Positions 1 through 64,000 of a stretch of 64,000 nt of DNA are shown in pieces. Below the pieces are notes generated by a model. It was not told the origin of the DNA and made no database searches. It saw nothing but the letters and a program-made list of their open reading frames with translations. Each line of letters starts with the position of its first letter. Positions within the stretch are counted from its first letter, which is position 1. Both the position numbers and the translations under genes were made by a program. The DNA comes from an uncultured Mycoplasmatota bacterium (GTDB taxonomy: Bacteria > Bacillota_I > Bacilli_A > Izemoplasmatales > Izemoplasmataceae), in contig CAJXVW010000001.1 in the NCBI GenBank assembly GCA_913062645.1, forward strand, positions 62,001-126,000, given 5' to 3'.

Positions 1-1017
1 GGTTATGTCCACGAAGACGGTGCGGAGACCTTTTATGAAGGGTTGATCATCGTGTTGTCACCAAGTGGTGAGACGCTTCACAAGCTGGTGTTGGACGAAG
101 GGGTTCTGGAAGAGGTCCTGGGCGTGTATGTCATCGATCAGCTCGTATTCGTCTACATGGCCGGTAGTCGCATCGAGGAACGCGACATCGTGATGGATCG
201 TTCGGTGTTCTACACGTTCGACTACAACTACGAAGCAATCGATCGTTTGGAGCTCTTTGAAATCTATGAAGAGTACGAAGCGACCGATCGTCTGTTTGTC
301 TTCAATCGTGCTCACGATCATTGTTTCGATGGCGCCATAACGCCGCAACTTGAGGTCATCGAACGTTCCGACCCGCTCTCGATCGCGACCGATCAGGTGT
401 TTGAGGGCGAAATTTTCATTCCATTCGTAGACAAGGCGACGCTCAACCGCGATGTTATCTATCACGGAGTGACCATCGATTACCCCGGCAACTATGAGCT
501 CAGTTACAATGGTCGTACGTATCCGTTCACACTTCGTGCGACAGTCACCGGAATCGAGGATGGTGCGACGTACTCCGACTCCGTCACTCCGGTCGTCCCA
601 GCCGGCAACGTTCATCTCAACGGCGATCTGTTCGTGTCCGGAACGGAGATTTCCGAACCGGGGTTCTACGAGCTTGCGGTGCGGGGTGTCAACGGCTATC
701 GCGAGGTATGGCGTTTCACGATTGTCGCCAACGTGTCCGGGGTCATTCACAACCAGCGCTATGAAGATTCCGTCGAAATCACCTTCCAAGGCGACGGGTA
801 TCTCAACAACAACTATGTCGAATCACCGTTGCTCATCGAGGATCCCGGCGAGTACATCTTGCGTGTCACGGGCGCCAACGAGTACGAAGAACGCTATCAT
901 TTCGCCATCGTGGAGCCACCCGTCGAACGCACGTTCATGGGGTTCTTACAGGACTACGATCTCGTTCTGCTGGGGGTCACCGTGGTTGCTGGATTGCTGG
1001 TTTTGAAGAAAAAGTAA
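1..1017 (+). CDS. Ig-like repeat surface protein, C-terminal part (truncated by window edge)
   Basis: The reading frame is open from base 1, so the gene starts outside the window; a TTG at 43 is the first in-frame start-like codon but probably not the real start. The last two thirds hold two to three related beta-rich units of about 85 residues. Each has a pattern of G-x-Y, DSV, LN, a PGxY turn and a GxNxY strand, which suggests Ig-like or prealbumin-like repeats. The C-terminus is a single hydrophobic segment (about residues 305-320 of the visible part) followed by three lysines: an anchor with a short cytoplasmic tail and no LPxTG motif. I infer an exported, membrane-anchored protein with its repeats outside. 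No specific family was recognised. The next gene, dnaE, has its own promoter, so the two are probably not co-transcribed by design. Confidence 0.75.
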   Translation, partial: GYVHEDGAETFYEGLIIVLSPSGETLHKLVLDEGVLEEVLGVYVIDQLVFVYMAGSRIEERDIVMDRSVFYTFDYNYEAIDRLELFEIYEEYEATDRLFVFNRAHDHCFDGAITPQLEVIERSDPLSIATDQVFEGEIFIPFVDKATLNRDVIYHGVTIDYPGNYELSYNGRTYPFTLRATVTGIEDGATYSDSVTPVVPAGNVHLNGDLFVSGTEISEPGFYELAVRGVNGYREVWRFTIVANVSGVIHNQRYEDSVEITFQGDGYLNNNYVESPLLIEDPGEYILRVTGANEYEERYHFAIVEPPVERTFMGFLQDYDLVLLGVTVVAGLLVLKKK

Positions 1018-1048
1018 AACACCATACTTTTTCTATTTTTCGGGGAAC

Positions 1049-1075
1049 TTATGGTATAATTTTTACGGTGGTGAT
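1049..1075 (+). promoter_or_regulatory. Extended -10 promoter and RBS of dnaE
   Basis: TGG-TATAAT lies at 1052-1060 with no recognisable -35 box 17 bp upstream. A GGTGGTGAT Shine-Dalgarno follows at 1067-1075, directly before the ATG at 1079. The predicted 5' leader is only about 10-15 nt. Confidence 0.6.
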
Positions 1076-1078
1076 ACC

Positions 1079-4000
1079 ATGTCTTTCACACCCCTGTACA
1101 TCGAAACCAACTATGCACTCAATGGCTCGACGATTCGCATCGACGAGCTGATCGAACACGCCGTACGCAACAAGTACGGCGCTTTGGCGATTGCGGAAGA
1201 ACGGATGTACGGGGCGATCAAGTTCTACAAAGCCTGTCGCAAAGCTGGCATCAAACCAATCCTTGGCCTTCGCATCATTGTCGAGGGACTGTTCCCCGAC
1301 AGCAAGAATGCGCTTTTGCTGTATGCCAAAAACGATGGCGGATACCACAATCTGTTGCAGTTGGCCAGCCTGTATGCCACGGACAACCTAGTGTCATGGA
1401 CACAGTTGAAACAGCACAAGGATGGACTTGTCACCATCGTTCTGAGCGATCAGAGTGAACTCGTCGGCCATCATCGCAACCACCAGGATAAAGCCATTCA
1501 GGAGTTTGCCAGTTTCCTGGAAACCCATACGGAAACAAGTTATCTTTCGCTATCTGCAAACGACGACTTCAACCGCGCCATGCAAGAACGATTTCCACTT
1601 GTTGCGGTACCGCGCATTCAATATCTGGATCCCGAAGATCATGACGTATTCGATGTGCTCAGTCGGATTTTTCAACAGTCATCCGACTTGCTCGGAGATG
1701 CGATCGATCGTCATTTCCCATCACCCATCGAGGTGAAACGACGGTTCGCCGCGTATCCCGAAGCGATTAGCAATACGAACCGAATCGCCGACATGTGTGA
1801 TGTTGTCATTGATTTTGATACCACGCATCTGCCGTCGTACATCCTTGACAAAACCGTCAGTGCCAAGGATTATCTTCGTGCACTTGCGCTCAAAGGTTTG
1901 GAAAAACGCTTGAATGGACGCAAGGTCGATCGTAAAGCCTATTACGAGCGACTCGAATACGAACTGTCGGTCATCGATCAGATGGGCTACAACGACTATT
2001 TCCTGATCGTCTGGGATTTTGTCAAATACGCCAAGCAAAACGGATATCTCGTCGGTCCCGGCCGCGGCAGCGCCGCCGCCAGTCTGGTGTCCTACTGTCT
2101 TGGCATCACCAACGTCGATTCGCTCGAATTCAACCTCGTCTTCGAGCGTTTTCTCAATCCGGAACGAATCACGTTACCGGACATCGACATGGACCTTCCC
2201 GATGACAAGCGCGATGAAATCATCACCTATGTACGAGATTTTTACGGCGCCGATCGAGTCTCCTCGATCTGTACCTTCGGCACCTTCTTGTCACGTTCGG
2301 CGATTCGCGACACGGCACGCATGCTCGACATTGACGGCGTGCTCTTGAATGAAATCATCAAAGAAACCAAGTCCTATGATTCGGTCCGTGACATGGCGGA
2401 ACAGTCAGACACCATCGCCAACATCAAACGACAGCGACCCGAAGTGGCGAAACTGTTGTCGGTTGCTGCTCGCATCGAAGGCCTGCATCGACATGTTTCG
2501 ACGCATGCCGCGGGGATCATCATCACCGAAGATGCGATGACCCGTCATACGGCCGTGCAGCCGGGTTTGTTGGAATTGCATCAAACACAGTACGAAGCGA
2601 AGGATCTGGAGGACCTGGGCTTGCTCAAAATCGATTTTCTTGGCTTGCGCAACCTGTCGTCCATTCATGACATCGTTCAATTGATTGAGGATCAGGAAGG
2701 CGTTAAACTGGATGTCTACAAGATTCCGCTGGACGACCAGAAGACCTTCGAACTCCTCCAGCGCGTGGAAACGACGGGAATCTTCCAATTGGAATCGAAA
2801 GGCATGCGGCGACTCATCGCCGACATGCAGATCAACTCGTTCGAGGACATCGTCGCCGTTCTGGCGTTGTTCCGGCCTGGTCCGATGGACAACATACCGA
2901 CGTATCTGAAACGACGTTCAGGAGAAGAGGAAGTCTCGTATCCCCATCCCATTCTCAAGGATATACTGGAGCCGACCAACGGCATCATCATCTACCAGGA
3001 GCAAATCATTCAAATTGCCAATCTGTTCGCCGGCTACTCACTCGGCGAAGCCGACTTGCTCCGGCGTGCCGTCAGCAAGAAACAAGAAGACGTGCTCCAG
3101 AAAGAGCGTTCGAACTTCCTGGCCAAAGCGAAACAGAAGGGCCGCGATGACGACACGAGCAACGAAATCTACGACTACATCGTCAAATTCGCCAACTATG
3201 GATTCAATCGTGCCCACAGCGTCGCTTATGCGATGGTATCCTACTGGTTGGCCTATTTGAAGGCGAACTATCCCAAGTATTTCATCAGCATTTTGACATC
3301 AAGCGTGATCGGCAGCGAGTCGAACATGCGGGAATACATTTTCGAGGCCAACAAACTCGGGGTGGCGATTGTAGCGCCGAGCGTCAATCGTTCCTTTGCC
3401 GAGTTTCGTCCCGAGCATGATACCTTGCGGTATCCCTTGCTGGGCATCAAGAACGTCGGCAAGAACACCGTTCGCGACTTGTTGGAAGAACGCGCCAACG
3501 GTCCGTTCAAGAGTTTTTATGACTTCGTGCAGCGAACCAACGGCACACTCAACAAACGCGTCATCGAGTCGCTGATCTTCGCCGGTGCGCTCGATGAGTT
3601 CGGATACTCGAAACGGGCGATGATCGAACAACTCGAAGAGGTCATCAATTTTTCCGTCTACGGCGGATTCATCAAACAAGAAGAATTCGTCATCAAGAAA
3701 CTCAACGAATATCCCTACGACATGCTGGAAGCCAAAGAGAAGGAGCTCCTCGGGTTCAATCTATTCGTCAACCCGCTGAATCATCACCGCGACTACATCC
3801 ACAAACACCACCTTCCGCTCCCTGCGGACATCGGTGAAGAGGATGTCAATCAAGAACGTCGGCTTGTAGCGATACTCTCATCGTATCGTGTCATCAAGAC
3901 CAAAGCCGGCAAGGAGATGGCGTTCTTGACGCTTCAGGACGAGTTCGCCAAACTCACCGGAGTGTTGTTCCCGAGCGCGTATCGAACGTACCGCAATCAG

Positions 4001-4093
4001 TTGGAGAATGGCTCTGTCTACTTGTTCAAAGGAAAAGTCGACCAACGTGGCCAGGAACTCCAAATCGTCCTGTCCAATCTCCATAAGTTGTGA
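1079..4093 (+). CDS. dnaE: DNA polymerase III alpha subunit (DnaE type)
   Basis: Replicative or lagging-strand DNA polymerase, C family, 1004 aa. An N-terminal PHP domain (about 1-230) is followed by the palm, with GPGRGSAAASLVSY near residue 325 and the catalytic PDIDMD motif near 367. The RPGPMDN motif is near 600, a helix-hairpin-helix region with KNVGKNT near 785, and an OB fold at about 925-1000. The PHP domain has lost the usual HxH metal site: the start reads IETNYALN where the family has HLHVHS, so it is probably not an active nuclease or phosphatase. There is no DnaQ-like exonuclease insertion, which separates it from PolC. ATG 1079 is supported by a close GGTGGTGAT. The protein is about 100 residues shorter than B. 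subtilis or E. coli DnaE, largely through a compact C-terminus. Confidence 0.97.
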   Translation: MSFTPLYIETNYALNGSTIRIDELIEHAVRNKYGALAIAEERMYGAIKFYKACRKAGIKPILGLRIIVEGLFPDSKNALLLYAKNDGGYHNLLQLASLYATDNLVSWTQLKQHKDGLVTIVLSDQSELVGHHRNHQDKAIQEFASFLETHTETSYLSLSANDDFNRAMQERFPLVAVPRIQYLDPEDHDVFDVLSRIFQQSSDLLGDAIDRHFPSPIEVKRRFAAYPEAISNTNRIADMCDVVIDFDTTHLPSYILDKTVSAKDYLRALALKGLEKRLNGRKVDRKAYYERLEYELSVIDQMGYNDYFLIVWDFVKYAKQNGYLVGPGRGSAAASLVSYCLGITNVDSLEFNLVFERFLNPERITLPDIDMDLPDDKRDEIITYVRDFYGADRVSSICTFGTFLSRSAIRDTARMLDIDGVLLNEIIKETKSYDSVRDMAEQSDTIANIKRQRPEVAKLLSVAARIEGLHRHVSTHAAGIIITEDAMTRHTAVQPGLLELHQTQYEAKDLEDLGLLKIDFLGLRNLSSIHDIVQLIEDQEGVKLDVYKIPLDDQKTFELLQRVETTGIFQLESKGMRRLIADMQINSFEDIVAVLALFRPGPMDNIPTYLKRRSGEEEVSYPHPILKDILEPTNGIIIYQEQIIQIANLFAGYSLGEADLLRRAVSKKQEDVLQKERSNFLAKAKQKGRDDDTSNEIYDYIVKFANYGFNRAHSVAYAMVSYWLAYLKANYPKYFISILTSSVIGSESNMREYIFEANKLGVAIVAPSVNRSFAEFRPEHDTLRYPLLGIKNVGKNTVRDLLEERANGPFKSFYDFVQRTNGTLNKRVIESLIFAGALDEFGYSKRAMIEQLEEVINFSVYGGFIKQEEFVIKKLNEYPYDMLEAKEKELLGFNLFVNPLNHHRDYIHKHHLPLPADIGEEDVNQERRLVAILSSYRVIKTKAGKEMAFLTLQDEFAKLTGVLFPSAYRTYRNQLENGSVYLFKGKVDQRGQELQIVLSNLHKL

Positions 4094-4141
4094 TCTTGCA
4101 AACGGATACATGCCGATTGGGTGTCGCTTCGTGTGTGAATA

Positions 4142-4159
4142 TGGTATAATCAGGATGGT
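4142..4159 (+). promoter_or_regulatory. Extended -10 promoter and RBS of pfkA
   Basis: TGG-TATAAT at 4142-4150 has no good -35. A GGATGGTGA-like Shine-Dalgarno follows, with the ATG at 4166, implying a leader of about 10 nt. The same arrangement precedes dnaE, uvrB and trmFO. Confidence 0.55.
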
Positions 4160-4165
4160 GATACA

Positions 4166-5122
4166 ATGAAAAAAATCGCAGTCATGACCTCCGGAGGCGA
4201 CGCCCCGGGGATGAATGCCGCAATCCGCGCGGTGGTCCGCAGCGGCTTGCACTACAACATGGAAGTATACGGCATTTATTATGGATACAAAGGCCTGTGT
4301 GAAGGCAACATCAAGAAACTCAACCGCAATGATGTGAGCCGCATCATCAACCGTGGCGGAACGGTTCTCGGCAGCGCTCGATATCCCGAGTTCAAAGACC
4401 GCGACGTCCGTCAGAATGCGGTGAATCAGCTGAATGACATCGGCATCGAAGCGATTGTCGTCATTGGGGGGGACGGAACCTACCGTGGAGCCCAGGCACT
4501 GAGTGAAATGGGCATCGCCACGATCGGTCTGCCCGGTACGATCGATAACGACATTTCCTCGACCGACTACACCATCGGCTTCATGACGGCGTTTCAGACG
4601 GTCGTCGACAGCATCGACAAACTGCGTGACACCTCGATGTCCCATGTCCGTTGCAGCGTTGTCGAAGTGATGGGGCGCAATTGTGGGGATCTGGCACTGT
4701 ACTCCGGCATTGCCGGCGGCAGCGAGTTTCTCGTCACTCCGGAAACCGGACTGGACAAACAGTTGTTGCTCGATGCGATCAAGGATTCCAACAAGTCCGG
4801 GAAACGCCATGCGATTGTCGTTGTTACGGAAAACATGTGCGATGTCAATGCCTTGTCCAAGGAAATAGAAGAACACACCGGTTACGAAACCAGAGCCACG
4901 GTGCTCGGTCACGTCCAACGCGGTGGCGACCCCGTCGCATTCGATCGCGTGCTGGCCACCGAAATGGGCGAGTATGCCGTCGAGTTGCTCGTTCATGGCA
5001 AATCCGGTCGCGCGGTCGGCCTGCGCGGCATGGATTACGTGGATTACGACATCAACTTCGCCCTCAACAAGAAACGTGAAATTCCCAACAAGCGCTACGG
5101 CCTTGTCGGCAGAATGAAATAG
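4166..5122 (+). CDS. pfkA: ATP-dependent 6-phosphofructokinase
   Basis: Committing step of glycolysis: fructose 6-phosphate plus ATP gives fructose 1,6-bisphosphate. The 318 aa length is normal for bacterial PfkA. The glycine-rich start ([11 protein letters not shown]) and GGDGTYRG near residue 103 form the nucleotide site, and PGTIDNDI near 122 carries the catalytic Asp. The GGDG signature, with Gly where PPi-dependent enzymes have Asp, argues for ATP as donor. It lies 11 bp upstream of pyk in the same direction, with a GGAG RBS between, so the two irreversible glycolytic enzymes are co-expressed, as in many Bacillota. The promoter is an extended -10 right in front of the gene. Confidence 0.97.
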
Positions 5123-5133
5123 GAGATGAAACG

Positions 5134-6567
5134 ATGAAACTGTTCAGTCAGACGAAAATCATTTGTACCGTCGGTCCTGCATCCGAGAGTCATGAGGTAC
5201 TGAAGCGTCTTGTTGAAGCGGGCATGGACGTCATGCGGATGAACTTCTCGCATGGTGTTCACGCCGATCATGAACGCCGTCTCAACACGCTCGAAGACAT
5301 CAACAAGGAAACCGGCATGCACGTCGCATCGCTGCTGGATACGAAAGGTCCGGAGATCCGTACGCACCTCTTCAAAGATGGTCTGGCAACCGTTGAGGAA
5401 GGCAGTACCGTTACCGTCCACATGGATGAGATAGAAGGGGACGCGACGCAGTTCAGCGTCAATTATCCCAATCTATATAAGGATATGAAAAAAGGAGACA
5501 CGATTCTCGTTGACGATGGCTACTTGGAATTGCGCGTCACTAAAATCAATCATGGCAAACGGCAAATCGTCACCGTAGCCAAGAACACGCACACCTTGCG
5601 CAATCGCAAGGGCATCAACGTGCCCGGCGTCAAGTTGAACCTCGATTTCATTTCCCAAAAAGACTATCAGGACATCAAATGGGCCTGTGAACACAACGTC
5701 GATTTCATCGCGGCCTCGTTCGTGCGACGCGCGAGCGACGTTCAGGAAATCCGCAACATCATGAAATACAACGGCAATTCCAACATTCAGATCATCGCCA
5801 AGATCGAAAACAAGGAAGGTGTCGAGAACATCGACGAGATATTGGAAGCGGCCGACGGCATCATGATCGCCCGTGGTGATCTCGGTGTCGAAGTTCCGGC
5901 TGAAGAAGTTCCGATCATCCAAAAAAGCATCATCAACAAGTGTCTGGTGGCTGGGAAAATCAGTGTCACCGCGACGCAGATGCTGGAATCGATGATCGAG
6001 CATCCCCGTCCGACGCGTGCCGAAGTCAGCGACGTCGCCAATGCGATCTACGATGGTACCGACGCGATCATGCTGTCGGGCGAAAGCGCAATCGGGCATT
6101 ATCCAGTCGAGAGCGTCGAAACGATGGCCCGCATCGCGCACCGCATCGAAGAGATGGTCGATCGCAAGGAAATCGTCAAGCGCGCCAACAAGGAAACCGC
6201 GTCCTCCCGGGCGATCGAAACCTCGATTGCGATCAGCGTTGCCTACACCGTCATCCAGTCGAAGGTTGATCTGATCATCGTCCCGACGATGACCGGCCGG
6301 ACGGCCAAGTATCTGGCCAGATTCCGCCCCAATGCTCGTATTCTCGCATTGACATCGAGTGATAAGTACGCCAAGGGCTTACAACTTCACAGCGGTGTCG
6401 AGCCGGTGGAATTCGAATTGATACCGGATACCGAGACGGTAGTCAAGAAAGCCGTTGCCCTGGCGAAAAAGAACTATGGGATCAAGCCTGGCGACCGCGT
6501 CATCATCACCGGCGGATTCCCGATTGGCGCACCCACCAACGGTATGCGCATCATCGACATCAAGTAA
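5134..6567 (+). CDS. pyk: Pyruvate kinase
   Basis: Last step of glycolysis: phosphoenolpyruvate plus ADP gives pyruvate plus ATP. The protein has 477 aa. The N-terminal KIICTVGPAS and MRMNFSHG motifs, the AKIENKEG segment near residue 222 with the catalytic Lys and a metal-binding Glu, and the IARGDLGVE metal and PEP site near 243 are all present. The C-terminal regulatory domain ends with GGFPIGAPTNGMRI. It lacks the extra C-terminal PEP-utiliser-like domain found in Bacillus and Geobacillus enzymes, so it is the short form typical of Mollicutes, clostridia and proteobacteria. It is second in the pfkA-pyk operon and is followed at once by a strong terminator. Confidence 0.97.
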   Translation: MKLFSQTKIICTVGPASESHEVLKRLVEAGMDVMRMNFSHGVHADHERRLNTLEDINKETGMHVASLLDTKGPEIRTHLFKDGLATVEEGSTVTVHMDEIEGDATQFSVNYPNLYKDMKKGDTILVDDGYLELRVTKINHGKRQIVTVAKNTHTLRNRKGINVPGVKLNLDFISQKDYQDIKWACEHNVDFIAASFVRRASDVQEIRNIMKYNGNSNIQIIAKIENKEGVENIDEILEAADGIMIARGDLGVEVPAEEVPIIQKSIINKCLVAGKISVTATQMLESMIEHPRPTRAEVSDVANAIYDGTDAIMLSGESAIGHYPVESVETMARIAHRIEEMVDRKEIVKRANKETASSRAIETSIAISVAYTVIQSKVDLIIVPTMTGRTAKYLARFRPNARILALTSSDKYAKGLQLHSGVEPVEFELIPDTETVVKKAVALAKKNYGIKPGDRVIITGGFPIGAPTNGMRIIDIK

Positions 6568-6596
6568 GAGACTCGAATCCGAGTCTCTTTTTTTAT
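6568..6596 (+). terminator. Rho-independent terminator of pfkA-pyk
   Basis: Perfect 8-bp stem GAGACTCG/CGAGTCTC with a 4-nt loop, followed by seven T. It begins right after the pyk stop codon. Confidence 0.9.
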
Positions 6597-6643
6597 TACT
6601 AAAGTAATAACTCAAAAAATCGAAATAATAATTGCAAAAACAC

Positions 6644-6709
6644 TTGCGCGATTATATTTTGTGTGGTACTATACATTGTGTAATACCACGCAATGTGTAG
6701 AAGGAGGTG
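6644..6709 (+). promoter_or_regulatory. Promoter, PadR-type operator and RBS of the PadR-DUF1700 operon
   Basis: TTGCGC (6644-6649) and TACTAT (6667-6672) are 17 bp apart. A dyad with 10-bp arms (CTATACATTG at 6669-6678 and CAATGTGTAG at 6691-6700, nine of ten bases matching) covers the -10 box and start site. That suits autorepression by the PadR encoded just downstream. AAGGAGGTG at 6701-6709 is the RBS. Confidence 0.65.
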
Positions 6710-6714
6710 CTCAC

Positions 6715-7035
6715 ATGAGCACACAACTGAAGAAAGGCGTCCTGGAAATGGTGGTTTTAAGCAAAATCGCCGAACAAGATCGTTATGGCTATGACATCTA
6801 TCAGGACATCAGCCACAACATGGCCATCAGTGAATCGACGATCTATCCGATCCTTCGCAAATTGACGAAGGATGGATTGACGGAAACGTATTTGAGGGAG
6901 TCCTCGGAAGGACCTCCTCGCAAGTACTTCCGCATTACGCCGCGCGGACAGACACGATTGTCCGGCCTCCGGAAGGACTGGCAAAAGTTTCAAAGGGTAG
7001 TAAATATAATGATAAGGAGTGATCGCTATGAATAA
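6715..7035 (+). CDS. PadR family transcriptional regulator
   Basis: Winged-helix repressor of 106 aa. The family core is evident: KGVLEMVVLSKIAEQDRYGYDIYQ at the N-terminus (first helices), then the STIYPILRKLTKDG recognition helix and wing, then an acidic helical tail. The start at ATG 6715 follows a strong AAGGAGGTG and removes 18 residues that an upstream GTG would add. Its stop overlaps the next gene by 8 bp. PadR immediately followed by a DUF1700 protein is a recurring Bacillota pair, usually responding to envelope stress or membrane-active compounds; the ligand here is unknown. The dyad on its promoter suggests autoregulation. Confidence 0.9.
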   Translation: MSTQLKKGVLEMVVLSKIAEQDRYGYDIYQDISHNMAISESTIYPILRKLTKDGLTETYLRESSEGPPRKYFRITPRGQTRLSGLRKDWQKFQRVVNIMIRSDRYE

Positions 7036-8539
7036 ACTCGATTTCTTGCGCCGACTGGACAAAGAGCTGTCCGTCTTAGAGAAAGAAGAACGCCGTGAGA
7101 TCCTCGCCTTCTACGAAGAGCGGTTCTACACGGGCACCATCTATGAAAACAAGACCGAAGAACAAGTAATAGCAGAACTGGAAAGCCCTGAAACCATCGC
7201 CCGCAATGTCCTCGAGGAATATGGCGTCAGTCCCAAGTATGTCAAGAAAACCGAGGAGCGTTACCAGAACATCAATACCGTTCAGGTTCTGATTCTCATC
7301 GCCTTTGACGTGATCGTTGCCTCCTGGTTGATTCCGACGCTGTTCAGTGCCGCGTTGTCAATCTTTGGCTCGTCGTTGACCTGGTTCGGTTCGATCGGCC
7401 TGCTGTTGAATGGCCGCTCCACCGTTGATGAATTCGTCTTCGCCTTCGTTACGGCCGGATATGTCCTGTTGTTCCTGTTCGGGCTCGTCGTACTTGGCGC
7501 CGGCATCTTCGTCACCAAGAAGATCGTCATCTGGCACCTGAACGTGTTCAAGATCAAGGGACGCGAGAAGTGGATCAAGAAGATGAGTGGATGGTCCGTC
7601 GATGCATGGTTCCGTCGTCATCGCACCGCCGCCACGGTCAAAAACGTCCTGCTTGTAGGATCGCTCGCTATTCTCGCCTATACCGGGTTCTGGATCTTCA
7701 ATCATTACGATTGGGTGGAAGCCGAATACGGCCGCGGTGATCTTGTCAGTGAAACCGTGATTGAAGACTTTTCCGCCGAACTCGCCGCAGGTGATGAGTG
7801 GGACATCGTAACCGACTTCGGTTCAATGGATGTCGACATCGTTCTCGTTAGCGGATCCGAGTTCAAAGTGAAGTACGACCGTTACGAAGAAGATGATTTC
7901 GATTATGAGTTCGACTATGACAACAACGTTCTGACCTTGTCGAACGATACCATCGATTATCAAGTATTCTGGAACTTCACGGACATCTTCCGTTTCATCG
8001 GCGACAACCAAGCGGTGCGCATCGAAGTTCCCGACACGCTGGTTCTGAAGGATGCCGAAATCGCCACGGCAAACGGTGAAGTGGACATTCGCAATGTCGA
8101 CTTCGACACCATCGACATCGATGTCACCAACGGTCGCGTCGTGCTCACCAACGTTGAGCTCGGAACCGACCTGGAAGTGGACACCACGAATGGCGAGATT
8201 CTCGTTCAGGATGTTATCGTGGCCGGAATCGGAACGCTTGATCTGCACACCAGCAATGGCACCATCACCGTTGAGAACGTGAACTTTGCCGAATACTACA
8301 TCAGTACAACCAACGGACGTGTCAATTTGGAAAATCTCAATGTTGATCTCCAAGACGGCTTGATTCTCGATGTCGACGCCACCAATGGCGCACTCGATCT
8401 CACCAATGTTTACGTTGACGACATCGATCTGAATACGACCAACGGGGATATCGACTACTACAATGACGATACCGACTTCATGCCGACAAGGTTCGATCGC
8501 GATACCACCAACGGTGATGTCTCAACGAATGTAAGATAA
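7028..8539 (+). CDS. DUF1700 and DUF4097 membrane protein
   Basis: Protein of 503 aa. Residues 1-80 form the DUF1700 helical domain (LRRLDKELSVLEKEERREIL, then a cluster EEQVIAELESPETIARNVL). Three to four hydrophobic segments follow between about 85 and 230. After them comes an extracytoplasmic DUF4097-like right-handed beta structure made of repeated [T/S/A]-NG-x-[I/V] units, at least seven between about 340 and 500. DUF4097 domains occur in LiaG/YvlB-like envelope-stress proteins. The start is ATG 7028, 8 nt after AAGGAG, inside the end of padR (translational coupling). I infer a membrane protein whose outer beta domain senses or buffers envelope damage and whose expression is set by the PadR partner. 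Confidence 0.85.
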   Translation: MNKLDFLRRLDKELSVLEKEERREILAFYEERFYTGTIYENKTEEQVIAELESPETIARNVLEEYGVSPKYVKKTEERYQNINTVQVLILIAFDVIVASWLIPTLFSAALSIFGSSLTWFGSIGLLLNGRSTVDEFVFAFVTAGYVLLFLFGLVVLGAGIFVTKKIVIWHLNVFKIKGREKWIKKMSGWSVDAWFRRHRTAATVKNVLLVGSLAILAYTGFWIFNHYDWVEAEYGRGDLVSETVIEDFSAELAAGDEWDIVTDFGSMDVDIVLVSGSEFKVKYDRYEEDDFDYEFDYDNNVLTLSNDTIDYQVFWNFTDIFRFIGDNQAVRIEVPDTLVLKDAEIATANGEVDIRNVDFDTIDIDVTNGRVVLTNVELGTDLEVDTTNGEILVQDVIVAGIGTLDLHTSNGTITVENVNFAEYYISTTNGRVNLENLNVDLQDGLILDVDATNGALDLTNVYVDDIDLNTTNGDIDYYNDDTDFMPTRFDRDTTNGDVSTNVR

Positions 8540-8561
8540 TCGTGAAATCGTTCCAAATCAC

Positions 8562-8618
8562 TTGTATGAAGAAAAAAAACATAGTATAATAGAACCCGAC
8601 CGACCATTCGGTCGGGTT
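8562..8618 (+). promoter_or_regulatory. Promoter with TetR-type palindromic operator for the RND operon
   Basis: TTGTAT (8562-8567), 17 bp, TATAAT (8585-8590). Immediately after it lies a perfect dyad of 11-bp arms, AACCCGACCGA (8593-8603) and TCGGTCGGGTT (8608-8618), around CCAT. The core GACCGACCATTCGGTC resembles many TetR-family operators and sits at the start site. A TetR gene ends this operon, so autoregulated repression is likely. The same hairpin followed by TTTT could also end transcription from the DUF1700 operon. Confidence 0.7.
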
Positions 8619-8655
8619 TTCTATTCCAACGTATATCAGACATCAGGAGGTCCCC

Positions 8656-11600
8656 ATGAAACAACTAGCGAAGTTTTCCGTTGATCGCGCCATTACGGTA
8701 TTCATGGCCGTGTTCATCGTCATCATTTTCGGTGTCGTCTCATTCACCAACTTGACGACCGACTTGTTCCCCAGTCTGAACATCCCGTATTCGGTTGTTC
8801 TGACGACCTATCCCGGAGCCAGCCCGATCGAGGTGGAGGATCAGATCACCACACCGCTCGAGGAAACATTGGCCACCACCACCAACATCAAGGAGTTGCA
8901 GTCGATCTCGCAGGAGAACGTCAGCATCATCATCCTGGAATTCAATACCGACACGAACATGGACAGCGCCGTCATTGAGATGCGCGAGTCCTTGGATCTG
9001 CTTGGATCGAGTCTGCCGGAGATGGCGGGCGATCCGATGATCATCAAGCTCAATCCGGACTTGTTGCCGATCATGCAAGTCAGTGTGACCAAGGAAGGAT
9101 TCACGCAGCAGGAACTTACGCAATACGTGGAAACCGAAGTCTTGCCGCAACTCGAACGTGTTGCGGGAGTCGCGAGTGTCAGTGTCAGCGGTGCGTACGA
9201 ATCGGAGATTCAAGTTGTTCTCGATGAAGCGGCGATTGCGATCGTCAACGACAACTTGGAACAGGTCTACGATGATCTGGGTGTGCCGTCGGCCAACCAG
9301 CTGCTGCTTGACAAGGAACTCATCAGTGATCTTTTGATGGCACAAAACTTTGAGTTCCCCGTCGGGTATGCGAACGTCGAAGGCATCGATTATCTGGTCC
9401 GTGTCGGCGACGAGTTCGACAGCCTGCAGGGCGTGAAGGACTTGTTGATCTTCAATGTCAGCGGCTTGCCGGGGCTGGATCCGATTCAACTCTCGGTCGA
9501 TGACATTGCCGAAGTGACGTTTGTCAATGCCAATGACAAGGAATACTCCAAAGTCAACGGCGAAAACGCCATCAGCATCTCAATCCAGAAAAACAGCGAG
9601 TTCGCAACGACGGACGTCACCGATGAACTCAATGCCGTCATGGCGACGTTGATGGAGGGCGATGAGAATCTCGCCTTCACGGTTCTGCTCGACCAGGGCG
9701 AATACATCAACCAGGCGACAGGCAACGTATTGGAAAACCTCCTGTATGGAGCAATTCTCGCGATCATCGTGCTGATCGTGTTCTTGCGCAGCGCGCGGGC
9801 GACCCTGACCGTCGCCGTGGCGATTCCGATCAGTCTCATGTTCGCGATTGTCTTGATTTACTTCACCGGCATCACGCTCAACATCGTTTCGCTCGCCGGA
9901 TTGGCGCTTGGGCTGGGCATGCTGGTTGACAACTCGATTGTCGTCATTGAAAACATCTTCCGCATGAAGAAAGAAGGACGCAGCAACCGCGATGCCGCCA
10001 TCGAAGGGACCAAACAAGTTGCTTCGGCGATCACCGCCTCGACGATTACGACCATCAGCGTCTTCCTGCCCGTTGTATTCATTGAAGGCTTCATCCGTGA
10101 AATCTTCTTCGAGATGGCGATGACCATCGCCTACAGCCTGTCGGCTTCGCTGATCATCGCGTTGACCCTGGTACCGGCCATTTCATCCAAAGTGTTCAAG
10201 GATGACGAAGGCCAGACGAAATCTCAGGACGATGGCGAACCATGGTACAAACGGGCATACGAAGCGACGTTCCGTTTCGCAATGAAATGGCGTTTCATCG
10301 TCCTAGGTGCCGTCTTGTTGTTGTTTGGCGGGGCCATCGCGCTGGCGCTAACCAACGGCTTTGAATACTTCCCACCGTCCGACGAAGGTCAGTTGACAGT
10401 ATCCATTTCCAACCCCACCGACGCGCCACTCTCATATGATGAGTTTGTGACCCGTTTGGATGACATATCCACCGATTTCCTCGCCTTGGAGGATGTCGAA
10501 GTCGTCGGTATTTCGCTGGGCAGCCTGCAGGGCATGATGTTTGGCCTGTCGTCCGGCAACAATGCGACGGCCAACGTGGTGCTACGTGAAGACCGAACCA
10601 ATACCACTTTGGAGATGCAAGCCATTCTGGAGGACCTTCTGGATGACGAGTATGCCGATATCGATTATGACATCACCGGCGCGCAGCAAGAAACCGACGT
10701 TCTGACCGGAAGCGGACTGCAAGTACGCATCACCGGATACGATCTCGACACATTGAAGCAAAAAGCCGAAGAGTTGACGGCGCTGATCGAAGCAGTCGAG
10801 GGTGTGGAGGCCGTGGATAGCGGCATCGGTGTTCCGGCTGATGAAATCAAGATTACCGTCGACAAGGCGGCCGCGATGTCGTTCGGTCTGACGACGGCGC
10901 AAGTGACCGGTACCGTAGCGGAGTTTCTCGCTGGAGAAGAGGTAACAACGACGCTCAACATCGAGGGCGATCTGTATGATCTGTACGTCTATGACAGCGA
11001 TTCGAACTATGGTGATACCGAATACACGCTGGCGGATCTCGAAAACCTCGTGATCGGGCTTAACTTCCTCAATCCGACACAGTTGATTCGCGTTCGCGAT
11101 GTCGCCACCGTCCAGACCATCGAGGGGTTCAGTTCCATCGATCACTTCAATGGCGTGCGCTCTGTCACGGTTAGTGCGGAGTTCGATGAAGATTACAACT
11201 CCACATTCGTCGCTCGTGACATTGAAGCTGCGATCGCTGATTTTGAGCTACCGGATGGCTATCAACAGGAGCTGCTCGGTGAAAACGAAGAAATCATGGA
11301 GGCGCTGTCAACGATGATTCTCGCGACGATTCTCGGCGTCATCCTCATCTACATGGTCATGGCCGCCCAGTTCCAGAATCTCACGTATCCGTTCATCATC
11401 ATGATCACGCTGCCGCTGGCCTTCACCGGTGGATTCCTGATCTTGTTCTTCGCCGGCATGACCGTCAGTGTCGTCGCCGCAATCGGCTTCGTGGTTCTAA
11501 CCGGCGTGGTCGTCAACAACGGCATCGTCCTCGTCGATTACACCAACCAACTGCGAGAGCAGGGCTTGGAAGTTTTCGATGCGCTTCTCGAAGCCGGCAA

Positions 11601-11958
11601 GACCCGCTTGCGTCCGATCATCATGACCGCCAGCACGACCATTTTGGCACTCTCGACGATGGCAATCGGTGTCGGGCAAGGGGCGGAGATCATCCAACCG
11701 ATGGCCGTCACCACCATTGGCGGACTGTTCTATGCGACGATTCTGACCTTGTTGGTGGTTCCGATCATGTATTTGATTCTGACTCGTCACGCCAAGCCGA
11801 TCATGTTGTCAGCCGGCATCCTCTTCACCATTGCCGGCGGCATCGGCGCTTATCTGTATTTCGGCTTCACCTGGATCCTGCCTACCGCCGGAGTGTTGCT
11901 CATTCCGCTGATCGCCGGCTACTTCATCCGTGGCAACGGTGGTGAGGCGCGTGTCTAG
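8656..11958 (+). CDS. RND family efflux permease (SwrC/AcrB type)
   Basis: Proton-driven exporter of 1100 aa in the cytoplasmic membrane. It has a hydrophobic first helix, a large outer loop, TM2-6 with a GLGMLVDNSIVVIENIF helix near residue 420, a second half with the same plan (GVVVNNGIVLVDYTNQLRE near 955), and two extra hydrophobic helices at the C-terminus (about 1055-1095). The proton-relay Asp pair of AcrB (DD in TM4) reads DN here, as I recall for Gram-positive SwrC-like members; one carboxylate remains. No membrane-fusion or outer-membrane partner is present, consistent with a single-membrane cell. The typical role is export of surfactants, lipopeptides or toxic amphiphiles. ATG 8656 follows AGGAGG. 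It overlaps the TetR gene by 8 bp. Confidence 0.92.
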   Translation: MKQLAKFSVDRAITVFMAVFIVIIFGVVSFTNLTTDLFPSLNIPYSVVLTTYPGASPIEVEDQITTPLEETLATTTNIKELQSISQENVSIIILEFNTDTNMDSAVIEMRESLDLLGSSLPEMAGDPMIIKLNPDLLPIMQVSVTKEGFTQQELTQYVETEVLPQLERVAGVASVSVSGAYESEIQVVLDEAAIAIVNDNLEQVYDDLGVPSANQLLLDKELISDLLMAQNFEFPVGYANVEGIDYLVRVGDEFDSLQGVKDLLIFNVSGLPGLDPIQLSVDDIAEVTFVNANDKEYSKVNGENAISISIQKNSEFATTDVTDELNAVMATLMEGDENLAFTVLLDQGEYINQATGNVLENLLYGAILAIIVLIVFLRSARATLTVAVAIPISLMFAIVLIYFTGITLNIVSLAGLALGLGMLVDNSIVVIENIFRMKKEGRSNRDAAIEGTKQVASAITASTITTISVFLPVVFIEGFIREIFFEMAMTIAYSLSASLIIALTLVPAISSKVFKDDEGQTKSQDDGEPWYKRAYEATFRFAMKWRFIVLGAVLLLFGGAIALALTNGFEYFPPSDEGQLTVSISNPTDAPLSYDEFVTRLDDISTDFLALEDVEVVGISLGSLQGMMFGLSSGNNATANVVLREDRTNTTLEMQAILEDLLDDEYADIDYDITGAQQETDVLTGSGLQVRITGYDLDTLKQKAEELTALIEAVEGVEAVDSGIGVPADEIKITVDKAAAMSFGLTTAQVTGTVAEFLAGEEVTTTLNIEGDLYDLYVYDSDSNYGDTEYTLADLENLVIGLNFLNPTQLIRVRDVATVQTIEGFSSIDHFNGVRSVTVSAEFDEDYNSTFVARDIEAAIADFELPDGYQQELLGENEEIMEALSTMILATILGVILIYMVMAAQFQNLTYPFIIMITLPLAFTGGFLILFFAGMTVSVVAAIGFVVLTGVVVNNGIVLVDYTNQLREQGLEVFDALLEAGKTRLRPIIMTASTTILALSTMAIGVGQGAEIIQPMAVTTIGGLFYATILTLLVVPIMYLILTRHAKPIMLSAGILFTIAGGIGAYLYFGFTWILPTAGVLLIPLIAGYFIRGNGGEARV

Positions 11959-12547
11959 ACGCGACGAAATCCTCGATGCCCTGATTGGGATTCTCAAGGA
12001 CAAGGGCGTGCAGTCGGACTTCACGCTCAGTGAACTCGCACAGCACGTCGACATCGCCAAGAGCACCATCTACGAGTATTTCCGGACCAAGGAGGAAATC
12101 TTGTCCGACGCATTGCTGCGGGTGTTCAAAGATGGCATCGAGAGCATTCTGATGCGTACCTACGAAGAATCGAAAGAATTCGAAGAACTGCTCAAAGACG
12201 AGATTCGATTCATGTTCGACATGGCCCAGCAAAGCGGCTTTGTATTCGAGTTCATCGGTCCGGAACTGCGGGCCGACCTACCGAGTCATCTCAAAGGGCA
12301 GTTCGTAGAACGGATGCAGGAAACCAATCAGCACTACGAGAAATTGTTCCGTCAAATTCTTGCGAAAGGCATCGAACAAGGTGTCCTCAAGGCGGAAGAC
12401 CTCGAGATTCGCGGCCATCTGTTCGCCGCATTGATTGCCGGCAGCATCACCCGGTTCGCCAATGTGACACAGGATTACCAGGAACCGATCGATCTCGACA
12501 ACTACGTTGACGCATTCTACGATCTGGTCGTCAAACTATTCAACTAA
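11951..12547 (+). CDS. TetR family regulator of the RND exporter
   Basis: Repressor of 198 aa with a typical N-terminal helix-turn-helix: DEILDALIGILKDKG, then FTLSELAQHVDIAKSTIYEYFRTKEEIL (about residues 25-52). A ligand-binding helical domain with no recognisable specificity follows. Start choice: GTG 11951 lies 3-8 nt after GGTGAGG and overlaps the RND stop; in-frame GTGs at 11930-11942 are possible but would lengthen the overlap. The palindrome GACCGA-CCAT-TCGGTC on the operon promoter is the obvious target. The layout (regulator last in the operon it controls) gives negative feedback, with induction by an exporter substrate expected. Confidence 0.85.
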   Translation: MSRRDEILDALIGILKDKGVQSDFTLSELAQHVDIAKSTIYEYFRTKEEILSDALLRVFKDGIESILMRTYEESKEFEELLKDEIRFMFDMAQQSGFVFEFIGPELRADLPSHLKGQFVERMQETNQHYEKLFRQILAKGIEQGVLKAEDLEIRGHLFAALIAGSITRFANVTQDYQEPIDLDNYVDAFYDLVVKLFN

Positions 12548-12570
12548 AAAAGCGCCCTAGGGCGCTTTTG
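12547..12570. terminator. Bidirectional terminator between tetR and the radical SAM gene
   Basis: Perfect dyad AGCGCCC-TA-GGGCGCT (12551-12566) flanked by A's on the left and T's on the right, so it works on both strands. The leftward radical SAM gene has its TAG stop inside the hairpin. Confidence 0.85.
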
Positions 12571-14176
12571 TTGTATACGAGCGACAGCTTCCATGCTGAT
12601 AATACGCACAGAACGCCTCGTCACCATGGACCAGCAACACACTGTGTTTGTAGAGTTGATGAAGCGGAATGTGTTCGGTGGTACTGATGCGTTGGAGGAT
12701 CGTTTGTCTTGTTTGGCGATCGACGGTGGATGGGAAGTAGCGTTTTGGCTTGATGGGGAAGTGTTCCAAATAATCCTGCCGTATGCGAAATGTCAAATCG
12801 TCCGACAAGGTTTCCTCGAGCCGTTGGTACAGGTCTTCCAACTGATAGCGGTGGGTCCCATAGTTGTGTTTGTCATAGTGTTTTGCGAGATTCCGAAAGA
12901 ACGCGTAGGGGGATTCCTGAGCAAGAATGTGAGCGTGCAGGCGCGGACCGAAATGACCCTTGTTGTGATAGAGTTCCAGCATTGTCTCCACTGCCTTGAT
13001 CTCCGCGACGTCCGTTTCACTCAGGACGTGGTTGGAACGAATTTCATAAGGGGCTTGCTCGTCGTATGCGTAAGCATATTTGTCGGCCTCTCGGCGAATT
13101 TTGGTACCCCGCAGCATCTTCAAAAAGCCCAGTTGAAGCTCTTTGGCACCGAGATGGAACACCTCATCGAAGGTCCGGATGAACGACGCCTTGTCTTCCA
13201 TCGGCAAACCGGCAATGAGATCGAGATGAAGATCGATGACACCGGCGCGCTGAATGTCTTTGATGCGCTCGAACAATCGTTTCGTGTCTTGGTTGCGATC
13301 GACGAGGGCGTTGGTAGTCTCGTTGGTGGATTGAATGCCGATTTCAAAGCGGAACAGACCCGGACGGGCATGGGTGTTGAGGTATTGAATGATCGCCGGA
13401 TCAAGGATGTCACCGGTGATTTCAAACTGGAACACGGTGTCACCGTTGTCGTGGCGGATGATGAAGTCAAGCAGGGTCATCGTGTTGCGGTTGGCATTGA
13501 AGGTGCGATCGAGAAACTTGATCGTTCGAACGCCGTTGTCCATGAGATGGAGTATGTCAGTTTGCACCGTTTCGACGGGAAAGAAGCGGACCCGTTCTTC
13601 CAACGATGACAAGCAGTAACTGCATCGAAACGGACACCCCCGGGAACTTTCCACATAGGCGATGCGGTGGGCAAGGTGCTGGAGATCCGAATCGAAGTGA
13701 TGCGGTGAACGAAGCATGCTCAAATCGGGAATCTCGACAATCGGGTTGACGAGAATGCGTGATCCGTCGCGAATGGCAATGCCATCGAGATCCGCATAGG
13801 GTTCCTTCTTGACAAGACGCTCAAGCAACCGCTGAAAAGTGATTTCTCCTTCCCCGCGCACGATCGCATCGACAGCTTCGAACGACAGGAAGTATTCGGG
13901 GTCGTAACTGACTTCAGGACCACCAAGTATGATTGTCGCATCGAGGTCTGACAGTTGAGTCAGGACGACTTTGATTTGTTCGACATTCCAGATGTAGACG
14001 CTGAATCCGATGACGTCCGGGAGTTTGTCACGGATGTCTTGGACCATCTGCGTGGGATCGTCCTTGATGGTGTATTCGAGGATGTCGATCGGAAAGGAGC
14101 TGTTTGCCTTCAACAGGCGCACGGCGTTGTTGGTATGAATGTATTTGGCGTCGATGCTGACGAGTACGATCGTCAT
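12557..14176 (-). CDS. B12-binding domain radical SAM protein (DUF4080 type)
   Basis: Protein of 539 aa. Residues 1-130 form a cobalamin-binding-like Rossmann domain (DVIGFSVYIWN, ILGGPEVSYDPE, VRGEGE), although the usual DxHxxG ligand motif is not obvious. A radical SAM core begins near residue 175 with ESSRGCPFRCSYC, where the three Cys hold the 4Fe-4S cluster. The C-terminal third is of the DUF4080 type. Proteins of this class modify small molecules, tRNA or peptides; the substrate is unknown. The start ATG 14176 follows AAAAGGGGTGA. It is divergent from uvrB with about 80 bp between. No neighbouring precursor peptide or biosynthetic gene points to its target. Confidence 0.88.
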   Translation of the reverse strand: MTIVLVSIDAKYIHTNNAVRLLKANSSFPIDILEYTIKDDPTQMVQDIRDKLPDVIGFSVYIWNVEQIKVVLTQLSDLDATIILGGPEVSYDPEYFLSFEAVDAIVRGEGEITFQRLLERLVKKEPYADLDGIAIRDGSRILVNPIVEIPDLSMLRSPHHFDSDLQHLAHRIAYVESSRGCPFRCSYCLSSLEERVRFFPVETVQTDILHLMDNGVRTIKFLDRTFNANRNTMTLLDFIIRHDNGDTVFQFEITGDILDPAIIQYLNTHARPGLFRFEIGIQSTNETTNALVDRNQDTKRLFERIKDIQRAGVIDLHLDLIAGLPMEDKASFIRTFDEVFHLGAKELQLGFLKMLRGTKIRREADKYAYAYDEQAPYEIRSNHVLSETDVAEIKAVETMLELYHNKGHFGPRLHAHILAQESPYAFFRNLAKHYDKHNYGTHRYQLEDLYQRLEETLSDDLTFRIRQDYLEHFPIKPKRYFPSTVDRQTRQTILQRISTTEHIPLHQLYKHSVLLVHGDEAFCAYYQHGSCRSYTTKAP

Positions 14177-14228
14177 CCGGAATCACCCCTTTTCATTCTA
14201 ACATATTTCACGGAAAAGCAGCATTGTG

Positions 14229-14253
14229 TGATACAATAATGTATGGTGGTGAT
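14229..14253 (+). promoter_or_regulatory. Extended -10 promoter and RBS of uvrB
   Basis: TGA-TACAAT at 14229-14237, then GGTGGTGAT at 14245-14253 just ahead of the start codon. No LexA/DinR-like CGAAC-N4-GTTCG box is seen between the divergent genes. Confidence 0.5.
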
Positions 14254-14258
14254 TGCAT

Positions 14259-16220
14259 ATGGCAAAATTCCAGTTGGTGGCCGACTATCAGCCGATGGGC
14301 GATCAGGTCAAGGCCATCGAATACCTCGCCGAAAACCTCGAACAAGGCGTCAAGGAGCAGATATTGCTCGGGGCGACGGGAACCGGCAAGACCTTTACAA
14401 TCAGCAACGTGATTCAGAAGGTTGGCAAGAAAACCCTCGTTCTCGCCCACAACAAGACACTGGCGGGCCAACTCTACAGTGAACTCAAACAACTGTTTCC
14501 ACACAACCGCGTGGAGTATTTCATATCCTATTATGACTACTATCAGCCGGAAGCCTATGTACCGGCTCGTGATTTATACATTGAGAAGGATGCGCAGACC
14601 AACGATGAAATCGACGAGATGCGCCACAGCGCCACCGCTTCCCTCCTGGAACGCGACGACGTCATCGTGGTCGCGTCCGTTTCCTGCATCTACGGAATCG
14701 GTGATCCCGACGACTACAAGGACTCGATGCTGACGCTGCGTGTCGGTGATGAAATCGGCCGCGATCATCTGCTTACCCGGCTGGTCGACATGCTGTTCGA
14801 ACGCAACGATTACGACTTCAACCGCGGAACCTTCCGTGTCAAGGGCGACGTCGTCGAGATTCTCCCGACCTACAGCAAGACGATCGGGATTCGGGTCGAG
14901 CTGTTTGATGACGAAATCGAACGGATTCGCGAGTTTGACATACTAACCGGCGAAGTGATGAACGAATACAGTGTCATTTCGCTGTTTCCGGCGACGCAGT
15001 TCGTCACCAATAAGGAAAAGATTGAAGAAGGCATCCGACGCATCGAGGCCGAACTGGCGGAGCGTCTGGAGTATTTCAAGCGCGAAGACAAATATCTCGA
15101 GGCGGAACGAATCAGTCAGCGCACCAACTATGACATCGAAATGTTGAAGGAAATCGGCAGTTGTTCCGGCGTGGAGAACTATTCACGTCATCTGTCGCTT
15201 CGTGAGGAAGGGGAAACCCCCTACACGCTGATGGACTTCTTCGGCGATGACTGGTTGCTCGTCGTCGACGAATCTCACGTGACCCTGCCGCAAGTGCGCG
15301 GCATGTACAATGGCGATCGGTCGCGCAAAATGACGCTCGTCGAATACGGATTCCGTCTTCCGAGCGCGCTCGACAACCGACCACTGAACTTTGAAGAGTT
15401 CAATGAGAAGATTGATCAGGTCATATACTTGAGCGCCACCCCTGGCGACTATGAACTTGCTCGCACCCCGTATCTCGTCGAACAAATCATTCGTCCGACC
15501 GGATTGTTGGATCCCGTAGTCGAAGTACGTCCCAAGGAAGGACAGATCGATGACATCGTCGCCGAGCTGTTGAAACGCATCGAGGCCAGACAGCGGACCT
15601 TGATCACCACGTTGACGATCAAGATGAGTGAAGATCTCACCACGTATCTCAAGGAACTGGGACTGAAAGTTGCCTATTTGCACAGCGAGATTCAATCGCT
15701 CGAACGCATCGACATCATCCGTGAGCTGCGGATGGGAACCTACGATGTGCTGGTCGGCATCAACCTTCTTCGCGAAGGTCTCGACCTTCCCGAAGTTTCG
15801 CTGATCTGCATCCTCGATGCCGACAAGCAGGGCTTCCTGCGCAGTGAACGCAGTCTGGTTCAAACCATCGGCCGAGCCGCCCGCAACAGCGACGGCAAGG
15901 TCATCATGTACGCGGACAAAATCACCGATTCGATGCAGTATGCGATCGATGAAACGGCGCGCCGCCGCACCATCCAACAAGAATACAACGAAGCCAACGG
16001 CATTGAACCCAAGACGATTGTCAAACAAATCGCCGCACCGATCAGCGTCAAATTGGAACTGACGGAAGAAGCGAAGCCGATTCATGCCTTGTCCAAGAAA
16101 GAGAAACTGGACGCCATCACCGAACTCGAACAACAAATGAAAAGCGCCGCCCGCAAGCTGGATTTCGAACGTGCCGCCGAACTGCGCGACATCATCATCG
16201 AGCTGAAGGCGACACTCTAG
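14259..16220 (+). CDS. uvrB: UvrABC excision nuclease subunit B
   Basis: Central helicase-like subunit of nucleotide excision repair. It receives damage from UvrA and positions UvrC. The protein has 653 aa. Walker A is GATGTGKT near residue 40. The damage-probing beta hairpin with [15 protein letters not shown] is near 95, the DEAD-like VVDESH near 335, and helicase motifs V/VI ([15 protein letters not shown] and QTIGRAARN) at about 500-545. The C-terminal UVR helical pair that binds UvrC includes [30 protein letters not shown] 14259 is preferred over the TTG at 14253, which lies inside the RBS. uvrA is not in the window. Confidence 0.97.
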
Positions 16221-16229
16221 GAGGTCTCC

Positions 16230-16643
16230 ATGAAACGACTGATCTTGTTAATCGCGGCGATTGCCGCCGTGGCAACATTAAGCGCCTGTGATGATGACGT
16301 GATCATCGCACCGGATGTCATCGATGTCCAGTTTGACAACATCCGCTACGATGGGGCCGTCATCGTCGTCGATGTCTGGATCACCAACGGAACCGATGAG
16401 GATTTCGATCTAGGATATGCGGAGTTCTGGCTGGAGTTGCCGGACGGTGTTGCACCGGATCGGACTGGTGACGACCGCGAGGTCTGTGGCGCCGGATTTG
16501 ATTTCTACATCACCGTCAAAGCGGACGATTATGAGTTCTACGAAGTGGAATTCACGTCTGATTACATCTTTCTTTCCGATAGTGAACTCGACGCCTTGAA
16601 CGTTGATTTGACGGATCTGGAACTGTATTATTGGTTTGAATGA
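16230..16643 (+). CDS. Small lipoprotein, unknown function
   Basis: Protein of 137 aa with a clear lipoprotein signal: MKR, a hydrophobic stretch and the lipobox LSAC (Cys about 20). The mature part is strongly acidic (DDD after the Cys, many Asp/Glu) and beta-rich, with an FDNIRYDGAVIVVDVWITNGTDE segment resembling a small Ig-like or CARDB-like fold. It lies 9 bp after uvrB with an AGGAGGT RBS, so it is probably transcribed with uvrB, although no functional link is apparent. A strong terminator follows. Confidence 0.8.
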   Translation: MKRLILLIAAIAAVATLSACDDDVIIAPDVIDVQFDNIRYDGAVIVVDVWITNGTDEDFDLGYAEFWLELPDGVAPDRTGDDREVCGAGFDFYITVKADDYEFYEVEFTSDYIFLSDSELDALNVDLTDLELYYWFE

Positions 16644-16677
16644 AAAAGAACTCCCATGCGATGGGAGTTCTTTTTTG
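16644..16677. terminator. Bidirectional terminator between converging units
   Basis: Arms of 15 nt, AAAAAGAACTCCCAT (16644-16658) and ATGGGAGTTCTTTTT (16662-16676), around GCG. It serves both the uvrB-lipoprotein unit and the leftward ABC operon. Confidence 0.9.
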
Positions 16678-16872
16678 CTACCGGATGATGATGCCGGCGA
16701 TGAGGAATGCAAGTCCCCAGACAATGACGAAGATCTGAAGGTTGCGATCGCCCTTGAACATCTTGGCCATGACCTGGAACTTCTTCATGCGCCAGATGAT
16801 GGGCAGTTTCATGATGCCGATGAGAATGCAGAACAGTCCGTAAATGATGAAGATGAGTCCTAATGTTGGCAT
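16678..16872 (-). CDS. Small two-helix membrane protein
   Basis: Protein of 64 aa with two hydrophobic helices (about 3-25 and 45-62) joined by a basic, Met- and Lys-containing loop. The start follows an AGGAGGACAAC RBS. It lies 9 bp after the second ABC-2 permease and is last in the leftward TetR-ABC operon. It could be an accessory or stabilising subunit of the exporter, but no family is recognised. Confidence 0.6.
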   Translation of the reverse strand: MPTLGLIFIIYGLFCILIGIMKLPIIWRMKKFQVMAKMFKGDRNLQIFVIVWGLAFLIAGIIIR

Positions 16873-16881
16873 GTTGTCCTC

Positions 16882-17595
16882 CTAAATGTTTGATCGTTTG
16901 CTATAGAGTTTCATCAACAGCCAGGTCGCGAGAATGTTGTATGCGACACCGGCTAAAAAAACCACGATTGCGCTGCCTTCTTCGGTCGGCAGCAGTTCCA
17001 GTTCAACGATGCGTCCCGCCCAGTAACCGGGCGCGACACCGAGCAGGTATTGAACCCAACCGGTGACGAGGAAACCGATCAGCGGGAACAGCAACACCAT
17101 TCCGGAGAGTTTCATGATGACGAACCCTTCGACCTTGTTGTCGCTGAACGAGTTGACGATCAGCGTGACGCTCGGCACTTGAATCGAACCAAGTATGGCG
17201 ACGGCGAGGATGACCAGGAAGTTGGAGTTCGGCAGGAAGTCTGTCGCATAGATCACAACCAGCGTTGCGATGAGCGCGAACACCATACCGGCGATCATCT
17301 TGACATAGACGTAGTATTTCACATTGATCGGCGTGATCTTGAGACTCATCAGGACCTTGTCGTCCTTGTCGTCGAGCAACGTGAAGGCAATCAGCGCCCC
17401 GAACACGAAGCCTGTCATGATGATTATCATCATCGCGACGACGGAGTCCCAGATGCTGTTGGGGAATTCGTTGTCGATCCAGTTTACCAGGAAGTAGCCC
17501 AGTGCGCCGAAGAGGAACGGATAGAGGGCGAAGAAGATATACATCTTGTCCCTTGTCATGTTGCGAAATTCGGCTTTGATGATGGTTCCAATCAT
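16882..17595 (-). CDS. ABC-2 type transporter permease
   Basis: Integral membrane protein of 237 aa with about six hydrophobic helices. It begins MIGTIIKAEFRNMTRDKMYIFF, the amphipathic start typical of ABC-2 exporter permeases. It is separated by 4 bp from the upstream permease, and the two are probably the heterodimeric membrane part of one exporter with the ATPase at 18357-19217. ATG 17595 was chosen; a GTG five codons upstream would overlap the previous stop. The substrate is unknown; TetR-controlled ABC-2 exporters usually handle drugs, lipids or peptides. Confidence 0.85.
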   Translation of the reverse strand: MIGTIIKAEFRNMTRDKMYIFFALYPFLFGALGYFLVNWIDNEFPNSIWDSVVAMMIIIMTGFVFGALIAFTLLDDKDDKVLMSLKITPINVKYYVYVKMIAGMVFALIATLVVIYATDFLPNSNFLVILAVAILGSIQVPSVTLIVNSFSDNKVEGFVIMKLSGMVLLFPLIGFLVTGWVQYLLGVAPGYWAGRIVELELLPTEEGSAIVVFLAGVAYNILATWLLMKLYSKRSNI

Positions 17596-17599
17596 TGAT

Positions 17600-18367
17600 T
17601 TACACCCCACTCTGCCTTACGGCATAGTCTTGGAATTTAGGAATTGCCCAGAAGAAGTACAGCACGATGCCGCCGACGAGGATGTATCCCAAACTCAGGA
17701 AATAACGATAGTCGAGATCCAGTTCACCAGCGGCATTGTAGAATCCGCCCTGAATGACCTCAAGCACCGCCTGCATCGGATTGACAAGCATGAACGTCTC
17801 CCAGAAGTCGCCCTTGATGACACCGAACATCAATAATACGGCGGGGATCATCAGTACGAAAATGATGACGAACATGCTGACGAGCAGGTCGGTGAAATCC
17901 TTGTGATAATAACTCAGGACCAAGCCCAGTATCGTGAACGTCGCGGTCGATAGAACGATGCCGAGAATCACGAGAATGAGGCTGAAGCCCAGTTCGTTGA
18001 TGAAATCGAGCTGACCCGCGATATAGAATGCAGCGACGATCAGCAGCGAAGAAATCAAGTTGTGAATCGTGTTGCCAAGCACTTTGCTGAGCACCATCTC
18101 CGCGTTGCTGACGGGTGTCACTAGCATTGTGCTGATGGTGGATTCGGTTTTTTCAAAATGCATCTCCGCACCGATGTACATGACGCTCATCATTGTTGCG
18201 TCGATGAACAACACGAACGGCAAGAAGGTTCCCAATACCGAATCGCTGATGAGAAACAGGACGACACCCCAGATGAAGGCGACCAGAATGCTGATGGAGA
18301 AGACGCCGTACTTGTTGAGACGACTCAACTCGCCGACGATGAGAATCCAGAGCCGCTTACTGTTCAT
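17600..18367 (-). CDS. ABC-2 type transporter permease
   Basis: Integral membrane protein of 255 aa with six or more hydrophobic helices. It resembles NatB/YhgE-type or ABC-2_membrane_3 permeases, with a conserved cytosolic element MHFEKTESTISTMLVTPVSNAEMVLSKVL between TM2 and TM3 (ERExGTLExLLxTP-like, degenerate). It overlaps the ATPase gene by 11 bp, so translation is coupled. Together with the 17595-16882 permease it should form the transmembrane part of one exporter. Confidence 0.87.
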   Translation of the reverse strand: MNSKRLWILIVGELSRLNKYGVFSISILVAFIWGVVLFLISDSVLGTFLPFVLFIDATMMSVMYIGAEMHFEKTESTISTMLVTPVSNAEMVLSKVLGNTIHNLISSLLIVAAFYIAGQLDFINELGFSLILVILGIVLSTATFTILGLVLSYYHKDFTDLLVSMFVIIFVLMIPAVLLMFGVIKGDFWETFMLVNPMQAVLEVIQGGFYNAAGELDLDYRYFLSLGYILVGGIVLYFFWAIPKFQDYAVRQSGV

Positions 18368-19217
18368 CGCGCAGCTGCACCCCCGTCACGCGGATGAAGA
18401 TGTCTTCCAGGGTCGTTTCTCCGCTGTGCAGGGTTTCGATTTCTTTGGTTTGAAGCAGGTTGAGGAAGGTTTCGTTCTGGCCGATGCCGTCCATCGGGAA
18501 TTCTTCCCGCACGGTTTCGCCGTTTTCTTTGTATTCAAGGGTCATCGTGCGCTTGCCGTACTTGATTTTCAGATTGCGCGGTGAGTCGACCTCCTTGATT
18601 TCGCCTTCCACGATGAATGCGACACGGTCGCACAGTTGATCGATGTCGGCCATGATGTGCGACGTGATGAAGACGGTACCGCCGGCTTCCCGGAATTCGC
18701 GGATCATGTCCTTGAGGATCTGGGCGTTGGTCGGATCGAGGCCGTTGGTGGGTTCGTCCAGAAACAGCATATGCGGTTCGTTCAAGAGCGCACGGACGAT
18801 GTTGAGGCGGATTTTCATACCTTTGCTGAACTCGCCGACCATCATGTCCTTGTGTTCCCAAAGACCGACTCGGCGCATCAGTTTTTCGACATCGGCATTT
18901 CGTTTGTAGAGTTTCAAGAAGAACTCGATGTTTTCCATTGCCGTCATTTTGGAGAAGTGGATCGGCATTTCAAAGCTGACGCCAATGTCTTCATAGAAGT
19001 CATCCCCATATTCGCGAATGTCCTTGCCGTTGTAACTGATGGTGCCGCGGAAGTCTTCGAGAATCTTGATCATGATTTTCTGGGTGGTGCTTTTTCCGGC
19101 CCCGCTGGGGCCGAGGAAACCGAAGATTTCACCTTTGGCAATTTCGAAGCTGATGCCGTTGATGACATCGGATGGGTTTTTCGGGTATTTGTATCGCAAA
19201 TCTTCTACTTTAAACAT
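18357..19217 (-). CDS. ABC transporter ATP-binding protein
   Basis: Nucleotide-binding subunit of 286 aa. Walker A is FLGPSGAGKST near residue 38, the Q-loop region VSFEMPIHF, the degenerate signature FSKGMKIRL (in place of LSGGQ) near 130, Walker B LFLDEPTNGLDP near 150, and the H-loop FITSHIM near 185. A C-terminal extension of about 70 residues follows, as in drug and lantibiotic exporters. ATG 19217 has an AGGTG 6 nt upstream; a GTG three codons earlier is less likely. It is the second gene of the leftward operon, after TetR. Confidence 0.93.
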   Translation of the reverse strand: MFKVEDLRYKYPKNPSDVINGISFEIAKGEIFGFLGPSGAGKSTTQKIMIKILEDFRGTISYNGKDIREYGDDFYEDIGVSFEMPIHFSKMTAMENIEFFLKLYKRNADVEKLMRRVGLWEHKDMMVGEFSKGMKIRLNIVRALLNEPHMLFLDEPTNGLDPTNAQILKDMIREFREAGGTVFITSHIMADIDQLCDRVAFIVEGEIKEVDSPRNLKIKYGKRTMTLEYKENGETVREEFPMDGIGQNETFLNLLQTKEIETLHSGETTLEDIFIRVTGVQLRDEQ

Positions 19218-19226
19218 GTTGTGCAC

Positions 19227-19841
19227 CTATTGGATACCTTTCTGCAGTATGTTGAGCATTTGTTCCATTCGGTTGAACATCTTGTCCAGGTCGAGCGAAT
19301 CATCGTGTGTCAGTTCATTGAACGCGATGGTCGTCGTCGTGTCGAGGATGAAGTCGGCGAGGATGTCGCTGTCGACGTCTTCGCGGATGCGGCCGTGTTG
19401 CTTGTCAATTTCAATGTACTGTTTGTAGTATTGACGACCGAGATCGTAGTTTTCGCCAAGAATCTCCTTGAAGACCGTCGTCCCTCGATTCAGCATCAGA
19501 TTTCTGGTGATGCGGATGTATTCGGGGTGTTCGTTGGCAAACAGTACTCCCCGTTTGTAGAGACGTCGGAACAGTTCAATGAAACTGATTTCGTCGGGAT
19601 TGTTGAGATCGTTCCCGAGATACGCCAGTTTGTCCTGAGCGATGCGGTCGAACAGATGTCGGTACAAATCGAGTTTGTCTTCAAAGTATTGATAGAAACT
19701 GCCACGGGCAATGTCGGCATCCTTGATGATGCGCGACAATTTGGCCTCTTCGTACGTGTGTGATTCGAATTCGCGGATTGCCGCGTCGATCACGCGTTGT
19801 TGCTTGTCGGGATCAAGATTGAAGAATGTGTCTTTTGGCAT
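19227..19841 (-). CDS. TetR family regulator of the ABC exporter operon
   Basis: Regulator of 204 aa. The HTH lies at about residues 25-50 (AKLSRIIKDADIARGSFYQYFEDKLDLYRHLF) and a C-terminal helical ligand domain follows. ATG 19841 is preceded by GGAGGTGG. It is first in a five-gene leftward operon (tetR, ATPase, two permeases, small membrane protein). Two identical 16-bp dyads, GTGACAA-(CC or GG)-TTGTCAC, frame its own promoter, which strongly suggests autorepression and joint control of the exporter, possibly also of the divergent protease gene. Confidence 0.9.
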   Translation of the reverse strand: MPKDTFFNLDPDKQQRVIDAAIREFESHTYEEAKLSRIIKDADIARGSFYQYFEDKLDLYRHLFDRIAQDKLAYLGNDLNNPDEISFIELFRRLYKRGVLFANEHPEYIRITRNLMLNRGTTVFKEILGENYDLGRQYYKQYIEIDKQHGRIREDVDSDILADFILDTTTTIAFNELTHDDSLDLDKMFNRMEQMLNILQKGIQ

Positions 19842-19858
19842 TGATGTACCACCTCCAT

Positions 19859-19930
19859 GTGACAACCTTGTCACTTTTAGGATACACCCCTTTCTGAGCA
19901 AAGTCAAGAAAAAAGTGACAAGGTTGTCAC
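19859..19930. promoter_or_regulatory. Twin TetR operators around the leftward promoter
   Basis: Operator 1 GTGACAACCTTGTCAC (19859-19874) and operator 2 GTGACAAGGTTGTCAC (19915-19930) are reverse complements of each other, with centres 56 bp apart. Between them on the minus strand lie TTGACT (19907-19902) and TATCCT (19884-19879) with 17 bp between. Operator 1 covers the start site and operator 2 lies upstream of the -35, about 40 bp from the rightward -10 at 19969-19974 (TGT-TACAAT). Confidence 0.85.
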
Positions 19931-19995
19931 ATTTGTGCTTTTTTGTTCCCATTTGCGCTCAGTTGTGTTACAATTGGCCTGTTAGGAGTGATATC

Positions 19996-21237
19996 ATGGA
20001 AACCACCGTATTAATCGTTGTCTATGCGTTCGTCATCCTCAGTTTCCTGTTTGAAACGTGGATGTCGCTACTCAATTATCGGTATCGCAATCATCCGATT
20101 CCCGATGAAGTGAAGGATGTTTATGATGCCAAGGAGTATCAGAAGTGGCATGCATACAACATGGAGAATTTCCGCATTCAAATGATCGTTCGAACCATTC
20201 GTGTCGTTCTCTTTGTCCTGTTCCTGAGTTTGTCTGTGTTCGTTTGGTTCAATGACATCGCGGTATCGTTGTTTGCAAACAATGCGGCGCTACAGGTTCT
20301 GTTTTTCCTGCTACTGTATTACCTGGTGTCCTTTGTCATCGGTATCTTCGTGTCGTATTATCGGACGTTCGTGATTGAAGAGAAGTACGGGTTCAACAAG
20401 GCGACCAAGAAGACGTTTGTTCTGGACAAAATCAAGGGTTTCGTGCTGACAATCGTGTTCGGCGGGGGTCTGGTGTATCTGATCTATGTCATCAACGACA
20501 ACGCCGGGGACATGTTCTTCTTGTATACATGGTTGGCGCTCGTTGTCATTTTCCTGATTGTCAACCTCATCTACGTGCGGGTCATCGTTCCGCTGTTCAA
20601 CAAGTTGACACCACTCGAAGACGGCGAGCTGAAAGAGGCGATTCACACTTTCGCCAACAAGGTCGGTTATGAAGTCGCCAACATCAGCGTCATGGATGCA
20701 TCGCGTCGTTCCACGAAACTCAATGCCTTCTTCAGCGGGTTTGGAAAACTGAAGAAGATCGTCCTGTTTGACACGCTCATCGAGAAAATGTCAACGGATG
20801 AAATCGTAGCCGTATTGGCTCATGAAATAGGTCACAACAAGCACAAGCACATCTGGTTCAATCTGGCACAGACGGCTCTGATGTTGTTGGTATACATCGG
20901 TGTGTTCGGTCTGGTCCTGCGTAACGCCGCGTTCTCGACGGCATTCGGATTCGATGCGGCGAATTTCGGTTTCTCGATCATTCTCTTCATCGTATTGATT
21001 GAACCGCTTGAGATTCTCATCGGACTTGTCACATCGACACTGTCACGTCGGCACGAGTATCAAGCGGATCGTTATGCAGCGACACACTATGGACCGCTCC
21101 ACATTGAAACCGCACTCAAGGTTCTCACCAGAGAGAATTTCGCCAATCTGACGCCCCATCCGCTCTATGTGAAACTGCGCTATTCGCATCCGCCCACGGC
21201 CGATCGCATACGAGCCATCCGGAAGGTCACATCATGA
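19996..21237 (+). CDS. M48 family CAAX-type protease (Ste24-like)
   Basis: Zinc metalloprotease in the membrane, 413 aa. It has the Ste24/CAAX prenyl protease 1 layout: several N-terminal TM helices, a EEKYGFNK-like motif after TM4 (FVIEEKYGFNKATKKTF), the zinc-binding HEIGHNKHKH near residue 276, and a third zinc ligand in RRHEYQADRYA near 353. This longer form differs from HtpX, which has about 290 aa. In bacteria, proteins of this type are linked to membrane quality control. ATG 19996 follows TTAGGAGTGATATC. It is divergent from the TetR-ABC operon and overlaps the next gene by ATGA. Confidence 0.9.
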   Translation: METTVLIVVYAFVILSFLFETWMSLLNYRYRNHPIPDEVKDVYDAKEYQKWHAYNMENFRIQMIVRTIRVVLFVLFLSLSVFVWFNDIAVSLFANNAALQVLFFLLLYYLVSFVIGIFVSYYRTFVIEEKYGFNKATKKTFVLDKIKGFVLTIVFGGGLVYLIYVINDNAGDMFFLYTWLALVVIFLIVNLIYVRVIVPLFNKLTPLEDGELKEAIHTFANKVGYEVANISVMDASRRSTKLNAFFSGFGKLKKIVLFDTLIEKMSTDEIVAVLAHEIGHNKHKHIWFNLAQTALMLLVYIGVFGLVLRNAAFSTAFGFDAANFGFSIILFIVLIEPLEILIGLVTSTLSRRHEYQADRYAATHYGPLHIETALKVLTRENFANLTPHPLYVKLRYSHPPTADRIRAIRKVTS

Positions 21238-21965
21238 CGAAGAATCTAGTCAAGTTCTTCATCCAGTTGTTCGTCATTGTTTTGTTGTATTATTTGTTTG
21301 CGGAGTATGGACTGTCTTATCTGTTTGCGATCCTCGCGGCAGTCGTGTTTGTCGCATTCATCATTTTCAACCAAGGGAAGTCGCGTAACAAAGAAATCTA
21401 CTTGGAAGTCGGTTGTGACGCCCAGCGCTATCTCGACACGTTGGAAAAGCTGCACAGGGAAACCGACAACCAGAACGTATACCGACTGAGCCGGGCCTAC
21501 GGCCTCATCTACAAGGGGCAGATCGACGAAGCACGCATTCTGTTTCAGGATGTACACTTTGACGAGATCGCCAAGAAGGAGAAGTACGAACCGATTTATC
21601 TTCGTACGAAGGCCAAACTCGCTTACGAAGCCGGCGACCAGGCGACCTTGAAGGCGATGTTGGACGAACTGGCGCTCGCGGAAGATCCGAAGGAACACTA
21701 CGAAATAACCAAGGATTATCTGCGGATTCTGACCTTGTTGTTACAGGAACGCTACGAAGAGGCGATTGCCATACTCGTCGAAACCATTCCCGCACAGCAC
21801 CGGCGTGTGCACATCGTCGAACTGGAATACTATCTCGCGTACGCGTATTATAAGGATGGACGCATTGAGGATGCCGTGGCGGTTACCGAGTTCATTGTCA
21901 AGAAAGGATACCGCGTATTTTACTCCGACTTGTGTTACGAACTCTACGAAAAAATCAAATACTAG
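21234..21965 (+). CDS. Membrane-anchored TPR-like protein
   Basis: Protein of 243 aa. Two hydrophobic segments at the N-terminus (about 8-45) are followed by a soluble all-helical part with A/L/Y periodicity that suggests four or five degenerate TPRs (for example RLSRAYGLIYKGQIDEARILF). It overlaps the upstream Ste24-like protease by 4 bp, so it may assist or scaffold it. No named family was recognised. It ends with a long hairpin terminator. Confidence 0.75.
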   Translation: MTKNLVKFFIQLFVIVLLYYLFAEYGLSYLFAILAAVVFVAFIIFNQGKSRNKEIYLEVGCDAQRYLDTLEKLHRETDNQNVYRLSRAYGLIYKGQIDEARILFQDVHFDEIAKKEKYEPIYLRTKAKLAYEAGDQATLKAMLDELALAEDPKEHYEITKDYLRILTLLLQERYEEAIAILVETIPAQHRRVHIVELEYYLAYAYYKDGRIEDAVAVTEFIVKKGYRVFYSDLCYELYEKIKY

Positions 21966-21969
21966 GATC

Positions 21970-22015
21970 AAAATATCAATATTCTCAATAAAATTAATGA
22001 GGATATTGATATTTT
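21970..22015 (+). terminator. AT-rich hairpin terminator
   Basis: An 18-nt arm (21970-21987) pairs with 21998-22015 with one T-G wobble, loop of about 10 nt, ending in a T-run. It closes the protease operon. Confidence 0.75.
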
Positions 22016-22048
22016 TAATAAAAAGTTTAAAAAATTTAAGGATATCTA

Positions 22049-22077
22049 TTGACATATCGAAATCCGTGATGTATCAT
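22049..22077 (+). promoter_or_regulatory. Canonical promoter of the SHOCT/DUF2089 cluster
   Basis: TTGACA (22049-22054), 17 bp, TATCAT (22072-22077). The flanking AT-rich stretch repeats ATATC and GATAT elements, which could bind a regulator. Confidence 0.6.
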
Positions 22078-22140
22078 TAGGGTGTAATTAAGAAAATCAA
22101 CATCGAAATCAAAAATATCAATGACGGGTTGTGAAACGTT

Positions 22141-22500
22141 ATGAAAAGTAAAAAAGTACTTGAACAAATTGAAAGTGGGGAACTCACGGCACAAGAAGCC
22201 TTGAACGTTCTCTACCCGGAAGTGGAACCTAAGCTTGCGAAAGCGGGCAAACGGGCGCATTACATCAAGATGAGCGTCAAGGTTCCCGAGGAGGGCAAAG
22301 GTGTCAACACCTTCCTGAGAATCCTCTTCGCGATTCCGATCCCGATGATCTTCGCCCGCATCGGACTGCGCTTCGCAGAACGGTTCGTCAAGGAAGATGA
22401 CATCGATTTCACCATGATCCGCAACATGCTCAAGTATTCCCGCAACACGAAAATTCAAGTTGATACCGACGACGCTCAAGTCGACATCGCAATTCACTAG
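22141..22500 (+). CDS. SHOCT-like N-terminal domain protein
   Basis: Protein of 119 aa. The first 25 residues (KKVLEQIESGELTAQEALNVLY) are a short two-helix SHOCT-like or oligomerisation motif. The middle (about 40-85) has a basic then hydrophobic stretch (FLRILFAIPIPMIFARIG) that could touch the membrane, and the end (KIQVDTDDAQVDIAIH) is a beta strand pair. The overall plan parallels the 122-aa protein at 23021. It is first in a four-gene cluster and has a weak RBS. Confidence 0.7.
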   Translation: MKSKKVLEQIESGELTAQEALNVLYPEVEPKLAKAGKRAHYIKMSVKVPEEGKGVNTFLRILFAIPIPMIFARIGLRFAERFVKEDDIDFTMIRNMLKYSRNTKIQVDTDDAQVDIAIH

Positions 22501-22511
22501 GAGGAAAACGA

Positions 22512-22868
22512 ATGAATCATGTAATCGGCGAATGCCCCATCTGCAACAGCGATCTGAAAGTCACCAAACTTACCTGCTCACACTGTGGAACGGAACTCTC
22601 GGGAAGTTTCCAGTTATCGAAATTCAACTATCTGTCCAAAGAAGATCTGTACTTCATTGAAGTGTTCATAAAGAATCGCGGCAACATCAAACAGGTGGAA
22701 AAGGAACTCGGCATATCCTATCCCACCGTCAAGAAGAATCTGGATGACGTCATCCGTAGTCTCGGATACGCCGTCGACGAAGAAGAAAAAGAAGCCAAGG
22801 ACGAGGTCTTCAAGAAACTCGAGAAAGGCGAAATCACCGCCGCCGAGGCTGCCAAACTATTGAAATAG
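22512..22868 (+). CDS. DUF2089 family protein with zinc ribbon
   Basis: Protein of 118 aa. CPICNSDLKVTKLTCSHCG is a four-Cys zinc ribbon (residues about 8-27). It is followed by a helix-turn-helix-like segment (YFIEVFIKNRGNIKQVEKELGISYPTVKKNLDDVI) that looks able to bind DNA. The C-terminal 30 residues (DEVFKKLEKGEITAAEAAKLLK) repeat the SHOCT-like motif of its neighbours. AGGAGGAAAACG precedes the ATG. DUF2089 genes commonly sit beside small SHOCT/LiaX-like proteins in Bacillota; I infer the regulator of this cluster. Confidence 0.85.
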   Translation: MNHVIGECPICNSDLKVTKLTCSHCGTELSGSFQLSKFNYLSKEDLYFIEVFIKNRGNIKQVEKELGISYPTVKKNLDDVIRSLGYAVDEEEKEAKDEVFKKLEKGEITAAEAAKLLK

Positions 22869-22880
22869 GAGGAATCGACC

Positions 22881-22988
22881 ATGTGCATGTACAATACGTA
22901 CTACTACTCGGACCTTTACGAAACCAAAGAACAACGCGACAAGTCCATACTCGAACAAGACAGTCGCAGCAAACGCCATTTAAAGTAA
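22881..22988 (+). CDS. Small Tyr-rich protein of 35 aa
   Basis: Short frame beginning MCMYNTYYYSDLYE and ending with a basic stretch (RSKRHLK). A good AGGAGG (22867-22872) stands 8 nt before the ATG, and the spacing fits the surrounding cluster, which is why I believe it is translated. No family known. It could be a small accessory peptide of the DUF2089/SHOCT unit; a chance frame is possible. Confidence 0.5.
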   Translation: MCMYNTYYYSDLYETKEQRDKSILEQDSRSKRHLK

Positions 22989-23020
22989 CGAACCAATCCA
23001 AATAGAGAGGAATGAAATCA

Positions 23021-23389
23021 ATGGACGACAAACTGAGAATCCTGGAAATGATCGAAAACAAAACCATCACCGCCGCGGAAGGCGCGGACCTGCTGAAAGC
23101 ATTGGACAAGAACGACGAGAAGGCTGTCATCAAGCCGAAACGCGAAGCGTTCAAGATGTTCAAAATCAAAGTTCTCTCCGCCGATGGTGACAAAGTGAAC
23201 GTACAGATCCCGCTCGAATTCGCCAAAGTCGCACTGCGTCAGGGCAAAGGCTTCATGAAAGTCGATCAGATCGAAAATCTCGATCTCGACTTGGAAGCGA
23301 TCCTCGACATGATCGACAGCGGCGTGCTGGGCAAAATCGTTGATGTCGAATCCGCCGACGGCGACACCGTCGAAATCGTAATCGAATAG
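23021..23389 (+). CDS. SHOCT-like/LiaX-like small protein
   Basis: Protein of 122 aa. DDKLRILEMIENKTITAAEGADLLKAL at the N-terminus is the same short helical motif found in the two larger neighbours. A beta region follows (MFKIKVLSADGDKVNVQIPLEFAKVAL and GDTVEIVIE) resembling the YvlB/LiaX N-terminal region. ATG 23021 is preferred over the ATG at 23012, which is too close to the GAGAGG RBS. It is last of the cluster and is followed by a strong terminator. A role in envelope-stress sensing is an inference from YvlB/LiaX relatives. Confidence 0.75.
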   Translation: MDDKLRILEMIENKTITAAEGADLLKALDKNDEKAVIKPKREAFKMFKIKVLSADGDKVNVQIPLEFAKVALRQGKGFMKVDQIENLDLDLEAILDMIDSGVLGKIVDVESADGDTVEIVIE

Positions 23390-23402
23390 CAAATCTCTTT
23401 CG

Positions 23403-23426
23403 AAAAGGTCCGCGAGGACCTTTTTT
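23403..23426 (+). terminator. Rho-independent terminator
   Basis: AAAAGGTCC-GCGA-GGACCTTTT with a T-run, 14 bp after the last gene of the SHOCT cluster. Confidence 0.9.
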
Positions 23427-23452
23427 CTTGTTCCCAAAAACGCAATCTTTTG

Positions 23453-23461
23453 TGGTATAAT
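23453..23461 (+). promoter_or_regulatory. Extended -10 promoter
   Basis: TGG-TATAAT upstream of the RNA methyltransferase at 23512; no clear -35. Confidence 0.5.
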
Positions 23462-23511
23462 GGTAATAGTACTATGTTTGATACTTAGTTACAACACGAG
23501 AGGTGCGCACG

Positions 23512-24867
23512 ATGGTCGAGAAAAACGAATACTACGCCGTTGAGTTCATAGACATGACCCACGACGGCATGGGTGTTTGCAAGATCGACGGCTTCCCGGT
23601 GTTTGTCGCCAACGCCCTCAAAGGCGAAACGGCGGAGATCAAGATCGTCAAGGTGAACTCGAGCTTCGCGTTCGGCCGCCTGATTGAGATCAAGGACAAA
23701 TCACCTTACCGGAAGGAGCCGATATGCGATCATTTTTCAGAGTGCGGCGGGTGCAACCTGATGCACATGGACTATCAGATGCAGCTCAACTTCAAGAAGT
23801 ATCGCACGAAACAGACGTTGCGTAAACTCGGTAAGATTGAAACCAGCGTCAAGGACGCTGTCGGCATGTTGAATCCCTATTATTATCGGAACAAGGCCGT
23901 CATCCCCTTCGGCGAAGAGAACGGAAAGATGATTGCCGGGCTCTACCGCAAACGCAGTCATGACATCATCGACATGAAGCGTTGTTACATCATGCCGAAG
24001 GTCACGTCGGACATCGTCAAGTTCATGAAGAACGTGTTTGAGGAACTCAACATTCCCGCCTACAATGAAACGATTGGTGTCGGTGTCATCCGCCATCTGA
24101 TCATCCGTAACTCCCATAAGTTCGACGACATCTCAGTCACGATCGTGACGCTCACGCCGAAGCTGCCCAAAAAGGAAATCATTGTCAAAAAGCTGACGTC
24201 ACGCTACAACCGCGTGGTATCGGTCGTTCACAACTTCAATCCTGACAACACCAACGTGATTCTGGGCAAGAAAAGCAAGGTTCTCTTCGGTGAGGACTTC
24301 ATTCGTGACGAGATCAATGGTGTTCAGTTCAAGATCTCACATCGCTCGTTCTATCAGGTGAATCCGGCACAAACCGAAGAAATGTACAAGAAAGCCTTGG
24401 AATATGCCGATCTGACCAACAATGAAGTCATCATCGACGCATACTGCGGCATTGGTACGATTGGTCTGTCGGCCGCCAAGTACGCCCGTGTGGTGCTCGG
24501 TGTCGATGTTGTCAAGAGCGCCATCGCCGACGCTGCCGAAAATGCCGCCTTCAACAACATCAAGAACGCTAAATTTGTCGCTGGGAAAGCCGAAGACGTC
24601 ATCCAACAATGGCGTAACTACGACGTTGACGTATTGTTTGTCGATCCCCCACGCAAAGGCTGCGATCGCTCCTTCCTGGAGACGGTGGTCGCGATGGACA
24701 TACCCAAAATCGTCTACATATCCTGCAACGTGTCGACGCTCGCTCGTGATCTCAACTTCCTGCAGTCCCAAGGATACGAAGTGTTGGAGGCAACGCCGTT
24801 CGACATGTTCCCGCAGACCTCTCACATCGAGGTCGTAACCAAAATCCGCAAAAAGAAACAGGGTTGA
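23512..24867 (+). CDS. 23S rRNA (uracil-5-)-methyltransferase, RlmD/RumA family
   Basis: SAM-dependent methyltransferase of 451 aa with an N-terminal TRAM domain (about 5-62). The Fe-S cluster site CDHFSECGGC lies near residues 72-81, with a fourth Cys near 157. The SAM-binding IDAYCGIGTIGLSAA is near 310, the PPRKGCD loop near 380, and the nucleophile in ISCNVSTLARDL near 405. It makes m5U in 23S rRNA (U747/U1939-type sites). A second member lies at 26404. ATG 23512 was preferred over GTG 23503, which sits in the RBS. Confidence 0.93.
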   Translation: MVEKNEYYAVEFIDMTHDGMGVCKIDGFPVFVANALKGETAEIKIVKVNSSFAFGRLIEIKDKSPYRKEPICDHFSECGGCNLMHMDYQMQLNFKKYRTKQTLRKLGKIETSVKDAVGMLNPYYYRNKAVIPFGEENGKMIAGLYRKRSHDIIDMKRCYIMPKVTSDIVKFMKNVFEELNIPAYNETIGVGVIRHLIIRNSHKFDDISVTIVTLTPKLPKKEIIVKKLTSRYNRVVSVVHNFNPDNTNVILGKKSKVLFGEDFIRDEINGVQFKISHRSFYQVNPAQTEEMYKKALEYADLTNNEVIIDAYCGIGTIGLSAAKYARVVLGVDVVKSAIADAAENAAFNNIKNAKFVAGKAEDVIQQWRNYDVDVLFVDPPRKGCDRSFLETVVAMDIPKIVYISCNVSTLARDLNFLQSQGYEVLEATPFDMFPQTSHIEVVTKIRKKKQG

Positions 24868-24884
24868 TGCAATCCTGTTTTTCT
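24856..24884 (+). terminator. Terminator overlapping the methyltransferase stop codon
   Basis: AAACAGGGTTG/CAATCCTGTTT forms an 11-bp stem with one G-T pair, loop ATG, then T's. The stop codon TGA lies in the loop region. Confidence 0.7.
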
Positions 24885-24906
24885 TCTATTTAAAGCGATT
24901 TTCATA

Positions 24907-24928
24907 TGATATAATGAATGCGGAGGTG
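24907..24928 (+). promoter_or_regulatory. Extended -10 promoter and RBS of the yjbQ-like gene
   Basis: TGA-TATAAT (24907-24915), then GGAGGTGA at about 24922-24929 and a GTG start at 24934: a leader of about 10 nt. Confidence 0.55.
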
Positions 24929-24933
24929 ATTTT

Positions 24934-25350
24934 GTGAGATCCTACAAGAAAGAGCTCTGGTTCAACACCACCAGGCGTCGTGAGTTCATCAATATCACAC
25001 CGGAGGTGAACCGCTGTCTGAACGAGAGCGGTGTCAAGGAAGGACTGGTGCTCGTTAATGCGATGCACATCACCGCAAGTGTCTTCATTAATGACGACGA
25101 GCGTGGACTGCACAACGACTTTGAGCGCTTCTTAGAGAAACTCGCTCCGGAAAAACCTTACGATCAGTATGATCACAACGGGTTTGAAGACAATGCGGAC
25201 GCTCACATCAAGCGCACCATCATGGGGCGTGAGGTGGTCGTTGCAGTCACCGATGGACAGTTGGATTTTGGTCCTTGGGAACAAATCTTCTATGGCGAGT
25301 TTGATGGCAAACGCCGCAAGCGCGTGCTTGTCAAAATCATCGGCGAATGA
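24934..25350 (+). CDS. YjbQ/UPF0047 family protein
   Basis: Compact beta protein of 138 aa. Family markers are [14 protein letters not shown] near residue 48, [13 protein letters not shown] near 90 (metal-binding His), and the G-x-W-E-Q-I-x-x-x-E-F-D-G signature near the end. Known members bind a metal and can show weak thiamine-phosphate synthase activity, but the physiological role is unclear. A GTG start follows GGAGGTGATTTT. It overlaps the following gene by 4 bp. Confidence 0.92.
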
Positions 25351-26360
25351 TGAACAACCCATTCAAAATCAACGGTGAAATGGCACCCGTGGCTTCCATC
25401 AACAGTGTGTATGTGGATGACACCAAGGCCTACGACTTGTTTCGACCGACGCTGATGATGCAAGCGTTGCTTGCGCAAAAAGATCAACTTGGCATCACCG
25501 ATGTCGGGGAATCGGATTCGCTGTTGTCGATGTTTCAGGCGTTGCTGACAAGCGACATACCATCCGTTCGAGACCGTGCCGTGGCGATTGCCGAACATTT
25601 TGGAGATCAGCTGGCGCGTGTCTTGGCAACGTTGTTTGATCCATCAGAACGGTCCCGGGCCAATCGGGCCAACTGGGACGAACGTCATTGGGCCTACTGG
25701 CGCAGCATTCATCAGGTTTATCTGGTTGGCGGACTGACGTCGCCACGGCTGACAGGGATTTTTTTGGAGCGGATTCAGTCTTGTTTTCAAGAACGTGACA
25801 TTAGGGATGTGACCGTCAGTTTCATCGAGGGTTCGCAGAATCTCGGTACTCGCGGCATGGCGACGTTAATCGATGATGGGGATTGTCTCTTGTTTGACTT
25901 CGGGCAGACCAACATCAAGCGGGCGCGACATGTCAAGCAAAATGGGAAAGTCATCCTTGACGTTACCATGGACCCCTTGATGAGTCGGCATTTGTTCTAC
26001 AAGACTGACAATGCCGCAGAACTGCAGGCAACAGCCCGGATGCTGGACAACTTCATGGTCGATGTCATTGAAGAAACCGCGGAAGAAAGCGGGTTCCACG
26101 GATCAGAGGTATTCATCAGCATCGCCAATTACGTGTCCGATGGGGCCATTTATGCAGCACGTGGGGGATATGGCAAACTGGCGTTGCTTGCTCCGAACTA
26201 CCGCGACCACCTATCAGTAAGATTATCGAAACGACTGGGCCAAGAGATTCGGGTGTCTCTGTTTCATGACACCTCCGCCATGGCGCTGCTCTTCCAGAAA
26301 GAACCACATACCGCGGTGATTTCACTGGGAACCGCATTCGGCGTTGCATTCGTCGACTGA
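25347..26360 (+). CDS. ASKHA/ROK-like N-lobe protein, unknown function
   Basis: Protein of 337 aa. Residues 1-170 are helical and unrecognised. From about 180 the protein resembles the N-terminal lobe of sugar kinases of the ROK/ASKHA fold: [13 protein letters not shown] matches the phosphate-1 motif DxGxTxxK. The [23 protein letters not shown] segment matches the LGxPVxVxNDAxAAA region, and the final [14 protein letters not shown] matches the phosphate-2 strand. The protein then stops, so the second lobe with the adenosine motif is absent. Overlap with YjbQ (ATGATG) implies co-translation. Whether it binds nucleotide alone, as a dimer or not at all is unknown. Confidence 0.7.
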
Positions 26361-26403
26361 ATGTTGTATAGTACTTGTTGTACATAAGAAAGTTGGTGTC
26401 CAC

Positions 26404-27768
26404 ATGGACGAACTGTTACAAATAGATCAGACGATTCTGCTGACCATCAAACGACTTGGCATCAATGGGGAAGGCATCGGCTTCTACAAACGGAAAGCCG
26501 TGTTTGTTCCGGGCGCATTTCCACCGGAAGAAGTCATTGTCAAGATCACCGACGTTTCGCGTAACTACGCGAGCGGGGAAATCGTTAAGTTCAATGTCAA
26601 GGCGGCCAAACGAGTCAAACCGTTCTGTCGTCATTTCGGGACGTGCGGTGGATGTCAGATCCAGCACATCGCTTACGACGAACAACTTGCGCTCAAGGAA
26701 GACATGATGAAGCAGACGTTGGAACGCTATGCGAATGTCAATCTCAAGTCGATTGAGTTCCGTGATATGGTTGGCATGACCAATCCAACACATTATCGCC
26801 ACAAGGCCCAGATGCCAGTCAAGAACACCAAGCATGGGATTACCACGGGACTGTATGAAGCGAACTCCAACAATTTGGTTCCGATTCAGGATTGTCCGGT
26901 GCAAAGCGAGCACGTCAACGTCGTCAACCAGAAGGTGATGGAGATTTGCGACAAGCACGAGATCTACGCCTTCGATCCCAAAACCATGCATGGTCTGTTG
27001 CGCTACATCGTCACCCGCGAATCGCATCATACGGGAGAAATCCAGGTGACCCTGGTGATCACGATTTTCAACCATGCCCTTCATGATGTCGCCAAGGAAA
27101 TCATCCAGTTACCACACGTCGAGAGCGTCGGGATATCCAAAAATCACGACGTCAAGAACATTGAAATCTTTGGCGAGGAAGTCGAGATCCTGGCGGGTAA
27201 GAACACCATTCAAGAAGGCATTTCAGACATCCGCTACGATCTGAAGCCAAAGGCGTTCTACCAACTCAATCCCGCACAGGCAATCAAACTGTATCAGTAC
27301 GTCAAGGGACAGCTGGACTTCCGCCATGATCAGACGATCATTGATGCCTACAGTGGCGCAGGTGCCATTGCGCTTTATTTGGCGCCGTTCGCCAAACGAG
27401 TCATCGGTATCGACAGTTCGCCGGAGTCCATCTATAGCGCGTTGCATAATAAGAAGAAAAACAATTTCAATCATGTGGATTTTGTCGAGGGTGACATCAA
27501 TCAGGCACTTCCCGCGTTGTATGACAAAGGGGTTAAACCCGATGTCATCATCATCGATCCGCCTCGCAGCGGACTGGATGCGAAGACCATCGACATCCTG
27601 ACCAGACGACCGGTGAAAAAACTGGTTTACGTTTCATGCAATCCCAGTACCCTGGCCAAGAATCTCAAATCACTCGGCCGCAAGTATACGATTCGTTCGG
27701 TCGCTCCGTTCGACATGTTCCCCCATACGTCACACATTGAATCGGTGACGGTGCTTACGGCCAAATGA
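26404..27768 (+). CDS. RNA (uracil-5-)-methyltransferase, RlmD/RlmCD family (second paralogue)
   Basis: Protein of 454 aa with the same plan as the protein at 23512: TRAM domain, Fe-S site CRHFGTCGGC near residue 75, SAM-binding IDAYSGAGAIALYLA near 312, DPPRSGLD near 385, and catalytic SCNPSTLAKNL near 410. The sequence is clearly diverged from the first copy, so the two probably methylate different uridines. ATG 26404 was chosen over upstream frames without an RBS. The gene overlaps the APH-like gene by 4 bp. Confidence 0.92.
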   Translation: MDELLQIDQTILLTIKRLGINGEGIGFYKRKAVFVPGAFPPEEVIVKITDVSRNYASGEIVKFNVKAAKRVKPFCRHFGTCGGCQIQHIAYDEQLALKEDMMKQTLERYANVNLKSIEFRDMVGMTNPTHYRHKAQMPVKNTKHGITTGLYEANSNNLVPIQDCPVQSEHVNVVNQKVMEICDKHEIYAFDPKTMHGLLRYIVTRESHHTGEIQVTLVITIFNHALHDVAKEIIQLPHVESVGISKNHDVKNIEIFGEEVEILAGKNTIQEGISDIRYDLKPKAFYQLNPAQAIKLYQYVKGQLDFRHDQTIIDAYSGAGAIALYLAPFAKRVIGIDSSPESIYSALHNKKKNNFNHVDFVEGDINQALPALYDKGVKPDVIIIDPPRSGLDAKTIDILTRRPVKKLVYVSCNPSTLAKNLKSLGRKYTIRSVAPFDMFPHTSHIESVTVLTAK

Positions 27769-28547
27769 ACCGCGATAACCTACCCGAAGCAGTTCGTATC
27801 ATCATCGACAATCGCCTTTGGTCGGAAGAAACCATCGGCATGACGGATTCGCATGTCTATCTAATGGAAGACATGGTCCTGAAGATTGAACCATTATGTG
27901 AAGAATCCGTCAATGAACATCGCATGATGGCCTGGCTACAAGGGAAACTTCCCGTTCCGCAAATACTTGCAAGTATTGCTCAGGATGGCATGAACTACCT
28001 ATTGACATCCCGCTTGAACGGTCATATGGCATGTGCCCCGATACAGCTTCAAGAGCGGGAACAATTGATTCGTCTGCTAGTCAAGGGAATGCATCAGATG
28101 TGGCACATTGACATCACGGATTGTCCTGTGCGAAACGACGTATCGAACAAGCTGCGACAAGCAAAAGAGCGGATAGATCAAAATCGCTTGGACAACGACG
28201 ATTGGGATGCTCCATGGTTGTCTGAGATTGGTGCCCAGGATCCGGAAACGCTCTACAAATGGCTTTCAGATCACCGCCCAGAACAAGAGGAATGGGTGTT
28301 CTCGCACGGTGATTATTGTCTTCCCAATGTGTTTTTTGAAGGAGAGAATGTGACCGGTTTTGTAGATTTGGGTCGCAGCGGAATTGCAGATAAATGGCAA
28401 GATATTGCACTCTGTCTACGCAGTCTTCAATACAATTTGAATTGCTCGGACACGCAAACGTTGGAACGAGAGTTCTTCGCTGAACTGGGGCTAGAACCAG
28501 ACTATGAGCGACTGCGTTATTATCTGTTGCTGGATGAATTATTCTAG
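27765..28547 (+). CDS. APH(3')-like aminoglycoside phosphotransferase
   Basis: Kinase-fold protein of 260 aa, the normal APH(3') length. The catalytic loop HGDYCLPN near residue 180 (Asp as base, Asn for Mg), the second-metal motif GFVDLGRSGIADKWQD near 198, and the C-terminal YYLLLDELF are hallmarks of APH(3') enzymes such as APH(3')-III, which phosphorylate the 3'-OH of kanamycin and neomycin. It is translationally coupled to the methyltransferase upstream, which suggests a resident chromosomal gene rather than a recent cassette. A related small-molecule kinase is possible; activity is not proven. Confidence 0.85.
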   Translation: MNRDNLPEAVRIIIDNRLWSEETIGMTDSHVYLMEDMVLKIEPLCEESVNEHRMMAWLQGKLPVPQILASIAQDGMNYLLTSRLNGHMACAPIQLQEREQLIRLLVKGMHQMWHIDITDCPVRNDVSNKLRQAKERIDQNRLDNDDWDAPWLSEIGAQDPETLYKWLSDHRPEQEEWVFSHGDYCLPNVFFEGENVTGFVDLGRSGIADKWQDIALCLRSLQYNLNCSDTQTLEREFFAELGLEPDYERLRYYLLLDELF

Positions 28548-28572
28548 AAAATCGCCATCATGGCGATTTTTT
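28548..28572 (+). terminator. Rho-independent terminator
   Basis: AAAATCGCCA-TCA-TGGCGATTTT plus further T's, beginning right at the APH-like stop codon. Confidence 0.88.
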
Positions 28573-28574
28573 GT

Positions 28575-28646
28575 TTGACAAATCTTCGGAATTGAAGTAA
28601 TATATAGATGTACGATATAACGTAAGACGATATATAGATTGGAGGA
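28575..28646 (+). promoter_or_regulatory. Promoter and repeat-rich operator region of the PadR-DUF2812 pair
   Basis: TTGACA (28575-28580), 17 bp, TAATAT (28598-28603). Downstream, TATATAGAT occurs at 28601-28609 and 28631-28639, and ACGATATA at 28612-28619 and 28627-28634 (15 bp apart), before the GGAGGAG RBS. The repeats are likely PadR contact sites. Confidence 0.6.
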
Positions 28647-28653
28647 GATGTTT

Positions 28654-28980
28654 ATGGACAAGATCATAGAACGACTCTCGCCTTTAACAGAAGCTTCGTT
28701 TTATATCCTGCTATCGCTGCGAAAGCCAATGCATGGTTACGGCATCATCAAAGCTGTTGAAGAGATGACCAATGGCAGGCTGCATTTAGCAGCAGGAACT
28801 TTGTATGGTGCATTACAGAATCTACAGAAGTATGAGTGTATTGAATTGTATAGCTTCGACAAGGCGAACAAAAAGAAAAAAGAATATGTCATCACCGACA
28901 GTGGTACCAAGTTGTTAAATTACGAAATTGTTCGTTTAGAGAACATGATTCGTCATGCTAAAGGATATGATATGAAATGA
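28654..28980 (+). CDS. PadR family transcriptional regulator
   Basis: Winged-helix protein of 108 aa: EASFYILLSLRKPMHGYGIIKAVEEMT, then the recognition helix LAAGTLYGALQNLQKYE, then a wing with Lys-rich turns. ATG 28654 fits the GGAGGAG RBS spacing better than the ATG at 28648. It overlaps the next gene by ATGA. PadR-DUF2812 is a known recurring pair in Bacillota. Its DNA is more AT-rich than the flanks, which suggests it came in with the 28.6-30.8 kb segment. Confidence 0.9.
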   Translation: MDKIIERLSPLTEASFYILLSLRKPMHGYGIIKAVEEMTNGRLHLAAGTLYGALQNLQKYECIELYSFDKANKKKKEYVITDSGTKLLNYEIVRLENMIRHAKGYDMK

Positions 28981-29510
28981 TTACAAAACGAAAAGTGTTT
29001 TTTGCCTGGCAAGCCGACAAAGAAAAACAATGGCTTGAAGATCTGGCAAAGCAAGGATATGTACTCGAAGATATAAAACTGTTCACTTACACCTTCTCAA
29101 AACAAGAACCGCAAGATCTCGTCTATCAGTTTGATTTCCAAATTTTGTCAAAAGCAAACGAAGCGGAGTATCTCGAGCTGTTTGAAGATTGGACCTTTAT
29201 CAAGCGATTTGGCGGATGGTATTACTTTCGTAAGCCAAAAGATTCAACAAATACCAATGAAATATACAACGATAACATCTCCAAAAGCGCAATGTTTAAG
29301 CGCATTATCGGATTTCTTGCGTTGGTTGGGTTCCCGCTGTATTACCAAGTGATTTTTGTCTTCCCAAACATGGAATCCAATAGGTTGGCATATCCCAATT
29401 TTTACTTCTTCCTTAGAATAATTGTAGTGATCTTCCTTGTATTACATTTGTTAGCTTCCTTGCGAATATTTGCTGTGTACTTGAGCTACAAGAAAAAGAT
29501 CTCAGAATGA
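28977..29510 (+). CDS. DUF2812 membrane protein
   Basis: Protein of 177 aa. The N-terminal half carries the DUF2812 pattern (KVFFAWQADKEKQWLEDLAKQGYVLEDI, then FGGWYYFRKP near 80), a soluble alpha/beta module. Two hydrophobic helices follow at about 112-133 and 143-168. The PadR partner upstream presumably represses it. Function is unknown; it is expected in the membrane with the DUF2812 part in the cytosol. Confidence 0.87.
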   Translation: MITKRKVFFAWQADKEKQWLEDLAKQGYVLEDIKLFTYTFSKQEPQDLVYQFDFQILSKANEAEYLELFEDWTFIKRFGGWYYFRKPKDSTNTNEIYNDNISKSAMFKRIIGFLALVGFPLYYQVIFVFPNMESNRLAYPNFYFFLRIIVVIFLVLHLLASLRIFAVYLSYKKKISE

Positions 29511-29540
29511 AACCAGTCAAATTTGGCTGGTTTTATTTTT
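29511..29540 (+). terminator. Terminator after DUF2812
   Basis: AACCAGTC (29511-29518) pairs with GGCTGGTT (29525-29532), with one T-G pair and loop AAATTT, followed by a T-rich tail. Confidence 0.7.
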
Positions 29541-29584
29541 TGTATTGAATTACAAACTACGCATTGTTGCAATCTCGAACAACA

Positions 29585-29692
29585 TTATCCACAAAGATAT
29601 CCACAGCGATGAAGCCAACCGACGTTTTTGTGGAAAAGTACTTATCAAATTGAAACCAACACAATTCGAATTTACATTTGACATGTGGAAAA
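29585..29692. promoter_or_regulatory. Cluster of four DnaA-box-like 9-mers
   Basis: TTATCCACA (29585-29593) is a perfect consensus box. ATATCCACA (29597-29605) and, on the other strand, TGTGGAAAA at 29629-29637 and again at 29684-29692 each differ from the consensus at one position. They lie in a 225-bp gene-free AT-rich gap; the last one touches the promoter of the TetR gene. No dnaA or dnaN is nearby. Confidence 0.45.
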
Positions 29693-29706
29693 ATGCCGTT
29701 TATAAT
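29678..29706 (+). promoter_or_regulatory. Consensus promoter of the TetR-acetyltransferase unit
   Basis: TTGACA (29678-29683), exactly 17 bp, TATAAT (29701-29706): a perfect sigma-A promoter, the strongest-looking in the window. Confidence 0.8.
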
Positions 29707-29735
29707 GAGTATATAGTCAGTGAGTGGGTGGTCAT

Positions 29736-30320
29736 TTGAATAGACGTGAAGAATCAAAACTTGAAACAAGGAAGAAAATTCTTGAAAGTACCACAGATCT
29801 GTTGTTAGAGAATGGCTTTGTGAAGGTCTCAACAAAGGATATTGCCAAAGTTTCAGATGTATCACAAGGATCGATTTTTTTGCATTTTGATTCCAAAGAG
29901 AATCTTTTGATCTCGATACTTGAGAGCAATATTAATCATCTGGAAAATGACTTAGATGAGCGATGTAAAGCAACTTCTTCAATGGATGAGTTCGTTCGTT
30001 TGTTGTTGGATGTTCTAGTTCAACATGAGAACATGTTGGCTAGGGCATACAATGACTATCCGTATCTGACGGATTCATTGCGAAAACAGATTGATGATTT
30101 GGAAACTAAAATGAAAAACTACTTCTTTGATATCTACAAGCAAAATCGGTCAACTACTCCAAACATCATTGATTCGTTCATTTTGATTGATGCTTTTTTA
30201 TCGCAAATTAAGAATTATTTACTGGAAAAAAACGTGTTTTCCATTACCAATTCTATTCTTCGTCAACGCCGGGGACGAATCATGAAACTTTATCGGATGA
30301 TGTTTGGAGATAATCGCTGA
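29736..30320 (+). CDS. TetR/AcrR family regulator
   Basis: Regulator of 194 aa with the HTH at about 28-55 (VSTKDIAKVSDVSQGSIFLHFDSKENLL). The C-terminal domain is helical and unspecific. The start is uncertain: TTG 29736 follows GGTGGTC closely, and a GTG at 29724 would add four residues. Its stop codon overlaps the ATG of the acetyltransferase (TGATG), so both come from one mRNA. The gene is AT-rich compared with the 30 kb to the left. I infer local control of the acetyltransferase. Confidence 0.85.
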   Translation: MNRREESKLETRKKILESTTDLLLENGFVKVSTKDIAKVSDVSQGSIFLHFDSKENLLISILESNINHLENDLDERCKATSSMDEFVRLLLDVLVQHENMLARAYNDYPYLTDSLRKQIDDLETKMKNYFFDIYKQNRSTTPNIIDSFILIDAFLSQIKNYLLEKNVFSITNSILRQRRGRIMKLYRMMFGDNR

Positions 30321-30832
30321 TGATTTCATTCCGAGCAATGCAACAATCTGACATTTCAACCGTTCTACACTGGCTTCAGCAGCACCACGTATCAGAGTAT
30401 TGGTTCTCGGTTCGAAACAGTACGGACGATGAAATCCGAAAAAAATACGAGAAACGTCTAAAAGAAGGCATAATCGAGTTGTATATTATGATGGTAAACA
30501 ATCAAGATATTGGTCTTATTCAAACGTATTTTCTTGAAACAGGCAATCCGTTTCGTGTCAATGTCCCCGCAAAAGGTATCGATTTGTTCATCGGTGAGAA
30601 AGAATTTCTGAATAAAGGATTTGGGTCGCGATTGATTGAACTGTTCTTGGAAGAACATGTTTTTGATGACCCGAAGGTTTCCTTCGCATGCATCGATCCC
30701 GAAGTTGCCAACGAACGAGCGATTCGAGTGTATGAAAAGTGCGGATTTGTTCCGATTCATGCCGGGTATTGTCCTCATTCAAAATTGTTGACTTGTTACA
30801 TGACGCTTCAACGACAAAAAGAAAAGGCCTGA
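30320..30832 (+). CDS. GNAT acetyltransferase, AAC(6')-like
   Basis: Protein of 170 aa. The acetyl-CoA motif A reads KEFLNKGFGSRLIELFLEE. The segment VSFACIDPEVANERAIRVYEKCGF near residue 115-138 (DPxxxNxRAIRxYEKxGF) is the signature shared with AAC(6')-type aminoglycoside acetyltransferases. The N-terminus HWLQQHHVSEYW also fits that group (LxxWLxxPHVxxWW). Substrates could be aminoglycosides or other amines. It is co-transcribed with TetR. Its stop lies within the shared terminator. Confidence 0.8.
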   Translation: MISFRAMQQSDISTVLHWLQQHHVSEYWFSVRNSTDDEIRKKYEKRLKEGIIELYIMMVNNQDIGLIQTYFLETGNPFRVNVPAKGIDLFIGEKEFLNKGFGSRLIELFLEEHVFDDPKVSFACIDPEVANERAIRVYEKCGFVPIHAGYCPHSKLLTCYMTLQRQKEKA

Positions 30833-30846
30833 TCATCAGGCCTTTT
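30822..30846. terminator. Shared bidirectional terminator containing both stop codons
   Basis: AAAAGGCCTG (30822-30831) pairs with CAGGCCTTTT (30837-30846), loop ATCAT. The rightward stop (30830-30832) and the leftward LacI stop (30838-30836) both sit inside it. Confidence 0.9.
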
Positions 30847-31813
30847 TGGTTGTTTCACGTTCGATTAATTCCACTGGGAGTGATTGATGGAGGGATTCGA
30901 GCTCTTTCTTCTGAATGAGAAGCTGTAGTTGTTCGGTAGCGACCTTCCCAATCAAATCGATTGGTTGCCGGATGGTTGTCAGTTTGGGAACGAGGACACC
31001 GGCCAGTTCGATGTTGTCAAAGCCGATGACCTGTACGTCATCCGGGATTTTGTAACCGAGCTTCGATAACGCACTGATGACATAGAAGGCAATGATGTCA
31101 CTGGAGCAGAAGATGCCGTCGACATCCGGGTGTTTCTTAAGAAACATTTCAATGTCGTCGATGTCCGGCGTTTTGAAATCGAGATCGAAACTATACGCTT
31201 CCACACCGTCCGTGACATCGATGACCGAATAGAACCCCTTGGCGCGATCCACGACAGTAATCAAATCACTAGGACCGCGGAAGTGGATGATGTGCTTGCA
31301 GCCGCTGGCAACAAGCTTTTCGGCAGCTAGCTGTCCGCCTTGTACATTGTCGCTCATGATCGAAGGAACGTTGTCATCGATGATGTGATCGATGGTGAGT
31401 ATGGGGATGTCCAACTTCAAATAGGATTTCGCACTGCGCGTGTTCGCGGTAAGAATCAACCCGTCGATGTTGTACTGATTCAAAACGTTCAGATATTTTT
31501 TCTCCAGTTCGATGTCATCTTTCGAGTTGAAGATCATTAATTTATAGCCGATGTGCATCACGGCGTCTTCGATGGCTTCGATCAGTTCGGCGAAGAAGTA
31601 CGTAGAGATGTGAGGGACGATGAGCCCGATGATGTTGGAACGCTTGCGAAACAGCGAACGCGCCAGTTCATTGGGAACGTAACCCAGTTCCTTTATGGCG
31701 TTTTCGACCAGTTTGCGCGTTTCGACATTGACGTAGCCTGTGTTGTTGATGACGCGCGATACGGTGGCCACACTGACGTTGGCCCGTTTGGCGACATCTT
31801 TGATTGTCGGCAT
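30836..31813 (-). CDS. LacI family transcriptional regulator
   Basis: Protein of 325 aa. The N-terminal HTH and hinge are complete: TIKDVAKRANVSVATVSRVINNTGYVNVETRKLV, then NELARSLFRKRSNIIGLI. A type-1 periplasmic-binding-protein-like sugar-sensing domain follows (about 60-320). It is divergent from a GH13 glucan-active gene, so the inducer is probably a maltodextrin or related glucoside and the target is that gene plus itself. Its own promoter on the minus strand is TTTACA-17 bp-TATAAT (31865-31837). Confidence 0.92.
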   Translation of the reverse strand: MPTIKDVAKRANVSVATVSRVINNTGYVNVETRKLVENAIKELGYVPNELARSLFRKRSNIIGLIVPHISTYFFAELIEAIEDAVMHIGYKLMIFNSKDDIELEKKYLNVLNQYNIDGLILTANTRSAKSYLKLDIPILTIDHIIDDNVPSIMSDNVQGGQLAAEKLVASGCKHIIHFRGPSDLITVVDRAKGFYSVIDVTDGVEAYSFDLDFKTPDIDDIEMFLKKHPDVDGIFCSSDIIAFYVISALSKLGYKIPDDVQVIGFDNIELAGVLVPKLTTIRQPIDLIGKVATEQLQLLIQKKELESLHQSLPVELIERETTKKA

Positions 31814-31836
31814 AACATCACTTCCTCACTAAAGTC

Positions 31837-31885
31837 ATTATATTACATGTGGGGTCTTTTGTAAATCAAATAGAAGTGGTATAAT
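31837..31885. promoter_or_regulatory. Divergent promoters of lacI and the GH13 gene
   Basis: Minus strand: TTTACA (31865-31860), 17 bp, TATAAT (31842-31837). Plus strand: TGG-TATAAT (31877-31885). The two overlap, so one bound repressor could block both. No clean LacI-type central CG palindrome is visible. Confidence 0.6.
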
Positions 31886-31908
31886 GCTTATTGATTGGAG
31901 GGAACAAC

Positions 31909-33195
31909 ATGAGTACAACCACACCGGTCGAATGGCGGAAACTGTTCCTGTATCAGGTCTATCTGCGTAGCCATACGCCATCTGGCACCATCCAGGATTT
32001 CATCACGGACCTTGATCGCATTCGTGATCTTGGTGTCGATATCGTCTATTTCATGCCGATTCATCCAATCGGCAAGATCAAGCGCAAAGGAAGTCTTGGC
32101 TGTCCATACAGCATCTTGGATTACCGCGCAATCAATCCCGAATACGGCACCATCGATGATTTCCGTGATGCCGTCGACGCAATCCATGCGCACGACATGA
32201 AAGTGATGATCGACGTTGTCTACAATCACACCTCGCACGATTCGAAGTTGTTGGCGGAACATCCGGAATACTTCTTACAGAAAGATGGCAAACTCTTCAG
32301 CAAGGAGCCCCACTGGTCGGATGTCCAGGATCTCGATTACGCGGCCGGACAACCGCTTTGGGACGAGCTTGTTGATACGCTCTTGAATTGGATGAAACTC
32401 GGAGTCGATGGCTTCCGGTTTGATGTCACCAGTTTTTTGCCACTGGCATTTTTGGAATACGCCAACCGGAAGATGCGTGCGCTCAATCCCGACGTTGTTC
32501 TCCTCAGTGAGTCGATTCACGGCGGATATCTGCGTCACATGCGCAATCGCGGCTTTTCGATTCTCAGTGAATCGGAGATTTATCAGGTGTTTGACATGGC
32601 TTACGACTATGACGTGCACCCGTATTTTGAAGCATACCTGGCTAACAAGATTCCACTGAACACGTATTTGCGGGAGTTGTTGCGTCAAGAGGAAATCTAT
32701 CCCCAAAACTACATCAAACTGCGCAACCTTGAGAATCATGATCTGATACGCATTGCGCATGTTCTGAATGAGGATCCCGACAAGATCGACAATTGGACGG
32801 CCTTCAACTTCTTTCTGAAAGGATCCACGATGATCTATGCCGGTGAAGAACGTTCCGCAACCCATCAGCCCAGCCTGTTTGAAAAGGAGCCGGTCGACTG
32901 GAGTGGACGTGACATCTCGCCATTGATTCGCAAGCTAGCCGAGATTGCCAAGTACGACCATCTGACGTACGGTGCGTTTGATATCATACTGCAGGAAAAG
33001 GAAGTCGTCTGCTTAACATACAAGTACGGCAAAGAAACACTTGTCGGTGTCTTCAACGTTGGTTCGGAACAGGGTGAAATCTCGCTCGATATTCCCGCTG
33101 GAAGGTATCAAAATCTATTGTCGAACTCCGTTTTGACTGTCTCGAGCGGCAAGTTTGAACTTGTCAAAGAGCCGCTCATTTTCCTGGTCCGATGA
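31909..33195 (+). CDS. GH13 alpha-amylase family enzyme
   Basis: Cytoplasmic (no signal peptide) alpha-glucan-active TIM-barrel protein of 428 aa. Conserved regions: DVVYNHTSHDS (region I) near residue 105, GFRFDVTSF with the nucleophile Asp near 170 (region II), LLSESIHGG with the acid Glu near 198 (region III), and LENHDLIR with the third Asp near 278 (region IV). A short C-terminal beta domain follows. The start ATG 31909 lies after GGAGGGAACAAC. LacI control and cytosolic location point to breakdown of imported maltodextrins or related glucosides. The exact specificity cannot be read. Confidence 0.92.
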   Translation: MSTTTPVEWRKLFLYQVYLRSHTPSGTIQDFITDLDRIRDLGVDIVYFMPIHPIGKIKRKGSLGCPYSILDYRAINPEYGTIDDFRDAVDAIHAHDMKVMIDVVYNHTSHDSKLLAEHPEYFLQKDGKLFSKEPHWSDVQDLDYAAGQPLWDELVDTLLNWMKLGVDGFRFDVTSFLPLAFLEYANRKMRALNPDVVLLSESIHGGYLRHMRNRGFSILSESEIYQVFDMAYDYDVHPYFEAYLANKIPLNTYLRELLRQEEIYPQNYIKLRNLENHDLIRIAHVLNEDPDKIDNWTAFNFFLKGSTMIYAGEERSATHQPSLFEKEPVDWSGRDISPLIRKLAEIAKYDHLTYGAFDIILQEKEVVCLTYKYGKETLVGVFNVGSEQGEISLDIPAGRYQNLLSNSVLTVSSGKFELVKEPLIFLVR

Positions 33196-34292
33196 AGATT
33201 CTGACGACGATCACGGTAGTGTTGTCGGTCATGATGATGGTCGCCTGCGGCGGGAGTGACCTGGATTATGACGACTTCACCGACCATCAGGTAACCACCT
33301 ACTTCGAAGCGGAAACCATGGAGGGACGTTACATTCTGTTCTATTACGACAGCACCGATGATGCTGATCAAGGAATCAAACAGGAACTGTTGTCGTTTTT
33401 CCAAGCGTTTGAACTCCTCCCGTATTACTTTCTGGATACCAGTAGCATTGAAACCGAATCTTCCTACTTCGGGGCGTACGATGAGGAACCCGTGGTTCAT
33501 GTCATCCTCAGTGAAACCATCAGCGAAAGCTACATCGGGGAAGAACGGATTCGAACATTCCTCGACACGTATGGCAACATGGAACTGTCCTACGACACAT
33601 TCAGTTCTCAGACGAAACAGGATCCGGCCGATGCCATCGTTCCTGGGAATGGCGATTATCTGATCTATTATTACGAAGAGGATTGCGCCGATTGCACCAC
33701 TTTGGAAACCGACATATGGGAATGGTCGTTCCGCCGTTACAGCACCGACATCCTGTTTATCGACGGCAGTGAAGCCGACCTGAGTGAATTGCCGTCCAAC
33801 CTGGTGATTCTCACCGAAGGCGCACCGCTCTTGTTGGTGATGGACGACGGCGTCTTCCACAACGAGTATTACGATACCGTCGAATCGATTCGCACCTATT
33901 TGGACGATCATCTGGATTGCGCGATCATCGCCAACGATCAAACGCTGGATTACGCTGATTTTGCCGATCATGCGCTCGACAGTTTTGACGATACGCTGAC
34001 AATCTCTGACAATCTGCATTTCGAATACTATTACAGCCCCTATTGCAGTCACTGCAACTCGATCAAGATCGACGTCCTCAACTTCTTCCACAGACTGGAT
34101 GACATCGAGTACTATCTGATCAATGCGTCTGCGGCGACCGGGCTCCCCAAGATCGACAGTTTCCGTGGCGTTCCGGCGCTTTACGTCATTGCCGACAACG
34201 AAGTCGTGATGGAGATTGTCGGATCGGAAGACATCCCCATCTTCATTTCCGACTACTGCATGGGACACATCGATCTCAGTGAATACGAATGA
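33192..34292 (+). CDS. Lipoprotein with three tandem thioredoxin-like domains
   Basis: Protein of 366 aa. The lipoprotein signal ends in the lipobox VMMMVAC (Cys about 19). The mature protein repeats a beta-alpha-beta unit of about 115 residues three times (about 30-140, 145-250, 258-362). Each unit opens with an aromatic strand (YILFYYD, YLIYYYEEDC, FEYYYSPYC). The first lacks Cys, the second has C165-A-D-C168, the third C285-S-H-C288, at the position of the thioredoxin CxxC. I infer an outer-face thiol-disulfide protein. It overlaps the GH13 stop by ATGA, although a functional tie to sugar use is not obvious. Confidence 0.8.
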   Translation: MKILTTITVVLSVMMMVACGGSDLDYDDFTDHQVTTYFEAETMEGRYILFYYDSTDDADQGIKQELLSFFQAFELLPYYFLDTSSIETESSYFGAYDEEPVVHVILSETISESYIGEERIRTFLDTYGNMELSYDTFSSQTKQDPADAIVPGNGDYLIYYYEEDCADCTTLETDIWEWSFRRYSTDILFIDGSEADLSELPSNLVILTEGAPLLLVMDDGVFHNEYYDTVESIRTYLDDHLDCAIIANDQTLDYADFADHALDSFDDTLTISDNLHFEYYYSPYCSHCNSIKIDVLNFFHRLDDIEYYLINASAATGLPKIDSFRGVPALYVIADNEVVMEIVGSEDIPIFISDYCMGHIDLSEYE

Positions 34293-34294
34293 CA

Positions 34295-34321
34295 AACAAA
34301 ACCACCTCGTGGTTTTGTTTT
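34295..34321 (+). terminator. Rho-independent terminator
   Basis: AACAAAACCAC-CTC-GTGGTTTTGTT followed by T's, directly after the thioredoxin-like lipoprotein gene. Confidence 0.88.
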
Positions 34322-34325
34322 TGTA

Positions 34326-34346
34326 TGATATAATGATGGTGGTGAT
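34326..34346 (+). promoter_or_regulatory. Extended -10 promoter and RBS of trmFO
   Basis: TGA-TATAAT at 34326-34334, then GGTGGTGAT shortly before the ATG at 34350. The -10 follows the previous terminator by only 8 bp. Confidence 0.55.
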
Positions 34347-34349
34347 AAC

Positions 34350-35651
34350 ATGAACAAAACCATAACCGTGATCGGTGCCGGCCTCGCCGGCAGCGAAGCC
34401 GCCTGGCAGCTTGCCAAACGCGGGTTTCACGTCCGCCTATACGAAATGCGCCCGAGCAAATTGACGCCGGCCCACAAGACGGGTCTGTTCGCCGAACTGG
34501 TGTGCTCCAACAGCATGCGCGCCAACTCCGTCGAGAATGCCGTGGGACTGCTCAAAGCGGAAATGCGGATGTTGGATTCACTGATCATTCGCGCCGCGGA
34601 TGCGGCACAGGTTCCAGCCGGCGGCGCACTGGCGGTCGATCGTGACGTCTTTTCATCCACGGTGACGGCGACACTGGATCAACATCCGAACATCACGATT
34701 GTCAAAGAAGAAGTGACCTCGATTCCCGATGGGCCCGTCATCATCGCAACGGGACCGCTCACCAGCGATGCGCTGTCCGACGCGATCATGAAGCGGATCG
34801 ATGAAGATTACCTGTATTTTTATGATGCCGCCGCACCAATCGTCGAGTACGATTCGATCGACATGACGAAAGCCTATCTCAAGAGTCGCTATGACAAAGG
34901 CGAGGCGGCTTACATCAACTGTCCGATGACCGAAGATGAGTTCAACCGGTGGTACGACGAGCTGATCAAAGCCGAGGAAGTGCCGGTTAAAGACTTCGAA
35001 CTGAAGGTGTTCGAAGGATGCATGCCCTTTGAAGAAATGGCCAAGCGGGGACGTCAGACCTTATTGTTCGGACCGATGAAACCGGTCGGTCTGGAACGCC
35101 CTGACGGTACCAGGCCATATGCGGTTGTGCAGCTCCGTCAGGACAACAAGGAAGGCACGCTCTACAACATCGTCGGCTTCCAGACCCATCTCAAATGGGG
35201 CGAACAGAAGCGCATCATCCGGATGATCCCCGGTCTTGAACAAGCAAGCATCGTTCGCTATGGCGTGATGCACCGCAATACTTTCATCAACAGTCCGCGT
35301 CTTTTGACCCCGCAGTATCGTCTTCGTGACAGCGACCATGTCTACTTCGCCGGCCAGATCACCGGTGTCGAAGGATACGTGGAAAGTGCCGCCAGCGGCA
35401 TCGTCGCAAGCATTTCCCTGGCTCGTCAGTTGAACGAACTGGATCCGATCGATTTTCCACCATCGACTGTCATCGGATCGCAGGCGCATTACGTGTCCGA
35501 AGGAAGCGTATCCGACTTCCAGCCGATGAATGCCAACTTCGGTCTGGTCGAGCCGCTCGCCTTCAAACACAAGAAAAAGGAGCGCAAACAACTGTATGCG
35601 GAGCGCTCATTATCAATCATGAAGACGCTTATCGAACAGTTGGGTGAATAA
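34350..35651 (+). CDS. trmFO: Methylene-THF--tRNA-(uracil-5-)-methyltransferase
   Basis: Folate- and FAD-dependent enzyme that makes m5U54 in the T-loop of tRNA; 433 aa. The FAD site is [19 protein letters not shown] at the N-terminus. The conserved [22 protein letters not shown] segment holds the active-site Cys near residue 51. [12 protein letters not shown] near 342 and the C-terminal PMNANFGL are family marks. It is followed by a small gene and xerC, close to the trmFO-xerC order of B. subtilis. Confidence 0.97.
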
Positions 35652-35652
35652 C

Positions 35653-35994
35653 ATGAACTTTGATAAACTGCGACTCAGCAAGTTTCGAACCTATGACGGG
35701 TACAACCTGCCGGACGATTTCGATCCACCCTTAGAACACGATCCGAACGCAGAGGTATTGTTCGCGTTCTGCACCTCGTTTGAGGACGTCGTACGGTTCG
35801 CCAATCTGGCGCGCAATCGTCAGACACACAAGAACAACCGTCTGTTTTTCATCTACCAAAAAGGCAACAAGGACTTTCACCGGGATCACATCTATGCGTT
35901 TTGCGACGCGGCCCCGTTTCTTCGCCGCAAAGCGCCGATTCTGTCCAGTCTGAGTGGCACATATAGTTGTTTCGCATTCGAAATCATAGTATAG
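35653..35994 (+). CDS. Hypothetical protein between trmFO and xerC
   Basis: Protein of 113 aa, 1 bp after the trmFO stop with GGTGAATAAC in front of the ATG. It looks soluble, with mixed helices and strands (EVLFAFCTSFEDVVRFANLARN and LFFIYQKGNKDFHRDHIYAFCDAAPFLRRKAP) and a short C-terminus. No known family. Its tight spacing on both sides makes it a real member of the trmFO-xerC operon. Confidence 0.65.
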   Translation: MNFDKLRLSKFRTYDGYNLPDDFDPPLEHDPNAEVLFAFCTSFEDVVRFANLARNRQTHKNNRLFFIYQKGNKDFHRDHIYAFCDAAPFLRRKAPILSSLSGTYSCFAFEIIV

Positions 35995-36002
35995 GTGATT
36001 GG

Positions 36003-36902
36003 ATGACCAATTCGGAAGCCATCGAACGTTTTCAGGCGTACATCGAGAGTGAACGACACTACAGCGAGCACACGCTGACGTCCTATCGGACGGACATCGC
36101 CACGCTCGAGGAGTTTCTCAAACGCGAGCAATTCGGCCAACTCGTCCATGTGACAAGCCGCATTGCCCGTTTCTACGTGGCGACATTGCACGAGCAGTAT
36201 ACCCCGAAGTCGATCGCCCGTAAGATCTCCAGCGTGCGCACGTTTTACGGTTTCCTTCAGGATGAGGAACTCATCAAGGAGAATCCCTTCCAGGACATCG
36301 ATCTTCCGAAACAGGCGCGGCAATTGCCCAAGTTCATCTATCCCGACGAGATCCAGTCCTTGTTTGATTCGATCGACACCTCGACGGTCCTTGGTCGTCG
36401 CAACTATCTGATCCTGGAGTTTCTGTATGGAACCGGCGTCCGCGTCGGTGAACTGGTGGCCATCAAATTGAACGACATTGATTATTTCCAGGATCTGGTC
36501 CTGATTCACGGCAAAGGATCAAAAGACCGTTATGTCCCGCTTCATGCAAGGCTCATCGAGGAATTGACGGATTATGTCCTGACAACTCGCAAGGATCTAC
36601 TCAAGAAGAACGAAAGCAAGCATCTGTTTCTCAATCATCGCGGCGCTCCAATCAGCGCCCGCGGCGTACGCATGATCGTCCATAAGATCTTGATCGACTC
36701 CGGTGAGAGCTTGAACCTCAGTCCCCATACGCTCCGTCACACGTTCGCAACGCACCTTCTCAACAACGGGGCGGACCTGCGCAGCGTCCAGGAGTTGCTC
36801 GGTCACGAAAGTCTGTCCAGTACCCAGATTTACACCAAGGTGTCCAAGGAGAAACTCAAGGACTCCTATCTCAAGGCGCATCCAAGGGCGAAACGAAAAT
36901 GA
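36003..36902 (+). CDS. xerC: Tyrosine recombinase XerC
   Basis: Site-specific recombinase of 299 aa that resolves chromosome dimers at dif with XerD. The N-terminal SAM-like core-binding domain covers 1-95. Catalytic residues are visible: Arg in GTGVRVGEL near 149, Lys in GKGSKDR near 173, HTLRH near 242-246, H in LLGHES near 267, and the Tyr nucleophile in STQIYTKV near 276. ATG 36003 is preceded by TAGGTGATTGG. XerC rather than XerD is inferred from the trmFO neighbourhood. No dif-like site was recognised here. Confidence 0.9.
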   Translation: MTNSEAIERFQAYIESERHYSEHTLTSYRTDIATLEEFLKREQFGQLVHVTSRIARFYVATLHEQYTPKSIARKISSVRTFYGFLQDEELIKENPFQDIDLPKQARQLPKFIYPDEIQSLFDSIDTSTVLGRRNYLILEFLYGTGVRVGELVAIKLNDIDYFQDLVLIHGKGSKDRYVPLHARLIEELTDYVLTTRKDLLKKNESKHLFLNHRGAPISARGVRMIVHKILIDSGESLNLSPHTLRHTFATHLLNNGADLRSVQELLGHESLSSTQIYTKVSKEKLKDSYLKAHPRAKRK

Positions 36903-37417
36903 TTCTGACAACCAAGCGACTGATCATCCGACCGGCCGTGCTGGAGGATCTAAACGCCATGCATCGCATCTTGTCCGATGAACAGACAATGAAGTTCTTT
37001 GTCGAAGGCCCACATGACGAGGCGATGGTAACAAGCATGCTCGAAGGCAACGGAGAAGACCTCGAACACTACACTATCATCCTCAAAGAAACTGGTGCCA
37101 TCATCGGCAAACTCAGTTTCGCGCCATGGTTCATGAAAATGACCTATGAAATCGGCTGGATCATCGACAAGAAACACACTGGCAAGGGATACATGTCGGA
37201 AGCCGCCGAAGCGATGCTGGAGTATGGATTCCATACCCTCAAACTGCATCGCATCATCGCGACCTGTCAACCGGAGAACCTTCCGTCCAAACGCATTTGC
37301 GAGAAGTTGAACATGCGCCTTGAAGGAACCTTCCAGCAATGCATTCACGTTCATGACGATACGTGGTGGGACGAACTCTTCTACGCCATTTTACGAGAAG
37401 AATACAAAGCGGAGTGA
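36899..37417 (+). CDS. GNAT N-acetyltransferase, RimJ/RimL type
   Basis: Protein of 172 aa. The N-terminus ILTTKRLIIRPAVLEDL is typical of the RimJ/RimL group. IGWIIDKKHTGKGYMSEAAEAML forms the acetyl-CoA loop, and RIIATCQPENLPSKRICEKLNM is motif B. Overlap with xerC (ATGA) shows co-expression. The substrate could be a protein N-terminus or a small amine. A terminator hairpin follows at 37410-37437. Confidence 0.88.
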   Translation: MILTTKRLIIRPAVLEDLNAMHRILSDEQTMKFFVEGPHDEAMVTSMLEGNGEDLEHYTIILKETGAIIGKLSFAPWFMKMTYEIGWIIDKKHTGKGYMSEAAEAMLEYGFHTLKLHRIIATCQPENLPSKRICEKLNMRLEGTFQQCIHVHDDTWWDELFYAILREEYKAE

Positions 37418-37437
37418 TCACGAGATCAATCCGTTTT
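37410..37437 (+). terminator. Terminator of the trmFO-xerC-GNAT operon
   Basis: CGGAGTGATC (37410-37419) pairs with GATCAATCCG (37424-37433) with one mismatch, loop ACGA, then TTTT. It overlaps the GNAT stop codon. Confidence 0.7.
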
Positions 37438-37501
37438 CTATACAAATGAATCATGACAAAAAGACGCCGAAAGCAATGTGGGAACGTAACGAGTTTCGAG
37501 A

Positions 37502-37540
37502 TGTGAACGATATTCACATATGAAAATGTTTTCACGTGAA
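37502..37540. promoter_or_regulatory. Cluster of four GTGAA/TTCAC half-sites
   Basis: TGTGAA-N5-TTCACA (37502-37518) and TTCACGTGAA (37531-37540), with TGAAAA-TG-TTTTCA (37521-37534) between and overlapping. The rest of the 37438-37670 gap shows nothing else but a TGT-TATAAT -10 at 37636-37644 for the HAD gene. Confidence 0.5.
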
Positions 37541-37670
37541 CAAAATGATACAAGATTTCGGATCAAATCGGAATAATTACGTTTAAGGCTGCAATGAAGC
37601 GCTTGAACAATTTACGATTCAATGGGTCAGTTGCGTGTTATAATGGAGTGAACAATGAAAGGTGATGAAA

Positions 37671-38333
37671 ATGAAGCTGGCAATTTATGATTTTGACGGG
37701 ACTTATGTAAATTTACAAACATTGCCATTCCTATACAAACTGTGGAAAGCGGAAGGAATCAACAACCGGGGCCACCGGTTGATCTGGCGCAAGATCACGT
37801 TGCGATATCTCCTTCATAAACTGCGCTTGTTCGGTTGGACCAAACAGCGATTCCGCGCCGATGCGATGGCGCAGACGGCTGATCTGTTCCGATCGGTGGA
37901 ACGACTGGTTCTGGATGACTTCCTACAAACCTTTCACGATCGGTTGCAACCGTTCGTCTCAACGCGTATGCGCGACCAATTGATGCGCGACCATGAGGAC
38001 GGCTATGTGACGGTCCTATTGAGTGGCAATTATGACATCATTCTCGAACCGTTCTTAAGTGATGGATTCGATCATGTCGTCGGAACTCCGCTCACCACTA
38101 ATGAAGGCTTGAAATCATCCGACAACGTTGACATCATCATCCATCAACGCAAAGCCGATGTGATCCGGAAACTCTTTCCCACGTCTGATTTTGCGGCATC
38201 CAAGGCGTATGCCGATTCTCATTACGACATGCCGATCTTCGACTTGGTGGGACATCCCATTGCTGTCAATCCCGATGACAAGCTGTATGCACACGCACTT
38301 GCTCATGGGTTTGAGATTATCACCGTTGAGTGA
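37671..38333 (+). CDS. HAD-superfamily IB phosphatase
   Basis: Protein of 220 aa. Motif I is YDFDGTYV (nucleophile Asp near residue 6, with the acid Asp two later), motif II VLLSGNYD near 121, then a Lys in QRKADVIRKL, and motif III AYADSHYDMPIF near 182. A helical cap sits between motifs I and II. This is the SerB-like IB class, acting on a small phosphorylated metabolite; the substrate is unknown. ATG 37671 lies 5 nt after AAAGGTGA; earlier GTG and ATG codons are inside the RBS. Confidence 0.85.
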   Translation: MKLAIYDFDGTYVNLQTLPFLYKLWKAEGINNRGHRLIWRKITLRYLLHKLRLFGWTKQRFRADAMAQTADLFRSVERLVLDDFLQTFHDRLQPFVSTRMRDQLMRDHEDGYVTVLLSGNYDIILEPFLSDGFDHVVGTPLTTNEGLKSSDNVDIIIHQRKADVIRKLFPTSDFAASKAYADSHYDMPIFDLVGHPIAVNPDDKLYAHALAHGFEIITVE

Positions 38334-38338
38334 TAAAG

Positions 38339-38362
38339 AAAACACCGCAGCTGCGGTGTTTT
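38339..38362. terminator. Bidirectional terminator between HAD and fabV
   Basis: The perfect palindrome AACACCGC-AGCT-GCGGTGTT (38341-38360) is flanked by A's and T's, between two converging genes. Confidence 0.88.
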
Positions 38363-38363
38363 T

Positions 38364-39566
38364 TTAGTATCCTTCGGGTTTGTAGCGCTCCACCAGGTCG
38401 TCGATATCGACATCGGCCTCGTAGTCGATTCCATCGATCTTGAACCCGTTGATCTGGAAGAATTCGGTCAGAAAGTGTTCGGTTCCAGGAAGGTTCATCA
38501 CGTCTTCGTCCGTCAGGGAGTTCATAAGCGTCATTGTCTCATCTTGAATCGCATCATCCATCTCGAAATGATCGAGACGGATGCGGTTCTGGTCATCGAC
38601 CAGACGCTTGGTTCCGTAGACCATGTCTGCAAACAGGCGGTACTTGTGCTCGAGGATGGTTTCATGGACGCCGTGATGGGACATCACATCATACAGGCAT
38701 GCGACGTAGATCGGCATCTGCGGGATGAACACGCTGGCTTTGGACACGACCGCCTTGCTGGAGGAGATCAATGCCTCGCCATGGTATTTGTCTTGTAACA
38801 TTTGATTCATGCTGCGCGCCTTGGCTTCGAGATCTTCTTTGGCTTTGCCCATCGAACCGCCGCGATAGATGGCTTCGGTCGTGGGGCCACCGACGTAGGT
38901 GTAGGCGATCGTCTTGAAGCCTTCGGCGAGCGCGCCGTGTTGTTCAAAATACGTGACCCAGTCCTGCCAGTCGCCGCCACCCATGACGTAGACGGTGTCG
39001 TCGACTTCCTGCGGGGTCGCCGGTTCAACTTCCAAATTGTAGACGCTGAGCGTCGCGATGTCGATCGTCTTGCCGACGGCTGGTGCGCCGATCGTCTTGA
39101 TCTGGGACCGGACGGTTTCTCCGGTCTCATGATTCTTGCGGACACCGGCGGCGAGCGAGTAGACAATCAAATCGAGTGTTCCGAATGTCTCTTTGACATA
39201 GTTTAGAACCAACTCCTTGGTCTCGAAACTGAACGCGTCGCCGAGGAAGTCCTTGTGTTGGTTGCCGGTTTCCCGGGCGAAGTGTTGGAACCAGACGTTG
39301 TTCCACCAACCGGCACTGCCGGTGCGCTTGCCGCGGGGAGCGGACTCGAAGCTGACGTTGACGGTGTTGGCTTTGGCGCCATAAGCGAGTGCGATGCGGC
39401 TTGCAAGCCCATAACCGGAAGAACCGCCGATGATCAGGACGTTCTTGGGACCTTTGAAGGGATCGTTGGCTTTGGCTTCTAGGATTTGACGTTCGATGAC
39501 TTTCTTGCATCCGATCGGATGCGCGTTGGTAAAGAAATTGGTGCGAATCGACGGGGTTATGATCAT
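38364..39566 (-). CDS. fabV: Trans-2-enoyl-CoA/enoyl-ACP reductase (FabV/TER family)
   Basis: NADH-dependent reductase of 400 aa, the typical FabV length. It starts MIITPSIRTNFFTNAHPIGC. The cofactor loop is GGSSGYGLASRIALAYG near residue 48, and GKRTGSAGWWN follows. The active-site Y-x8-K reads YRGGSMGKAK near 235-244, and the rest ends with DVDDLVERYKPEGY-like family sequence. It reduces crotonyl-CoA or enoyl-ACP, serving butyrate-type fermentation or fatty-acid synthesis. The frame extends upstream without stops, but ATG 39566 has a GAGGAG RBS and matches the family start. On the minus strand TGA-TATAAT (39618-39610) is the promoter. Confidence 0.95.
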   Translation of the reverse strand: MIITPSIRTNFFTNAHPIGCKKVIERQILEAKANDPFKGPKNVLIIGGSSGYGLASRIALAYGAKANTVNVSFESAPRGKRTGSAGWWNNVWFQHFARETGNQHKDFLGDAFSFETKELVLNYVKETFGTLDLIVYSLAAGVRKNHETGETVRSQIKTIGAPAVGKTIDIATLSVYNLEVEPATPQEVDDTVYVMGGGDWQDWVTYFEQHGALAEGFKTIAYTYVGGPTTEAIYRGGSMGKAKEDLEAKARSMNQMLQDKYHGEALISSSKAVVSKASVFIPQMPIYVACLYDVMSHHGVHETILEHKYRLFADMVYGTKRLVDDQNRIRLDHFEMDDAIQDETMTLMNSLTDEDVMNLPGTEHFLTEFFQINGFKIDGIDYEADVDIDDLVERYKPEGY

Positions 39567-39609
39567 GGGGATTCTCCTCGAAATGTTTTGATGTTCAAAT
39601 CTTTCCTGT

Positions 39610-39618
39610 ATTATATCA
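39610..39618 (-). promoter_or_regulatory. Extended -10 promoter of fabV
   Basis: TGA-TATAAT on the minus strand, about 45 bp before the fabV start; no clear -35. Confidence 0.5.
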
Positions 39619-39677
39619 TACCACAAGCACTGCGTGCATTCAATACGGAAAGTTTCCTTACGAAAGCAAGGGGATTT

Positions 39678-39686
39678 TGCTATAAT
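39678..39686 (+). promoter_or_regulatory. Extended -10 promoter of the ANT(6)-like gene
   Basis: TGC-TATAAT, with the start at 39717 preceded by GTAAGGAGA. Confidence 0.5.
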
Positions 39687-39716
39687 GGAGGTAAGTCGAT
39701 CGTAAGGAGAATCAAG

Positions 39717-40550
39717 ATGCGCAAGCTGGATGAAGAATTGATGAGACTGATTCGATTTGCAGAAGCGGACGACAACATTCGCGCGATGGTCCTGCAGGGT
39801 TCTTTCGTCAACGACAATGCCCCGAAGGACATCTTCAGCGATCTGGATCCGCTGTTTTATTGTACTGACGTGACGCCGTTCATAACGGATGACAAGTGGC
39901 GGTCGTCGTTCGGTGACGTGATTGCCAGGTTTGATGATGAATGGCCTGCGAAAGACGGGGAGAAGGCCTATACAAGGTTGACGTTGTATCGCGATGGGTT
40001 CAAGATCGACTTCGGTTTCCAGAGTATCAAACTGGCACAGTATGCGAATGACATGGAACTGTACAAGGTGTACGTCGACAAGGATGGCATCGTGCCGAAA
40101 CCGGATGTGACGGACGAACGGAAGTTCTATCTGTCCCCACCGACAGAACGAGAATATCAGGATGTCTTGCGCGATTTTTTCTTTGACAGCAGTTATGTCG
40201 TGAAAACGATTTATCGCGATGAAGTCACATTCAACCAGTACATGATTCACATCCTGCACAAGAAGATTCTCAAACTCGCGGAATGGTACATCGGATGTCA
40301 GCATGATTTCCAAGTCAACACCGGCATTCACGGTCGATATTTGAAACGGTATCTCAGCGCGGATGAATACGATCATCTCAAACAGACCTATGCGGGATCC
40401 GATCATGATGATGTTCGAAGCGCCTTGATGACGTCCTTTGATCTGGTGCGATATTTCGGAATGAGCGTTGCATCTAATCTGAGATTTGAATATCCAGACA
40501 AACTGGAACAAGACATGCGCGCTTACTGCGAGGAGTGGATGACCAAATGA
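39717..40550 (+). CDS. ANT(6)-like aminoglycoside 6-adenylyltransferase
   Basis: Protein of 277 aa, the usual ANT(6)-I/AadE length. The nucleotidyltransferase motif is intact: LQGSFVNDNAPKDIFSDLDPLF (residues about 23-45), in which GS, PKD and D-x-D mark the metal and ATP site. IDFGFQSI supplies a further Asp near 98. The C-terminal helical half (VVKTIYRDE, HILHKKILKLAEWYIG) follows the family plan. Family members inactivate streptomycin by AMP transfer. ATG 39717 follows AAGGAGAATCAAG. It overlaps the AlkZ-like gene by ATGA, so it is part of a resident operon. Activity is not proven. Confidence 0.82.
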   Translation: MRKLDEELMRLIRFAEADDNIRAMVLQGSFVNDNAPKDIFSDLDPLFYCTDVTPFITDDKWRSSFGDVIARFDDEWPAKDGEKAYTRLTLYRDGFKIDFGFQSIKLAQYANDMELYKVYVDKDGIVPKPDVTDERKFYLSPPTEREYQDVLRDFFFDSSYVVKTIYRDEVTFNQYMIHILHKKILKLAEWYIGCQHDFQVNTGIHGRYLKRYLSADEYDHLKQTYAGSDHDDVRSALMTSFDLVRYFGMSVASNLRFEYPDKLEQDMRAYCEEWMTK

Positions 40551-41701
40551 CACCATTGCAATGGACGAAACATCAAGCCAGGGATTTTCTTGTCTCGTAT
40601 CATTTCATCAACTCCAGTCCGGCGGAGTCCGTCCACGCCGTGTTTGATCGACTGCGACTGATTCAAACCGATCCGCTCAACGTCGTCGGACGCAACACCG
40701 AACTGGTGTTGCAATCGCGGGTGCCGGGATTTCAGAAAGACGATTTGTACGATGCGCTCTACCGGGATCGACTGCTGATCGATGCCTGGGACAAGCAGAT
40801 GAGCGTCTATCTTACTGAAGACTATCCTAAGCTGCATCCGATCCGCGCGTACCGCGCAGAACTGCAGCTCAACGCACTTCGCAAATACGCTGGAATTGAA
40901 GCATTGGACCATGCCGACGTCGTACTGGACATCATCCGCGAACAAGGACCGATTTTCTCTCGTGACATCAAGATCGGCGAAGCCAAACATTTCTACTGGG
41001 GACCGATGAAACCGTCAACGGCGACATTGGATTATCTCTTTCATCTGGGCAAGATCGGAATCGATTCGCGTCAGAATACACAAAAAAAATATGATCTGAT
41101 CGAGCGGTTGATTCCGAATCATCTGGATCCCTATCACTTCGATACGGAAGACGATTTCATCGACTGGTTCCTGCTGCGGCGCGTGCGCGCCGCGGGACTC
41201 GTGTGGAACAAGGGAACCACCGTGTTCTTGAACAAACACATCAAGACCAAACGAGTGCGCACCAAACATTTCAAACGGTTGTGTGATCAAGGCCTCCTTA
41301 CGGCTGTCCAAGTAGAGAACATCGATGAGAACCTGTACGTTCCGACCGATGCGCTCGAACGCAATGGGAGCATCGAAGATCGCATCTCATTCATCGCACC
41401 GCTTGACAACATGATATGGGAGCGCGATCTGATCAAGAAATTGTTCGAATTTGACTACAAGTGGGAAGTCTACGTACCGGCCAAGAAACGGGAGTACGGG
41501 TATTATGTATTACCCATCCTCCGTGGCAGTCGCTTCATCGGCCGGATCGAGTTCGAGAAACACCGCAACACCGATCCACTTCAAGTCAAACAGATCTGGT
41601 GGGAAGCGGGCATTGTTGTCGATGATCAACTTCATAAATTACTGGATCAAGCGTTGTCGCGCTTTGCGGCGTATCTGAATGCGAAAGGAGCGGTTCGATG
41701 A
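40547..41701 (+). CDS. AlkZ/YcaQ-like DNA glycosylase (winged helix)
   Basis: Protein of 384 aa of the HTH_42/YcaQ family. E. coli YcaQ (AlkZ2) removes interstrand crosslinks and Streptomyces AlkZ unhooks azinomycin adducts. LRLIQTDPLNVVGRN (about residue 35-50) contains the QxD catalytic motif of the YcaQ-type branch. The C-terminal half has FIAPLDNMIWERD and the barrel segment YGYYVLPILRGSRFIGRIE typical of the family. It sits between the ANT(6)-like gene and rlmH with 4-bp overlaps on both sides. A role in alkylation repair is inferred. Confidence 0.88.
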   Translation: MTPLQWTKHQARDFLVSYHFINSSPAESVHAVFDRLRLIQTDPLNVVGRNTELVLQSRVPGFQKDDLYDALYRDRLLIDAWDKQMSVYLTEDYPKLHPIRAYRAELQLNALRKYAGIEALDHADVVLDIIREQGPIFSRDIKIGEAKHFYWGPMKPSTATLDYLFHLGKIGIDSRQNTQKKYDLIERLIPNHLDPYHFDTEDDFIDWFLLRRVRAAGLVWNKGTTVFLNKHIKTKRVRTKHFKRLCDQGLLTAVQVENIDENLYVPTDALERNGSIEDRISFIAPLDNMIWERDLIKKLFEFDYKWEVYVPAKKREYGYYVLPILRGSRFIGRIEFEKHRNTDPLQVKQIWWEAGIVVDDQLHKLLDQALSRFAAYLNAKGAVR

Positions 41702-42177
41702 ACATCACGATTGTCGCCGTCGGGAAAGTGAAAGAGCGATATTTCACATCCGCCATCGAAGAATATGCCAAGCGCCTGTCGCGCTACTGTAAACTCCATA
41801 TCATCGAAGTGAAGGATGAGCGAGCTCCGGAATCCCTGTCCCACAAAGAAGAACTTCAGGTGAAAGACGTGGAGGGCGAACGCATCCTGTCCAAGTTGCC
41901 GGCTGATGCGTATGTCATTGCGCTCGAGCGCAAAGGGGTGAAGATGACCAGCGAAGCGTTCGCCAACAAAATCGTTGACATTCAAACGTACAACTCGTCG
42001 CACATCGCATTTGTCATTGGTGGTTCACTCGGGCTGTCGAATGCGGTTCGCCGGAAGGCCGATCTGGAGTTGTCCTTTTCATCGTTCACGTTCCCGCATC
42101 AGATGATGCGGGTGATTTTGCTGGAACAAATATACCGTGCGTTTAGGATAAACAACAACGAGCCGTATCACAAATAA
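41698..42177 (+). CDS. rlmH: 23S rRNA (pseudouridine1915-N3)-methyltransferase
   Basis: SPOUT-class methyltransferase of 159 aa that modifies pseudouridine 1915 in helix 69 of 23S rRNA. Family marks: ITIVAVGKVKERYF at the start, ALERKGVKMTSEAFA near 80, the knotted SAM site FVIGGSLGLSNAVRRKAD near 103, and the end FPHQMMRVILLEQIYRAFRINNNEPYHK-like tail including the conserved YHK terminus. ATG 41698 overlaps the AlkZ-like stop. No strong terminator is seen after it. Confidence 0.97.
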   Translation: MNITIVAVGKVKERYFTSAIEEYAKRLSRYCKLHIIEVKDERAPESLSHKEELQVKDVEGERILSKLPADAYVIALERKGVKMTSEAFANKIVDIQTYNSSHIAFVIGGSLGLSNAVRRKADLELSFSSFTFPHQMMRVILLEQIYRAFRINNNEPYHK

Positions 42178-42263
42178 TTGCAACTTATGATATGCAGATC
42201 CTACATAAGCTATTAAAAGGCTCTGCTTGTAAATTGCATTATCACAGCTGACAATCATATCTA

Positions 42264-42272
42264 TGATATAAT
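42264..42272 (+). promoter_or_regulatory. Extended -10 promoter of the Hsp31-like gene
   Basis: TGA-TATAAT 33 bp before the ATG at 42305. Confidence 0.5.
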
Positions 42273-42304
42273 CAAATTACTAGAATAAAGGAATGGAGAG
42301 TACT

Positions 42305-43162
42305 ATGCTTAAACGAATATTCGGCATTGCACCTAAACAAGAAGAAGATGGAAGTTATAGTCCATCTCGTCTTGGCCTAAGAATCGGAACAGTAAGTAAA
42401 ACCAACTATTCTGAACCGGGCTATCAACCATATCGAGGCAAAACATCGAGAATACTAATTTTATTTACTGAACAGAAACACATGAAGATGAAAAACGGAA
42501 AACGATTCTCTACCGGAAACCATCCTGTCGAATCTTTGGTACCCATGTTGCATCTTCAACAAGCAGGGTTTACTTTTGACATTGTTACTCCAAGTGGAAA
42601 GCCAGTTGTATTTGAAATGTGGGCATTTCCTAATCAAGATACTGCAGTGAAGGACATCTATCAACAATACGAAGAAGAGTTTGAAAAACCACATGATTTG
42701 CGAAATCACATAGACGTTTTTAAAAACCATCTTAATGAGTATGCTGCAGTGTTTATTCCAGGTGGACATGGAGCTATGCTAGGTTTACCAGAGAACGAAC
42801 AAGTCGGAAACGTACTTCACCTTGCTTTTGAACACAACAAGTGCATTTTGTCGATATGCCATGGTCCAGCTGCATTACTGGCAACGACTCTGGACGATAA
42901 AGAGTTTCTGTTTTCGGGATATCAAATGGCAGTTTTTCCAGATGAAGTCGATCGACAATCTCCAATCATTGGATATCTACCAGGACATATGCCATGGAAG
43001 TTAAACGAAGCATTACGTCAATATGGTGTTGAAATCGTAAATTCAAAATCTGATGAAACAGTATGTCAAGATCGAAATCTTATTACTGGAGCAAGTCCAA
43101 CCGCAGCGAATGCGTTCGGTATACTTGCAGCTACCACATTGTTAAAAACACTTAGCTCATAA
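42305..43162 (+). CDS. DJ-1/PfpI superfamily protein, Hsp31/HchA type
   Basis: Protein of 285 aa, the length of HchA (Hsp31) chaperone and glyoxalase III-type proteins. FIPGGHGAMLGLPENEQVG near 155 and the nucleophile elbow LSICHGPAALLAT (Cys near 182) carry the active site. Glu in PSGKPVVFEMW near 102 completes it. GYLPGHMPWKLNEALRQYGVEIVN near the end fits the family. ATG 42305 lies 6 nt after GGAG; an in-frame ATG at 42293 is within the RBS. The gene is clearly more AT-rich than its neighbours and stands alone, so acquisition by transfer is plausible. Confidence 0.9.
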   Translation: MLKRIFGIAPKQEEDGSYSPSRLGLRIGTVSKTNYSEPGYQPYRGKTSRILILFTEQKHMKMKNGKRFSTGNHPVESLVPMLHLQQAGFTFDIVTPSGKPVVFEMWAFPNQDTAVKDIYQQYEEEFEKPHDLRNHIDVFKNHLNEYAAVFIPGGHGAMLGLPENEQVGNVLHLAFEHNKCILSICHGPAALLATTLDDKEFLFSGYQMAVFPDEVDRQSPIIGYLPGHMPWKLNEALRQYGVEIVNSKSDETVCQDRNLITGASPTAANAFGILAATTLLKTLSS

Positions 43163-43569
43163 TGAAGAACAAGAAAACAATAACACTCGGAACCATTAAG
43201 TAAATGAAATTGATTTCAAAGATATAAAATGTGAAATTTTGAAGTTGATAGATTATATTGAATAAGTTGCAACTAACTGCTGTTACAACGAATCCTACCA
43301 TAAGTAACCTAAAAGAATTTTCACGATATCCAGTGATGAAATAGGGAGAAAACAGTTTTCGACCGGGAGAAACACCGGGAGATATATGAGTACATTTTTC
43401 GGAGTAATGCGATACAACGAGACGTATCATATCGGCAGGAGATTGTACTCTTTCAAGGAAAGTATCACTGTATATCAAATGAACGCCGCCAGACACAAGC
43501 ATGATGTGTCTGGCGGCGTTTTGATTCGTTACACGATATAACCTACATATTGTGACGATTTCACTGCTG
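43163..43569. other. Gene-poor AT-rich gap
   Basis: About 400 bp without a convincing gene. A leftward open frame at 43502-43152 (116 codons) starts inside the 43482-43520 hairpin and lacks an RBS; its hydrophobic end may simply reflect AT-richness. The only strong structure is that hairpin. Confidence 0.5.
43482..43520. terminator. Strong 16-bp hairpin downstream of the leftward BlaI operon
   Basis: Perfect arms AACGCCGCCAGACACA (43482-43497) and TGTGTCTGGCGGCGTT (43505-43520), loop AGCATGA. It lies 50 bp beyond the pyroglutamyl peptidase stop but has a T-tract only of TTTT type on the plus strand, so terminator function on either strand is likely rather than certain. Confidence 0.6.
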
Positions 43570-44166
43570 CTACTGTAGAATATCGTTTATGATGATGCTT
43601 GCGCCCGTGATTAATTCGGACAGCTTCATCGTATGTTTGTTTGCGTTTGTCATGTGTTCCATATGGGGCACGTGAATGAAACCGAAACGGTAGTCGAGAT
43701 GATGCTTGTCCGCATAGTATGCCGTATGGTAAAAGATGTTGTTGCATAGTGCCAATCCAGCACTGTTGCTTATGATGGAAGGGATGTTGTGCTGATTCAG
43801 AGATGTCTCTATTCTTCGTATGTTTAGATTTGTGAAGTATGCGGGTTGTCCATCTTGTTTGATGATTTCATCGGTTGCCTGGTATCCGTCGTTGTCGGGA
43901 CCGTTGGAATGCATCCGGTTGAGGCAGACTCGCTCAATGGCAAAGCGATCGCCTCCTGCAGAACCGAAGGAAATGATGGCTTTGGTGTTGCTGTCGATGT
44001 GGGGTTCTAGTTCATCAAAACAGCGATTGAAAACCAATGGTAGAATCACTTTTTTAATCTTTACTTCATCAATGATATCGGGTAAGCTTTTAAGTATGTT
44101 TTTGCCGGCATGGTATGCATCATCAGATACCTTGCTGTTGTTGAAAGCTGTCACAATGATGTTCAT
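43570..44166 (-). CDS. Pyroglutamyl-peptidase I-like cysteine peptidase
   Basis: Protein of 198 aa of the C15 family, which removes N-terminal pyroglutamate from peptides. The catalytic triad is visible: Glu in FAIERVCLN near 77, Cys in SNSAGLALCNNIFYHTAYYA near 139, and His in FGFIHVPHMEHM near 163. The start is either ATG 44166 or the adjacent ATG 44169, both after GGAGGAACG. It is third in a leftward unit after a BlaI-like regulator and a lipoprotein. Sequence is diverged from classic Pcp, and the region is AT-richer than the chromosome core. Confidence 0.85.
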   Translation of the reverse strand: MNIIVTAFNNSKVSDDAYHAGKNILKSLPDIIDEVKIKKVILPLVFNRCFDELEPHIDSNTKAIISFGSAGGDRFAIERVCLNRMHSNGPDNDGYQATDEIIKQDGQPAYFTNLNIRRIETSLNQHNIPSIISNSAGLALCNNIFYHTAYYADKHHLDYRFGFIHVPHMEHMTNANKHTMKLSELITGASIIINDILQ

Positions 44167-44217
44167 CATCGTTCCTCCGTGGATTGTTTTTTGGACCTCG
44201 CAGTTTGGCCTTCAACG

Positions 44218-45534
44218 CTATTCCGCATGCGTCAAGAAATCATCCAGATATGAGGTTGGAATGACGGCATGCAAATACGAGTCGAACCCATCCGCAAAGA
44301 GATTGGTTTCGTTAAATATCGTATAACTATCCGTTGTGACCGAAAACTGATCCGCTAAGAGATTCAGTTGTTGGCGGGGGATGAGGCAGTCATCCATGGT
44401 ATACAAATCGTATGTGAAATCGTCTTGTGGGGTTGCCAAATCGTCATCGGTAATGAATCGATCATAATCTTCATACAGGGTGAACTCCGGTCCGAAATAA
44501 GGAAACTCGAGATACGTGAAGGGAGTGATGGGATAACTGGCGTTTGCGGTGTAGACTCGATCGTTTTCGATGTAGTCCCACCCCGTTATGTCCAGAAGAT
44601 TCCATTGGAGTTGGACCATGTTTATGGTGTCATCTTCAACAACGACAGTCATGTCGCTGACATTGATCGAGGCATGATGGTCATGGAACAACGTGAAGTA
44701 CTTATGTGAGTACGTTGTTCCTGCGGAGTAGACAATGTAATACTCGTCGTCAAAGTGTCGTTCGGCTCGTCCAATGTCATAGAACCCATACGATGGCATC
44801 GCAGTAACTAGAACAGTCGTGACGGTATTGCTGTCAAAGGCATAGTCGTATTGGAAGTAGTGTTGGTTCGTACCATCTGTTACAACGCTACGTTCAAAGT
44901 AGCGTTGGTCTTGATCGTATTGAATGTAGTTTGTAGCGATGCCGGCGAACGGCGAGTCCTGTGAACGCTCCAACGCATCAAACCACAGTTTGTTGTCTAC
45001 AACGCGCAATCGGTACCAACCATATCTGGACTCGTTGGGATTGTCTATCGTTACATGAAGGATCCCATCTTCAAGATGGTATGATATGGTTCCCAGGTCA
45101 CTGTTGTATTGTTGTTCCGGAGTTAGCAGGTCTTCCATCAACAAGGTGGATAACCCCTCGCTGATTCGATGTGCTCGGATGCTTCCTTCGTGAAAGATAA
45201 GGTCTTCCACATCATAGGAAATGACGTCCTCTCGGTCGATGTGGTAGGTCGTAGCAGTGGTGAAAAATTGTGAATAGTATTCTTGTTCCTCTTCAAACCA
45301 TGTGTTCATGAAGTCTTCGTTGGTCGTGATGGCATCGCGCAGTGTTTCCATGATGACTCGACCATCCATGTCATCTGTGATGGGGTTGGGATCCACACAC
45401 GTTCCATCACGATATACGAGCCCTTCTTGGCAATAGGGATCGATGTCATCGATGTTCGCATCGTAGGGCTCGTTTTTCGGGTTGCACGCGGATAAGATTA
45501 TGATTAAGAAAAGTGCGATAGATATCTTTTTCAT
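44218..45534 (-). CDS. Lipoprotein with Cys-pair motif, unknown function
   Basis: Protein of 438 aa. The signal MKKISIALFLIIILSAC has lipobox LSAC (Cys 17). After a short acidic linker comes CQEGLVYRDGTCVDPN, the same C-x2-G-xn-C-V-D pattern repeated in the lipoprotein at 59534. The rest is beta-rich and aromatic, with no known domain; two Cys-containing segments near the end are not in motifs. It lies 20 bp after the BlaI-like gene and 51 bp before the peptidase gene. I infer a surface lipoprotein whose level is set by the regulator. Confidence 0.75.
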   Translation of the reverse strand: MKKISIALFLIIILSACNPKNEPYDANIDDIDPYCQEGLVYRDGTCVDPNPITDDMDGRVIMETLRDAITTNEDFMNTWFEEEQEYYSQFFTTATTYHIDREDVISYDVEDLIFHEGSIRAHRISEGLSTLLMEDLLTPEQQYNSDLGTISYHLEDGILHVTIDNPNESRYGWYRLRVVDNKLWFDALERSQDSPFAGIATNYIQYDQDQRYFERSVVTDGTNQHYFQYDYAFDSNTVTTVLVTAMPSYGFYDIGRAERHFDDEYYIVYSAGTTYSHKYFTLFHDHHASINVSDMTVVVEDDTINMVQLQWNLLDITGWDYIENDRVYTANASYPITPFTYLEFPYFGPEFTLYEDYDRFITDDDLATPQDDFTYDLYTMDDCLIPRQQLNLLADQFSVTTDSYTIFNETNLFADGFDSYLHAVIPTSYLDDFLTHAE

Positions 45535-45554
45535 GCTGCCGGGTTCCTTCCTTG

Positions 45555-46481
45555 TCATTTGTAAGTTGCCTGTATGTATTGGATCCATTCGGAAGTGAGG
45601 GTTTCTTGGTGCTTGAACATCACCGACAGACGACGACGGCCATGCGTGATGTCGCGGATGGTGGAGAAACCATGTTTGTGAATCAGGAATGATAGAAACA
45701 GATAGGCGAGTTCGTGTTGACGCATTTCACCGATTTTGTCTTCCTCGACCAGCAAATCCATCAACCGATTATTATCAATCAACGCAATGAGTTCTTGATG
45801 GATTGGTTTGATGATCGCATCCATTTGCAAGCTTGACAGTACCGTTGCCAGACCTTGTTTAAAATAGAATGGAAGACCGTGGTTCTGTTTGTCGATTTCG
45901 ACATTGGCGATGATGAACGATAGTGCGCCCTCCAGGGGAAGCGTATCAAAATGGTGCTTGGGAGCAAGATGATACAATCCGTAGTTTTCACCTATGCGCA
46001 ACCAATCGGGAGCGGAGGATTGCCCCAGGGCGCTGTGTAGATTCTGTAAACTTTTGTGAATCATAATGGATTGGTGATGTTCCGTTTCAAGTTCCAGTGT
46101 GTTGCATATTTGCTTGTAGTGTTTGTTCGCATGCGACAATATGGTTGAAACATATTCATTGTCCGCATATCCATAAATGTCAAAATATCCATGTGAAACA
46201 ATCAGGTTGTCGCCGTAGATGCGAAGCACGGTAGCCCGCATCTCCTGATGGACGCATTGCTCTTCCGTATAGACACAGGAATATGTTGGATACCGTTCGG
46301 ACAAATTGACGCTTAGATATCCCTTGTCAACCAATCGGGAGACAAGCGTCTTGACTGTGGATTTGGTCCATCCCCGTTCTTCAACAAGTTGCTCGTGGAT
46401 GGCACCGGTCGAACAATTGGGGTGCTCCCACAATACACGAAGAATGGCCCAGTCGGTACTTGAAATTGGAGCGTTTCTCAT
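45555..46481 (-). CDS. BlaI/CopY-type repressor fused to a peptidase-MA-like domain
   Basis: Protein of 308 aa. Residues 1-75 are a BlaI/MecI/CopY winged helix: SSTDWAILRVLWEHPNCSTGAIHEQL, then WTKSTVKTLVSRLVDKGYL. BlaI proteins normally stop at about 125 residues, but here about 190 more follow. That part resembles the gluzincin peptidase-MA fold: LEGALSFIIANVEIDK where the HExxH helix should be, then GLPFYFKQGLATVL (compare PxWLxEGLAxY), then HELAYLFLSFLIHKHGFSTIRDI (compare the AxSFVRYLIxKYG helix). The HExxH itself is missing, so a binding rather than catalytic role is likely. ATG 46481 fits the GAGGTG RBS. A cop-box operator lies on its promoter. Confidence 0.75.
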   Translation of the reverse strand: MRNAPISSTDWAILRVLWEHPNCSTGAIHEQLVEERGWTKSTVKTLVSRLVDKGYLSVNLSERYPTYSCVYTEEQCVHQEMRATVLRIYGDNLIVSHGYFDIYGYADNEYVSTILSHANKHYKQICNTLELETEHHQSIMIHKSLQNLHSALGQSSAPDWLRIGENYGLYHLAPKHHFDTLPLEGALSFIIANVEIDKQNHGLPFYFKQGLATVLSSLQMDAIIKPIHQELIALIDNNRLMDLLVEEDKIGEMRQHELAYLFLSFLIHKHGFSTIRDITHGRRRLSVMFKHQETLTSEWIQYIQATYK

Positions 46482-46496
46482 TTGCATCACCTCAAC

Positions 46497-46548
46497 GACT
46501 ACACGTGTAGTCTATAATAATTGTAGCAACGTTTTTTACAAAAGTCAA
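46497..46548 (-). promoter_or_regulatory. Promoter with consensus BlaI/CopY operator
   Basis: Minus strand TTGACT (46548-46543), 17 bp, TACAAT (46525-46520). Just downstream is the perfect 16-bp palindrome GACTACACGTGTAGTC (46497-46512), whose core TACACGTGTA matches the CopY/BlaI consensus TACAnnTGTA. Autorepression is strongly suggested. Confidence 0.8.
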
Positions 46549-46608
46549 TCATGATCGCAAATGCATGAATAACATTGTACATTTGACAGTTCCGAGTGAG
46601 AAAGGAAA

Positions 46609-46643
46609 AGAAGACATCGCACGTATGCAAAGCGATGTCTTCT
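46609..46643. other. Orphan 12-bp inverted repeat
   Basis: AGAAGACATCGC (46609-46620) and GCGATGTCTTCT (46632-46643) are perfect arms with an 11-nt loop. On the minus strand a T-rich stretch follows, so it could end leftward transcription, but no leftward gene lies upstream. The 46550-46924 gap also has ACGCAAATGA (46693-46702) inverted as TCATTTGCGT (46738-46747), next to the ROK promoter. Confidence 0.5.
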
Positions 46644-46750
46644 GAAGCAAACGGAACCAGTTGGTATTAGTTCTGTTCGCATGCGGCGACCCACGCAAAT
46701 GATACCGGAAGTGATGATTGTAGAGATCGTGTGTGTTTCATTTGCGTTGG

Positions 46751-46759
46751 TGGTATAAT
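46751..46759 (+). promoter_or_regulatory. Extended -10 promoter of the ROK kinase gene
   Basis: TGG-TATAAT, preceded at once by the right arm of a 10-bp inverted repeat (46738-46747). The leader to ATG 46925 is about 155 nt, unusually long for this window. Confidence 0.5.
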
Positions 46760-46924
46760 AAGAACAGGTGATGACATTGGAACACGATGATCTTGACGAT
46801 CTTATCTGATGCATCACGCATCATCATGGTTCTCTTCGTCGTGATGCAGACGTGGCATTTCAAACAATCCAACGAACTACAAGAACCATATCAAGAACAT
46901 TCTAACAATCATAAGGAGGACATC

Positions 46925-47851
46925 ATGGCTTATATCGGACTCGACATTGGTGGAACAAAGATCTTGGGCGCGTTGCTCGATGATGAAGGAGCGATCTTGG
47001 ACAAAGAAAAGACCGCTTCCCTTGCAGAAGAGGGGTTTGATACGTTTTTGTCGCAAGTACATCATGTCATTGACACCCTGTTTGAGCGTACGTCCGAACC
47101 AATTGCGGGTATCGGCGTTGGCGTGCCGGGCATGGTGGACCAACAAGGCGTTGTCGTGTTTACCCCAAACTTGCCGATGAAAAAGTTTGATCTTACCAGT
47201 CATCTGAAGGAACGATACCACACCAATGTACAACTCGGAAACGATGTTAATTTGGGGACCTATGGCGAGTACAAGGAACTCAAAATACAACACAAGAATG
47301 TCATTGGATTCTTCCCGGGGACTGGTCTTGGTGGTGGAATCATCATCAATGGGAGACTGTACATTGGGAAAGGACTCGCCGGAGAACTTGGCCATATTGT
47401 CGTGAACAAGAATGGCGTACCATGTAGTTGTGGCAACGAGGGTTGTCTGGAAAGTTATGCCTCGAAGAAAGGTATTATCGCCTACTTGCAAAGTCAACTG
47501 GATCACGGGCGAGATACGGTTTTAAGAGATGCGGTTGAAACGGGTGTGATCAAAAGTTCGAAACTGAAAAAAGCGGTTGATCAAGGAGATGTTCTCGCGG
47601 TAGAAGCGATTGAACAGTTCAAAGAGTATTTGGGGATGGGCGTTGGCATGATCATGAACATCTTTAATCCTGATTTGATTTTAATCGGGGGCGGAATTAT
47701 CGATGCGTTCGGTGAAGAGATGCTGATCGACATCAAAAAACATGCGAAACATCATGCGATGAAAGGCATTTACAAACGCACCGAGATTCGCCAATCGAGA
47801 TTGGGTGATGACGCTGTCATCTATGGTGCGTTCCATTTGGTACGTGACTAG
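46925..47851 (+). CDS. ROK family glucokinase
   Basis: Sugar kinase of 308 aa. Phosphate-1 motif GLDIGGTKILGALLDDEG at the N-terminus, GVGVPGMVDQQG near 66, NDVNLGTYGE near 105, phosphate-2 GFFPGTGLGGGI near 130, and the ROK zinc motif CSCGNEGCLESYASK near 163. It most likely phosphorylates glucose to glucose 6-phosphate for PfkA and Pyk. No HTH domain is present, so it is an enzyme and not a NagC-like regulator. The start is ATG 46925 after AAGGAGGACATC; the frame is open upstream but without an RBS. Confidence 0.93.
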   Translation: MAYIGLDIGGTKILGALLDDEGAILDKEKTASLAEEGFDTFLSQVHHVIDTLFERTSEPIAGIGVGVPGMVDQQGVVVFTPNLPMKKFDLTSHLKERYHTNVQLGNDVNLGTYGEYKELKIQHKNVIGFFPGTGLGGGIIINGRLYIGKGLAGELGHIVVNKNGVPCSCGNEGCLESYASKKGIIAYLQSQLDHGRDTVLRDAVETGVIKSSKLKKAVDQGDVLAVEAIEQFKEYLGMGVGMIMNIFNPDLILIGGGIIDAFGEEMLIDIKKHAKHHAMKGIYKRTEIRQSRLGDDAVIYGAFHLVRD

Positions 47852-47947
47852 CGATATCTTGTTCACCATAGTACATTGTATTTGGATGTCAAGGAAGTCC
47901 CCCGAATCTCGATTGATCGTTGGGTTGACTCAAATAACAATCGGAAG

Positions 47948-47970
47948 AAAGCCTGTCTAGGCTTTTTTTT
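47948..47970 (+). terminator. Terminator downstream of the ROK kinase gene
   Basis: AAAGCCT-GTCT-AGGCTTT with a T-run, nested in a second arm pair AATAACAA (47933-47940) and TTGTTATT (47969-47976). Confidence 0.85.
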
Positions 47971-47976
47971 GTTATT

Positions 47977-48177
47977 GTAACTTCAACACTGGATAACAAC
48001 TTTCATGAATGAAAGTGGCACGAGGGTCGGACTCGATGATGATCATGTTCAATCAATTTGTTCGGTGCTCACAACGGCACACGTTCGGAAACCCCATTTG
48101 GGGAACAGATGAATCTTCTTTGAAGGCGCTCAAAAGGGGTATATTGTCATTTTGTTAGTGTCTAATAAAAGCGGATA
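47977..48177. other. Gene-free gap before the FIST operon
   Basis: No credible gene. It holds the inverted repeat ACTTTCAT-GA-ATGAAAGT (47999-48016) and a small CCCCA-TT-TGGGG hairpin further on. Both could be regulator or RNA structures; nothing more can be said. Confidence 0.4.
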
Positions 48178-48221
48178 TGGTATAATATTAATAGTTTGAA
48201 ATATGAATTATCTTGGAGGAG
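48178..48221 (+). promoter_or_regulatory. Extended -10 promoter and RBS of the FIST operon
   Basis: TGG-TATAAT at 48178-48186 and GGAGGAG at 48215-48221 before the GTG at 48227. Confidence 0.55.
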
Positions 48222-48226
48222 ATATT

Positions 48227-49393
48227 GTGTTGAAAGTAATTGTAAGTCACAGCGACGACGTAGATGCGATTGATGCGATAGAGGAGATAATTGAAGACGT
48301 TAGAGAGCAATTGGATGGGTTGGTGCCACAAGCAGGTCTGTTGTTTTGTGGGCTTGATTTCGAATATGATGTGTTGTTGGAGGAACTGTACAACGAATTT
48401 CCCGATATTGAACTGATCGGCGGGACAACGGATGGAGAGGTGTCCTCCACACTTGGTTATGAACAAGGGTCGGTCGTGTTAACGTTGTTCGTGTCGGATA
48501 CCGTGGAAATCAAAGCCGGAGTCGGGAAACACTTGTCAGAAGATATCGATTTGGCAACGAAAACCGCGGTTGAGCAGGCATCCTCCAAAATGGACACCGA
48601 CGTCAAATTCTGTTTTACAGTGTATGAGAGTCTGACCTGCAGTGCCGTTGTTGTGTTGGAAAGTCTAAAACGCCGGTTGGGAGTCGACATCACCGTTTTG
48701 GGTGGTTTGGCAGCCGATGATTGGAACATGCGCAAGACATTCCAGTTTTATAACAATGAAGTATTGTCTGATTCCGTTCCGTTGTTGCTGTTTGGCGGAC
48801 AGGTTGAGTTTTCGTATGGAGTAGCAAGCGGTTGGGAACCGATCGGGGTGCAGAAGGTCGTGACCAAAGTCGATCACAACGTGGTTCATGAACTGGATGG
48901 GGCACCGATACTGGACTTTTACAATCACTATCTCGGGGAGTATTCAACCCTTACGTCCAATTACCCCCTGGCCGTGTTTCCGGATGTTGCCGCACATGAC
49001 AAGTTTTACTTGCGGAATCCGGCAGGAGTGGTCGACGGTACGACGTCCATCGCCTTTTTTGGCGACATTCCGTTGCATGCGACGGTTCAGCTGACAGAGG
49101 CTACAAGCGAAAAAATCGTCGAAGCCGTCGAGACCGCAGTAAATATGGCAATCGGCAATTTTGGCGATGCCAAACTCGAATCGGCTCTGGTCATTTCGTG
49201 TTCCGGACGATGCAAGGTGCTGGGCATCAACACACGGGAAGAAATTGCGTTGCTACAATCCAAATTGCCTGCTGATTGTTCCATTTCCGGGCTGTATGGA
49301 TACGGCGAAATCGCACCGCTTGACAAAGGAATGGAAAGCCAGTTCCACAATGGTACGATCGTCGTCATTCTGCTTGGTGAAAGCCATGTATGA
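48227..49393 (+). CDS. FIST domain sensory protein
   Basis: Protein of 388 aa made of the FIST N domain (about 1-200; LLFCGLDFEYDVLLEELYNEFPDIELIGGTTDGEVSS) and the FIST C domain (about 210-380; YLGEYSTLTSNYPLAVFP, then ISCSGRCKVLG and a GLYGYGEIAP end). FIST is a small-ligand sensory module; some members bind haem and NO (NosP). No haem ligand can be assigned here. It has no TM segment, so it acts in the cytosol. GTG 48227 suits the GGAGGAG spacing. It overlaps the cyclase gene by 8 bp, so sensor and enzyme are made together. Confidence 0.9.
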   Translation: MLKVIVSHSDDVDAIDAIEEIIEDVREQLDGLVPQAGLLFCGLDFEYDVLLEELYNEFPDIELIGGTTDGEVSSTLGYEQGSVVLTLFVSDTVEIKAGVGKHLSEDIDLATKTAVEQASSKMDTDVKFCFTVYESLTCSAVVVLESLKRRLGVDITVLGGLAADDWNMRKTFQFYNNEVLSDSVPLLLFGGQVEFSYGVASGWEPIGVQKVVTKVDHNVVHELDGAPILDFYNHYLGEYSTLTSNYPLAVFPDVAAHDKFYLRNPAGVVDGTTSIAFFGDIPLHATVQLTEATSEKIVEAVETAVNMAIGNFGDAKLESALVISCSGRCKVLGINTREEIALLQSKLPADCSISGLYGYGEIAPLDKGMESQFHNGTIVVILLGESHV

Positions 49394-50216
49394 CCTAGAT
49401 CAGAATGAGATAAAAAATCTGATCAAGAAGGTAAAGAAACTTGAAGTCAAATTGAAACGCAGCGAAGCGAATCGTGAACTACTTCAAGGAATGAAGGAAA
49501 AGGATCAGTCACTGCTCAAGATGATGCGATCCGAAATCAACGAGGCCATGAAAGTCATCGAAGAGAAAAACGAAAAAATCACATTGGAAATGGAAAAGTC
49601 CGATAAGTTGCTGTTAAACATTCTGCCTGTCCGCGTCGCGAACGATTTGAAAGAACGAGGGACGACGACCCCTGAATACTTTGAAAACGTTACGGTGTTT
49701 TTCAGTGACATTGTGGACTTCACCAAAATTTCATCCAAGTTGTCTCCTACGGTTTTGATTGATGAACTGAATACCATTTTCACAGCGTTCGACAGTATTG
49801 TCGAATCCAACAACTGCGAACGAATCAAGACCATTGGCGATGCGTACATGGCCGTCGGCGGAATGTCAATTCCGGACTCGAATCATGCGAAAAACATGGT
49901 GAAATCCGCGGTTCAGATTATCCAGTATCTGAATGAACGAAATCAAACGTCCGACATCCAGTGGAACATACGAATCGGATTGCACACCGGATCCATCGTC
50001 GGTGGCGTTGTGGGTGTGAAAAAATACATATACGATGTGTTCGGAGACACGGTGAATACGGCATCGAGAATGGAAACAAACTCAGAAAGAATGAAAATCA
50101 ATATTTCCGATGCGACCTATCAGCTTGTCAAGAACGATTTTACTTGTATCGAGCGTGAGTCGATCAAAGTCAAGGGAAAAGACAGGATGAAAATGTGGTT
50201 TGTCGAACCACGATAA
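49386..50216 (+). CDS. Class III adenylate cyclase with coiled-coil N-terminus
   Basis: Protein of 276 aa. Residues 1-75 are a long charged heptad-like helix (coiled coil), then the cyclase homology domain. Metal-binding Asp residues are in VFFSDIVDFTKIS near 105. ERIKTIGDAYMAVGG near 150 carries the purine-selecting Lys, and YDVFGDTVNTASRME near 216 carries the purine-selecting Asp plus the Asn and Arg of catalysis. Lys plus Asp predicts ATP as substrate (cAMP product). There is no membrane segment; input probably comes from the FIST protein through the coiled coil. ATG 49386 lies 5 nt after GGTGA. Confidence 0.93.
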   Translation: MYDLDQNEIKNLIKKVKKLEVKLKRSEANRELLQGMKEKDQSLLKMMRSEINEAMKVIEEKNEKITLEMEKSDKLLLNILPVRVANDLKERGTTTPEYFENVTVFFSDIVDFTKISSKLSPTVLIDELNTIFTAFDSIVESNNCERIKTIGDAYMAVGGMSIPDSNHAKNMVKSAVQIIQYLNERNQTSDIQWNIRIGLHTGSIVGGVVGVKKYIYDVFGDTVNTASRMETNSERMKINISDATYQLVKNDFTCIERESIKVKGKDRMKMWFVEPR

Positions 50217-50286
50217 TTCGTTCGCAAGCGATGGACAAGACGATCCGATTTTTTTAGATATCATCCAAGTGCGTGGAGGTGCAAGC

Positions 50287-51753
50287 ATGAACGAACTGTC
50301 ACTGCTTAACAAGTTGAGTGAGATATCCATTCAGTTGTCCTATGAGAAGGATGTCGACAAATTATTGCAACTCATTTTGGAAAGCTGCATCGAGATCACC
50401 GGAAGCGACGCCGGAAGCATCTATACGGTGGAGGAGAATCAACTCCATTTTGAGTACACCGTCAATCACTCGGTCGATTTTCCATCCAAGAAGTTCAGCA
50501 TGCCAGTCAGTTCCGATTCCATATCGGGCAATTGCGTGTTGAACAAGACGACATACAATCTGACATCGATGGAAGACACCCAAGCATTGTTCGGGATCAC
50601 GCACAATCGATCGTTTGATGAATCCATCGGCTATAAAACGATCAACATGCTGGTCATACCCATGGAGAACTTCAAGGGTGAGGTCATCGGTGTCTTGCAA
50701 CTCATCAACAAGAAAGACGATGCCGATGTGATCATCACCAGTGACAGTGACTTGGATTTGCCCGAATACACTGCATTGGATGAACAGATCACGAACTCAC
50801 TGGCGTCACAAGCCGCCATACTGCTGGAACGGACCAGACTCCAACAAGATCTCACCAATCTTCTCGATTCGATGATCAGTACGTTGTCAACGGCGTTGGA
50901 CCAACGCGATCCAATCACGGCGGGCCATTCAAAACGAGTCGCCGAGCTTTCGATTGAATTGGCGAAAGCCATCAATGACGATCAGGGCTTGTACAAGGAT
51001 GTCCTGTTTGACGAAGACGCCTTGAAGGAACTCCACATATCCGCCCTGTTGCATGATGTCGGTAAAATCGGCGTGCCCGAATCGATTCTACAAAAGCAAA
51101 ACAAGTTAACGGATGAGAAAATTAATGAAATCGTTTCAAGATTCTATTTGATCGCCGAGATTTTACACAACCGAAACGAAGAAACCCACTATTTTGGCGA
51201 ACATCTGGACCACACCATCGAACACTTGATCCGGATCAGCAAAACGAATTTTCTTGCGGATGAGGACAAGGCGTTTTTGAACGACTTGCGGAATCATCCC
51301 AACGTGGATTACAAGAATGTCACGATTGAAGTGTTGCACGAACACGAATACAACAGTTTGATGATTCAAAAAGGTAACCTGACGGTGGAAGAACGAAACC
51401 AGATTCAGAAACATGCGAACTATTCGAAGGATATTCTGGAAAACATCAACTGGGGCAAGAAGCTATCCAATGTTCCGAAGTTGGCTGCCAGCCATCACGA
51501 GAAATTGAATGGCAAAGGGTATCCGTTCGGTCTCGACGAATCGCGATTGTCGCTGATCGAACGAATCATGCCAATCATTGACATTTATGATGCGTTGACG
51601 GCGACCGATCGACCATACAAGCCAGCCATGTCGAAAGAGAAGGCGTGTGCCATTCTCGGCTATGAAGTGGAAAACGGATCGCTCGACAAACATCTGGTCG
51701 AGTTGTTCAAAAAACAAGTTGTGGGGTTGAGGGAGGAAGAACATGCGAGTTAG
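50287..51753 (+). CDS. GAF and HD-GYP phosphodiesterase-like protein
   Basis: Protein of 488 aa. A GAF domain covers about 10-180 (ESCIEITGSDAGSIYTVEE, GEVIGVLQLINKKD). A short helix leads to an HD-GYP domain at about 200-470: DPITAGHSKRVA, LLHDVGKIGVPESIL with the metal-binding HD, and HHEKLNGKGYPFGL with the GYP motif. Between them an insertion of about 90 residues separates KLTDEK from the LTVEERNQIQKHA helix. HD-GYP enzymes usually cleave cyclic di-nucleotides; no GGDEF cyclase is in the window. A GAF ligand such as cAMP is conceivable given the neighbour. ATG 50287 follows GGAGGTGCAAGC. Confidence 0.92.
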   Translation: MNELSLLNKLSEISIQLSYEKDVDKLLQLILESCIEITGSDAGSIYTVEENQLHFEYTVNHSVDFPSKKFSMPVSSDSISGNCVLNKTTYNLTSMEDTQALFGITHNRSFDESIGYKTINMLVIPMENFKGEVIGVLQLINKKDDADVIITSDSDLDLPEYTALDEQITNSLASQAAILLERTRLQQDLTNLLDSMISTLSTALDQRDPITAGHSKRVAELSIELAKAINDDQGLYKDVLFDEDALKELHISALLHDVGKIGVPESILQKQNKLTDEKINEIVSRFYLIAEILHNRNEETHYFGEHLDHTIEHLIRISKTNFLADEDKAFLNDLRNHPNVDYKNVTIEVLHEHEYNSLMIQKGNLTVEERNQIQKHANYSKDILENINWGKKLSNVPKLAASHHEKLNGKGYPFGLDESRLSLIERIMPIIDIYDALTATDRPYKPAMSKEKACAILGYEVENGSLDKHLVELFKKQVVGLREEEHAS

Positions 51754-52519
51754 TTTATACGGGACCATGGGATCGATCGCTGGTGGCTTTTCTGATTTGG
51801 GACGAAACACCACCAGTGTTGTCATCCATAATGGTGACAAGGACTTGATTGTGGATCTTGGAACCGGTGTGTTGCAGCACATGATCGGAAACGATGATTT
51901 GGAACACCACATCTTGCTGACCCATTATCATCTTGATCACATCCTCGGCTTTCCCTTTGTTCCGCAGTTGTTTAGTCGAGACTATACATTGCACTTGTAT
52001 GGGCCACAGTCCAGTGACAAGAGCATTGCCGAAGAGTTGGTTGGGGTTATGCGGGAGCCGTTCCTTCCCATAAAACGGGAACATATTTTGGCAACCATAA
52101 CGTCGAACCCCATAGTTGAGAAAACGAGATACATGGTGAATGGATTTGCGGTGGAAGCCTTCCACATCAATCATCCGGGGGGAAGTTATGTGTATGCCAT
52201 CCAGGCGGACGGGAAAAAAGTAGTGGTTTTGTGCGACCTTCCCAACGGAATGGAATCGAATGAGGAACTGATTGCGTTTTGTTCCAAATCCGATTTGATT
52301 TACGTTGATGCGATGTTTGTCGAGTCCGAGTTTGAAAATGTGAAGTTGCTCCAATATGGACATTCCTCGGTCGAATCGGCAATCCGGTTGTTTCGGAAGA
52401 CGGCGTCACAGAAACTGGTACTGGGTCATCACAAAATATCCAGACAGTATGATGATCTGAAACACTACGAAACAGACGACATCGTGGTTGGAAGAGATGA
52501 CATGGAATTCCAACTGTAA
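51743..52519 (+). CDS. Metallo-beta-lactamase-fold hydrolase, possible cyclic nucleotide phosphodiesterase
   Basis: Protein of 258 aa. The di-metal motif is LLTHYHLDHILGFPF (HxHxDH near residue 62), followed by INHPGGSYVYAI near 142, VVLCDLP with a metal Asp near 163, and a final HH in KLVLGHHKI near 228. The GFPF and GHSSVESA elements resemble MBL phosphodiesterases found beside class III cyclases, but RNA- or lactone-cleaving relatives cannot be excluded. It overlaps the HD-GYP gene by 11 bp and ends the operon. Confidence 0.85.
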   Translation: MRVSLYGTMGSIAGGFSDLGRNTTSVVIHNGDKDLIVDLGTGVLQHMIGNDDLEHHILLTHYHLDHILGFPFVPQLFSRDYTLHLYGPQSSDKSIAEELVGVMREPFLPIKREHILATITSNPIVEKTRYMVNGFAVEAFHINHPGGSYVYAIQADGKKVVVLCDLPNGMESNEELIAFCSKSDLIYVDAMFVESEFENVKLLQYGHSSVESAIRLFRKTASQKLVLGHHKISRQYDDLKHYETDDIVVGRDDMEFQL

Positions 52520-52587
52520 CATTCCAAGCAACAACGAGCAGTAATCGTTCTGTAACAGTTTGCATTGCCAATAGTGAACTTCATAAC

Positions 52588-52607
52588 AAGGCCCTTTTGG
52601 GCTTTTT
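52588..52607 (+). terminator. Terminator of the FIST-cyclase operon
   Basis: AAGGCCC-TTTT-GGGCTTT with one G-T pair and a T-tail, about 70 bp after the MBL gene. Confidence 0.75.
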
Positions 52608-52609
52608 AT

Positions 52610-52801
52610 GTACTCGTGGTTTCTAATCATAATTTATATTGTTTGATGCAGGACGCATTGTCTGACCATATGGATGACATCGAAGGAGCGGATGCTGCAT
52701 TTGACATCATGGAAAACATACAGGATGGAACAAGCCGTTTCAACTGGCCATAAAGATCTGGAACATTGCATAGAAGGTGCTTCCCCACAAGGAAGTACCT
52801 T
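52610..52801. other. Gap between two terminators, possible gene remnant or small RNA
   Basis: Between the terminator at 52588 and a second hairpin (AAGGTGCTTCC at 52774-52784 with GGAAGTACCTT at 52791-52801, one G-T pair, then T's) lies about 165 bp. A short rightward frame ends at 52753 in a well-behaved acidic stretch (about 27 codons from the ATG at 52670) without an RBS. A terminator with nothing obvious in front of it suggests a decayed gene or an sRNA. Confidence 0.4.
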
Positions 52802-52804
52802 TTT
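52774..52804 (+). terminator. Second terminator
   Basis: 11-bp stem with one G-T pair, loop CCACAA, followed by five T's. Confidence 0.7.
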
Positions 52805-52868
52805 ACTTGCTTTTGTGCGTATTGAATCGTATCCGTTTTAGGCCCCTATTTCAATAACGAGAAGATTT

Positions 52869-52877
52869 TGATATAAT
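52869..52877 (+). promoter_or_regulatory. Extended -10 promoter of the Mrp operon
   Basis: TGA-TATAAT, followed in the leader by a small TGGGA-ATGTCC-TCCCA hairpin before the first gene. Confidence 0.5.
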
Positions 52878-52926
52878 CGAATTAAGTGGGAATGTCCTCC
52901 CATGTGCAGGAAAGGTGTTGATACCC

Positions 52927-53421
52927 TTGAACAAGAAGTTTGGAGCGGCATTGTTGTTTGTGTTGTTGCTGACGTTTTGGATCGTCTTGTCCTTCCAGCT
53001 GTCGGTCACGATCGTGATCATCGGTGCGATGGCGTCGGCGCTGATCGTTTGGTATAATCTGGATCTGGTGTTCAACGACAAGGAAACGACGACCAGGACC
53101 GTTCGTCAGATCGGGCGGTTGCTTCGTTTGTTTGTTGTGTTGATCTACAACATCGTGACATCCAACATCCAGGTGGCCAGAATCGTGTTGCGCCGCAACA
53201 TGGGGATCGATCCGGGGTTTGTAAGCATACCGAATCCTCTCCGCAAGGAGTTGCATCAGGCGTTCTTCGCCAACGCCATCACCTTGACGCCGGGGACGCT
53301 GACGGTGGACATGGATGCGGACACGATTCTCATTCACAGCCTCATCAAAGAACACGGTCACAAGCTGGACGACAGCAGTTTGGAGAAAGCCTTTGTCGCA
53401 TTGGAGGAGGATCAATCATGA
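52927..53421 (+). CDS. mrpE: Mrp/Mnh antiporter subunit E
   Basis: Protein of 164 aa. The N-terminal half has two or three TM helices, followed by the MrpE signature (VLIYNIVTSNIQVARIVLRR, then ITLTPGTLTVD near 122). It is the first gene of the antiporter operon and corresponds to MbhA of membrane-bound hydrogenases. The start is uncertain: TTG 52927 is 9 nt after the GGAAAGGTG, whereas a GTG at 52915 lies within it. It overlaps mrpF by 4 bp. Confidence 0.92.
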   Translation: MNKKFGAALLFVLLLTFWIVLSFQLSVTIVIIGAMASALIVWYNLDLVFNDKETTTRTVRQIGRLLRLFVVLIYNIVTSNIQVARIVLRRNMGIDPGFVSIPNPLRKELHQAFFANAITLTPGTLTVDMDADTILIHSLIKEHGHKLDDSSLEKAFVALEEDQS

Positions 53422-53687
53422 TTGAAACAGCGGTAACGATCGGTGTCGTCGTGCTCGTGTTGTTGACCTTCATCGGGTTGTACCGGGCGATTGTTGGACC
53501 AACGGCCGAGGAGCGGATGGTCGCCATCAACATGATCTCCACCAAGGTGACGACGATGATTGTCATGATTGCCTTGATCACAGCCCAAGCGGTCTATGTC
53601 GATGTCGCGTTGGTCTATGCGTTGCTCGGTTTCATCACGACGATCGGGCTGGCCAAGTTCTTGATGAAAGGGAAGCTGGGTGCATAG
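53418..53687 (+). CDS. mrpF: Mrp/Mnh antiporter subunit F
   Basis: Protein of 89 aa with three TM helices. The conserved stretch GLYRAIVGPTAEERMVAINMISTK after TM1 is the subunit F hallmark. It forms part of the small-subunit cluster of the cation/proton antiporter. Translation is coupled on both sides by short overlap or 1-bp spacing. Confidence 0.93.
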   Translation: MIETAVTIGVVVLVLLTFIGLYRAIVGPTAEERMVAINMISTKVTTMIVMIALITAQAVYVDVALVYALLGFITTIGLAKFLMKGKLGA

Positions 53688-53688
53688 T

Positions 53689-54003
53689 ATGTGGGAACTC
53701 ATTCAAACGATTCTCGTGATTGCTTGTCTGGCCAGCGGGTTGTTCTTCTTTTTTGTCGGCGTGGTGGGGTTGATCCGGATGCCGGATGTCTTCACCCGCA
53801 TGCACGCCACCACCAAATGTGACACGATGGGTGCCGGGCTCGTGTTCTTGGGGCTCATCATCTGGCAAGGCGCCAGTTTCGTTTCCATCAGCATCGTTCT
53901 CATCTTGTTGTTTGTGTGGATCACCAATCCGACCGCGGCCCACGCCATCGCGAAAAGTGCGTACAAGGAACTGAAACGAAGGGAAGGTACGAGACGATGG
54001 TAG
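53689..54003 (+). CDS. mrpG: Mrp/Mnh antiporter subunit G
   Basis: Protein of 104 aa with three TM helices. VGVVGLIRMPDVFTRMHATTKCDTMGAGLVFLG near residue 20-55 is the classic subunit G pattern. ATG 53689 is one base after the mrpF stop; a GTG at 53680 is a less likely start. It overlaps the next gene. Confidence 0.93.
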   Translation: MWELIQTILVIACLASGLFFFFVGVVGLIRMPDVFTRMHATTKCDTMGAGLVFLGLIIWQGASFVSISIVLILLFVWITNPTAAHAIAKSAYKELKRREGTRRW

Positions 54004-54236
54004 TGCTTAATGTCATCATTGTCGTGTTCTTGATCGTCTGTGCCGTTGCGATCGGCAAGATCAAGGACTTGATCGGGGCGGTCATCCTGTTTTCCGCATA
54101 CTCCTTGATGATGTCGGTGTTGTGGCTGATCCTCAACACGCCGGACGTGGCCATCACCGAAGCGTCGATCGGCGCCGGCGTGACGTCGATTCTGTTCTTT
54201 GCCGTCATTTCCAAGACAAGGAGGCACGAATCATGA
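53997..54236 (+). CDS. MbhD-like subunit (DUF4040; MrpA C-terminal piece 1)
   Basis: Protein of 79 aa with three TM helices. VAIGKIKDLIGAVILFSAYSLMMSVLWLILNTPDVAITEASIGAGVTSILF is the DUF4040 pattern, which in canonical Mrp systems is part of the MrpA C-terminus. Here it is a free-standing gene, as in archaeal Mbh/Mbx operons. It overlaps both neighbours by a few bases. Confidence 0.88.
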   Translation: MVVLNVIIVVFLIVCAVAIGKIKDLIGAVILFSAYSLMMSVLWLILNTPDVAITEASIGAGVTSILFFAVISKTRRHES

Positions 54237-54532
54237 GAGCCAAGCTTACGGACATCGTGTTTGTCATCGTCTTTGTCGTCTTGGTGATCGGCGTGATGAA
54301 CATGCCGACGGATGCAACGACGGCCGCGCCGGCATACAATGACATCATCAACCACTATCTTGAGCAAGGAGCGGATGAAACCAACGCCGTCAACATTGTC
54401 GCGGCGATTTTGACGGACTACCGCGGATTCGACACCCTGGGCGAGACGATTGTTCTCTTCACCTCGGTGGTGGCGGTGTCGTCGGTATTGCGATCGGCGC
54501 GTCACGACTGGAAGTTTGATGACGATGAATGA
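54233..54532 (+). CDS. MbhE-like subunit (MrpA C-terminal piece 2)
   Basis: Protein of 99 aa with two TM helices (about 6-25 and 72-88) and a polar outer loop. NHYLEQGADETNAVNIVAAILTDYRGFDTLGETIVLFTSVVAV matches the MbhE domain, otherwise the extreme C-terminus of MrpA. It is encoded separately here. It overlaps the previous gene by ATGA and the next by 8 bp. Confidence 0.88.
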   Translation: MRAKLTDIVFVIVFVVLVIGVMNMPTDATTAAPAYNDIINHYLEQGADETNAVNIVAAILTDYRGFDTLGETIVLFTSVVAVSSVLRSARHDWKFDDDE

Positions 54533-54956
54533 TATCATTGTCAAAACGATCACGCGGATCGTGCTCCCGTTTGCGCAACTGTATGGTGTCTTTGTCATTC
54601 TCAACGGACACATCTCCCCCGGAGGAGGATTTGCCGGTGGAGCAATTCTGGGAACGACGCTGATCTTGTACACGTTGGTCTTCGGACGCAAGAAAGGAAG
54701 TAAAAAATTCTCGCACCGCGCATCTGAAATCGCGGAAAGCGGCGGTATCATGTTGTTCATCCTGATCGGTCTCATCGGACTGATGCTCGGCGGCAGTTTT
54801 TTGACGAATCTGGACGCCGGGTTTCCAGCGGGCGAGCTGGGTTCGATCCTCAGCGGCGGGATGATCCCGTTGTTGATGATCGCGATCGGGATCAAGGTCA
54901 CATCCACCATGATCAATCTGTTCAACCTGCTCATCGATGAGGGGGTGCACTCATGA
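54525..54956 (+). CDS. mrpB: Mrp/Mnh antiporter subunit B
   Basis: Protein of 143 aa with four TM helices. NGHISPGGGFAGGAILGTTLILYTL near residue 28-52 is the subunit B/MbhF signature. ATG 54525 is my choice; ATG 54519 two codons upstream is equally possible. It lies inside the small-subunit cluster with overlaps at both ends. Confidence 0.92.
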   Translation: MNDIIVKTITRIVLPFAQLYGVFVILNGHISPGGGFAGGAILGTTLILYTLVFGRKKGSKKFSHRASEIAESGGIMLFILIGLIGLMLGGSFLTNLDAGFPAGELGSILSGGMIPLLMIAIGIKVTSTMINLFNLLIDEGVHS

Positions 54957-55339
54957 CCATCCTGCAAGATGTCGTGGACAACATCAACTACATCGGAGCC
55001 ATTGCCGTGTTCTTGATTGGATTGCGGATCGTCGTCGTGCACAGCAACATGATCAAGCGGATCATGGGTCTCAACATCATGGGGACCGGGGTGTTTTTGT
55101 TCTTCGTATCGATTGGGAACGTGACGGGAGGCATGGCGCCGATCGTTGATCCGAACGCACCCGGCGTCACCTACATCAACCCGCTTCCGTCGGTGATGAT
55201 TCTGACCGGAATCGTTGTCGTCGTTTCGGTTACGGTGTATTCGTTGTCGCTGGTGATTCGAATCTTTGAGACCTACGGCACGATCGATCAGGAAGAACTC
55301 TCGCAGATGGCAAGAAGGAATCATCACAATGATCGTTGA
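54953..55339 (+). CDS. mrpC: Mrp/Mnh antiporter subunit C
   Basis: NuoK-like protein of 128 aa with three TM helices. IGLRIVVVHSNMIKRIMGLNIMGTGVFLFFV and DPNAPGVTYINPLPSVMILTGIVVVVSVT are the MrpC/MbhG hallmarks, the latter being a variant of the DPLPQALVLTAIVI motif. The C-terminal tail is charged. It overlaps mrpB and mrpD. Confidence 0.93.
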   Translation: MTILQDVVDNINYIGAIAVFLIGLRIVVVHSNMIKRIMGLNIMGTGVFLFFVSIGNVTGGMAPIVDPNAPGVTYINPLPSVMILTGIVVVVSVTVYSLSLVIRIFETYGTIDQEELSQMARRNHHNDR

Positions 55340-56816
55340 ACATCTGCCGATCCTGAACTTGATCCTGTTCATGAGCATGGCGCTTGTCATTCCCTTGTTG
55401 CGACGACAACCGTTCAAGATTACGCTGATTCTCGGATTCATCGTGCTGGGTCTGGTATCGGTGAGTTCGATCTATCTTTTGTATCACGTCAACCAGTTCG
55501 ATGCGATCCATTATACGTTGGGCGGACATGACACCCGGTTTGGGATCGAATTGCTTGTCGATCCGTTTTCCGCGTTGTTTACGACCATCATCGTTCTGTT
55601 GGCATCGATCATTTATGTCTATTCGAGTGGTGACCGGACCGAGGGCATCGAGCCGAACGAGTACGGACGGTATTATGTCCTGTTGTTCGTGTTGTTGATG
55701 TCGTTGTTCGGCGTGTTGTACACCAACGATCTGTTCAACACCTACGTGTTCATCGAGATCTTGTCGATTACCACGTGCGCCCTCATCTCGATCAAGCGAA
55801 AGCGCGAGGCCTATTCGTCCGCGTTCCGTTACGTGATGATGAATGAACTGGGCTCGCTGTCCTATCTGTTTGGAGTGGCGCTATTGTACATGGCGACCGG
55901 AATCACCAACATCTCGCTGATCGGACAAGCGCTGCAAACGGCATACGAGACGTACCCCTTCAACGTTGTCATCGCGCTGACGTTCATGATGATCGGACTC
56001 GGGATCAAGGCCGCCATATTTCCGTTTCACGTATGGTTGCCGGACGCCCATTCGAGCGCTCCGAGCACGTCCAGCTCACTGTTGTCGGCGATCGTCATCA
56101 AGGTCTATGTGCTGGTCTTGATCAAGATCTTGTTCCGCGTCTTCAACGTCGAGATTCTTTTGGATCTGAACATGCGGACGGTGCTATTGGTGGTTGCTGG
56201 GATCGGGATGATCATGGGGTCGGTGTTCGCCATCGCCCAACAGGATGTGAAACGGATGCTGGGGTATTCCTCGGTCGCTCAGATCGGATACATTCTACTG
56301 GGCATCGGACTCTTGTCATGGGAAGGATTGCGCGCATCGTTCTTCCACATCCTGTCGCACGGACTGATGAAGACCGCCTTGTTTCTGTCGGCCGGAGAGA
56401 TCATCTATTACAAGCGCACTAGACGTGTCAACGACTTTGACGGCATCGGCTTCATCATGCCGGTGGCGATGAGCGTGTTCTCGATCGCCGCGTTGGGGAT
56501 GATCGGACTGCCGTTCACCAGCGGCTTCATATCGAAGCTGTATCTCGGAACAGCGCTGTTGGATGGACGACAAGTGGTGTTCCTTGGCGTGTTGATCGTC
56601 AGTTCGTTGTTGAACGTGATGTACTATTTGCCAATCATCATCTTGGCGTTTTTGAAAAATGAGAAATACCAGTACCGCTTGACATCGATCGAACGGGCCC
56701 CGTCGACGATGATCGGTCCGTTGGTCCTGTTGGGGCTGCTCATCGTGTTGCTCGGGGTCATGCCGCAGCCGATCATGCAGTTGATCGATGCCGCCGTGCA
56801 TACATTGATTCCCTAG
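55329..56816 (+). CDS. mrpD: Mrp/Mnh antiporter subunit D
   Basis: Protein of 495 aa with about 14 TM helices, homologous to NuoL/M/N proton-pumping subunits. The key Glu in YVFIEILSITTCALI (TM5) near 140, the Lys in GLGIKAAIFPFHVWLPDAHSSAPS (TM7) near 224, and the QQDVKRMLGYSSVAQIGYILLG (TM8) near 310 are intact, as is a His in FHILSHGLMKTALF. It should provide one ion channel of the complex. ATG 55329 follows AGAAGGAATCATC. Confidence 0.95.
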   Translation: MIVEHLPILNLILFMSMALVIPLLRRQPFKITLILGFIVLGLVSVSSIYLLYHVNQFDAIHYTLGGHDTRFGIELLVDPFSALFTTIIVLLASIIYVYSSGDRTEGIEPNEYGRYYVLLFVLLMSLFGVLYTNDLFNTYVFIEILSITTCALISIKRKREAYSSAFRYVMMNELGSLSYLFGVALLYMATGITNISLIGQALQTAYETYPFNVVIALTFMMIGLGIKAAIFPFHVWLPDAHSSAPSTSSSLLSAIVIKVYVLVLIKILFRVFNVEILLDLNMRTVLLVVAGIGMIMGSVFAIAQQDVKRMLGYSSVAQIGYILLGIGLLSWEGLRASFFHILSHGLMKTALFLSAGEIIYYKRTRRVNDFDGIGFIMPVAMSVFSIAALGMIGLPFTSGFISKLYLGTALLDGRQVVFLGVLIVSSLLNVMYYLPIIILAFLKNEKYQYRLTSIERAPSTMIGPLVLLGLLIVLLGVMPQPIMQLIDAAVHTLIP

Positions 56817-56831
56817 GAATGGTGGTGAACC

Positions 56832-58955
56832 ATGTACCGATTCCGTGACATCAAAGTGTTTGACAAGATGGTCAAATCCAATTCGATTCTGGTGGGGTTG
56901 TCCCTGCTTCTTTTGGTGTGGTTCGTGGCGTATGCGTCCGACTGGTTCGGCTGGTCGATTTGGCTTCAACAAACGGACTGGTACGCGCAACTACTGGTCT
57001 CGGGGTGGATCGATTATCTGCCGCTGTTGATCATTGTCATTCCTCTCATCGGGTCGTTCGTGGAACTGTATTGTGCCAAAGCATCACCGCGATTCCGCGA
57101 TCAAGCCGTGATCTACACCGGGTTCATCACGCTCGTCGTCGTGTTGTTCTCCTATCCGCTCATTCTTGACAACGATGTCTCATTCGAACTGGCAAATGTG
57201 TTCGATCTGGGATTGAGTTTCCGTATCGACACCCTGGGGTACATCGTCTTGTTGCTGTCCGCGTACTTGTGGTTTTACGTGATGGTCTACGCTCATGTGT
57301 ACATGCAACGGGAGAAACACAGTACGAGATTTTTCTTCTTTCTCGGACTGACCTACGCCACCGTCATCGGCGCCATTGTCGCCGGCGATCTGTTGACGAT
57401 GTTCGTCTTCTTCGAGGTCATGACGGTGTCATCGTACATGCTTGTCATCCATGGCCAGAACGAGGAGTCGTATCAAGCTGGCTACAAGTATCTCGTGATG
57501 GGTCTGATCGGTGGGTTCCTGATTTTCGCCGCCATCGTGCTCATGTATTTCAACGTCGGCGATCTTGGCTTCGACAGCGCCATTGTCCAACTCGCTGAGT
57601 TGGGAGCGACGCGCTATTGGATCATCGGACTGATTGTGCTCGGGTTCGGCGTCAAGGCCGGGATGGCGCCATTGCACGTATGGTTGCCCAAGGCCCATCC
57701 GGTCGCTCCATCTCCCGCCAGCGCCTTGTTGTCGGGAGTCATGATCAAGATTGGCGCCTTCGGCATCATTCGTGCCGTCACCAGTTATTATTTTCCGACC
57801 AAGGACATGATGGTCGGAGGGGACGATCCGATATGGTTCACCGCGTCCACAATCGGCGCGATCCTGATCTGGGTCGGTATCGTCACGATGACGATCGGGG
57901 TCTTCCTGGCGTTGTTGCAAGCGAACATGAAGAAGATGCTGGCGTACCATTCGATCAGTCAGATGGGCTACATCATCGTCGGCATCGGCGTCGCCATGTA
58001 TTTGGGATACAAAGGAGCGCTCGGATACGGTGGTGCGGTCTATCACATCGTCAATCACGCGTTGTTCAAGTCGCTGTTGTTCATGGTTGCCGGAGTGGTG
58101 TACTATCACACGCACGAGCAGAACATGTACAAGCTGGGCGGCTTGTGGAAGAAGCTTCCCGTCACGACCGTCGTCTTTTTGATCGCCGCGCTGGGGATCA
58201 GCGGCGTGCCGTTGTTCAACGGCTACGTGTCGAAGACGATGCTTCATCACGCCATCGTCGAAGCGCATGAATATGGATCGTCCATCTTCCTCTATGCCGA
58301 ATGGATTTTTCTCCTGGTGAGTGCCGGAACGGTCTGTTCCTTCGTCAAGATGTTTTACTATGTCTTCATCCGCAAGACCGACAACGCATACCCCGACGCG
58401 ACCTTCGACTTCTCTAGTTTCGATGTGGCGCTTTGGGCGATCGCGATTCTGATTGTCTGGATCGGATGGAATCCGAATTTCCTTCTCGACGCGCTCGTGA
58501 TCCCGCAACTGAATCGGATGGCGTACTCCTCGGATTTCATCGATCATTACGTCGTTGGCATCAACGTGTTCGCCGGCGAGGACCTTCTGGTCACGCTCGG
58601 CATCCTCGGGTTTGGCGGTGTCATGTTCGTGATTGGCGACAAACTCCACCTGTTTCACAAGACCCTTCCCAAGTGGTTGTCGATCGAGTACTGGTTCTTT
58701 CTCCCGGCGTTTCTCGTCATGCGCGGAGTGTGTCGGCGGATGTATGGAAAGCGATTCCGAATCGATGACAAGGAGTACGAGCAACTCAATGAAATCAGCA
58801 ACGACAGGCTCGGATTCATCGAGCGCTTCATCATCACGAGCAATGTCGTGAATCGCCGATACGAGCAAAGTCTGATTCGCAAGGACGCCCTCATCTACAG
58901 TGTCTTGTTGATGGTGTTGCTGCTTTGGATGATGATGGATCAACTGATATTATGA
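56832..58955 (+). CDS. Second NuoL/MrpA-D-like antiporter subunit
   Basis: Protein of 707 aa with 16 or more TM helices. The proton-translocation core is intact: Glu in FVFFEVMTVSSYMLVIHGQ near 195, Lys in GFGVKAGMAPLHVWLPKAHPVAPSPASALLSG near 275, QANMKKMLAYHSISQMGYIIVG near 365, and IVNHALFKSLLFM. A C-terminal extension of about 150 residues (FDFSSFDVALWAI and onward) with charged amphipathic parts and a final helix follows. It is 15 bp after mrpD. It takes the place of MrpA, although the MbhD/E pieces are elsewhere in the operon. The complex would then have two pumping subunits. Confidence 0.9.
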   Translation: MYRFRDIKVFDKMVKSNSILVGLSLLLLVWFVAYASDWFGWSIWLQQTDWYAQLLVSGWIDYLPLLIIVIPLIGSFVELYCAKASPRFRDQAVIYTGFITLVVVLFSYPLILDNDVSFELANVFDLGLSFRIDTLGYIVLLLSAYLWFYVMVYAHVYMQREKHSTRFFFFLGLTYATVIGAIVAGDLLTMFVFFEVMTVSSYMLVIHGQNEESYQAGYKYLVMGLIGGFLIFAAIVLMYFNVGDLGFDSAIVQLAELGATRYWIIGLIVLGFGVKAGMAPLHVWLPKAHPVAPSPASALLSGVMIKIGAFGIIRAVTSYYFPTKDMMVGGDDPIWFTASTIGAILIWVGIVTMTIGVFLALLQANMKKMLAYHSISQMGYIIVGIGVAMYLGYKGALGYGGAVYHIVNHALFKSLLFMVAGVVYYHTHEQNMYKLGGLWKKLPVTTVVFLIAALGISGVPLFNGYVSKTMLHHAIVEAHEYGSSIFLYAEWIFLLVSAGTVCSFVKMFYYVFIRKTDNAYPDATFDFSSFDVALWAIAILIVWIGWNPNFLLDALVIPQLNRMAYSSDFIDHYVVGINVFAGEDLLVTLGILGFGGVMFVIGDKLHLFHKTLPKWLSIEYWFFLPAFLVMRGVCRRMYGKRFRIDDKEYEQLNEISNDRLGFIERFIITSNVVNRRYEQSLIRKDALIYSVLLMVLLLWMMMDQLIL

Positions 58956-58970
58956 TGGAGGCTGGTCGAA

Positions 58971-59360
58971 ATGAATGACAATGCGCTGCAGCAACGTATG
59001 CATCTGATCGAACAAACCGCCTTAACGCATCGGGGAGCGACCAAGGACTTCAAGGTCGAATGGAATGCGACGCGCTATCAGGTTGGAGGCAAGTTGTTTG
59101 CGATGGTTGGTGAGAACAAGGAAAACGAGTCGATTCTGACGGTGAAGCTCGAGCCGTCGAAAGCTGCCGAACTGGTTCGGATCTACCCCTTCGTAACCCC
59201 GGGGTATTACATGAACAAGCGGCACTGGATCTCGATTCTGTTGGGGTACGATGTTCCGCGGGCGTTCCTGGAGGAGGTTCTCCACGAGTCCTATCAGTTG
59301 GTGTATGGTGCGTTACCCAAACGCCAGCAGATGCAACTGTCTTCAACACCGAACGATTGA
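58971..59360 (+). CDS. MmcQ/YjbR family protein
   Basis: Protein of 129 aa of the CyaY-like fold family. KDFKVEWNATRYQVGGKLFAMVGENK near residue 24 and PSKAAELVRIYPFVTPGYYMNKRHWISILL near 62-92 are the family pattern, and LLHESYQLV-like C-terminal helix follows. Proteins of this fold may bind DNA or other partners; the function is unknown. It lies 15 bp after the last antiporter gene with a GGAGG RBS, so it is probably in that transcript by position only. Confidence 0.88.
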   Translation: MNDNALQQRMHLIEQTALTHRGATKDFKVEWNATRYQVGGKLFAMVGENKENESILTVKLEPSKAAELVRIYPFVTPGYYMNKRHWISILLGYDVPRAFLEEVLHESYQLVYGALPKRQQMQLSSTPND

Positions 59361-59402
59361 CAGCGATTCGATTCAGTATCCAGCGGGCCAATGAAAGCAA
59401 CC

Positions 59403-59438
59403 AAACACTTCAAATCATTCCTTGATTGAAGTGTTTTT
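59403..59438 (+). terminator. Terminator of the Mrp operon
   Basis: AAACACTTCAA (59403-59413) and TTGAAGTGTTT (59426-59436), extended by TCA/TGA across a bulge, followed by T's. Confidence 0.85.
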
Positions 59439-59469
59439 CAAACTGGGATGTTCGAGAAGGGGTGCCTCA

Positions 59470-59478
59470 TGCTATAAT
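59470..59478 (+). promoter_or_regulatory. Extended -10 promoter of the propeller lipoprotein gene
   Basis: TGC-TATAAT about 55 bp before the TTG start at 59534. Confidence 0.5.
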
Positions 59479-59533
59479 GAAATCAAGATGGAATCCTATG
59501 GCTTGGCCATTTCATACATTAGGAGGGATCCAA

Positions 59534-61747
59534 TTGAGACGACTGTTGAGCCTGTTGCTCATGACATTGGTGTTCGGACTCGCGGCATGCACACAGGAGC
59601 CGATCGTTGACGATCCGGTTGTTTGTGACGCCGATCAGTATCAGGAGGGTGACGAATGCAAGGACTATCCGATCTGTGAGATCGGGATGATGTTGTCCGG
59701 AACTGTATGTGTTGATGATCCGGACACGCATGTGGTCGATGGGGTCTTGTATGACTTCGTGGAACAACATGGGGACATGGCGTTGTACAAGTTGCGGAAT
59801 CTACCGACGGAGTTCACCGATGACATTGTGCTGTTCGGAGCGTACGAAGGGCGAGAGTATTACTTCAGCTCGGGAACGCACCTGTCCTATTATGTGGTTG
59901 TTTCAGACGATCAGACCTTGGATCTGCTTGAAGCGTTGGAACAGGAATGGTTCACGCTTGCGGACTTGATTGCGAGTTGGACGGTAGGGGAACTCCTGTC
60001 GTATGACATCGTCTGTGATTTGGGCGACATCCTCGTTGACAATGCGTGCGTGGACGATCCCGACACCGTCGTTATCGACAACGCCCTGTTCGTCGATTAC
60101 CACGTTGCGGACGGTTACGTGGTCGTGGTTCGTCAGACGGATCTGGGCCCCAGCGAAGGCGAACGCCTGGACATGGGCGTCTGGATGGAAGAAGTGTACT
60201 ATTTCGATCATGCGTCCGAACACGACCGTTATCGTGTGATCAAGAACGATGAGACGATGACGTTGCTCGAGGCATTGCAGAACGAGTGGTTGTCATGGAC
60301 CGATTTGATCACGATTGCGATCAGCGAACTTCAAACGGAGGATCTGGTCTGCGAAGCTGGCCAAGTCATCCACAACGACGGCTGTGAAGTGTATCAGCCG
60401 ACACGGTATGATCTGAGCCAGGAAACCTATACCATTTCAACCTTGTTCGAAGTCGATGATGCGCACAGCGACTACAATACCGGAAAACCACTCTATACGC
60501 CGATTGCAACCCACGAAGGCATCACCTATCTGATTTACGTTGATGTGAACTTGCGTCCCCGAGTGGCGAAGATCACCGATGCCGAGACATATGAAATCGC
60601 CTATCTGGATACCGATGAAGTCGATGTGTACTACAACCGTGAAGACGGTCATCACTTCTGGTCGATCGGGGTGGACAAGGACGGCTACATCCACGTAGTC
60701 GGTGACATGCACAATTATGCCGTGTTCAACTCGCCGCAGGACCACATGCCTGATCGCTACCGGTATGGACGCATCAACTATTGGCGCAGCGACAACCCGC
60801 ACGACATCAGCAGTTTCACCTGGTATGGCGATTCGGACACGATGGCGCCGCAAGGCACCGGACATACCTATGTCGCCTTCACCAACGACTATCAGGGCAA
60901 TCTGTACTACTACGCACGGGTCGTCTCTCCGCTGGCACCCACTTCCGAAATGAAGAAGAAGGGGTTCGGCATCAGCGCCTACGATACCGAAACGAAAACC
61001 TGGACGTCACTTGGCGAAATCAACGAGTTCGGCAACGATGTCGTCATCTATGAAGACGACGCCGAGTTCGGCGACTACAACTACAGCAAGATTCACGGGT
61101 GGCTGTCGTTTGGAACCGACAACAAGGTTCACGTTTCCGCGCCGATCCTAAACACCAGTTTGGAATATCCGCTTGCGGTCGGACATTATTCGTCCCATGC
61201 CGTCTACGTGGCCTACGATCCTGTCACAGGGCTCTTTCATCGGGCTGACGGCACCGTCGTTGCTCCGCCGTTGCGAATTGATGACGACGGCACCAACGAC
61301 CAAGTCGATGTCGTCTATGAGATCCTGGAAGGACAGATGATGGCGACCTTGGTTTCGATTGCCGTGGATTATCTCGACCGGCCGGTCGTCCAGCTCTTCG
61401 ACCAGAATACAGGGCAATACGTGCACATGCGCTACAATGGATCCTCGTGGGACAATCTCGGTGATCTGGGCATTCCTCCGGGCAACGACACGGCGATTCA
61501 TAATGATCTGTCGGGTGTCATCACGATCATCCGTGATGACAAGTACATCACCCGGATGTTCGATGAGACGAACATGGTGACGATTGATCTCAGCGGGTAT
61601 GGATGGTCGTTCATTCTCGACCGCAAGTATTTGAGCGATACCGGCAACTATCGCTTGCTTCCAGTGTTCAGAGCAAGTGAACCAAACACCATACGCATCA
61701 TTGAAGTCATTATCGATCGTCCGATCGAGTACCCGGACATATACTAG
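59534..61747 (+). CDS. Lipoprotein with Cys-pair repeats and BNR-4-like beta-propeller
   Basis: Protein of 737 aa. The TTG start follows TAGGAGGGATC; an in-frame upstream extension of 36 codons has no RBS. The signal ends at lipobox GLAAC (Cys about 19). Residues 25-300 hold two repeats of about 115 residues, each opening with C-x2-G-xn-C-VDDPDT and ending in LLEALxxEW, plus a third Cys pair (VCEAGQVIHNDGCE). From about 315 the protein resembles BNR-4 propellers: FWSIGVDKDGYIHVVGDMHNYAVF, then WRSDNPHDISSFTW, then later blades. BNR-4 domains occur in ulvan-lyase-like and other polysaccharide-acting proteins. A surface carbohydrate-binding or lyase role is an inference. Confidence 0.75.
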   Translation: MRRLLSLLLMTLVFGLAACTQEPIVDDPVVCDADQYQEGDECKDYPICEIGMMLSGTVCVDDPDTHVVDGVLYDFVEQHGDMALYKLRNLPTEFTDDIVLFGAYEGREYYFSSGTHLSYYVVVSDDQTLDLLEALEQEWFTLADLIASWTVGELLSYDIVCDLGDILVDNACVDDPDTVVIDNALFVDYHVADGYVVVVRQTDLGPSEGERLDMGVWMEEVYYFDHASEHDRYRVIKNDETMTLLEALQNEWLSWTDLITIAISELQTEDLVCEAGQVIHNDGCEVYQPTRYDLSQETYTISTLFEVDDAHSDYNTGKPLYTPIATHEGITYLIYVDVNLRPRVAKITDAETYEIAYLDTDEVDVYYNREDGHHFWSIGVDKDGYIHVVGDMHNYAVFNSPQDHMPDRYRYGRINYWRSDNPHDISSFTWYGDSDTMAPQGTGHTYVAFTNDYQGNLYYYARVVSPLAPTSEMKKKGFGISAYDTETKTWTSLGEINEFGNDVVIYEDDAEFGDYNYSKIHGWLSFGTDNKVHVSAPILNTSLEYPLAVGHYSSHAVYVAYDPVTGLFHRADGTVVAPPLRIDDDGTNDQVDVVYEILEGQMMATLVSIAVDYLDRPVVQLFDQNTGQYVHMRYNGSSWDNLGDLGIPPGNDTAIHNDLSGVITIIRDDKYITRMFDETNMVTIDLSGYGWSFILDRKYLSDTGNYRLLPVFRASEPNTIRIIEVIIDRPIEYPDIY

Positions 61748-61778
61748 AGTCGATGATGTCTGATCGATAAAAATCGCA

Positions 61779-61825
61779 GGGTGGCTACGGAAAAATAACT
61801 CTTACAAGTCCGCAGCCATCCTTTT
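61779..61825 (+). terminator. Possible terminator
   Basis: GGGTGGCTACGGA (61779-61791) pairs with TCCGCAGCCATCC (61809-61821) apart from a G-T pair and one mismatch, then TTTT. The remaining stretch to 61968 holds a TATAAT at 61943-61948 and a GGGGTGA RBS. Confidence 0.55.
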
Positions 61826-61968
61826 CCAATTGCTTTGTGTCAAGCATCTCTCGGTAATTAGTCGATTGCAAGGCTGCTTGGCTGTGAGACGAGTCGATCG
61901 CGTGAAATGCAAAACGTAATGTAATTATCGTTTGTAATGGTTTATAATTAAAACAAAGGGGTGATTTG

Positions 61969-64000
61969 ATGTCCGCACGGTATAAGATAGCCATCGTGGC
62001 ATTCCTGACCATTGTTTTGAGCGTGATCGGAGGGTATTTGATCATCACGCCGACGTTGGTGCAGAGCGAAACGGAGGAATACATTTCCGACGTATCGGTC
62101 GAGTTCCAGATTTACGCCAACAACATCAAGTACTTCCAGGAAGACATGGAGTATGCGATCACCGAGTTGATGGAAGTCGAGGAAATCTACGACGATTCGA
62201 GCACGTTCACGAACTATTTGAACGTGTTTGACAATGGCTTCACCTACGACCCCAACGCAACCGAGAGTTCCATCATTGAAGGGTTGGCCTTGTTCACCCA
62301 GTACAACCCCAATGTTGAGAACGTCTACGTCGGTTTTGAGACTACCGGTTCGTTCGTGATGCAGGTGCCGATTCAAGCTGACAGCGCTCCGGGAGAGGGA
62401 TTTTCCTACGACCCGAGAACCCGCTCGTGGTACCTCAACGCAGTGGCCGACCCCGATAATTTCGTATTCAATGACATCGATCAGCACCCCGCTGAAGATG
62501 TGTATTTTTCCACACTGTCCAAAGCGTTCTACGATGATGACGACCAGCTGGTCGGCGTCATCGGCATCGACATCCAGCTGGCCAACTTCATCAATAATTT
62601 CGAGCAGGTGGAGCAACTCGCCGCCGGCCAGTTCATCTACGTACAAGGCGACAAGGCCGTGACCATAAATGCCGATCGTGAAATCAGCGTCGTCCCGTTG
62701 AACGAATACTACGATGGATTCGAGTTGCCGGAACAGGACGTGGAGCTGGAAGCCTACGAAATGACACTCGATGGTGTCGAGCGATTGGTAATCGTGCATC
62801 AGGTCGGGGATTCCGGGTTGAAGTTCGTCCATGTCGTCAGTCAGGACCATATCACGGATACGGTGCTGGCAGACATCGCACCGATCCGAAATCTGTTCAT
62901 CATCATCACGTTGATGCTGGTGCTGATCTTGTTGGTTACCGTCAATGTATACGCGATCCGTCCCTTGAGCAGCATCGAAGCCGAGATCAATGATTTTGCC
63001 ACCAAGGAGGATTATGATTTCTCATTCACCGAACACGGATCCTTGGAGTTCCTCACCATTGCCAAACAACTGAACAAAATGGTCGCATCCATCGAGGAGA
63101 AGAATCATTTCATCGGGGAACGGATGAAGGAACTGAAGTGTCTGTATACCGTTTCCGATTTGGCGCGACGGAGCGAGAACATCGACGACGTGTTTGAGGG
63201 AACCGTGCAGGCCATCGTCGATGGCTGGCAGTATCCCGAGATCACGGTCGGGCACATCATCTTCAAAGACCGCGAGTTCGCCTCGTCGGAGTTTGAACCG
63301 ACACCATGGAAACAATCGGCGGACATCATTTCAGAAGGTGAAGTATCCGGATCCATCAACGTGTACTATCTCGAAGAACGGCCTGACATTGACGAAGGTC
63401 CGTTCATGGCCGAAGAACGAGACCTCTTGAACAGTATGGCCAAAACCATCAATCTCTCGATCGAATCTCGTGAATTTCAGGAGGGCTTGAAACAACGCAA
63501 TGCCGACTTCGAGCATGATTTGGCCGAACAAACCAAGGAGTTGCGTAAGTTCTACACGGCCATCGAAAAAAACCCCAATACCATCGTCTTCACCAATCCC
63601 GCCGGGACCATTCAATACGTTAATGAGGCCTTCACGACGATTACCGGCTACACCAGGGACGAAGCCATCGGGCAAAACCCACGCGTGCTCAAAAGTGGCC
63701 TTCACGACAAGGAGTTCTACAAAGAACTGTGGCGCACCGTTTCGAGCGGCAATCTGTGGGAAGGCGAGTTTTACAACAAGAAAAAAGACGGAACCTGTTT
63801 CTGGGAGCACGCCAAGATCGCTCCGGTCATGAATGAGAAGGGTCAAATCGTCAACTACATCGCGATCAAGGAAGACATCACCGAGCTGAAGGAAAAAGAA
63901 GAAGAACTGCGAACGTCAAAAAACAATCTCGAGAGCATCTTCAACTCCTCGCTCGATGCCATCATGCTGACGGACATCGAGACCGGGTACTATCTGTCAG
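61969..64000 (+). CDS. Cache-HAMP-GAF-PAS membrane sensor (truncated by window edge)
   Basis: Frame open to base 64000 with at least 677 codons. A TM helix at about 5-27 and another at about 305-327 enclose an outer dCache-like domain, with FSYDPRTRSWYLNAV near 145 and a VGVIGIDIQL strand near 195. A HAMP linker follows (ITLMLVLILL then YAIRPLSSIEAEINDF). Next come a degenerate GAF-like part at about 385-500, a coiled coil, and a PAS domain at about 525-640 (IVFTNPAGTIQYVNEAFTTITGY, then DEAIGQNPRVLKSG and GEFYNKKKDGTCFWE). The start of a second PAS follows. The output domain (kinase, GGDEF or other) is outside the window. ATG 61969 has GGGGTGATTTG in front. Confidence 0.9.
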   Translation, partial: MSARYKIAIVAFLTIVLSVIGGYLIITPTLVQSETEEYISDVSVEFQIYANNIKYFQEDMEYAITELMEVEEIYDDSSTFTNYLNVFDNGFTYDPNATESSIIEGLALFTQYNPNVENVYVGFETTGSFVMQVPIQADSAPGEGFSYDPRTRSWYLNAVADPDNFVFNDIDQHPAEDVYFSTLSKAFYDDDDQLVGVIGIDIQLANFINNFEQVEQLAAGQFIYVQGDKAVTINADREISVVPLNEYYDGFELPEQDVELEAYEMTLDGVERLVIVHQVGDSGLKFVHVVSQDHITDTVLADIAPIRNLFIIITLMLVLILLVTVNVYAIRPLSSIEAEINDFATKEDYDFSFTEHGSLEFLTIAKQLNKMVASIEEKNHFIGERMKELKCLYTVSDLARRSENIDDVFEGTVQAIVDGWQYPEITVGHIIFKDREFASSEFEPTPWKQSADIISEGEVSGSINVYYLEERPDIDEGPFMAEERDLLNSMAKTINLSIESREFQEGLKQRNADFEHDLAEQTKELRKFYTAIEKNPNTIVFTNPAGTIQYVNEAFTTITGYTRDEAIGQNPRVLKSGLHDKEFYKELWRTVSSGNLWEGEFYNKKKDGTCFWEHAKIAPVMNEKGQIVNYIAIKEDITELKEKEEELRTSKNNLESIFNSSLDAIMLTDIETGYYLS

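Follow-up and report, generated by a model that had tools for sequence, protein, structure and literature searches.

Organization of the locus

The window, the whole 64,000-nucleotide stretch of DNA analysed here, contains four co-directional open reading frames that encode, in order, a FIST protein, a class III adenylate cyclase, a protein with GAF and HD-GYP domains, and an MBL-fold hydrolase (Table 1). A first, sequence-only reading had described these genes as tightly linked, and their spacing is as it reported: the FIST and cyclase genes overlap by 8 bp, 70 bp separate the cyclase gene from the HD-GYP gene, and the HD-GYP and MBL genes overlap by 11 bp. All domains of the four proteins exceed the curated Pfam cut-offs. 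The FIST gene starts with GTG, preceded by a GGAGG; the TATAAT upstream of it, which we take as the likely promoter, was read by eye and is not among the returns of a consensus promoter scan. Since terminator-like hairpins lie both before and after the set, the four genes constitute one probable transcription unit. An Rfam search of the 42-54 kb interval returned no riboswitch and no other RNA family. Beyond the operon, at 52915-58955, lies an antiporter operon of the Mrp/Mnh type; its MnhE has 53-56% identity to proteins of another family in the order, and its best matches within the genus are only about 28-30% identical.

Table 1. Features of the operon and its borders, in window coordinates
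Feature	Position	Strand	Basis
Intrinsic terminator-like hairpin ending the upstream ROK-kinase gene	47942..47971	+	Terminator scan and sequence
TATAAT, extended -10 (TGnTATAAT), likely operon promoter	48181..48186	+	Read by eye
GGAGG ribosome-binding site of the FIST gene	48215..48219	+	Read by eye
FIST/FIST_C cytosolic sensor, 388 aa	48227..49393	+	Pfam; NosP model 97 bits vs cut-off 450; model pLDDT 94.5
Class III adenylate cyclase, 276 aa	49386..50216	+	Pfam; catalytic residues
N-terminal coiled coil, proposed FIST docking/adaptor helix	49401..49571	+	Profile searches
Cyclase homology domain	49674..50207	+	PF00211, residues 97-274
GAF-HD-GYP phosphohydrolase, 488 aa	50287..51753	+	Pfam; NCBIfam; PDB sequence matches
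GAF domain, putative cyclic-nucleotide-binding type (NK...YTALDE, cf. NKXnFX3DE)	50347..50829	+	Pfam, PDB matches, control
HD-GYP domain, HD/HHE/GYP motifs intact, carries insertion	50920..51693	+	Pfam, motifs, PDB
MBL-fold hydrolase, RNase Z / atypical class-II cAMP phosphodiesterase kind, 258 aa	51743..52519	+	Pfam, NCBIfam, PDB, signature
Metal-binding signature THYHLDH ([T/S]HXHXDH)	51920..51940	+	Motif; signature from PMC9293780
Terminator-like hairpin 3' of the MBL gene, GGCCC-TTTT-GGGC-T5 stem	52588..52607	+	Read by eye

The FIST protein

FIST proteins are best known as NO or heme sensors that act on histidine kinases or are fused to c-di-GMP enzymes. The window FIST matches Pfam FIST (PF08495) at 150.9 bits and FIST_C (PF10442) at 90.5 bits, both above cut-off; it is not a canonical NosP, scoring 96.9 bits with model NF041558 against an equivalog cut-off of 450. 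Its closest relatives are cyanobacterial and are encoded directly upstream of a histidine kinase. H374 is invariant and H8 nearly so; both are no more than candidate ligands. The predicted structure (an AlphaFold model, pLDDT 94.5) is most like FBXO22, with a more distant likeness to the cyclic amide hydrolases cyanuric acid hydrolase/barbiturase, which have the Toblerone fold; if the modelled likeness is a guide, FIST sensors may be descended from enzymes that bind cyclic amides, or may be similar to them. NosP-type FIST proteins bind heme and NO (PMC12570481), and heme inhibits CdpA of V. cholerae (PMC8846402). By analogy with other FIST proteins that bind heme, heme/NO is one candidate for the ligand of the window protein.

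The cyclase and its N-terminal coil

The cyclase (Pfam Guanylate_cyc, 196.7 bits) has no apparent transmembrane segment. The sequence-only reading had credited it with intact catalytic and ATP-selecting residues, and all six are present and invariant in alignments: the metal-binding Asp pair D108 and D152, the ATP selectors K148 and D217, and the transition-state pair N224 (Asn) and R228 (Arg). Judged by these residues it is a class III enzyme, and a single chain carries all six, the arrangement of adenylate cyclases that work as self-complementary homodimers. The helix preceding the catalytic domain gives a weak HNOBA match, of 20.5 bits in the window cyclase and up to 34 in the Rhodobacterales.

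At its N-terminus the window cyclase carries a coil of about 57 residues that is common to the histidine kinases and cyclases that partner FIST proteins and to FIST-linked SpoIIE-type phosphatases; when the partners are compared side by side its pattern, roughly LEKxxRILxKKLERSxxxRxxLExxxxxxExLLKxVIxELE, is alike in kinases and cyclases. An HMM built solely from the N-termini of FIST-partner histidine kinases recognized the cyclase of the window (20.8 bits, E 4.4e-5, where 1000 shuffles of its N-terminus reached at most 12.2 bits) as well as the Rhodobacterales FIST-partner cyclases (E 8e-8 to 1e-3), and matched none of four control cyclases. With a coil that fits the model of other FIST partners and a FIST gene adjacent, the window cyclase thus belongs to this FIST-linked coil module. 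A composition-bias correction of about 8 bits applies to the window score, so that no single coil match is overwhelming, and the genomic association is stronger evidence for the link between coil and FIST than the individual scores.

The association was surveyed with an alignment of the coil alone, the window and other seed sequences being part of the model. Across three other phyla, represented by 750 genomes, 30 of the 31 strong matches are next to a FIST gene or within one. Among 284 genomes of the phylum of L070 there were five matches, in four genomes, all FIST-linked; among 349 of the phylum of L073 all eight matches with E<1e-6 were FIST-linked and none of four weak ones (E>3e-4); and among 117 cyanobacterial genomes 17 of 18 were FIST-adjacent, the exception (L116) having no FIST within reach. 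These counts take in the three seed genomes. The five seed genomes, including the window's own, have one coil match apiece. In the one canonical NosP partner examined, an Azospirillum NahK, the coil is absent.

Three kinds of output are joined to the coil: histidine kinases, class III cyclases, separate or fused, and SpoIIE-type PP2C phosphatases. The phosphatases are fused to FIST in L097 (277-2391) and L100 (253-2382), and encoded beside it in L098 (332-2484), with the same coil. FIST, coil and cyclase form a single chain in members of two other phyla, L092 (247-2328, 693 aa) and L099 (259-2448, 729 aa), and separate FIST-cyclase pairs are found in L024, L073-L075, L095 and L023. All of these pairs except that of L095 are from Rhodobacterales and have a window-type FIST upstream of a class III cyclase, the FIST of L023 being split by a frameshift. 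The sequence-only reading had proposed a neighbourhood survey of FIST genes next to class III cyclases; the pairing recurs, split and fused, in other phyla, and the step from sensing to synthesis is strongly supported on comparative grounds by the common docking coil, the split pairs and the two fusions. The two fusions would also be good candidates for determining the structure of the signalling path. A decarboxylase gene, of the PLP-dependent kind in L024, precedes two of the Rhodobacterales pairs (L024:5629-9912 and L023:3594-10024), which may indicate a functional link.

A tree of FIST proteins separates those partnered by the coil from NosP and a Legionella FIST (98/95), the latter two being long branches. 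Cyclase-partnered FISTs appear in several places in it, and its starred branches force at least two changes; the window FIST is weakly placed among cyanobacterial, kinase-partnered FISTs. From the genome survey, the variety of outputs and the tree, the best reading of the coil is as an adaptor by which FIST proteins would address exchangeable outputs, the window pair being one instance. The FIST sensor probably docks on the coil of the cyclase.

The GAF domain and a candidate cAMP receptor

In the third protein Pfam finds HD_5 (108.5 bits), HD (51.9) and GAF_2 (38.8). Cyclic-nucleotide-binding GAF domains bear the signature NKXnFX3DE, which the window GAF matches with Y in place of F. For this GAF a search of all solved structures puts the GAFs of Anabaena CyaB2, which bind cAMP, first (1ykd, E 1.4e-13), followed by those of PDE5 and PDE2, all ranking ahead of the GAF-HD-GYP protein PmGH. 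The same matches, stronger, are returned by a full-length Leptospira homologue (32% identity), and none of the cAMP- or cGMP-binding GAFs was matched among solved structures by a control Vibrio GAF-HD-GYP. Published precedents exist for every link of such a read-out: a review describes Tlr0485 of Thermosynechococcus as a cAMP-activated GAF-HD-GYP c-di-GMP phosphodiesterase and Lcd1 as a cAMP-activated GAF-GGDEF protein (PMC8846402), and Bd1971 is an EAL enzyme gated by cAMP (PMC6717892). Structural matches, control and precedent favour the earlier suggestion that the GAF might bind the product of the cyclase; the Y in place of F in its motif counts against it.

That reading had also remarked that neither a GGDEF protein nor a CRP-like receptor is encoded in the window, a claim that concerned the window alone; genome-wide there are 12 GGDEF proteins and a single PF00027 (cNMP_binding) protein, of Crp/Fnr type (L134:1228-2058), near ribosomal protein genes. 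As sole candidate for a CRP-type cAMP receptor the latter is not an obvious effector: its cassette, GDVLLYGTINHNYPGNLITAQ, is without the canonical Arg-Ser/Thr. With 12 GGDEF proteins present, and the lone cNMP_binding protein lacking the canonical cassette Arg, the GAF-HD-GYP protein is, to judge from sequence, the best candidate cAMP receptor found in this genome.

The MBL-fold protein

The fourth protein (Lactamase_B_2, PF12706, 50.0 bits) has within its MBL fold the motif THYHLDH, an instance of the signature [T/S]HXHXDH of the atypical class-II cAMP phosphodiesterases Rv1339, YhfI and C. glutamicum CpdA (PMC9293780), and its best relative of solved structure is YhfI (6kns). It aligns over nearly its full length (residues 1-229) with the cyclic-nucleotide phosphodiesterase model NF041851, at 45.2 bits against an equivalog cut-off of 400. 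The RNase Z models score highest, at 71 bits, above the phosphodiesterase model, and both scores are far below the cut-offs of their families. The protein could therefore be an RNase Z-like nuclease or some other phosphodiesterase, cAMP being removed by other means, a possibility that we hold to be real if rather unlikely: the top score speaks for it, but the operon context and the full-length alignment to the cyclic-nucleotide phosphodiesterase family speak against, and the atypical class-II enzymes are themselves closely related to RNase Z, from which they may have evolved (PMC9293780). That the MBL protein removes cAMP, as first suggested, is thus plausible on the strength of its signature and nearest relatives, tempered by the sub-threshold score and the higher one for RNase Z.

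The two best plasmid relatives of the MBL protein adjoin class III cyclases; in the nine relatives sampled, a cyclase is the direct neighbour in three, a weak cyclase match turns up within about 4 kb in two, and no cyclase is near in the remaining four. Another cyclase-MBL neighbourhood, on a Rhizobium plasmid (L019:5434-8609), comprises a cyclic-nucleotide-binding protein, an MBL protein and a class III cyclase with a ferredoxin domain.

Distribution and origin

G+C content is about 45% across 42001-53000, and about 51-54% over most of both sides, as would be expected of an acquired segment. Recent inheritance within the clade can be set aside: FIST is present in three of the 295 genomes of a phylum sample, the other two FISTs being distant and having no adjacent cyclase; no close homologue of the MBL protein was found in 60 relatives or in the 295-genome sample, and none of the HD-GYP protein at E<1e-20 in the 60 relatives. 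Since close relatives are altogether without the FIST, HD-GYP and MBL genes, the cassette looks acquired. Queries with these three proteins found no relatives in viral contigs, so by this test it is not phage cargo.

Only one genome was seen to have the complete four-gene operon, and neither HD-GYP nor MBL genes were found beside FIST-cyclase pairs elsewhere. Scattering of the four genes in related genomes, which the sequence-only reading had said would tell against a common circuit, is therefore what we see for one half of the operon, whereas the FIST-cyclase pairing of the other half recurs. Such a distribution, together with the MBL relatives that are often not near cyclases, is what would be expected if the FIST-cyclase pair alone were the functional unit and the HD-GYP and MBL proteins were independent c-di-GMP or housekeeping enzymes on the same transcript. 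We think this doubtful, given the translational overlap of the HD-GYP and MBL genes and the gap of just 70 bp to the cyclase gene, a GAF domain of the putative cyclic-nucleotide-binding type, and a cAMP phosphodiesterase signature in the MBL protein.

The HD-GYP domain and its substrate

The motifs LLHDVGK, SHHEKLNGKGYP and IDIYDALTATDRPYK supply the HD, HHE and GYP elements of an HD-GYP hydrolase; the insertion in the domain is also present in Leptospira and Vibrio relatives. Its closest solved relative is the V. cholerae 3'3'-cGAMP phosphodiesterase 3 (V-cGAP3, E 7e-22), which is cGAMP-specific, and the next is the c-di-GMP enzyme PmGH (E 4e-18). That ranking would suit an enzyme, still gated by cAMP, whose substrate is 3'3'-cGAMP or another cyclic dinucleotide, but we regard this as improbable, the 12 GGDEF proteins making c-di-GMP the likelier pool and the known cAMP-gated GAF-HD-GYP, Tlr0485, hydrolysing c-di-GMP.

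Discussion

We propose that the operon is a soluble cAMP signalling cassette, and give this reading a probability of about one half. The FIST protein would sense a cytosolic ligand, perhaps heme/NO, and dock on the N-terminal coil of the cyclase; docking would alter the packing of the coil and so raise or lower the activity of the homodimeric enzyme. The cAMP made would bind to the third protein through its GAF and switch on the HD-GYP domain, which would hydrolyse c-di-GMP supplied by the genome's GGDEF enzymes, and the MBL protein would hydrolyse cAMP and so end the signal. The proposal draws on the gene order, the intact active-site motifs, the recurrent FIST-coil-output module, the FIST-cyclase fusions and the type of the GAF domain. 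The sequence-only reading had spoken of a self-contained circuit; sensing and synthesis stand up strongly and read-out is supported by sequence, but "self-contained" is not quite right, because the HD-GYP protein would feed the genome's own c-di-GMP network.

The broadest form of the proposal we offer tentatively, as rather less likely than not: that a portable docking coil allows a single family of sensors to control outputs that can be swapped (histidine kinase, adenylate cyclase, SpoIIE-type phosphatase), through at least two, and probably more, independent exchanges, and here powers a complete cAMP-to-c-di-GMP converter, whose sensor, synthase, cAMP-gated c-di-GMP hydrolase and cAMP phosphodiesterase would all come from one acquired operon. 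FIST proteins with kinases, FIST-c-di-GMP enzyme fusions, cAMP-gated c-di-GMP hydrolases and MBL cAMP phosphodiesterases are already known singly. The literature searched contains no FIST-cyclase coupling, shared coil, FIST-PP2C fusion or four-function operon, though the original FIST domain paper, outside that search, may mention some of the neighbours. The mechanism of FIST signalling has been called poorly understood (PMC8846402), and a docking helix common to kinase, cyclase and phosphatase partners provides a direct structural hypothesis for it. If one operon both makes cAMP and removes c-di-GMP, cross-talk between the two messengers would become testable with four soluble proteins.

Four known systems bear comparison. 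In NosP-NahK/NosK-NosR a heme/NO-binding FIST protein acts on a histidine kinase, where the window's output is a cyclase. In both, the FIST protein is cytosolic, stands alone and is encoded next to the output enzyme, and the path leads, here by proposal, to c-di-GMP turnover; NosR of B. pseudomallei also has an HD-GYP domain, albeit degenerate; the window FIST, however, falls far short of the NosP cut-off (97 bits against 450), the window system has no receiver domain, and its cyclase has the coil that the Azospirillum NahK lacks. In soluble guanylate cyclase with H-NOX, too, a soluble sensor acts on the catalytic domain, of class III, by way of a helical linker, and the weak HNOBA match of the coil recalls that linker, but here FIST replaces H-NOX, the selectors are of the ATP type and the sensor is usually a separate chain; should the FIST protein bind heme, the pair would be a FIST-based functional analogue of an NO-regulated soluble cyclase. 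Tlr0485, compared by description rather than by sequence, shares the GAF and HD-GYP domains and the cAMP gating proposed here, whereas a sensor-cyclase of its own and a probable cAMP phosphodiesterase are encoded alongside the window enzyme. The atypical class-II cAMP phosphodiesterases share with the window MBL protein the fold, the [T/S]HXHXDH signature and the kinship to RNase Z; the window protein differs in its low score with their family model (45 against 400 bits) and in lying in one operon with a cyclase.
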